Of a stretch of DNA of 32,901 bases, positions 1 to 32,901 are shown one piece after another. Origin of the DNA: an uncultured Clostridia bacterium (lineage in GTDB: Bacteria; Bacillota; Clostridia; Oscillospirales; Acutalibacteraceae); NCBI GenBank assembly GCA_946183545.1, contig CAMHCD010000005.1:1-32901 (forward strand), written 5' to 3'. Below the pieces are notes generated by a model. That model was not told the DNA's origin, made no database searches, and saw only the letters and a list, made by a program, of their open reading frames with translations. The first letter of the stretch is position 1. The number at the start of each line of letters is the position of its first letter. Both the position numbers and the translations under genes were made by a program.

Positions 1-9
1 TTTTTTTGC

Positions 10-48
10 AAAAAAACTGGCCCAAAACTCTTTCAAGTTTTGAGCCAG
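10..48 (-). terminator. Rho-independent terminator (minus strand) downstream of the dockerin remnant
   Basis: 12-bp stem 17-28 / 37-48 (ctggcccaaaac / gttttgagccag, one G-U wobble), followed on the minus strand by a 7-T run (+ strand a-run 10-16). Confidence 0.75.
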
Positions 49-55
49 CCCCTTA

Positions 56-94
56 GCTATGCGCATAGCCCGTGGGAGACCGCAAGGGTCTCCC
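56..94. repeat. Intergenic palindrome plus hairpin, REP-like
   Basis: Perfect 14-bp palindrome gctatgcgcatagc (56-69), followed by an 8-bp hairpin gggagacc-gcaag-ggtctccc (74-94). Confidence 0.5.
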
Positions 95-123
95 CTACAC
101 GGATTGATTTTTATAGGTTTATC

Positions 124-300
124 TTAACTAAAAAACTTCGCGTACTGTGTCCAGCCGGAAACATGGCGGATTAAAATACCCGCATCCGCGCCGTTGACCG
201 TGCTGTCGCCGTTCACGTCGCCGACCTTGACCGCAGGAGCAGGGGCGGTAGTGGGTTCAGCGGTTGTAGATTTGGCGGTTTTGCACAATGAGCCACGTTG
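124..300 (-). pseudogene. Dockerin type I fragment with a T/P/A-rich linker (truncated)
   Basis: Minus-strand translation ...KSTTAEPTTAPAPAVKVGDVNGDSTVNGADAGILIRHVSGWTQYAKFFS*. One Ca-binding dockerin repeat (DVNGDSTVNGAD) is visible; the second repeat and any catalytic domain are missing. Confidence 0.65.
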
Positions 301-603
301 GCGGCGAGAAACAAAACTATACTGCCCCACCACATTTTGCCATAATAAAATCTTGCTGTCACATCATGCCCGATTGTCCAAAATAAAAATATTTTTCGAT
401 TTTCGGCGAAAAATTGCATATTCGTATGCAATTTTTTCCGTTTTTACCGGGTATAGTGAAAGGGTTTTTACGCACGCATTGAAAAAAGCGGAGCTAACGT
501 CAAAGGGAGGGCGGCGAAAAATATAAAGACGGTTGACGGTACAACCGTAGCAAGGCGCCTGAAACAGGAACCTTTCTTTGTGACGGTCACGCTGATTTGA
601 TCT

Positions 604-1119
604 GTGCAAAAACGCCTTTCAAAACAGGAGGTGGAATTCATCAAAAAAAGATTACAAAAAAAGCAGGCAGCGTTTTGCGGCTATCTGGTCAGTACGGGCG
701 ACCCCGTAACGGCGGCAAGACGCGCGGGGTTTGAAAAAAACCCGGAGCAGGCGGCGGAGGAGCTGCTGTGCTGCGCTACGGTACTTGAGGAGGTTCAGCG
801 GCTGACAGAGCAGCGCGAAAAAACGTTTGCAAAGCTTGCGTCCGCAGGTTACCGCCGGCTGGCGTTCGGCAGCATTGCGGACGCGGTGTCGCTGTTGTTT
901 ACGGAGCAGCCCACGCTCCGTCAGCTTCAGGAGATGGATTTGTTTTTGGTGTCCGAAATCAAAAAACCAAAGGACGGTATGCTCGAAATCAAGTTTTTTG
1001 ACCGCCTAAAGGCGCTTGAAAAGCTTGCGCAGGGCGACTGTGAACAGGGCGGAGTAGCGGACCTGTTCGACGCTATCGGACACAGCGCAAAGGCAGTGAG
1101 CGACGTTGAACACGATTAA
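604..1119 (+). CDS. Phage terminase small subunit
   Basis: 171 aa, N-terminal helix-turn-helix-like region (GDPVTAARRAGF), immediately upstream of and overlapping the terminase large subunit. GTG start. Confidence 0.7.
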   Translation: MQKRLSKQEVEFIKKRLQKKQAAFCGYLVSTGDPVTAARRAGFEKNPEQAAEELLCCATVLEEVQRLTEQREKTFAKLASAGYRRLAFGSIADAVSLLFTEQPTLRQLQEMDLFLVSEIKKPKDGMLEIKFFDRLKALEKLAQGDCEQGGVADLFDAIGHSAKAVSDVEHD

Positions 1120-2356
1120 GTCTTTTTCTCCAAAGCAGATGGAGGTTTTAAGCTGGTGGCACCGCAACTCGCCCCATTACGGCAAGGACGCGCTGATTTG
1201 TGACGGCGCGGTGCGCAGCGGAAAAACCTTTTGCATGTCGCTCAGCTTCATTCTGTGGAGCTTCTACGCTTTTGACGGCGCGGACCTTGCGCTCTGCGGC
1301 AAGACCATCAATTCGCTGCGGCGCAATATGGTAACGCCCGTTATACCGCTGCTGCATTCGCTCGGCTTCAGCTGCCGGGAAAAGCTCAGCCGCAACATAT
1401 TGCTTGTGAGCTGCGGCGAGGTCACCAACCGATTTTACCTGTTCGGTGGCAAGGACGAAGGCTCCGCGTCGCTTATCCAAGGCATGACGCTTTCAGGCGT
1501 GCTGTTTGACGAGGTGGCGCTTATGCCGCGTTCCTTTGTGGAACAGGCAATGGCGCGCTGCTCGGTTCAGGGCTCGCGGTTTTGGTTCAACTGCAATCCC
1601 GAGCACCCCGAGCACTGGTTCTACAACGAGTGGATAAAGCAGGAGCGGCGCAAAAACGCCCTGCACCTCCACTTTATGATGGAGGACAACCCTTCGCTGA
1701 GCGACAAGGTCAGGCGCAGATACGAGCGGCTGTACAGCGGAGTGTTTTACGAGCGCTTTGTGTTGGGCAAGTGGGTAGCGGTTTACGGAGCGGTCTATCC
1801 GTTTATGGCTCAGGAGAGCATGTACTGCAAGCCGCCGCAGGACGGCTTTGACAGCTATGCTGTATCCTGCGACTACGGTACGGTCAATCCCACCTCGGCA
1901 GGGCTGTGGGGCAGGCGTCAGGGCGTGTGGTACCGCTTGGACGAGTATTATTTTGACTCTCGAAAGGAAGGTTATCAGCGTACCGACGAAGAGCATTATA
2001 AGGCTTTGTGCGAGCTTGTCGGCGACCGCCGCGTAAGCATTGTGACGGTAGATCCCTCGGCGGCAAGCTTTATCGAGGTAATACGCAGGCACAAGCGCTT
2101 TGCCGTGCGCCCTGCAAACAATCAGGTGGTCAACGGAATAAGAAGGGTGTCGCAGGCGTTAAAGGACGGAAGTATCAAGATCTGTTCCAACTGCAGCGCG
2201 GCACGGCGCGAATTTTCGCTTTACAAGTGGGACAGCGCACGCCGCGAGGACGTTCCCGTAAAGGAGAACGACCACGCAATGGATGACATCCGGTATTTTG
2301 TGACTACCATCATGGACGGCGGCAAAAGCACCTTTGCCGTAGCCGCCGGCAGATAG
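1106..2356 (+). CDS. Phage terminase large subunit (PBSX-like)
   Basis: 416 aa; Walker A-like CDGAVRSGKT, Walker B-like GVLFDEVALM, C-terminal nuclease-type Asp motifs (SCDYGT, VDPSAAS). Confidence 0.93.
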   Translation: MNTIKSFSPKQMEVLSWWHRNSPHYGKDALICDGAVRSGKTFCMSLSFILWSFYAFDGADLALCGKTINSLRRNMVTPVIPLLHSLGFSCREKLSRNILLVSCGEVTNRFYLFGGKDEGSASLIQGMTLSGVLFDEVALMPRSFVEQAMARCSVQGSRFWFNCNPEHPEHWFYNEWIKQERRKNALHLHFMMEDNPSLSDKVRRRYERLYSGVFYERFVLGKWVAVYGAVYPFMAQESMYCKPPQDGFDSYAVSCDYGTVNPTSAGLWGRRQGVWYRLDEYYFDSRKEGYQRTDEEHYKALCELVGDRRVSIVTVDPSAASFIEVIRRHKRFAVRPANNQVVNGIRRVSQALKDGSIKICSNCSAARREFSLYKWDSARREDVPVKENDHAMDDIRYFVTTIMDGGKSTFAVAAGR

Positions 2357-2366
2357 GAGGTACCAT

Positions 2367-3515
2367 ATGTTTGGTAAACCAAGGCGCGGAAAAACAGCCA
2401 AGGGCTTTGTTCAGACCGTGCCGAAAACCAAGCAAAACGCCGCGGCGCTCAGCTTTTTGCGGGCGGAATACCAAAGCAGAGCGGAACGGGCGCTGTATGA
2501 CAGCATGCGCGCATCCGTTCCCATAATCGACGCGGCTATCGAAAAGATCATCAGGCTTATCGGAGGTTTTACCGTGAGGACAGGCAACCGCAGCAGCCAG
2601 GCGATCGCCGACATGTTCATCAAAAATGTGCAGTCAAACGGCACAGCGCTGGGCATGCCGCACTTTGTGTTCAGCTATCTGGACAGCCTGCTGAGCTACG
2701 GCGAGGCGGTCGGGGAGATGATCCCCGATTCACGGCACACCGGTATAACCGCGCTGTATAACGCGTCGCTTGACGATGTAGTTATCCGCGCCGGCAGTTC
2801 TCCGCTGGAGCCCGTGGTGTATTTAAACGACGCGGCGGGATTGAAGCCCGTAAAAAACCAAAAGCTGATCGTCGCCGCGTTGCTCAACCAGCAGCCCGGC
2901 ACAGTCAGGGGCAAATCCCTTATCAGCGGTCTGCCGTTTATGAGCGAGATCATGCTGCGCATTTTCAGCTCGGTAAAAACAAACTGGGAGCGAGTGGGCG
3001 ACGTGCGGTTTGCCGTTACCTACACGCCCGACGCAGGCGAGAGCTTCAGCGAGGAAAGCGCGCGTCAGATCGCCGACGAGTGGAGAAAGGCGATGCGCAG
3101 CGACAACGTATGCGATTTTGTGTCTGTGGGCAACGTCAGCATAAAGGCTATAGGAGCGGATATGGCTGTTCCGGACTGCGAGGTACCGCTTAGAGCGGTG
3201 TTGGAGCAGATCCTAAGCAAGCTCGGTATACCGCCGTTTTTGCTGGGCATTTCTTGGTCGAGCACCGAGCGAATGAGCGAGCAGCAGGCGGACATCCTTA
3301 CAAGCGAGCTGGAATACTACCGAGCCGCGGTGGAGCCGGCTATCCGCAGGATCGTCGAGACGCATCTGCGCCTTAACGGATACACCGACAACGTGCAGGT
3401 TTTGTGGGACGATATCAATTTACAGGATACCGTAGAGCTGTCGCAGGCAAGGCTCAACAACGCCCGCGCGATGCAAATCGAAAAAGAGATCGGTTGGGAG
3501 GAAGAAGATGTGTAA
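2367..3515 (+). CDS. Phage portal protein
   Basis: 382 aa; size, position after terL and portal-like C-terminal region (SEQQADILTSELEYYRAAVEPAIRRIVETHL). RBS aggaggtaccatATG. Confidence 0.8.
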   Translation: MFGKPRRGKTAKGFVQTVPKTKQNAAALSFLRAEYQSRAERALYDSMRASVPIIDAAIEKIIRLIGGFTVRTGNRSSQAIADMFIKNVQSNGTALGMPHFVFSYLDSLLSYGEAVGEMIPDSRHTGITALYNASLDDVVIRAGSSPLEPVVYLNDAAGLKPVKNQKLIVAALLNQQPGTVRGKSLISGLPFMSEIMLRIFSSVKTNWERVGDVRFAVTYTPDAGESFSEESARQIADEWRKAMRSDNVCDFVSVGNVSIKAIGADMAVPDCEVPLRAVLEQILSKLGIPPFLLGISWSSTERMSEQQADILTSELEYYRAAVEPAIRRIVETHLRLNGYTDNVQVLWDDINLQDTVELSQARLNNARAMQIEKEIGWEEEDV

Positions 3516-4488
3516 AAGAGGAGTAACAAAGGGCGCTTTTATTGCGTCCGAAGAAGCGCCGTGCGACACTGTCAGCGCGGAGGAGCTTGAGCTCATCAAC
3601 GCCTACACACGCAAGCCGCTCGGCGCAGAGGATGTGTATGTGTTTTCGGTCGTGTTGTGTGACAACGACGTTGACCGCGACGGCGAACGTTTTCCCGTTG
3701 AATCGCTGTTTGCGCTTGAGAAGCTCTTTGTAGGCAAAACGGGAATATTTGACCATGACCCTACTGCCAAAAACCAGACCGCGCGTATTTTTGCGTGCAA
3801 AACAGAGGCAGTAGAAGGCAAGACCACCGCCACGGGCGACGACTATTTCCGTCTTAAAGCACGCGCCTATATGCCGCGCTGCGCGGAAAACGAAAAGCTG
3901 ATTTTGGACATCGACAGCGGCATAGTGCGCGAGGTCAGCGTCGGCTGCGCGGTGGAGTCGGTCAAGTGCAGCGTCTGCGGCGAGGATATAGCCGTATGTC
4001 CCCACAAAAAGGGCGGGGAGTACGGCGGCAAGCTGTGCTGCGGCGAGCTGACCGCACCGTATGACGCGTACGAATTCAGCTTTGTGGCGGTTCCCGCCCA
4101 AAAGGACGCCGGCGTTATCAAGTCGGCATACGGAAAGGAAGTAAGTATGGAAAGGATCATGAAGCAGTTGGCGCAGCAAAAGAGCGTCAATCTGAGCGCG
4201 CAGGAGTGCAAAAAGCTGCTCGGCTACATTGAGGAGCTAAAGCAGAGCGCCAAGGACGGCGTGTATTACCGCGACAGCCTCCAAAGCGAGGTGCTCAGGC
4301 TTTCGGCGGCGCTGCAGCCCGATATCTCACGCGAGACAATGGAGGCTTTGACAAAAACCATGAGCGTGGCTCAGCTCAACGAGTTTAAGCGCGCCTACGA
4401 AAACAAGCTGGACGAGGCTTATGCTCCCGTTCCGCAGCTCTATCAAAAATCAGACAACACCGTTTTTAACGGTCAGTTTACCATTTAA
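3508..4488 (+). CDS. Prohead protease fused to a scaffold-like C-terminal region
   Basis: 326 aa; N-terminal protease-like region (DNDVDRDGERF...GIFDHD...), Cys-rich CSVCGEDIAVCPHKKGGEYGGKLCCGEL, C-terminal coiled-coil-like scaffold region. Overlaps the portal gene. Confidence 0.75.
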   Translation: MCKRGVTKGAFIASEEAPCDTVSAEELELINAYTRKPLGAEDVYVFSVVLCDNDVDRDGERFPVESLFALEKLFVGKTGIFDHDPTAKNQTARIFACKTEAVEGKTTATGDDYFRLKARAYMPRCAENEKLILDIDSGIVREVSVGCAVESVKCSVCGEDIAVCPHKKGGEYGGKLCCGELTAPYDAYEFSFVAVPAQKDAGVIKSAYGKEVSMERIMKQLAQQKSVNLSAQECKKLLGYIEELKQSAKDGVYYRDSLQSEVLRLSAALQPDISRETMEALTKTMSVAQLNEFKRAYENKLDEAYAPVPQLYQKSDNTVFNGQFTI

Positions 4489-4502
4489 CGGAGGTAGAAA
4501 AG

Positions 4503-4838
4503 ATGAATGTAAATTTTAACGGCGCAGGAGAAAATGTTTTGACCTTTATCGCGGCGGATTCTGTCACCGAGGCAGGTACGCTTGTAAAAGTAAGCGCAAA
4601 CGGAACCGTGGCAAAGTGCTCAGCGGGCGACGCGTTTTGCGGCGTTACCCTCGCGGTACGCAACGGCTACGCGGCTGTTCAGATGTCCGGCTATGCGGCG
4701 CTGCCCGCAGCGGAACAGATCACAGTCGGCTATCAAACGCTTGCTGCAAATGCGGCAGGCAAGGCAGCTGTCAGCGAAAACGGCAGAGAGCTGCTCGTGA
4801 TCGATTCCACCGCTACTCAGGTCGGCGTGATTCTTTAA
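4503..4838 (+). CDS. Head decoration/stabilisation-like protein (DUF2190-like)
   Basis: 111 aa, small beta-rich Ala/Gly/Val protein between protease and capsid. RBS ggaggtagaaaagATG. Confidence 0.6.
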   Translation: MNVNFNGAGENVLTFIAADSVTEAGTLVKVSANGTVAKCSAGDAFCGVTLAVRNGYAAVQMSGYAALPAAEQITVGYQTLAANAAGKAAVSENGRELLVIDSTATQVGVIL

Positions 4839-4856
4839 TAAAACGGAGGTAATAAT

Positions 4857-5861
4857 ATGGCACATTTTGAGAATATTACTATTGAAAAGGGTATGTATCA
4901 GACAAAGGGCGGCTTGACTCAGGCGCTTGAACAGCTTGACCCGTCCGAAAACTACGTCGGTACCTCGCTTGAGGGCTTGGACGCTTTTTCACGTCAGCTA
5001 AAGCGTTTTGACATTCGTGTCAGCGGCAGCGGCAGCGACTGTGTGGAAAAGTTTTTCCAGACCTCCAACTCCGCCGCGCTCTTTCCCGAGTATATCGGCA
5101 GAGCCGTTCGTCAGGGTATGGAGCGCGCAAACATCCTGCCCGAGCTCGTAGCGACCGTTACCGACATCGAAGGCATGGATTACCGCAGCATCGCCTCGAC
5201 TCCGTCCGAGGACGACAGAGACCTTAAGGTGGTTGCGGAGGGCGCTGCTATTCCGCAGACTACCGTTTCTACCAAGGAGAATCTTGTAAAGCTCCACAAG
5301 CGCGGCAGAATGCTGGTGGCTTCCTACGAGGCGCTGCGATTCCAGAGGCTCGATTTGTTCACCGTTACCCTTAATCAGATCGGCGCGCACATTGCGCGCG
5401 CTCAGATCAGGGATGCGGTCGACGTGCTGCTCAACGGCGACGGCAACGGAAACGCTGCGGATAATGTTTCGGCAGCTACCTCGGGTACAGTCAGCTACGG
5501 CGATCTTGTCGCGCTGTGGGCGGCTATGTCACCATATGAGCTGAACACCATTCTGGCTCCTACCGGCGTTATGCAGCAGATCCTTTCACTGCAGCAGATG
5601 CAGGACGCTCAGGCAGGTCTGGAATTCCACGGCACCGGCAAGATGATCACACCCTTAGGCGCAACGCTGCTGCACGCTCCCGAGGTGACCGCAGGCACCG
5701 TCATCGGCTTAGACAAAAACTGCGCCCTTGAGATGGTACAGGCGGGCGGAGTAGTTACCGACTACGACAAGCTCATCGACCGTCAGCTTGAACGCGCGGC
5801 GATCACCTGTACTGCCGGCTTTGCAAAAATCTTTGACGAAGCGACAATGACCTTGTCCTGA
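4857..5861 (+). CDS. Major capsid protein
   Basis: 334 aa at the expected position; capsid-like sequence (ATVTDIEGMDYRSIASTPSEDDRDLKVVAEGAAIPQTTVSTKENLVKLHKRGRMLVASYE). Strong RBS. Confidence 0.85.
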   Translation: MAHFENITIEKGMYQTKGGLTQALEQLDPSENYVGTSLEGLDAFSRQLKRFDIRVSGSGSDCVEKFFQTSNSAALFPEYIGRAVRQGMERANILPELVATVTDIEGMDYRSIASTPSEDDRDLKVVAEGAAIPQTTVSTKENLVKLHKRGRMLVASYEALRFQRLDLFTVTLNQIGAHIARAQIRDAVDVLLNGDGNGNAADNVSAATSGTVSYGDLVALWAAMSPYELNTILAPTGVMQQILSLQQMQDAQAGLEFHGTGKMITPLGATLLHAPEVTAGTVIGLDKNCALEMVQAGGVVTDYDKLIDRQLERAAITCTAGFAKIFDEATMTLS

Positions 5862-5877
5862 TAACGGAGGCGGTCGC

Positions 5878-6237
5878 TTGAACATTGCAAATATTACACG
5901 GCGTTTTGCGCTGCTTTGCGGCATGGAGTTGAGCGAAGCGGCAAGGTGGCAGTCGATTATAAAGGACGCTATGGAGTACATACGCAGGCGTTTGATCAAA
6001 CAGCCCTCCGGCGACAGCGACACAGCACGGTTAGAAATGCTTTGCGCGGCATATGCTTATAAGACGTACTGCCTGTGCAATGACAACGGAGTTACCGCCT
6101 TTACCGCGGGCGAGGTACATATTGCCTCGCCCGTAAGGGACGGCAACAAGGCGGAGGAGTTGTGGCAAAAGCTTTTGAATGAATCGGCAGATTTGATATG
6201 TTCCGATCGTTATATCTTTGGCAGGGTGATAGAATGA
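5878..6237 (+). CDS. Head-tail connector-like protein
   Basis: 119 aa small helical ORF immediately after the capsid gene; TTG start after cggaggcggtcgc. Confidence 0.55.
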   Translation: MNIANITRRFALLCGMELSEAARWQSIIKDAMEYIRRRLIKQPSGDSDTARLEMLCAAYAYKTYCLCNDNGVTAFTAGEVHIASPVRDGNKAEELWQKLLNESADLICSDRYIFGRVIE

Positions 6238-6590
6238 GCATTTTTAATACGGTAGGCGAAACCATCAGGCGTTACGGATCTCAGGTCACTATAGTGCAGA
6301 ACGGCGACGAGATCCAAACCAGCGCGTTTGTGGAGCCGCTGCGCTACCGCAACCGAATTTACATCGGCGGTCAGTACCATATGCTGGGCATGAACCGCCG
6401 TCAAAAGTACCTGTATATCGGCAGCGCGTCACACCGCCTGACAGAGAACGCATCCGTTATAGAGTCGCATGGAAACAAATACATCGTCAAACGGTGCGAA
6501 ACCTACTTTATCAAGGATTATCCGCTGTATGAATGGGCGATCCTGCTGCCTTTGGGCGAAAGAACGGAGGATGAGTATGGATCGGATTAA
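6234..6590 (+). CDS. Head-closure / minor structural protein
   Basis: In-frame ATG at 6234 overlaps the previous stop. Beta-rich protein (MSIFNTVGETIRRYGSQVTIVQNG...). The ORF track start at 6198 is probably too far upstream. Confidence 0.55.
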   Translation: MSIFNTVGETIRRYGSQVTIVQNGDEIQTSAFVEPLRYRNRIYIGGQYHMLGMNRRQKYLYIGSASHRLTENASVIESHGNKYIVKRCETYFIKDYPLYEWAILLPLGERTEDEYGSD

Positions 6591-7020
6591 AGAGATGACG
6601 GACGGCATCATCAGGAGGCTTAAGACCTGCCCCGGCTTGGAGGATGTTCGGTTCGTCAGGGAATACGGCGCTCACGACATGGAGGATCCCGTCACCGGCT
6701 GGATGGCCGCGGTAAGGATAACCGGAACAAAGCTCAGCCGTCAGTATTTGGGCGGCTATTTGACTGACGACGTGCGGGGCGACCGTTACCGCGCTACGGT
6801 GGAGCTATGCGTTTATGCTCCCGCTCGGGGGAGCGGAACGGGCCTGTCGGAAAAGGTCAGCGCAGTGCTCGCAGGATTAAAGGCGGCGGACTCCGACCGC
6901 TTGATCACGGATATCAGCGCGTCCGCTATCCGCTTTGATCAGGACTTGCAGGCGATTTACCGCACAGTGACGCTCGGTCTGGACTTTTGTTTGACAGAGG
7001 AGGGGCATCATGCTGTTTGA
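6577..7020 (+). CDS. Tail-completion/terminator-like protein
   Basis: Start ATG at 6577 after an aacggagg RBS. Protein MDRIKEMTDGIIRRLKTCPGLEDVRF..., positioned like a neck/tail terminator. Confidence 0.5.
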   Translation: MDRIKEMTDGIIRRLKTCPGLEDVRFVREYGAHDMEDPVTGWMAAVRITGTKLSRQYLGGYLTDDVRGDRYRATVELCVYAPARGSGTGLSEKVSAVLAGLKAADSDRLITDISASAIRFDQDLQAIYRTVTLGLDFCLTEEGHHAV

Positions 7021-7375
7021 GTTGGCAAAGGGCGTTGACGCTGTGGTGACGCTGGACGGAACGGTACTCGGCGGCGTTTGCGGCGCGGTCGTAAACGAAA
7101 AGACCACGGTCGATAAAATCGAATGTTATCTTACCGATATCCCTGCGGCGCAGATCGTAAGCCGCTCATACGAAATAATCCTGACGCTTGAAACCGCGGA
7201 CTTTGCCGCTTTTGCCGACCGTAGTTTTAATGTGTTGTGCATCAGCTGCGGCGGCGTCACACAGCGGTTTGAAAACGGCGCGGTCAAAAGCGTCAAAACA
7301 GATATTCCTCCTGCCGGGGTCATCAGCCACAAGGTAACGCTTGAAGCGGCGCAAAGGAGTGTTGATCATGAATGA
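7010..7375 (+). CDS. Small structural protein in the tail-tube position (121 aa)
   Basis: Overlaps the preceding gene; beta-rich (DAVVTLDGTVLGGVCGAVVNEKTTVDKIECYLTDIPAAQIVSRSYEIILTLETADF). Family assignment rests on synteny only. Confidence 0.4.
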   Translation: MLFELAKGVDAVVTLDGTVLGGVCGAVVNEKTTVDKIECYLTDIPAAQIVSRSYEIILTLETADFAAFADRSFNVLCISCGGVTQRFENGAVKSVKTDIPPAGVISHKVTLEAAQRSVDHE

Positions 7376-7484
7376 AGAAGAAACACGGTTCCCGTTTGCG
7401 GACTATGACGGTCTTAGCGAGGAACTTGAACTGGAAAGTATACGGTACAGCAGACGTTTGGATGAGGAAGAGGAGGCGGTGTAA
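7368..7484 (+). CDS. 38-aa acidic ORF (MNEEETRFPFADYDGLSEELELESIRYSRRLDEEEEAV), missing from the supplied ORF track
   Basis: ATG at 7368 overlaps the upstream stop; RBS-like aaaggagtgttgatcATG; ends TAA just before the next start. Position matches a tape-measure chaperone. Confidence 0.5.
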   Translation: MNEEETRFPFADYDGLSEELELESIRYSRRLDEEEEAV

Positions 7485-8000
7485 GTGAACCTTAACGCAA
7501 TGAGATACAAGGGTGTGCAGTGGCGGCATAACCCTCGCGAAATAAGCTTTGCCTGTGATAAATACGTCACCGAAAACTCAACGGCGAACGGCAAAGCTGA
7601 GGTACAAAGCACGGGCAGAAGGAACCTGCGAATAACAGGCAAGGGTGAGCTTTACGGCGCGGACTGCATGGAACAGTTTGAACAGTTGTTTGCGCTGTTT
7701 CGCCGGGGAGGAAGCGGTATTTTGAGCATTGCAAAGCTCAGTCCAATATACGCGGTGTTTGAAAGCCTCAAGATCACCGGCAAGCCAAAGCCCGACGTGC
7801 TTACATATGAATTTGTCTTTCGCGAGATGATGGAGAAAAAACGCGCGGAAAAGCCCGTGTGCTGCTATCCCGAGGAAGGCGACCGCCTGTGGGATGTGAG
7901 CTATCGTTATGAAATCGCGGTGGAAACCCTGTTGGAGCTTAATCCCGAGATCAAGCGTCCCGACCTTCCGCTTAACGGAAAGGCGGTCGTGCTGTGCTGA
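7485..8000 (+). CDS. LysM-containing baseplate/hub protein (XkdP-like)
   Basis: 171 aa with a C-terminal LysM-like segment (GDRLWDVSYRYEIAVETLLELNPEIKRPDLPLNGKAVVL). Confidence 0.7.
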   Translation: MNLNAMRYKGVQWRHNPREISFACDKYVTENSTANGKAEVQSTGRRNLRITGKGELYGADCMEQFEQLFALFRRGGSGILSIAKLSPIYAVFESLKITGKPKPDVLTYEFVFREMMEKKRAEKPVCCYPEEGDRLWDVSYRYEIAVETLLELNPEIKRPDLPLNGKAVVLC

Positions 8001-8935
8001 GCTATTACGCGGTCATGCAGGACGGCAGCGAGGTTGAGCTGACGGCGGTGCGTTCCGCGGTCATCGACTGTGATGTTGATGTTCCTGCCGCAAGCGCAAG
8101 GCTGCTGTTATCATATGACGCGCGGCTGAGAAACAACGCGCGTGTGCTGACGGCAAAGGACGGTGCGGATACTGTGTTTTGCGGTGATATAGACAGCATT
8201 GTAAGCGAGGCGGACAGCGGTGGAGCGTCCATGAAGCTATCTGCTCGCAGCGCGGCGTCACGCCTGCTCGACAACGAGGCGGAGCCGCTCGATTACCGTG
8301 ACCCGTCCGCCGAGCTCATTTGCCGCCGCCACGCAAAGCCCTTTGGTTTGATCGTAGCGGACGGGGACAGATCGTACCTGCCTGAGCGTATGCGTATTCA
8401 AAAGGGAATGTCGCACTGGCAGGTTTTGGAGTGCTTTTGCCGCGCCAAGTACAACAGCACGCCGCACGTAAGCGCGGACGGCACGCTGTATCTAAAGGGA
8501 CTGCCGCCCGGCGACACGGCGGTGTTTGACAACAGCGGAGCAGGTATCCCTTACCACTCACTTAAAGAAAGCCGCAACCTTTACCGCCTGCTGTCCGATA
8601 TCCGCATTAAGACAAAGGCAACGGGCGGATACAGCTCGGTCTCGGTAAATCCGAACCCGGGCTGCGGCGGTATCGTAAGGCGCAGATATGTTGATGTGTC
8701 CGCCGATAACCGCTCTATGGATACGGTGCGTCAGATGCTTGACGCAAGCAACCGCAGGGGTTATTTGCTTAGTCTGTCCTGCGGCGGCTGTTGTACGCAT
8801 CTGGTCGGAAGCTCCGCCGAGGTGCGCGACACTGTGCTCGGTGTGATATCCGACTTGACCGTGTCGGGGGTCAGATACAAGGCGAACAGCGGCGGCGAAT
8901 TTTCGGAAATTACATTTAAAAAGGAGAAGTTTTGA
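7994..8935 (+). CDS. Phage late control gpD-like baseplate hub (XkdQ-like)
   Basis: 313 aa; gpD/gp27-like features (SARSAASRLLDNEAEPLDY..., GMSHWQVLECFCRAKYNSTPHVSADGTLYLKG). Overlaps its neighbours. Confidence 0.7.
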   Translation: MLSYYAVMQDGSEVELTAVRSAVIDCDVDVPAASARLLLSYDARLRNNARVLTAKDGADTVFCGDIDSIVSEADSGGASMKLSARSAASRLLDNEAEPLDYRDPSAELICRRHAKPFGLIVADGDRSYLPERMRIQKGMSHWQVLECFCRAKYNSTPHVSADGTLYLKGLPPGDTAVFDNSGAGIPYHSLKESRNLYRLLSDIRIKTKATGGYSSVSVNPNPGCGGIVRRRYVDVSADNRSMDTVRQMLDASNRRGYLLSLSCGGCCTHLVGSSAEVRDTVLGVISDLTVSGVRYKANSGGEFSEITFKKEKF

Positions 8936-9264
8936 TGTGGTTGATGAGTTACATGACAAAGAATTCCATCGAAAAGCCCTCTGCGGTCAAAGGCAGCGTC
9001 GGTCACGGCGCGGAGGGTACGACCGTGACCGCGTCGGGAGAGCATAAAAACCTGCCCTGCTGTTTTCCCTACGGTATTGTCAGCATACCGCCCGAGGGTC
9101 ACAGCGCTGTCGTGCTTCCGCTTGAGGACGGCGAGGTAGCGCTTGGGGTCACCGATAACTCCGCGGCGGTCGAGCCCGGAGAGGTGGCGCTGTTTTCCAA
9201 GGGAGGAGCGTCGCTTGTCCTGAAAAACAACGGCGACGTAGTAATAAACGGGCAGGTGTTTTGA
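8932..9264 (+). CDS. Baseplate spike/puncturing protein (gpV/Gp45-like)
   Basis: 110 aa OB-like plus spike end (VEPGEVALFSKGGASLVLKNNGDVVINGQVF). Confidence 0.65.
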   Translation: MMWLMSYMTKNSIEKPSAVKGSVGHGAEGTTVTASGEHKNLPCCFPYGIVSIPPEGHSAVVLPLEDGEVALGVTDNSAAVEPGEVALFSKGGASLVLKNNGDVVINGQVF

Positions 9265-9584
9265 TGCGCGACATAAAACTTGAAAACGGAGATGTGTTTG
9301 TTGACGTTACAGGCGGCTCCGTGCTGCTTAGCGAGGAGGAGTCCGCTGTTCAGCGCGCGCTGATACTTGCCGGAGCGCACAGGGGCAGTTTTGTTTATAA
9401 CCGCAGCCTCGGCTCGGACTACCGTCCGGAAATGGATGAAATGCAGGCGGAAGCGGTCATAAACGAGGCGTTTGCAGATGACGAAAATATGTATATCCGT
9501 GTGTCGGAAAGCGGTGAAGCTCTTATAGTCGATATCCCGACAAAAAACGGATCAGTGCAGCGGGAGGTGCATTTTTACGGATAG
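9261..9584 (+). CDS. Baseplate wedge gp25/gpW-like protein
   Basis: 107 aa between spike and baseplate J (SVLLSEEESAVQRALILAGAHRGSFVYNRSLGSDYR); starts in overlap with the upstream stop. Confidence 0.65.
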   Translation: MMRDIKLENGDVFVDVTGGSVLLSEEESAVQRALILAGAHRGSFVYNRSLGSDYRPEMDEMQAEAVINEAFADDENMYIRVSESGEALIVDIPTKNGSVQREVHFYG

Positions 9585-9606
9585 TTACGAAACAATATAC
9601 AACAGG

Positions 9607-10635
9607 ATGAAGGCGGACTACACCGAGCGCAGCGGAGTGGTGTTTGACGAGGCAAGCGATATAGCGATAAAGCTCAGGGTGCTGGCAGGAGAGATATTCA
9701 ACGCCTATTCACAAACCGAGTGGCTAAAGCGTCAGATGTTCGCCTCCACCGCTACGGGCGAGTTTTTGGATCATATCGCCGAGCAGCGCGGACTAACGCG
9801 CCGGGCCGCGACAAAGGCTCAGGGAACCCTGACCTTTTCCGTTAACGAAACAAAAAGCTACCCCGTAACGATCCCCTCGGGAACGGTAGTGGCAACGACA
9901 GGCGCACAGCCTGTTAGGGTATACACTACCGAGGATGCGGTGTTGCCGCTCGGTACACTGTCGGTGGACGTCAGAGCCGAGGCGGAGCTGGCGGGCTTCG
10001 GCGGCAATATTTTGATAGGCACCGCGACCGTACCGGTCAGCATGCCTGCCGAGCTTGACAGCGTCAGAAACCGGAGCGTATTTGAGGGCGGCGCCGACAC
10101 CGAGGCGGATAATTCGCTGCGTAAGCGGATCAAGGATACCTACTACTGTGTGCCTAACGGCATGAACAAGGCGTATTACATTCAGCTTGCGCAAAGCGTT
10201 GACGGTGTTGACAGAGCCGGAGTTGTTACCTATGCTCGCGGCGCCGGTACTATCAACGTGTATGTTAACAGCTACGACGGTACCATCGGTCAGGCGGTCA
10301 TTGACGAGGCAAGGGCGCTAATCCTGCGCAACCGCGAGATCAATGTAGATGTTGAGGTGCTGCCGGCGGTCGGCACAAGCTACGACATGGCTGTTACAGT
10401 TGAGGCTAAGGCAGGCTACACCGCTCAGGAGGTGCGCGAGCTTTGCACGAACGCTTTTGAGGAATATCTAAGCACCATTCCCTTGGGCGGCACGCTTTAT
10501 CTAAGCGCCCTCGGCAAATATCTGCTGGATACGGATTGCATTGAAAACTATGTGTTCGACATGTCGATGAGCAACATGACCGCCGCAGGCTCGCAGTTCT
10601 TTATAAGCGGCGACGTTGATATCGAGGTGACCTGA
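9607..10635 (+). CDS. Baseplate J-like protein
   Basis: 342 aa; AEQRGLTRRAATKAQGTLTFSV...VTIPSGTVVATTG...GFGGNI is typical of the baseplate J family. Confidence 0.92.
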   Translation: MKADYTERSGVVFDEASDIAIKLRVLAGEIFNAYSQTEWLKRQMFASTATGEFLDHIAEQRGLTRRAATKAQGTLTFSVNETKSYPVTIPSGTVVATTGAQPVRVYTTEDAVLPLGTLSVDVRAEAELAGFGGNILIGTATVPVSMPAELDSVRNRSVFEGGADTEADNSLRKRIKDTYYCVPNGMNKAYYIQLAQSVDGVDRAGVVTYARGAGTINVYVNSYDGTIGQAVIDEARALILRNREINVDVEVLPAVGTSYDMAVTVEAKAGYTAQEVRELCTNAFEEYLSTIPLGGTLYLSALGKYLLDTDCIENYVFDMSMSNMTAAGSQFFISGDVDIEVT

Positions 10636-11117
10636 TGACAAGCTATGGATCTATGACGCAAAAGCTTGCGCCGCTCGGCATTTACGATTTGGAGGACGGA
10701 ACGCGCAACGCTCTGGAGCTTAGGGTGTTTGCCGACGAGCTCGACCGACTGTTTGACACACTGGATGAGATGGAGCGCGAATTCTTTATCGCCACGGCGC
10801 AAAGCTGGGGAATAGCCATGCGCGAGCGCTTTACGGGCAAAGAAAAAAGCAGCCTGCCTGTGGAAAAACGCAGAGAGCTGCTTACGATTGCGGAATATGT
10901 GACCGGAGTTGATCCTACGCCGCAGGGCTTTGAGGATTTTGTGCGCGTTTGCGGTATAGAGGATTTTACATATCAGGAGGTCGGCTCGCACGCCAAGCTT
11001 AACCTGACAATACGGGAAGACCTTGACAGCGGCGAAAAAAAGCTGCTGGAGGAACGCATAAACGCGTATATCCCGGCGCACTGCACGGTGAATATCCGCT
11101 ACACTCCGAATACTTGA
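10635..11117 (+). CDS. DUF2313/YmfQ-like tail protein (gpI-like)
   Basis: 160 aa immediately after baseplate J (LAPLGIYDLEDGTRNALELRVFADELDRLFDTLDEMEREFFIATAQSWGIAMRER). Confidence 0.75.
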   Translation: MTSYGSMTQKLAPLGIYDLEDGTRNALELRVFADELDRLFDTLDEMEREFFIATAQSWGIAMRERFTGKEKSSLPVEKRRELLTIAEYVTGVDPTPQGFEDFVRVCGIEDFTYQEVGSHAKLNLTIREDLDSGEKKLLEERINAYIPAHCTVNIRYTPNT

Positions 11118-11124
11118 TAAGAAA

Positions 11125-11148
11125 GAGGCATGCCGACCGGCATGCCTC
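11125..11148. terminator. Perfect hairpin at the 3' end of the phage cluster
   Basis: 11-bp perfect arms gaggcatgccg / cggcatgcctc with a 2-nt spacer, between the convergent ends 11117 (+) and 11161 (-). No clear T-tract on the + strand. Confidence 0.5.
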
Positions 11149-11160
11149 GTGCTGTATGTG

Positions 11161-11610
11161 CTATTTTCTTAGATTGTTTCGGTCGAGCATATATGCCTTG
11201 CAGTAGTGAGGATTGCTGTCGTCGCTGATGTAGTAGACGACATTGTCGTTTAGATATATCCTCAAATCTTGGGTCTGCTCACCGTTGCCGTCGCTGAAGA
11301 TGACGTTCTTGAAGTTGGGGTTGGTAACGGTAATGGAATATACTGCCCAACCGTAGGTCTTGTTGCCGGCGCCGACCTGTTCCACAGGCTTTTTGGCAAG
11401 GGTCGATGTGCCTGATATGTGTGTGACCTGTAATGAAGATCGCGTCCTTGTAGGTTTCCAAAATGGATTTCAGCTGATTGGTGGAATCGTATCCGTTGCT
11501 GAGCGGTATGTCGTAGTAGTTATTAACCGGGTTATCTCCGGCGCCGTAGTTTTGAAACAGCGCGTGCTCTATGATGTAGATATTATGACCGTCGCCGGAA
11601 TATCTGATTA
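11161..11610 (-). pseudogene. Decayed metallophosphoesterase-like / starch-binding (CBM26-like) fragment
   Basis: The minus strand encodes NIYIIEHALFQNYGAGDNP...KDAIFITGHTH (metallophosphatase GHTH motif), then in another frame ISGTSTLAKKPVEQVGAGNKTYGWAVYSITVTNPNFKNVIFSDGNGEQTQDLRIYLNDNVVYYI... The frame breaks at a (TG)4 run (11418-11425). Confidence 0.6.
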
Positions 11611-11749
11611 GACGCCTTCGGATGACAAAAGTTGCGGTATTATTCTTGACAAGCCGTGCGGATTCAAATACAATAGAATACAACGCCGTACTGTGTTGAG
11701 TACGATCGTGCGGCGCACCCTTTGACACTGAAGGGAGAGTGAGTTAAGG

Positions 11750-12283
11750 TTGGATATCGTTCATTTTTTATATAATAAATCGAATATTTACTCCATTGCC
11801 GGAACTGTAATCACATACACCCTCTGGACGGTTGTCATGCTGCTGACTAAGGGCAGGACAAAAACGGTTATCACAAGGCTCGGAGTGGCGGCTTCGCTGG
11901 TGTTGATTTTTATGCTTACCATTTTCGGCAGGACAACCGATGTCGCCCACGACGTAAGTCTTGTTCCGTTTGCCTCGGTCGAGCCTATGATGACCCGCGT
12001 CGGGTATTATCGGACGGTTTATTTGAACATCATTCTGTTTATTCCGCTCGGACTCAGCCTGCCGTTTGCGCTGCCGGAAAAAATCAAGCGGCGCGTCTTG
12101 CTCACCGTCGCCGCGGGCTTTTTGCTCAGCGTTATTGTTGAAGCCACGCAGTTTGTTTTCCAAATCGGTAAATGCGAAACGGATGACGTCTTAATGAACA
12201 CCCTCGGAGTTTTTCTCGGTGCAACGTCATATTGGATATACCTGCTGATTTCAAAACGAATAAAAAAGAAAGAGAACTTATAA
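11750..12283 (+). CDS. VanZ-like family membrane protein
   Basis: 177 aa, multiple TM segments, VanZ-like SLVPFASV..., LNIILFIPLGLSLPF, VEATQFVFQIGKCETDDVLMNTLGVFLG. Confidence 0.85.
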   Translation: MDIVHFLYNKSNIYSIAGTVITYTLWTVVMLLTKGRTKTVITRLGVAASLVLIFMLTIFGRTTDVAHDVSLVPFASVEPMMTRVGYYRTVYLNIILFIPLGLSLPFALPEKIKRRVLLTVAAGFLLSVIVEATQFVFQIGKCETDDVLMNTLGVFLGATSYWIYLLISKRIKKKENL

Positions 12284-12294
12284 ATACAGCTAAA

Positions 12295-12333
12295 AACAGC
12301 GCCGCGATCACATGGTCGCGGCGCTGTTTTTTA
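12295..12333. terminator. Bidirectional terminator
   Basis: 13-bp perfect stem aacagcgccgcga (12295-12307) / tcgcggcgctgtt (12316-12328), followed by T-run; lies between convergent genes. Confidence 0.9.
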
Positions 12334-13206
12334 TTATCGGAGCATCCATTCCCTCACGGTTTGGATCTCTTGCTTATAGCCTGCGTCGTCGTTGGGAGTT
12401 TCAAGAATGAACGGACGGTTTTGCAAAAGCGGATGCCGCACTACCGCACACAGCGCGTCTGCGCCTATCATTCCTTTGCCGAGCTGTTCGTGACGGTCCT
12501 TGCGTGAGCCGCAGGTGTTTTTGCTGTCGTTAAGATGAACGGCGCAGAGGTCATTCAGTCCGATCACATCGTCAAAATGCGCAAGCACTCCGTCAAGGTC
12601 GGTTTGTATGTCATATCCCGCGTCCCATATATGGCAGGTGTCAAAACATACGCCGAGCTTGCCGCGAAGCTCTTCGCCGCCGATAGATACGGCAAGGTCG
12701 ATTATCGCCTTAAGCTCCTCAAAGCAGCCGCCAATCTCGCTTCCTTTGCCTGCCATTGTTTCGAGCAGGACTTTATTTTGCAGTGGAATTTTGCTTGTTT
12801 GCTCCGTTTCACGGATAATGTCGGCAACGGCTTCGGCGATCTGCCGCACGCCTGTCTGATTGCCCTGTCCAACATGACAGCCGGGATGAAAGTTGTAAAA
12901 ATTCCCGGGCAGCGACTGCAAACGCAGCAGATCGTCGCGCATCATCTCACGCGAGTTGGCGCGGATCTCATCCTTGGCGGCGCAAACGTTCATGGTGTAC
13001 GCGCCGTGAACGACAAGCTTGCCGAATTGATTGTCGCTTATATACTGCCGCAGCGCTTCCATGTCCTCGGCTGAAACCTGCTTTGATTTTCCGCCGCGCG
13101 GATTGCGCGGAAAAAACGCGAAGGTGTTACCGCCGAGCTTATGCTCATGCCTGCCCATTGCAAGGTATCCCTTTGATACCGAAACGTGATTACCTATGTA
13201 TATCAT
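12334..13206 (-). CDS. nfo: Endonuclease IV (AP endonuclease, family 2)
   Basis: 290 aa; MIYIGNHVSVSKGY...NFHPGCHVGQG...LLETMAGKGSEIG...GVCFDTCHIWDAGYD...HLNDSKNTCGSRKDRHEQLGKGMIG are hallmark motifs. Confidence 0.95.
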   Translation of the reverse strand: MIYIGNHVSVSKGYLAMGRHEHKLGGNTFAFFPRNPRGGKSKQVSAEDMEALRQYISDNQFGKLVVHGAYTMNVCAAKDEIRANSREMMRDDLLRLQSLPGNFYNFHPGCHVGQGNQTGVRQIAEAVADIIRETEQTSKIPLQNKVLLETMAGKGSEIGGCFEELKAIIDLAVSIGGEELRGKLGVCFDTCHIWDAGYDIQTDLDGVLAHFDDVIGLNDLCAVHLNDSKNTCGSRKDRHEQLGKGMIGADALCAVVRHPLLQNRPFILETPNDDAGYKQEIQTVREWMLR

Positions 13207-13209
13207 CTT

Positions 13210-14610
13210 TCATACTCCGTTGACAGTGCGTTTTTTTGCCAGTTTGTCGTAGCGCATTTTGAAAAACACTCCGCTTATCGGATGTGACAGTACACCGGCG
13301 ACTATGCCGATGATCCATACGAACTGCCAACTTATAAAGAATCCCCACAGCGCCATAAGCGCACAGGCGATCAGCCAGTAGCACAGGTAAAACCACTTGT
13401 TGCCTTTGTTGACCTCTGCAAGCAAGTCCGTTCCGCCGGAAGTGTGAGGAGCGTTTTCGATGAAATCCGCGGCGCCCTTTACACCCGGGCATGAGCGAAA
13501 GTCATCGCAGCATGATTTTGCGGCAGCGGCATATTTACTGTCGTTCAAAACCTGCGTGACCGCCTGCTTGATGCCCTTGGCTGAATCGTCGTTAAGCATT
13601 ATGCCGGCTTCTTTTTCCGTGACTCGCCTTGCCACGGCGCGCTGCTCGCTTGTCTGCGGATACAGTATGAGCGGAGTCGCCATATACAGACTCTCGGAAA
13701 CGCTGTTCATGCCGCAGTGTGTGATGAACGCGTCCGCCTTTGACAGCACTTCAAGCTGGTTGACGTAAGGGTATGCCTGAACATTGCCGGGCAGCTTGCC
13801 GAGCAGCTTTTTGTCCATATGTTTTCCGTAGGATATCATAACGTCGATGTCCGTGTTTCCGAGCGCGTCCATACATTTATGATAAAAATCCGGTCTGTCA
13901 TTTATGACCGTTCCCAGTGCGATATAGACCAAAGGGCGGTCTTTGCTTTTGTCGGGACTCAGCGTTGAAAAAACAGAGGGACCGACAAAGGCGTAATGGT
14001 CGGAAAAGCTTTCCGCATAGGGCTGGAAGCTGCGTGAGGTATAGACTACGGTGTCGGTCTTGCTGTCGTTCTGTACCAGCGACAGCGCGCTTTTGACGTG
14101 ATAGCCGTAGGGCTCAAGTGTTTTGAGCTCCTTTGATATCTTGGGCAATCCGAAAATCATCCCGGACAGCTCGCGTGAACTCATCTTCATGTATTTTGAC
14201 GACATCTGATTAAAAGCAAATGTGCTTGTAGAGCATACTAAAGGCACCTTGTGCTTCCACGCGTTTAGCTTGCCCCAGAAGCAGACCGAGTCAGAATAAA
14301 CCGCGTCCGGCTTGAACTGAGCAAATTCCTTATCTAAAAAATCGTTCATTTTAAGCGTAGTGCGTATGTCCTGGATCGTCATTTCGGTGGTGTTGACGTT
14401 CATCAGGTTTTCCATTTCTTCGTCGGTGACCGGAGGAAGGTATTCGTCGCAGGATACAAATTCCGCTCCCGTTGATCTGATCTTCTCCTCAAATTCATCA
14501 AAGGAGTAAAATCGCACGGCGTCGCCTCTTTTTACCAGCTCAGCCGCCACCGGCAGCATAGGGTTGGTGTGTCCGTGAGCAGGAATACAGAAAAAAGCTA
14601 TTCTTTTCAT
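13210..14610 (-). CDS. GT1/MGT-family glycosyltransferase with C-terminal TM hairpin
   Basis: 466 aa; MKRIAFFCIPAHGHTNPMLPVAAELVKRGD, ALGTVINDRPD, ADAFITHCGMNSVSESLYMATPLILYPQTSEQ; C-terminal hydrophobic pair FYLCYWLIACALMALWGFFISWQFVWIIGIVAGVLS. Confidence 0.9.
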   Translation of the reverse strand: MKRIAFFCIPAHGHTNPMLPVAAELVKRGDAVRFYSFDEFEEKIRSTGAEFVSCDEYLPPVTDEEMENLMNVNTTEMTIQDIRTTLKMNDFLDKEFAQFKPDAVYSDSVCFWGKLNAWKHKVPLVCSTSTFAFNQMSSKYMKMSSRELSGMIFGLPKISKELKTLEPYGYHVKSALSLVQNDSKTDTVVYTSRSFQPYAESFSDHYAFVGPSVFSTLSPDKSKDRPLVYIALGTVINDRPDFYHKCMDALGNTDIDVMISYGKHMDKKLLGKLPGNVQAYPYVNQLEVLSKADAFITHCGMNSVSESLYMATPLILYPQTSEQRAVARRVTEKEAGIMLNDDSAKGIKQAVTQVLNDSKYAAAAKSCCDDFRSCPGVKGAADFIENAPHTSGGTDLLAEVNKGNKWFYLCYWLIACALMALWGFFISWQFVWIIGIVAGVLSHPISGVFFKMRYDKLAKKRTVNGV

Positions 14611-14825
14611 TTTTCCTCACCGTCCGTTTCCTTAAACGCAGTGTTAAAAAGACTGTTAAATGATTTTTTCGGCGGAATGGCTATGCCGTGTTCTTCGTCG
14701 CCGAGCAGTATCAGCACATCTCCGGGTTTTATGTCAAAGACATCGCGCGCCTGTTTTGGAATAACGATCTGTCCCTTTTCGCCTACAGTAGCTGTCCAAG
14801 CGTATTTTCCCTTTGGAGTTTTCAT
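14607..14825 (-). CDS. AbrB/SpoVT-like DNA-binding protein
   Basis: MKTPKGKYAWTATVGEKGQIVIPKQARDVFDIKPGDVLILLGDEEHGIAI...; ATG at 14825 with RBS GAGGTGAG. Stop overlaps the GT start. The ORF-track start at 14939 is too far upstream. Confidence 0.9.
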   Translation of the reverse strand: MKTPKGKYAWTATVGEKGQIVIPKQARDVFDIKPGDVLILLGDEEHGIAIPPKKSFNSLFNTAFKETDGEEK

Positions 14826-14840
14826 TGAACTCACCTCAAA

Positions 14841-14888
14841 AGTATGATTTGTTATACAAATCATACTACAATTAGCTTTGAATGTCAA
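14841..14888 (-). promoter_or_regulatory. SigA-type promoter with a palindromic operator over the -10
   Basis: Minus strand TTGACA (14888-14883), 17-nt spacer, TATGAT (14865-14860). The -10 lies in the perfect inverted repeat AGTATGATTTG-TATAA-CAAATCATACT (14867-14841), upstream of the AbrB gene. Confidence 0.8.
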
Positions 14889-15004
14889 GACGAAAGAAGT
14901 ATTTTGATTCAAAGTTACCGTCAATATGGTAAAAATCAAAAAAATATATAGACTTTTTGTGTGTTTTTTGTTATTATATATTGTGATTAATTGGAGATGT
15001 GATT

Positions 15005-15916
15005 ATGAATAAACTACAAGCGAATTTATGTCTTATATGTGTTACGCTGTGTTGGTCGACTGAGGTTATTATTTTTGCCTGCATCCCCGACACCGTTTTG
15101 TCGTTCGCAACGACCGCTATCACCAATGCTATCGCGTCCGTTATTCTTGCGGCGTGTTTTTTCAAAAGGATCAAAACCGAGCTAAGGCGCTCGTCAAAAA
15201 AGCTTGTCATGCGCTGCCTGCTGCTTGGCGTTCTTAACTGTTTATACAACGTTTTGTTTTTGCAGGGACTTAATTATCTCGACGTTTCCACAGGCGCTTT
15301 CACCTTTTCTATGACGATCGTGGTTTTGCCCGTCGTTCTGCTTACAATGAGGAAAAAAGTAAGCAAAAAAACGTGGGTATCGGTGGTGCTTGCTCTAAGC
15401 GGTATCATTATTGCCTTGGGCTCTAACTTTGTCAATACCCAGCTTCCCGGGCTTTTGATAATGCTTGCGGGCTGTGTCGTTCGCGCTATGTTTATCGTTA
15501 AGCTGAATGACTACGCAAAGGAGCACGATGCGGTCACGCTCTCGGTTTTCATCTCTGCCATCGTCACCGTAATAAGCTTTGTCATTTGGTTTATTCTCCA
15601 GCCCGAAACTTTCGGCGCTATCCCTTGGTCGGGCACCATCATAGCAAGCCTTTTTATCTACGCTTACTTCATAATCGCCTTTACTCAGACGCTGAATATC
15701 TTTGCGCAAAAGCGGGCAACTGCGGCAGGCGCAACTATAATCTATTCGCTCGAAATAGCGTTCTCGCTGATTTGGGGAGCAGTGTTGCCGGAAACGCTGG
15801 TAGAACGCGTAATACCGACTCCGTTTCAGATTTTCGGAGCGTTGCTGATCGTTGCCGGCAGCCTTATAGAAATATTAGATTTCGGCGGAAAGAAAAGGAG
15901 TGGATCGGATGCCTGA
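15005..15916 (+). CDS. EamA/DMT-family transporter
   Basis: About 303 aa, 10 predicted hydrophobic segments; GLNYLDVSTGAFTFSMTIVVLPVVLL, PGLLIMLAGCVVRAMFIVKLNDYA. RBS ggagatgtgattATG. Confidence 0.85.
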   Translation: MNKLQANLCLICVTLCWSTEVIIFACIPDTVLSFATTAITNAIASVILAACFFKRIKTELRRSSKKLVMRCLLLGVLNCLYNVLFLQGLNYLDVSTGAFTFSMTIVVLPVVLLTMRKKVSKKTWVSVVLALSGIIIALGSNFVNTQLPGLLIMLAGCVVRAMFIVKLNDYAKEHDAVTLSVFISAIVTVISFVIWFILQPETFGAIPWSGTIIASLFIYAYFIIAFTQTLNIFAQKRATAAGATIIYSLEIAFSLIWGAVLPETLVERVIPTPFQIFGALLIVAGSLIEILDFGGKKRSGSDA

Positions 15917-16487
15917 CAAAAGTAAGCTTAACCCTAAGGTGAAAAACGCTTTGTTGATCATGGTTTTGCTCATAGTATTTCTGATCGTAGCAATTCCTTT
16001 TAAGGTCATGAGCGTAATACAGGGCTTTACCGATATAAGACCCGTTATGCTGCTGCAGCCCGTTTACGGAGTTTTCTTCGGCATTCCGGGATGTATAGCT
16101 TTTGCTATCGGCAATTTGATCGGAGATATCGTCAGCGACAGCCTCAGATGGTCGTCAATAGCGGGCTTTGCGGCGAATTTTCTCGGAACGTTTGTTTTTT
16201 ATTATTACTGGAGCAGATTATCAAAAACGCCGTTTTCACTGCGGACGGGCAGAAACCTGCTAAAGCAGATCGCGGTCGTATTTGTGTCCGCAATTATCCA
16301 GACGATCATTATAACCCCCGCCGTAGAGTTGGTATATCCAGAGGTGACAAGCAGTCTGTTTGCTGTCACCGTGCTGCTTAACAATTCGGCGTTCCCTATC
16401 ATGCTCGGAATCCCTCTGATGATCCTGATGCAGGAGGAGCTGGGCTTCAAACCAAAAGTCCGTTTGACAACAAAACAAAGGGTATAA
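15909..16487 (+). CDS. ECF-type S-component-like integral membrane protein
   Basis: About 192 aa; GFTDIRPVMLLQPVYGVFFGIPGCIAFAIGNLIGDIVSD is S-component-like. ATG at 15909 overlaps the EamA stop. Confidence 0.6.
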   Translation: MPDKSKLNPKVKNALLIMVLLIVFLIVAIPFKVMSVIQGFTDIRPVMLLQPVYGVFFGIPGCIAFAIGNLIGDIVSDSLRWSSIAGFAANFLGTFVFYYYWSRLSKTPFSLRTGRNLLKQIAVVFVSAIIQTIIITPAVELVYPEVTSSLFAVTVLLNNSAFPIMLGIPLMILMQEELGFKPKVRLTTKQRV

Positions 16488-16503
16488 CTAAGAGCATAAG
16501 TTA

Positions 16504-16536
16504 CGGAGTCTGAAATATTCAGGCTCCGGTTTTTTA
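16504..16536 (+). terminator. Rho-independent terminator for the EamA/S-component pair
   Basis: cggagtctgaa (16504-16514) / ttcaggctccg (16518-16528) with one mismatch, then a T-run. Confidence 0.8.
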
Positions 16537-16559
16537 TGGTTCTATGTTGTGAAAATAAC

Positions 16560-16591
16560 AACAGCTTCCGCAGCGGTATGCGGAAGCTGTT
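16560..16591 (-). terminator. Terminal hairpin of the NRPS-STAS operon
   Basis: 13-bp perfect stem aacagcttccgca (16560-16572) / tgcggaagctgtt (16579-16591), directly after the STAS stop (16597), followed on the minus strand by T-rich sequence. Confidence 0.8.
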
Positions 16592-16596
16592 TTGTC

Positions 16597-16893
16597 TTAC
16601 TGAATGTCGAGATAATTTGAGAAGCCTGTGATCCTCAGGATCTCCATCACCTTTTTGTTGACGTTCCTGATCGTAAGCCCGTCCTTGTCGCTGAGCAGGT
16701 CGTTGGCGTTGAGGATAGCTCTCAGCGCGGCGGAGCTGACATACTCTACGCCTGCCATATCCAATATCAGGGTGTCGTTAGCGTCGCACAGCTCGGTGAT
16801 TTTTGTTTCAAATGCTTCGACAGTGACATGGTCGATCTTGCCCTCCGGCGCGATGACCTGCTTGCCGTTTTCTTCATAAACATTAATTGTCAT
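16597..16893 (-). CDS. STAS-domain protein (SpoIIAA/RsbV-like anti-sigma-factor antagonist)
   Basis: 98 aa; NVYEENGKQVIAPEGKIDHVTVEAFETKI...DTLILDMAGVEYVSSAALRAILNA with Ser at the usual phosphorylation site. RBS AAAGGAG; overlaps the CapA-like gene. Confidence 0.92.
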   Translation of the reverse strand: MTINVYEENGKQVIAPEGKIDHVTVEAFETKITELCDANDTLILDMAGVEYVSSAALRAILNANDLLSDKDGLTIRNVNKKVMEILRITGFSNYLDIQ

Positions 16894-18079
16894 TTGTTTT
16901 CTCCTTTGTATCTGATTCTCTCAGCAGATCGCTGAGGATTTGGTTACCGACTTCATTGAATTCCTCGTTGCGAAGGAACATCTGTATTCCGAGCAGATGA
17001 CTCCGCGAGTAGGAGGCTTTTAAATACTCCGCGAACTCCGAAGGGGAGAGGGACGCGCGTTTTTCATCGTCTGTGGGGTTCTTTCCGCGCAATGCCCAGA
17101 AGAAGGTGGTCATCCAGTTGGCGCAGTCCCTGCCGAAGCCTTCCTCAAATTCCTTTGCGGCGGCTTCGTCGCCTGCGATCAGCGCGTCGTGGGTCTTGCT
17201 GCGTGCGTAAAATGCTTCAAGCTCCTGCTTGTCGTCGTAGACGCAACCTTTTTCGGTGCGGAGGATGCGGTTAGGCTTTACGGTGAAGCCGTCGTCGCCG
17301 AAATCAAGCTCCAGCACCAAGCCTTCGGCAAGCAGCGGCGTGACCTGCGGACGGAAGTGAAAGCAGAAGTTGCCCTGACCGTAGAGGAAGTACGCGCCGT
17401 TGTAGCGCTCCTCCTCGCCGATTGCGTGGGTATGCTGTGATATGACTACGTCTGCGCCGTTATCCGCCATGCGACGGAAGCGCCGGCGCATGATATCGCT
17501 GTTATAGTGCGTCCCCTCAATACCGCCGTGATAGAACACGATAAGATAGTCGCAGGACTCTTTAAGGGCATTGATCTCGCCGAGGACGCGGTATTCGTCG
17601 TAGAGGTTCACGCCGGGACGATCCTTTTCGGGCGCGTTCTCAAACCGTTCGGTGGTGTTGTATAGGACTATCCTCCTGCCGCCGTGCTCGATGGTGACAT
17701 AGCTCTTGACCGAGCTTTCGTTATCGCCCCAGCCAAAGTATCCGATGCCGTTGTCGTTGAGCGTCTTGCAGGTGTCGCGGTAGCCCTGTACGCCGTAGTC
17801 CATCGAGTGGGTGTTGCCGAGGGTGGCGTAGTCGATGCCGAGCGCTTTGATCCCCTTGATCGTAGCGGTCGGCGCGTGGATAGCGGGTCCGATCTTCTCA
17901 ATCGGGGTGTCGCTGTCGGTAAAGCAACCCTCAAGGTTGCATACGCGATAGTCTGCGGACGCAAACAGCTCGCACAATCGGTCGCCGAACAGCGCTTTGG
18001 CGTCTCCCGCGCTGAACAGGTCATAGTTGCATAGCATCGGAAGCGTATCGCCTGCGATGATTATTTTCGTTTTTGCCAT
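16883..18079 (-). CDS. CapA-like metallophosphatase family protein
   Basis: 398 aa; KIIIAGDTLPM, YRVCNLEGCFTDSDTPIEKIGPAIHA, ATLGNTHSMDYG, DYLIVFYHGGIEG, ADVVISQHTHAIGEEERYNGAYFLYGQGNF are PGA_cap/CapA motifs. Confidence 0.85.
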   Translation of the reverse strand: MAKTKIIIAGDTLPMLCNYDLFSAGDAKALFGDRLCELFASADYRVCNLEGCFTDSDTPIEKIGPAIHAPTATIKGIKALGIDYATLGNTHSMDYGVQGYRDTCKTLNDNGIGYFGWGDNESSVKSYVTIEHGGRRIVLYNTTERFENAPEKDRPGVNLYDEYRVLGEINALKESCDYLIVFYHGGIEGTHYNSDIMRRRFRRMADNGADVVISQHTHAIGEEERYNGAYFLYGQGNFCFHFRPQVTPLLAEGLVLELDFGDDGFTVKPNRILRTEKGCVYDDKQELEAFYARSKTHDALIAGDEAAAKEFEEGFGRDCANWMTTFFWALRGKNPTDDEKRASLSPSEFAEYLKASYSRSHLLGIQMFLRNEEFNEVGNQILSDLLRESDTKEKTNDN

Positions 18080-18087
18080 ACTGCCTC

Positions 18088-19785
18088 CTAAAAATCCTTT
18101 GTGACCGTCAGAACATTCTGATGGTCGATGTATTCATAGCTGACGTCGCTCATCAGCTTTTTAACGATATATATACCGAGACCTCCTCGGCGGCGTTCGC
18201 TCAGCGGCAGGGTCACGTCGGGATCCTGCTTGCGGAGAGGATCAAACGGCTGACCGTTGTCCCTGAATATGAGCGTCATGCGGTTGTCGCGGCATTTTGA
18301 CTGTATTTCAACGTTGCCGCCGTTTTCGTAGGCGTATGAGTCGAGGTTGGAGAGGATCTCCGAGCAGGCGATGGTTATCTGACCGACTGTCTCCTCGTCG
18401 CAGCCCGATTCAAGGCAGCAGGCTTCGATATAACTCAACACGCTGTCGAAGGATTCTTTATTCAGGAAAAATGTTTTGCTCTTCATAGGTTCCACCTTGA
18501 GATATTCCTTAAAGAAGAGGGTCAGGATAGTGGCGTCGTCGTAGTGAGCTCCGCCGTCTTCAAAGTTATCGACGGCAGAGCGGATGGTGTGTACCAGCTC
18601 CGAGGGCTCCTGATCGCTCGCATAGCGGATAAGCGTCAGCAGTTGTTCGTCGCCGAAGAAATCCTCATCCGGAGACTGCGCCTCGGTAACGCCGTCGGTG
18701 TATAGGATCAGCTTATCTCCGGCGCTGAGCTTGATCTGCTCCTCGGTAAAACTCACCCTCCTGCGCCTGCCGAGCACAAAGTTCGGTACGCTTTGCAGAT
18801 AATCGGTCTCGCCGCCTGAATGTATCAGGATTGGCGGATTGTGACCAGCGTTGGTGTAGGAGAGTATGCCGTTTGTCAGATCGAGAATACCTATCCATCC
18901 GGTGACGAACAGCTTTTCGGGATTCGACTTTTGCAGATATCGGTTGACATTCGCCATGACCTTGTCGGAAGGATAGCCTGCCTGAGCGTAGACCTTCAAA
19001 AGTGTTTTTGTCAGCGTCATGAACAGCGCAGCCGCCATTCCGTGACCGGATACGTCGCCGATCACAACGGCAATGTGGGTATCGTCAACGGTGAAATAAT
19101 CATAAAAGTCACCGCCGACCTTCGCGGCGGGCGTCATATCGGCGCATACCGCGTAGGAGGAATGATCGGGAAAATCCGTAGACAGGAAGCCTTCCTGGAT
19201 ATTGCGGGCGGTTTCAAGCTCCGCTTGGTTAGTGATCGTCTCTGCAATCAGCTTGCCCTGCTTTATCGCGTGTCTTTGACCGCCGATCGAGAGATAGATC
19301 GACACTATCATCAGCGCGGCGCCTATGATCATAAGCAGCGAGTGGCTTCTGAGAATGAGAATAACATTCTCGTCGGAGAAATTAAAAGCAACAGGGATAA
19401 ATCTCAGAATATTGTTGTCGATCATGTTATCGGCGTTGTAGTATGATGTCGTAACACTTAAAATGATTACATACATCAGAAAGAAGCCTATGACCGACGA
19501 TATCACTGTCAGGTGAGGTCGGTAGTAGAAGCTGTTAAGCAGGGGGATCAGGATGAACAGCGCCGCGATAGTGTCCGTATAGCCGCATAGCATATAGGTC
19601 GAGTACAGTATCACTGCATTGTTCAGATACATGATCCAAGTATAACACTTTTTGCGGAAAATGATGTTTATCGCGATGCAGACCGTCATAGCGATAACGG
19701 GGGAAACTCCAAAGTAAAAGCGCGAATCATCCCAGTCGTTGAGCAGGATATAGAGCAGTACCGCTGCCGTGAATGAGATCATCAA
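18088..19785 (-). CDS. Membrane PP2C/SpoIIE-type phosphatase with C-terminal RsbW-like HATPase domain (N-terminus unresolved)
   Basis: 565 aa; hydrophobic N-terminal half, PP2C motifs (AKVGGDFYDYFTVDDTHIAVVIGDVSGHGMAAALFM, AGDKLILYTDGVTEAQ), HATPase motifs (ACSEILSNLDSYAY, FRDNGQPFDP, GGLGIYIVKKL). Confidence 0.9.
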   Translation of the reverse strand: MMISFTAAVLLYILLNDWDDSRFYFGVSPVIAMTVCIAINIIFRKKCYTWIMYLNNAVILYSTYMLCGYTDTIAALFILIPLLNSFYYRPHLTVISSVIGFFLMYVIILSVTTSYYNADNMIDNNILRFIPVAFNFSDENVILILRSHSLLMIIGAALMIVSIYLSIGGQRHAIKQGKLIAETITNQAELETARNIQEGFLSTDFPDHSSYAVCADMTPAAKVGGDFYDYFTVDDTHIAVVIGDVSGHGMAAALFMTLTKTLLKVYAQAGYPSDKVMANVNRYLQKSNPEKLFVTGWIGILDLTNGILSYTNAGHNPPILIHSGGETDYLQSVPNFVLGRRRRVSFTEEQIKLSAGDKLILYTDGVTEAQSPDEDFFGDEQLLTLIRYASDQEPSELVHTIRSAVDNFEDGGAHYDDATILTLFFKEYLKVEPMKSKTFFLNKESFDSVLSYIEACCLESGCDEETVGQITIACSEILSNLDSYAYENGGNVEIQSKCRDNRMTLIFRDNGQPFDPLRKQDPDVTLPLSERRRGGLGIYIVKKLMSDVSYEYIDHQNVLTVTKDF

Positions 19786-19886
19786 CAGGGTGTAGATAAA
19801 GTTGATCCTCTGTTCGGTCGTCTTTAGCTGTTTGGCTACGTAGTCATCAGTTTTTTTCGATTTTAAGCTGATAAGAACTCACCGCC

Positions 19887-21623
19887 TTATTCGTACGCTA
19901 TAGCAACGTTTGTAACGTTGAAGCCCAGTATGCGGTTATAGTTGATAGACGAGCTGAGCATACGTACAAGCTCCAGACCGGTTATATGCTTGCCGGAGTT
20001 GTCAATATAGTCGGTGGGATCAAATTCCGCGCCGTTGTCGCGCAGGCGGACGTTGACCTTGTCGGGCAAAACGCGGACGCATACGTCGACGGAGTTGTTA
20101 GAATCGGATCTTGCGTAGGTCGCGATATTGTGACAAAGCTCCTCGACCGTAACGCCGACCATGTTGACGGTGGCTTCGGGCACTTTGTTCTTTTCGCAGA
20201 ACGTCATGGCTTCCTCGGAGGCGAGTATAGCCTCGGGGATCTCGTTCTTTATGGAGAAGTCGTATACCACGCCTTCTTCCTCCTCAATACCGAGGATGTT
20301 CTTTTTGTGCTTTGCTTTTTTGCTGATGATCATTGCGATCAGGGTTATGATGACCGTGACCGCCTTGGATACCGGGAAGGATACCCACAGCCAGTAGATG
20401 TCATACTGCGCGAACCAGTACATCAGCGGAACGATGGTAAGCACGCCGTCGAGCATAACGAGAAGGTTCGCCAGCCCCCGTTGCTTGGTTGCCTGGAAAA
20501 ACGTTCGCATAACGTAAATGACCGCCAGTATCGGGATATTGATCGAGAATATTCGGAAGGTCACCGCGAATATATCGACGGTAGACGGGTCGGTAAGTCC
20601 GTATAGCGCGGCGAGCTGTACCGGTATCACCTCGGAGATTATCAGAACAAAGACCGACAGCATGACGGTGACGATCATGCCGTAGCGAAGCGTCAGGCGC
20701 TGACCGTTCGAGTCTTTTTCGCCGTATAGCGCGCCGAGTATCGGAAGCAGCGTCATGGACGCGCCTTCGACCAAGATAAACGCAAGGCTGTTGAGCGAAA
20801 AGGAGACAGAGGCGATCTGTCCGCCGATAACTCCTGTCGAAGAGAGGATGATAGCGTTGGTGAAAAACAGCCTGAGAAAGTTGCAGACATAGATCAGCGC
20901 GGAGGGGAGACCAACGTTGAAGATCTTGCCGAGCTGTTTTAGCTGACCCCATGCTGCCTTGGTGAAATGCACCGTGCGCTTAGGGGATCGGAAGTAGATT
21001 ATGGTTATGAGGATGCCGACGACATAGCCGGTCACAGTCGCCCAGCCTGCTCCCGCAATGCCCCATCCGAAGATAGCCATATAGATGTAGTCGCACAGCA
21101 GGTTGATCACATTTGCGACTATCGGCAGGAAAACAGCGAACTTTCGCAGTCCGTCGGTGCGCGCGTAGGCGGCGGTCTCGTTGACCGCGGCTACCATCGG
21201 GGTGAGCACCCACAGCGGCAGCAGATACTGAATTACGAGCTCAACGAGCTGTTCCTTGCCCTGAGCGAGCAGCCGGGCGGTCGGCGCCATCAGCATAATA
21301 CCGATCAAAGAGATTATGGCGGTCGATACTATGCCTGCCCAGAACGATAGCGTAAACACCGTGTCGGCGGACTTTTGGTCGCGCTTGCTCTTGTAGATGA
21401 CCGACAGCGTGTTGCCGCCGAAGGTGAACATAGCGATCGGGATACTGCGGAGAAATACGACTGATGTCGTCAGGTTGATCGCGTAGAGCTCTACGGTGCC
21501 GAGGATCTGACCGACCATGATCCCGTCGAGAATACTCGACAGATAGGTGGAGGCGGTCATCGCGAGCGTCGACACCAGCAGCGCCCGGTATTTTTGGTTT
21601 AATAAGATTCCGTTTCGTTTCAT
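19887..21623 (-). CDS. MATE-family efflux transporter fused to a C-terminal RsbW-like HATPase domain
   Basis: 578 aa; MATE N-terminal region (LLVSTLAMTASTYLSSILDGIMVGQILGTVELYAINL), then HATPase-like VGVTVEELCHNIATYA...VRLRDNGAEFDPTDYIDNSGKHITGLELVRMLS. Confidence 0.9.
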   Translation of the reverse strand: MKRNGILLNQKYRALLVSTLAMTASTYLSSILDGIMVGQILGTVELYAINLTTSVVFLRSIPIAMFTFGGNTLSVIYKSKRDQKSADTVFTLSFWAGIVSTAIISLIGIMLMAPTARLLAQGKEQLVELVIQYLLPLWVLTPMVAAVNETAAYARTDGLRKFAVFLPIVANVINLLCDYIYMAIFGWGIAGAGWATVTGYVVGILITIIYFRSPKRTVHFTKAAWGQLKQLGKIFNVGLPSALIYVCNFLRLFFTNAIILSSTGVIGGQIASVSFSLNSLAFILVEGASMTLLPILGALYGEKDSNGQRLTLRYGMIVTVMLSVFVLIISEVIPVQLAALYGLTDPSTVDIFAVTFRIFSINIPILAVIYVMRTFFQATKQRGLANLLVMLDGVLTIVPLMYWFAQYDIYWLWVSFPVSKAVTVIITLIAMIISKKAKHKKNILGIEEEEGVVYDFSIKNEIPEAILASEEAMTFCEKNKVPEATVNMVGVTVEELCHNIATYARSDSNNSVDVCVRVLPDKVNVRLRDNGAEFDPTDYIDNSGKHITGLELVRMLSSSINYNRILGFNVTNVAIAYE

Positions 21624-21637
21624 TTTAAGCCGGCTCC

Positions 21638-24600
21638 TTATCTGGTCAGGTTGTCCTGACGGAAGAACAGGAAGCCGCGCAGAACGTTGATAAAGTCGTT
21701 TACATACTTTTCGTTGCTGGCGTTCCAGAAGAATCCGAGACGGGCAAGGATCTGGGTGGTGTAGTGAGAGTTACAGTTGAGCGCGGTGATCTTCTTGCCG
21801 TGGGCGGTGTTCATGTAGGCGGTCATGCTCGAGAGGATGGCTGCCTTGTCGGGATCCTGCTGGGCTTCGTTCAGCGCGTCACGGAACACCTCGTATTCAA
21901 CAAATTCGATATTCGATCCGCTCTTGTTCATCTGACGGATGATATCTCCGAGCGGAAGGGTGTGGTTGTTTACGGCGTTGAATACGCAGCATTCCCTCGG
22001 GGTCTTGGCGAGCTTTAAGAAGGCTTCGCAGGAGCGGTCGATCGGACCCATGCAAACTTGGTTTTCGATCATCGCGTAGGGGAAGCAGCCAAGCAGACCG
22101 TAGGAACGCAGACGACCCATAAAGTTGTTTGTCAGGAAGTTGATCTGGAACTCGCCGTCGGACTCACGCGCGGCAAGGGTGCCTACGCGGATGACCTTGC
22201 CGTCAAGACCTTCGGTTACCGCTTCAAGGAGCTTTCGCTCACCCATAAGCTTTGAGGAAGTGTATTTATTATCGAGCGTCTGACCGTAGTAGAGCGACTG
22301 TTCGTCGAGCTCTCTGCGGCTGAGCTTGGTGACGTCGTCGGTAGTACCGGCAACGGAGATCGTGGAAAAGTGGATCAGGCGCGCATCGATCTTTTTGCAC
22401 AGCTTGATACAGTTGACGACACCGCCGACGTTGATGTCCTCGATGTCGGTTCCGTTGGAGAAGTGCTTGACGTTCGCGGCGCAGTTGAATACCGTGTCAA
22501 CGTCCATCTTCTCAAACGGTTCAAAGGAGGCGTAGTCTGTGACGTCGCCGTTGAACACCTCAACGCGTTCGCGAATAGCGTCGTCAAGGTCGCCGCCGAA
22601 GTAGTAGTACATTATGTTTTCAAGGCGTTCCTTGGCGGTGTCGAACTGACCGCGGCGGATCATGCAGTACGCCTTGCCGGTTTCGTTCTTTAAGAATTCC
22701 GCAAGCAGATGAGCGCCCATGTAGCCGATAGCGCCGGTGATCAGTACGTTTCCGAGCTCGCGCATTTCACCGGACTTAAAGGAGTCTACATTGTTCTTTG
22801 CAAGAACGTCGTTGATCGCGGTGTAGTCGTAGTCGTCAAAGTCAAACAGCTTGTTGGTGTCGTTGACCTCGCCGTCCTTAAAGAGCTCCGCAAGCGCGCG
22901 GGGCGTGGTGTATTTGAATACGTCGCCATAGGTTATCTCAAAGCCGTTTTCGGACGCGTCAAGTACCACAGAGGTTACGATAAGCGAGGTGCCGCCGATC
23001 TCAAAGAAGTCGTCGGTAGCGCCTACCTTGTCAAGCTTCAATACCTTCTTGAAGGATTCACAGAAGAATTCCTCGGTCTTGTTGGCGGGAGCTACATATT
23101 CGCCGAGGCTTACCGGTACCGGCTCGGGGAGCTTCTTGACGTCGGTCTTGCCGTTTGCGGTGATGGGCATATCGTTCATTTGCAGATACGCCGTCGGCAC
23201 CATATAGTGGGTCAGGTGCTTTTTCAACTCGTCGCGAAGTGAGTCGATGTCGATCTCCCTGTCGGCGGTGAAGTAAGCGCACAGATTGTCCTGACCGTTT
23301 AATTTGCGGATGATAACAGCTACTTTTTTGATGTGCGGCTGAGCGGCAATAAGACCTTCGATCTCGCCGAGCTCGATGCGCAGTCCTCTCAGCTTGACCT
23401 GGTTGTCCAGTCTGCCGAGGATATAGACGTTTCCGTCCTTGTCCCACTTGGCGTAGTCGCCCGAGCGGTACATGCGCTCACCGTTGTAGGTGACAAAGGC
23501 TTCGGCTGTCTTTTCGGGCAGATTGCGGTAGCCGCGGGCTACGCCCACGCCGCCGATATACAGCTCGCCGATAACTCCGTACGGAGCCGGATCGCCGAAC
23601 TTGTCAACGATGATCTCGTGGTAGTTGAGCAGCGGCCTGCCGACGGTGACATAGTCGGCGTTTGTCAAATCAGCCGCGTTACAGGACACGGTGATCTCGG
23701 TGGGACCGTAGGTGTTGACTATGCTGATAGTGTCGGAGCATTCCTTTATGCTGTCTCTCAGTGACATCGGATAGCCCTCGCCGCCGGACATAACGAGCTT
23801 GCATTTCGACAGCGCTTCCTTGAACGGAGCGTAGTCCATGTACTGCTGTAAACGCGAGGGTGTGGCGTTAATACAGTCAACGTCGTATTTCGCCATCAGC
23901 TCCGCGAGCGCACGGGGATCGTTCATCTCGTCCTCGCCGGCGAACACCAGCGTCTTGCCGTTGCAGAACGCGGCGGTGTGCTCCTTGAAGGACATATCAA
24001 AGGAGATGGTGGTGACGCTGAGATAGGTGGATACGTTGTGTTTTATATGATACATATGGATGTTTGCCGGGTGGGGCATAAGGTAGTTGCAAATACCCTT
24101 GTGGCGCAGCATAACGCCCTTGGGTTTTCCGGTCGAGCCGGAGGTATAGATCATGTAGCTGAGTTCATCATCACTCATCTCTACGTCGGGGTTAGAGGTG
24201 TTGTCGCCTATCAGTATATCGGCGACGTTGATAGCTTTTTCGGCAGGATAGTCCGCAAGCTTGTCCGCGGTGGTGATGATGAAGGAGGCTTCGGAATCGG
24301 TGATTATGTGGTTGATCCTGTCGGCAGGATATTGAGGATCGCAGGGGATGAACGCCGCGCCTGCCTTGTTGACGCCGAACATACAGCTAAAGAAGCAGCT
24401 CTCTCTGGGCAGCAGCAGGGCAACGCTGTCGCCGGTCTTGATGCCCTTGCCTATCAGGTTGTGGGCTACGATGTTTGCGCTTTCGTTGAGCTCGCGGAAG
24501 GTGAGTGTCTTGTCCTGAGCGATCAGTGCCGTTTTGTCCGCGTTTTCCGCGGCGGCTTTCTCAAACAGCTTGTGCAGCAGGGTTACGGTCGGTTCCTCGG

Positions 24601-27580
24601 TTGCCGCTGTTTTGAAGCTGTCGAGCTTCTCCTGCTGATCGGCAGGCAGCTCCAGCGCGTGGCGGACGGTCATGGCGTCGCCGGAGAGCAGCGAGATAGT
24701 GTGCCTGATCTGACCGATGAAGTTTTCGATAACAACGTCGTCGAACAGCTCGGAGGAATACTGTACCATAAAGTGCAGACCCTTTGCTCCCTTGCGGATA
24801 ACTATTCCGATGTCGCGGCTCATCTTCTGGAGCGGAGCGTATAGCTCAACGCTCAGACCGTTTTCTTCGTAAGCGGGCGGATTCCACATGAAGTTTACGC
24901 TTACGTCAAAGATCGGGTTGCGTGATTCGTCGCGCTGCTTTACAAATTCTGCAACGACCTCCTCAAACGGCAGTGAAGCGCCGTAGGTCGCGTTGCGGAC
25001 AGCCTCGCTTACGGAGACGAGATAATCGGAGATCGCGGCGGCTCTTGTGGGCTTTACACGCACGGGCGCGGTGTTGACGAACATACCGATCACATTGTCC
25101 GCGTCGTTCGGGCGCATATTGGTCGGGATGCCGAGGACAACGTCCTCGGAAGCGGTATATTTGCCCAAAACCATCGAAACGGCGGAGAATATCAGCTCGA
25201 ACTCGGTCACGCTGTAGCGGCGCGCTGTGTTGTCAATGGCTTTGAGTTCTTCGTTGTTGTAGTCAAAGGTGATCTCGCGGTCGGAAAGGGGATGGACCTT
25301 CGGACGCTTGCCCTTGACGGGCATTTCGTTGACGGGTACGCCGTCTTTGAACAGCTCCTTGTAGAATGCCATTCCGCTGTCGTGCTTGTCCTCGACGCTG
25401 TCGTCGTAGAGGTCGGAAAGGTCGATCTCGGATGCGGTGACCTCGTTGCCGTTCAGTCCCTCTATCAGTTCGCTGACAAAGGTCTTTGCGGAGCCGCCGT
25501 CAAAGGCGATGTGGTGGATAGCGAGGTGCAGGATAATACTGCCGTCCGATACGGTGTACAGCGTCGGGCGTACGGGGATGCCGGTGTTAAGGTTAAACGG
25601 CTCTGCGTAGCTGTCGATGATCGCAATGACCTCCTCACGGCTCTCGGCTGTCTTTTCGACGATCTCGGGGAGCTTGTCCGAAAGGATGCGGACGGGCAGT
25701 CCGTTTTCCTCTCCGTAGTAGGAGGTAAACGCCTCATGCGCCTTGAATACGGCGTTGAGCGAGGCTTTGACGGTCTCGATATCTGAGCCCTTGATGATGG
25801 CGGCGATGTTGAGATTATATACTGTGGAGTTCTCGTTGAGCTTTTGCTCAAGGTACATTCCGCGCTCGAAGGGAGTAAGCGGATAGACTCTGGATTTTTT
25901 GCTTTTCTTGACGCGGGCTTTCGCGCTTGCCTTCTTGATAAGCAGGCGTTCTATCATGCGCGGAGACTTGCCGGCAAATATATCGGCGGTAGAAATCTTG
26001 TATACGCCGCATTTTTCGGCGACCATAGCGCACTTGATCGAGTCGCCTCCGAGCGCAAAGAAGTCATCGTCCACGCCGACGTTCTCAACGCCGAGGACGG
26101 CTTCAAACGCGGAGCAGAGAACTTTCTGCATATCGGTTTCGGGAGCGATGTATTCGTTTTTGAAGCTGCCTGCTTCGGGAGCCTGCAAAGCGTTTCTGTC
26201 GAGCTTGCCGTTTGCGTTGACTGGCAGCTTGTCGAGCTTAACAAAGAACGCGGGGATCATATATGACGGGAGCTTTTCGCTGATTGCGGCTTTCAGATCC
26301 TCCGGGTCTACGGGAGAATCCTCCACATAGTAGGCTACCAAATAAACCTGATTGTACTGGTTTTTAAAGTCCTTTAACGCGGCGTCGCGGATGCCGTCGG
26401 TATTCTTGATGATGGCTTCGATCTCGCCGGGCTCTACGCGCTGACCGTTGATCTTGACCATCCAGTCCTTGCGGTTGAGGAAGAGGATGTTGCCGTCGTC
26501 AAGGCGTTTTACGATATCGCCGGTCTTGAGCATCGTGTCAAAGCCGTCGCGCTCCTTGAAGGGATTATCGACAAAGGTTTTTGCGGTCTGCTCCTCAAGG
26601 TGCAGATAGCCGTCGGAAAAGATACCTGAAAGGCAGAGCTCGCCTTCTTCGGCTTCTTTGCCGTTTTCGTCGAGGATATAAGCGTGCACGTCGCCGAAGG
26701 GCTTGCCGATCGGCGTGTTGTCAAGGGGCTTCTCTATCTTATACGCCAGTACCGCGCCTGCGGATTCGGTCTGACCGTACATGACGTAGATCTCGTATTC
26801 GTCGCTGTAGATGTTCGATACTCGTTCACTGCCGGTAAAGACATATTTCAGCGAATCGCCCTTTTGCTTGAAAACGCGCAGCATCTTTGGGCTGATGAAG
26901 GTACGGTTGATTTGATTATCGTATATATAGTCCGCCAGCAGCACAGGATCGCGCATTGCTTCAAACGGCATGAGGTATGCCGAGATAAGCGCGCACAGCG
27001 GCGCAAAAACGCCCTGTACCGACGCGACAAAGGTGAACGGCGCGCCGAGCGCGGCACGGCTGCCCTCGGGAACGTTATTATAGTTGATATAGCGCATGAC
27101 GGAGTCGCAGATGCCGGCGTGTGAATGCAGAACTCCCTTGGGTTTTCCGGTTGAGCCGGAGGTGTAGATCAAGAGCGAGGGGTCGGTAGGATCGGGGTAG
27201 ACTATCTCTTCGATCGGAGCTTCTTTATCGATCCCTCTCAGGAACTTTTCATTGATAGTTGCCTTTGCCTGACAGTTCTCACGAATATACGCAAGACGAT
27301 CCTCGGGGTAGGTAGGGGATAGGGGCGCAAAAGCCGCGCCGACCATCCATACGGCGTACATCGAAGCGATGTATTCCTTGTTGCGCGGCAGTTCAATAGT
27401 TACGAAATCACGTCGCGAAACCCCAAGCCGGCTGAGCTTTGAGGCTATCCTGCGAGCCGCAAGATCAAATTCTTTGAATGTGTAAGCGGTGTTTGAAACG
27501 CTGTCGTTGATAATAGGAAAGTCAGGGTGTTCTCTGACGTTCTGAACAATTCTTTTCATAATGCCATCCATGGGTATCAC
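21638..27580 (-). CDS. Dimodular nonribosomal peptide synthetase, A-T-C-A-T-reductase
   Basis: 1980 aa. A1 LLIYTSGSTGKPKGVLHSH, YGQTES, ANGKLDR; T1 DDFFALGGDSIK; C HHIAFDGGS; A2 MIYTSGSTGKPKGVMLRH, NTYGPTE, YRSGD, ANGKTD; T2 DDFFEIGGTSL; terminal NAD(P)-dependent reductase NVLITGAIGYMGAHLL, HFSTISVAG, YTSSK. Confidence 0.96.
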   Translation of the reverse strand: MIPMDGIMKRIVQNVREHPDFPIINDSVSNTAYTFKEFDLAARRIASKLSRLGVSRRDFVTIELPRNKEYIASMYAVWMVGAAFAPLSPTYPEDRLAYIRENCQAKATINEKFLRGIDKEAPIEEIVYPDPTDPSLLIYTSGSTGKPKGVLHSHAGICDSVMRYINYNNVPEGSRAALGAPFTFVASVQGVFAPLCALISAYLMPFEAMRDPVLLADYIYDNQINRTFISPKMLRVFKQKGDSLKYVFTGSERVSNIYSDEYEIYVMYGQTESAGAVLAYKIEKPLDNTPIGKPFGDVHAYILDENGKEAEEGELCLSGIFSDGYLHLEEQTAKTFVDNPFKERDGFDTMLKTGDIVKRLDDGNILFLNRKDWMVKINGQRVEPGEIEAIIKNTDGIRDAALKDFKNQYNQVYLVAYYVEDSPVDPEDLKAAISEKLPSYMIPAFFVKLDKLPVNANGKLDRNALQAPEAGSFKNEYIAPETDMQKVLCSAFEAVLGVENVGVDDDFFALGGDSIKCAMVAEKCGVYKISTADIFAGKSPRMIERLLIKKASAKARVKKSKKSRVYPLTPFERGMYLEQKLNENSTVYNLNIAAIIKGSDIETVKASLNAVFKAHEAFTSYYGEENGLPVRILSDKLPEIVEKTAESREEVIAIIDSYAEPFNLNTGIPVRPTLYTVSDGSIILHLAIHHIAFDGGSAKTFVSELIEGLNGNEVTASEIDLSDLYDDSVEDKHDSGMAFYKELFKDGVPVNEMPVKGKRPKVHPLSDREITFDYNNEELKAIDNTARRYSVTEFELIFSAVSMVLGKYTASEDVVLGIPTNMRPNDADNVIGMFVNTAPVRVKPTRAAAISDYLVSVSEAVRNATYGASLPFEEVVAEFVKQRDESRNPIFDVSVNFMWNPPAYEENGLSVELYAPLQKMSRDIGIVIRKGAKGLHFMVQYSSELFDDVVIENFIGQIRHTISLLSGDAMTVRHALELPADQQEKLDSFKTAATEEPTVTLLHKLFEKAAAENADKTALIAQDKTLTFRELNESANIVAHNLIGKGIKTGDSVALLLPRESCFFSCMFGVNKAGAAFIPCDPQYPADRINHIITDSEASFIITTADKLADYPAEKAINVADILIGDNTSNPDVEMSDDELSYMIYTSGSTGKPKGVMLRHKGICNYLMPHPANIHMYHIKHNVSTYLSVTTISFDMSFKEHTAAFCNGKTLVFAGEDEMNDPRALAELMAKYDVDCINATPSRLQQYMDYAPFKEALSKCKLVMSGGEGYPMSLRDSIKECSDTISIVNTYGPTEITVSCNAADLTNADYVTVGRPLLNYHEIIVDKFGDPAPYGVIGELYIGGVGVARGYRNLPEKTAEAFVTYNGERMYRSGDYAKWDKDGNVYILGRLDNQVKLRGLRIELGEIEGLIAAQPHIKKVAVIIRKLNGQDNLCAYFTADREIDIDSLRDELKKHLTHYMVPTAYLQMNDMPITANGKTDVKKLPEPVPVSLGEYVAPANKTEEFFCESFKKVLKLDKVGATDDFFEIGGTSLIVTSVVLDASENGFEITYGDVFKYTTPRALAELFKDGEVNDTNKLFDFDDYDYTAINDVLAKNNVDSFKSGEMRELGNVLITGAIGYMGAHLLAEFLKNETGKAYCMIRRGQFDTAKERLENIMYYYFGGDLDDAIRERVEVFNGDVTDYASFEPFEKMDVDTVFNCAANVKHFSNGTDIEDINVGGVVNCIKLCKKIDARLIHFSTISVAGTTDDVTKLSRRELDEQSLYYGQTLDNKYTSSKLMGERKLLEAVTEGLDGKVIRVGTLAARESDGEFQINFLTNNFMGRLRSYGLLGCFPYAMIENQVCMGPIDRSCEAFLKLAKTPRECCVFNAVNNHTLPLGDIIRQMNKSGSNIEFVEYEVFRDALNEAQQDPDKAAILSSMTAYMNTAHGKKITALNCNSHYTTQILARLGFFWNASNEKYVNDFINVLRGFLFFRQDNLTR

Positions 27581-27605
27581 TCCTTATGTATAATTAATCA
27601 TTTAA

Positions 27606-27634
27606 ATTATAATATATTTCTTGGCAATTGTCAC
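27606..27634 (-). promoter_or_regulatory. Predicted SigA-type promoter of the NRPS operon
   Basis: Minus strand GTGACA (27634-27629), 17-nt spacer, TATAAT (27611-27606), upstream of the NRPS start at 27580 with AAGGAG RBS. Confidence 0.7.
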
Positions 27635-27748
27635 TAACTTTTCGGAATTTTAAAGCAATTTTTGAAAAATATCGTTAATCAAATCTAAAAGATCGTTTGC
27701 ATTTTATTAGGTATCGGTACAAAGTCTGTCCGGAAATAATAAAAACAA

Positions 27749-27788
27749 AGACCTCGGTTAGCGAATCCGCTTTTCCGAGGCCTTTTTA
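27749..27788. terminator. Terminator for the downstream oxidoreductase gene (probably bidirectional)
   Basis: agacctcgg (27749-27757) / ccgaggcct (27775-27783), an inner agcg/cgct pair and T-rich tails on both strands. Confidence 0.75.
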
Positions 27789-28337
27789 TTATTTTAACTT
27801 GTTTATTTCGCGGGTCAGTATCTCCTCCGCGTCATTGCCGGCTATGTCGAGCATTTCTGCTTTTACCAAATGCGTTTTCGGGATCCCAAAGAAGTTTTTG
27901 GCAAGACTCTCGATATAGCAGTAGCTGTAGGTCGGGTCATAGGGACCGCCTGCGGTTGTGACGTAATAAAGTTCGTTTGCCCTGCATAAGCCGACGGGCA
28001 TCCCGTTTTCGTTATAAGCGGATACGATTCCCGTGACATAGATGTTTTCGATATAAGTTTTCAGCAGCGCGGGAAAGGATAGATCCCAATACGGCGCGGC
28101 TATTACGATAATGTCGGCAGAAGCAAATTGCTTGGCGCGGTCAAACATCCCGTCGCTGTAATTATTTTGCTCTATCATCTCGGTTCGTCTGTTAAGGTTT
28201 TCTAAGTCAAGCGGACGCAGGTTTTCCTTATAGAGCTCCAGCTCGGTATACTCTCCTCCGAGCTTTTGCAAAACGGCTTTTGCCAGTCTGTTTGTCCTCG
28301 ATACTTTTCTTATACAGGAGTTGATATAAAGAATCAT
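27789..28337 (-). CDS. Flavodoxin-fold NAD(P)H oxidoreductase (azoreductase-like)
   Basis: 182 aa; MILYINSCIRKVSRTNRLAKAVLQKL, ASADIIVIAAPYWDLSFPALLKTYIENI, YYVTTAGGPY. Confidence 0.85.
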   Translation of the reverse strand: MILYINSCIRKVSRTNRLAKAVLQKLGGEYTELELYKENLRPLDLENLNRRTEMIEQNNYSDGMFDRAKQFASADIIVIAAPYWDLSFPALLKTYIENIYVTGIVSAYNENGMPVGLCRANELYYVTTAGGPYDPTYSYCYIESLAKNFFGIPKTHLVKAEMLDIAGNDAEEILTREINKLK

Positions 28338-28438
28338 AACTGTATTTCTTACCCCTTTCTTAAACGGCGTGTCATTTTTTATTGTACCCTCAGATGCTTG
28401 AAAGTCAAGGCTTTAATAAGTCAAAAACACCTGTTGTA

Positions 28439-29188
28439 TCAATTCATGTTATATTCTTCAAGCAAATTGTAAATGCCGTCCTCAGACAGCACACCGCGTT
28501 TCAGCTTTTCGGGGAGCAAGCCTGCACTGTCTACTTCAAAATCCTGCTTCCACTCATCACTTGCGTAATATGACTCCAACTCTTTTATCAGGCTTTGAAG
28601 GCGTTCGGGATCATTTCCGGCGCGCAGTAATTGCTCCGCTTTTTGCATAGCGATTTCGTAGTGAAGGATCCGCTGCAATCGGATAAACTGCGCCTTTACC
28701 TCCTGAGTGTCTTTGAATTCGCATAAACAAGCGCCTTGCAGCTTGCGGTAATCCTCGTTCAGGTCCTCGGGCATAAGCAGATGGAATTCCATCGAGAGTA
28801 TATGGTCGTCGATCTCAAAGATTTTCCGGCGCTCAGCATTGGTCAGCTCTCTGCCGATAAAGTGTTCCCATATAACGCCCTGCAATCTTTCCTCTGCCTG
28901 TAAGTATGCCGGAATATGCTTCTTTACAGGGCGCGTAACATCGCACAGATAAGCCTCGCTCGCGTCGTGCAGTAAACAGCCGAGGATGACTTCCAAAGAA
29001 TATCCGCGCTCGATAGCTTCCCCGGCACAAGCGATGCTGTGCTGCGCGACGGAATAAAAGTGCTTAAAATGTCCGTTAGCCCTGCAAATAAGCGACAGCG
29101 CGTGGGCGATGTCTTCTATATCGATATCCTGCTGATTGGGGTTCAAAGGATAAAAGTGTTTGCCTGTTACAGTGGTAATATAGCTCAT
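28439..29188 (-). CDS. HD-domain phosphohydrolase (YfbR-like)
   Basis: MSYITTVTGKHFYPLNPNQQDIDIEDIAHALS...HFYSVAQHSIACA...VILGCLLHDASEAYLCDVTRPVK. ATG at 29188 with RBS GGAG; upstream extension to 29488 unlikely to be coding. Confidence 0.85.
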   Translation of the reverse strand: MSYITTVTGKHFYPLNPNQQDIDIEDIAHALSLICRANGHFKHFYSVAQHSIACAGEAIERGYSLEVILGCLLHDASEAYLCDVTRPVKKHIPAYLQAEERLQGVIWEHFIGRELTNAERRKIFEIDDHILSMEFHLLMPEDLNEDYRKLQGACLCEFKDTQEVKAQFIRLQRILHYEIAMQKAEQLLRAGNDPERLQSLIKELESYYASDEWKQDFEVDSAGLLPEKLKRGVLSEDGIYNLLEEYNMN

Positions 29189-29245
29189 AAGCTCCGCTCC
29201 TGTTCGTTCTGATTCTATTCTACAGCAAGCAGCCGGATTGTCAAG

Positions 29246-29366
29246 AAAGAAAATCAAAAATCCGTAATGGGTGCTGATCTGCGCATTGACTCCGACGTCC
29301 GATCGGCTTTTTGCGAGCAATGAGCTTGTGCTGTGTAACGAGCGCATCGGTACGCGGATTTTCTTT
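29246..29366. repeat. ~120-bp element bounded by 10-bp perfect inverted repeats (MITE-like or structured RNA candidate)
   Basis: aaagaaaatc (29246-29255) and its exact reverse complement gattttcttt (29357-29366) flank a GC-richer interior between HD gene and galK. Confidence 0.4.
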
Positions 29367-29473
29367 GCGATTATAGTTAAAATGCCTTTTTGCTTTGCCG
29401 TTAGGGATAGACAAAAAGCCTTAAAAGTTGTATAATCAATATATAAAATACTCATCGGTAGGATGGGATAAAC

Positions 29474-30748
29474 ATGAAGCTCAATCAAATAAAAAACAGC
29501 GATATATTTTCCCGAAAACTGACGCAGCTATACGGCTCTTGCGGTGACAGGCTTTCGCGTCAGACAGAGCGGTACCAAAATGCCTTAGATCGATTCTTTG
29601 AGATATTCAAGGGTGCAGACGAGGTCGATATTTTTTCCGCTCCCGGCAGGACGGAGATCGGCGGAAACCACACCGACCACCAGCGCGGCTGTGCGTTGGC
29701 GGCTGCTGTTGATCTTGATATCATAGCAGTAGTTTCTTTTAACGACGGCGGCGTGATCCGCGTGTACTCGGAGGGTTACGGCTTCAGCGAGGTCAAGCTT
29801 ACGGATCTGTCCGTACATGATGATGAAAAAGGCAGCTTTACCTCGCTTATACGCGGTGTAGCGTCAAGGTTTATTGATATGGGCGTACATATCGGCGGAA
29901 TCGATATGTACTGTGTATCCGATGTGCTTTCCGGCAGCGGATTGTCGTCCTCGGCGGCTTTTGAAACTCTGCTGTGCGCTGTTATCAATACAAAATATAA
30001 CGGCGGCATGGCTGACCCGATCGAAACGGCAAAGATCGGCAGGTACGCGGAAAACGTGTATTTCGGCAAAGGCAGCGGATTGCTGGATCAGCTTGCGTGC
30101 GCTGTGGGCGGGCTTGTGTTTATAGATTTCAAAGACGAGGAAACGCCGTATGTAAAAAAGATAGATTTTAACTTTGACAGCGCGGGATACGACCTGTGTA
30201 TAACGGATACGAAGGGCAGCCACGCCGGCCTTACTGACGACTATATCTCGGTGCCCGAAGAAATGAAACAGGTCGCCCGGTTTTTTAACAAAGAAGTTTT
30301 GAGAGAAGTTGACGAGGAGAGCTTTTATAACGCTATACCGAAGCTGTACGGCGTATGCTCAGACCGCGCGATACTGAGAGCCGCGCACTTTTTTAAAGAA
30401 AACGAACGCGCCTTTTTTGAGGCTAAGGCGCTTGAAGAAAATGATATCGAAAAGTTTTTATGCTTTTACAAACAGTCCGCCGGATCGTCGTCGGAGCTCC
30501 TGCAGAATTTATATTCCGCAAAATATCCGGAGAATCAAGGGATACCGCTCGCTATTATGATGAGCAGGCTCGTTTTGGGCGATGACGCCGCTGTCAGAGT
30601 CCACGGAGGCGGCTTTGCCGGTACGATACAGGCGTTTGTTCAAAAAGAAAAGACAGATGAATATATACAGAAGATGAACGCGCTGTTCGGCAAAGGAAGC
30701 TGCCGCGTGCTTTATATCCGTCCGACAGGACCGGCCAAGGTGATTTAG
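29474..30748 (+). CDS. galK: Galactokinase
   Basis: 424 aa; FSAPGRTEIGGNHTDHQRG (galactokinase signature), SDVLSGSGLSSSAAFE (GHMP motif), VRVHGGGFAGTIQAFV. Confidence 0.95.
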   Translation: MKLNQIKNSDIFSRKLTQLYGSCGDRLSRQTERYQNALDRFFEIFKGADEVDIFSAPGRTEIGGNHTDHQRGCALAAAVDLDIIAVVSFNDGGVIRVYSEGYGFSEVKLTDLSVHDDEKGSFTSLIRGVASRFIDMGVHIGGIDMYCVSDVLSGSGLSSSAAFETLLCAVINTKYNGGMADPIETAKIGRYAENVYFGKGSGLLDQLACAVGGLVFIDFKDEETPYVKKIDFNFDSAGYDLCITDTKGSHAGLTDDYISVPEEMKQVARFFNKEVLREVDEESFYNAIPKLYGVCSDRAILRAAHFFKENERAFFEAKALEENDIEKFLCFYKQSAGSSSELLQNLYSAKYPENQGIPLAIMMSRLVLGDDAAVRVHGGGFAGTIQAFVQKEKTDEYIQKMNALFGKGSCRVLYIRPTGPAKVI

Positions 30749-30758
30749 GAGGTGCGCA

Positions 30759-32252
30759 ATGATTTGTGAGCACATACAAAGACTGATAACTTATTCAATC
30801 AAAAACGGATTGATAGACAAAGCGGACGAGATAGTTATCCGCAATATGCTTATGGACGCTCTGCGTGTATACGACTGGCAGGATGCGCCGGTAGGCAAAG
30901 CGGAGGAGTGCATCGACGACATATTAAAACCGCTTGTTGATTTTGCCTGCGATAATGGCGTTATAGAGGACACAGTCGCAAACAGAGATTTGTTTGACAC
31001 AAAGCTTATGGGCATAGTCACTCCTCTGCCGCGGGACATTATACGTGAATTTGAAAAGCGTTATTCAATCTCCCCGGCGAACGCCACGGACTGGTATTAT
31101 GATAACAGCAAAAAGCTCAACTACGTCCGCGCGGGCAGGATAGCAAAGGATCTTAAATGGACGTATGATTCGGACTTCGGCACCCTTGATATCACGATCA
31201 ACCGCTCAAAGCCCGAAAAGGATCCGCGCGATATCGAAAAGGCGCGGGCGACAGCCTCAACAGCATATCCAAAATGCCAGCTTTGCGCTGAAAACATGGG
31301 CTTTGCCGGAAACCAAAATCATCCCGCAAGGCAAAATCTTCGCCCGATCCCGGTAGAAATAGGGGGCGGCGAGTGGTATCTGCAATACTCGCCCTACGGT
31401 TATTATAACGAGCATTGTATCGTGTTCAACAGCAAGCATATCCCTATGGTGATCGACGCCGATGTGTTCAAAAAGCTATTTGATTTTACACATCGTTTTC
31501 CGCATTACTTTGTCGGCTCCAACGCCGATCTGCCGATAGTCGGCGGCTCTATCCTTTCGCATGAGCATTTTCAGGGCGGCCGCTACACCTTCGCTATGGC
31601 TAAGGCGGAGGAAGAGTATAAATTTACAATGCCTGAGTTTGCGGGTGTTGAAGCGGCGACGTTAAAGTGGCCGATGTCCGTCATCCGCCTGCGCTCAAAG
31701 GACAAAGAAGAGCTTTGCAAAGCCTGTGCGAGTATACTTGAAAAATGGCGTTTTTATACGGATGAAAACGCCGGGATATTCGCCTTTACCGACGGGATCC
31801 CTCACAACACGATAACCCCTATAGCCCGTATGAAGGATAACGAATTTGAGTGTGATCTTGTACTCAGGAATAATATCACGTCTGAGCAAAGACCGCTCGG
31901 AGTGTTTCACCCCCGTCCTTCGCTCCATCACATAAAGAAGGAGAACATAGGACTTATCGAGGTAATGGGGCTGGCGGTGCTTCCCGCAAGGCTTGCCACA
32001 GAGCTTGAAAAAGTTAAGACCGCTCTGTTGAATGATGTTGACTTGAGAGATGACCCAAGCACGCTGAGCCACGCCGGCTGGGCGGAAGAGATACTCAAAA
32101 ATCACCCCGAGTTTGATGAAGATAACGCTATGGATATCATCAAAGAAGAAGTCGGCAAGGTGTTTGAAGAGGTGCTTTGCGACGCCGGCGTGTTTAAGCG
32201 CGACCAAAAGGGTCAAGAGGCGTTCAAAGCCTTTATAGCTTCGTTAATATAA
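30759..32252 (+). CDS. galT: UDP-glucose--hexose-1-phosphate uridylyltransferase (GalT class II)
   Basis: 497 aa; CQLCAENMGFAGNQNHPARQNLRPIPVEIGG, PYGYYNEHCIVFNSKHIPM, GSILSHEHFQGGRYTFAM. 10 nt after galK. Confidence 0.95.
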   Translation: MICEHIQRLITYSIKNGLIDKADEIVIRNMLMDALRVYDWQDAPVGKAEECIDDILKPLVDFACDNGVIEDTVANRDLFDTKLMGIVTPLPRDIIREFEKRYSISPANATDWYYDNSKKLNYVRAGRIAKDLKWTYDSDFGTLDITINRSKPEKDPRDIEKARATASTAYPKCQLCAENMGFAGNQNHPARQNLRPIPVEIGGGEWYLQYSPYGYYNEHCIVFNSKHIPMVIDADVFKKLFDFTHRFPHYFVGSNADLPIVGGSILSHEHFQGGRYTFAMAKAEEEYKFTMPEFAGVEAATLKWPMSVIRLRSKDKEELCKACASILEKWRFYTDENAGIFAFTDGIPHNTITPIARMKDNEFECDLVLRNNITSEQRPLGVFHPRPSLHHIKKENIGLIEVMGLAVLPARLATELEKVKTALLNDVDLRDDPSTLSHAGWAEEILKNHPEFDEDNAMDIIKEEVGKVFEEVLCDAGVFKRDQKGQEAFKAFIASLI

Positions 32253-32273
32253 TAAGTAATAATGTAAATAAAT

Positions 32274-32315
32274 GAGCATAGCTTTTCGTCATTGAAAGCT
32301 ATGCTCGTTTTTATT
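32274..32315 (+). terminator. Terminator of galKT
   Basis: 12-bp perfect stem gagcatagcttt (32274-32285) / aaagctatgctc (32295-32306), followed by gtttttattatt. Confidence 0.85.
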
Positions 32316-32341
32316 ATTAATAGTCTTTTGCGCCGGGTATC

Positions 32342-32901
32342 TTAATCCTCCGCCACAAAGAAATACATCCTCGATGAAAAATCGGGGAACACCCGGACAT
32401 TTTCGTTAAAGCCCGTGCCGGAAAATTGTGGTTTTAAAGCTACGCCGCAGTTCATAAAAACACTTCCCTTTGCTATATGGCTCTCTGACTCTCCGCCCAT
32501 CTTGGCGAATTTTGCTATCAGGTTGTGCATTATGCCGTCCTGACGGATGTTGATAGGCGTGACAGTGTTGATAAGACTGCCGAACAGCTTTACGTTGACT
32601 CTGCCGGAGATATTGTGGAAGCGGTAGGTGCGGTCCGGATCCAAGCCTTTCGCAAAAAATCGAACGCTTTGGGTGTTAGGCTGTATCAGCTCCTGAAACA
32701 AAACTCCCACAGCCTGACTTTTGTCATCGGCAACGATCATCCACCGGTGGATGTTGCCCGTACTCACGCGATAGAACTGTCCGTATTGCAGCACCTCGCG
32801 CCATACTTTGTACAAGGTGATCTGCAGTCGGGTCTGCTCCTTTTCATAAGGTATTCAAAGGATATTTCCCTTTGCCGCCGCTTGCATTAAGCCGCCGCTA
32901 T
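32342..32901 (-). pseudogene. 3' part of a GH36-like alpha-galactosidase gene, truncated by the window edge and interrupted by an in-frame TGA
   Basis: IPYEKEQTRLQITLYKVWREVLQYGQFYRVSTGNIHRWMIVADDKSQAVG...GLDPDRTYRF...QFSGTGFNENVRVFPDFSSRMYFFVAED resembles the GH36 C-terminus. In-frame TGA at 32857-32855. Confidence 0.6.

Follow-up and report, generated by a model that had tools for sequence, protein, structure and literature searches.

The question raised by this locus is what an RsbW-like domain does on the end of a membrane exporter. The window, that is, the whole stretch of 32,901 nucleotides analysed from an uncultured Clostridia bacterium, contains on its minus strand an ORF with an ATG start that encodes 578 amino acids (19887-21623(-)). 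Pfam assigned to this same ORF a MATE transporter and a C-terminal HATPase_c_2 domain (residues 468-563; E=1.9e-9, with a score of 38.0 bits where 27.4 is the cut-off). The features of the gene and of its operon are collected in Table 1.

Table 1. Features of the fusion gene and of the surrounding operon, in coordinates of the window.
Feature	Coordinates	Strand	Evidence
NRPS, A-T-C-A-T-reductase, 1980 aa; directly precedes the fusion gene, 14 bp apart	21638..27580	(-)	Pfam/NCBIfam
MATE (MOP superfamily) transporter part of the fusion, residues 6-437	20313..21608	(-)	Pfam MatE x2, fold, profile
RsbW/SpoIIAB-like HATPase_c_2 tail, residues 450-578; predicted to be a degenerate kinase or a pseudokinase on which STAS docks	19890..20276	(-)	Pfam, profile, model, Foldseek
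N-box EELCHN (E494-N499), Glu495 and Asn499 retained	20127..20144	(-)	Alignment
G1-like RDNGAEFDP (R528-P536)	20016..20042	(-)	Alignment
Degenerate ATP-lid region, residues 543-552, without the GG of canonical GGLG	19968..19997	(-)	Alignment
Membrane SpoIIE-type PP2C with C-terminal canonical HATPase_c_2	18088..19785; PP2C ~18517-19086, HATPase ~18097-18456	(-)	Pfam SpoIIE 1.1e-49, HATPase_c_2 8e-20
PGA_cap/CapA-like protein	16883..18079	(-)	Pfam 6.9e-45
Single-domain STAS protein (RsbV/SpoIIAA-like), Ser53-Ser54 in YVSSAALR	16597..16893	(-)	Pfam STAS 2e-14, TIGR00377 over cut-off

The structure prediction that had been proposed as a check was run for the fusion protein alone. With an 88-row alignment as input, AlphaFold2 produced a model of high confidence in two parts (mean pLDDT 88.8, pTM 0.81), a helical MATE core and a C-terminal beta-alpha-alpha-beta-beta-alpha-beta-beta domain of the RsbW/SpoIIAB type. 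The Pfam match, the confident model and this fold bear out the original prediction of an RsbW-like domain fused to a MATE transporter. An assembly or frame artefact was ruled out as the source of the fusion, since full-length orthologues with 63-92% identity are found in dozens of independent assemblies, including that of the isolate Ruminococcus sp. FC2018. A chance motif match in the tail was discarded on the basis of the Pfam score above the cut-off, the structure model and a profile match to RsbW, and a curiosity of one genome by the finding of fused proteins across the order, class and phylum. The dN/dS ratio was about 0.06-0.12 for the tail and 0.07-0.12 for the MATE part, indicating purifying selection on both.

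The transporter part was matched by MatE in two stretches (Pfam, E=5.2e-15) and modelled as all-helical with a pLDDT of ~90. Its nearest fold is PfMATE, with 6fhz as the best Foldseek match, and the best sequence-profile match is DinF-BH 5c6o (E=1.7e-75). Asp33, kept in 77/88 alignment rows, corresponds to the ion-site Asp in TM1 of DinF-BH (D40 position; Asn in 5c6n), a residue with an established ion-coupling role in the MATE family. Another acidic residue of the pump, Asp178, is conserved in 74/88 rows. Judged from its sequence, the pump part is an ordinary DinF-like MATE in which the ion-site Asp is conserved. Among the fold matches was also 4z3n, a structure of ClbM, which is likewise a MATE associated with a product of NRPS-PKS origin. 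To our knowledge, DinF-BH, PfMATE and ClbM all lack a GHKL tail and linked genes for STAS or PP2C.

The tail modelled alone reached a pLDDT of 93.7 and a pTM of 0.89. It matched RsbW 6m36 by profile (E=7.5e-6), and its top Foldseek matches were SpoIIAB:SpoIIAA, RsbW:RsbV and UsfX:RsfB, so that its closest folds (SpoIIAB, RsbW and UsfX) have been solved in complex with STAS anti-anti-sigma partners. Sigma-factor complexes of SpoIIAB and UsfX were also among the fold matches (1l0o, 8jzt). The NCBIfam RsbW equivalog cut-off was not reached by the tail (17 bits vs 145).

The ATP-site residues of the domain were compared in an alignment of 98 fused tails (44 of the window subfamily and 54 divergent ones) with 83 other HATPases of the same loci. 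The three motifs quoted in the original prediction are all present in the ORF: EELCHN, RDNGAEFDP (containing D529 and G531) and GKHITGLELV (containing G549). The third is not a proper G2/ATP-lid: where neighbouring HATPases have GGLG, the window has ITGL, and the fused family shares this loss, the lid GG being missing from nearly all tails. The full canonical set of ATP-site residues was found in 0/98 MATE tails vs 79/83 neighbouring HATPases, the latter comprising PP2C-fused (39/40 and 11/11), STAS-fused (7/7) and stand-alone domains (9/11 and 13/14). Among the divergent tails, the N-box Asn is kept in 34/54; at G1, Asp is kept in 42/54 and Gly in 22/54, the Gly being replaced in 32/54, by Cys in 23/54, and this Cys characterizes one large clade. 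In clade c2, the Mg-binding Asn and the adenine-binding (G1) Asp are both lost in 10/10 members. Residues invariant or nearly so across the family are F475, C476, E494, E495, R528, P536, G549, Y562 and N569, which, as aligned, do not simply trace the ATP pocket.

One reading of these data is that the tail is an active STAS serine kinase, with the pump sensing its cargo or ion state and setting STAS phosphorylation accordingly, as a transceptor with a STAS-dependent signalling output. It is consistent with the RsbW-like fold and with Glu495, Asn499, Asp529 and Gly531, invariant in 44/44 orthologues of the window subfamily, which suggests that nucleotide binding is kept there; ATP binding or weak kinase activity is possible in this subfamily. 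The four pocket residues are also kept in most members of the NRPS-linked clade, several of which (L043, L189, L194) have nevertheless lost the Asn. Because the canonical lid is absent family-wide and Asn and/or Asp have disappeared from whole clades, catalysis cannot account for the general role of the tail, and the gene next door already encodes a canonical kinase domain. The "kinase" of the original prediction therefore finds no support as a rule for the family, and an active kinase is considered rather unlikely.

The genes around the fusion follow the minus-strand order NRPS - MATE/HATPase - SpoIIE(PP2C+HATPase) - CapA - STAS. The NRPS, the PP2C with its second HATPase, the conservation of the operon and the depth of the family go beyond the original prediction. 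The HATPase borne by the SpoIIE protein has the canonical residues and matches RsbW 6m36 by sequence (E=1.4e-6); the phosphatase and the canonical HATPase kinase of a partner-switching module are thus both predicted within the one gene. The operon also holds a predicted STAS protein with a phosphorylatable-type Ser, the second Ser of its motif being kept without exception in the STAS domains of loci of this type (95/95). An NRPS adjoins the fusion gene in orthologous loci too. The closest NCBIfam model of the window NRPS is AusA (aureusimine), which has the same A-T-C-A-T-R architecture, with a score far below the cut-off (1011 bits vs 2500). We know of no pairing of AusA with such a pump. The CapA-like protein (16883-18079(-)) showed weak similarity to the model of the lasso-peptide epimerase MslH. 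Outside the operon, prophage-like genes were found at 2367-10635 (+), with portal (weak), capsid and baseplate J homologues, as well as galactokinase and galactose-1-phosphate uridylyltransferase genes at 29474-32252(+).

A scan of 84,980 species genomes for window-type loci gave 49 loci with the fusion, titled Ruminococcus, Clostridiales or Clostridia and mostly from rumen MAGs, FC2018 being included. All five genes in the window order were present in at least 23/49, and contig ends cut many others. In a second locus group, with a pump ~64% identical, the order is STAS-NRPS-MATE/HATPase-SpoIIE or the STAS gene lies elsewhere in the cluster. The CapA-like gene was co-conserved with the operon in the first group only and was not found in the second.

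Searches at the order, class and phylum levels retrieved 54 divergent fused proteins, most of which share 17-30% identity with the window protein. In the MATE tree, one branch (SH-aLRT 95) split 59 fused from 24 unfused transporters, a small unfused sample in a tree for which no root was inferred, and the tails split from other HATPases likewise in their own tree (support 89). Given this small sample and the unrooted tree, the split is compatible with a single origin of the fusion. The window fusion falls in a 14-row clade (support 99), almost all members of which lie directly beside an NRPS gene.

Some related architectures were also observed. In the window's own genome, a second locus of this kind, L199 on contig C102 (4298-7380(+)), has the order PP2C - stand-alone canonical HATPase - MATE; this MATE runs off the contig end and is closest to fused MATEs (36% to L171). 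Loci L196, L197 and L200-L202 were left out of the counts, as they encode PP2C+HATPase proteins without the MATE fusion. Such proteins of ~950 aa form a separate conserved architecture (L200 78-2951, L202 6805-9657, L174 16069-18915), with STAS genes near in L200 and L174. STAS...HATPase proteins recur beside fused pumps (L039 7233-8825(-), also L040, L041, L045, L046, L164 and L168), the one in L039 having an APH-type phosphotransferase domain between STAS and HATPase.

The tie of the GHKL/RsbW-like tail to STAS, also part of the original prediction, was found again in gene linkage, both in the window and family-wide. At least one gene for STAS, SpoIIE-type PP2C or another HATPase lay within 5 kb of 38/54 divergent fused MATEs vs 1/20 unfused MATEs of the same genome set (Fisher p=4e-7, an optimistic value for a small control, since the fused loci share ancestry). 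Separately, STAS was within this distance in 25/54 loci, PP2C in 30/54 and another HATPase in 25/54. With only 1-4 STAS genes in each genome counted, random placement would give a far lower STAS figure. Clades differ in their gene order, so the linkage either arose anew or survived rearrangement. No partner-switching gene was found within 5 kb in 16/54 fused loci; STAS was present elsewhere in 12/12 genomes checked, a set that took in most of the genomes with an unlinked fused MATE, and SpoIIE-type PP2C in 11/12. An NRPS neighbour is not proposed as a family-wide trait, as linkage in the divergent set as a whole was not significant (10/54 vs 2/20); it is mainly a property of the window's clade. 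In two loci, the gene adjoining the fused pump encodes STAS and an NRPS condensation-type domain in one protein (L195 2825-4444(+), L198 6251-7888(+)). These two operons also have PP2C, and the condensation motif HHxxxDG reads HxxxDG there.

A neighbouring sigma factor, as the obvious output of a switch, was looked for near the fusions and not found: among the matches listed for 26 genomes, no SigB/F/G-type gene was within ~14 kb of a fused locus, and none of the matches listed was on the window's own contig. Elsewhere in the window genome, at least one sigma factor of the SigB/F/G type is encoded. This result bears on a second reading, that the tail is a membrane-tethered anti-factor sequestering STAS, sigma or another factor, with the pump as anchor or sensor and transcription as the output. 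Such a role is suggested by the anti-sigma factor domain family to which the tail belongs and by the SpoIIAB and UsfX sigma complexes among its fold matches. However, besides the lack of a linked sigma gene in those matches, the kept ion-site residues and the direct coupling to the NRPS gene make a mere anchor unlikely, and this reading is judged distinctly improbable.

With a phosphatase, a kinase, a STAS protein and a STAS-docking-type domain present and no listed sigma gene near, the most straightforward interpretation is that the switch has the pump's docking domain as its output, with STAS binding controlling export. Fused pumps adjoining phosphatase, kinase and STAS genes suggest that the switch controls export directly, not transcription. 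The tail would then be a STAS-docking pseudokinase through which the partner switch gates the exporter or recruits the NRPS to it, to which we give about an even chance. Gating by STAS binding had been suggested in the original prediction and is the reading now preferred. The fusion would be a working MATE exporter with a cytoplasmic RsbW/SpoIIAB-derived tail, having largely lost catalysis and providing a STAS docking site. The SpoIIE-type membrane PP2C would strip phosphate from STAS, and a canonical RsbW-like kinase, in the window the C-terminal half of the SpoIIE protein, would phosphorylate it. Dephosphorylated STAS would dock on the tail and open the pump, close it or draw the NRPS towards it, and the switch would lead to export of the NRPS product instead of sigma-factor release. 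By analogy with AusA, the cargo may be a reductively released dipeptide-type product. We infer STAS docking from homology, and the direction of its effect and the identity of the cargo are also inferred; STAS could act on some other target.

The STAS-condensation fusions of L195 and L198 suggest that the enzyme may be brought to the exporter by docking. Taken as the main role, the tail would be a docking platform, on which STAS binding brings the biosynthetic enzyme to the exporter for substrate channelling and phosphorylation times the assembly. There is a precedent, since the cereulide transporter CesCD tethers the condensation domain of the NRPS CesA to the membrane, through CesC (PMC7527721). 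As proposed here, a transporter is tied to an NRPS via a condensation domain, but CesCD is an ABC transporter without a STAS/HATPase adaptor (PMC7527721). The STAS-condensation fusion occurs in two loci only and the STAS of the window is free-standing, and a platform role of this kind is regarded as very unlikely. A vestigial tail without function, simply carried along with the pump, would agree with the degenerate catalytic residues in much of the family, but it is hardly credible for a domain retained over deep divergence at low dN/dS, with Y562 and N569 invariant or nearly so and with linked partner genes.

The preferred reading, a STAS-docking pseudokinase on the pump, can be compared with known systems. 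Partner switching uses a phosphatase, a kinase, a STAS protein and a STAS-docking-type domain; it is best known for controlling sigma factors, and of its other outputs several have yet to be identified (PMC8256260). The window operon resembles the Bacillus RsbW/RsbV/RsbU and SpoIIAB/SpoIIAA/SpoIIE systems in its RsbW-like HATPase, conserved-Ser STAS and SpoIIE-type PP2C. In contrast to them, the locus is without a sigma factor, and of its two HATPases one is degenerate and sits on a transporter, the other on the phosphatase. In E. coli, the STAS protein MlaB binds an ABC transporter that needs it, and a phosphomimetic at the STAS phospho-site weakens MlaB-MlaF binding (PMC7367683). In that system, STAS binds a transporter through the face holding the phospho-site (PMC7367683), although the partner is an ABC ATPase and not a MATE, the NBD is bound and not a GHKL domain, and no MlaB phosphorylation was shown.

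In the open-access literature, no description was found of a MATE-HATPase fusion or of partner switching on a MATE pump, nor of STAS with a condensation domain or a gut NRPS with a MATE. The architecture itself is very probably listed in domain databases, and novelty is claimed for the system described here, not for the sequence. It is put forward tentatively, at somewhat less than even confidence, that a STAS/PP2C/kinase switch acting directly on a MATE via a fused pseudokinase receptor is a widespread, previously undescribed signalling class in Bacillota-type bacteria, which would place the export of NRPS and other products under phospho-control without transcription, with some lineages docking the NRPS itself. 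If this is true, a transporter that bears the receptor domain of the switch itself would be a direct non-transcriptional output of partner switching. Secondary transporters, lacking an ATPase that could be regulated, would come under a new form of control, and in common rumen bacteria the making of natural products would be linked to their export.
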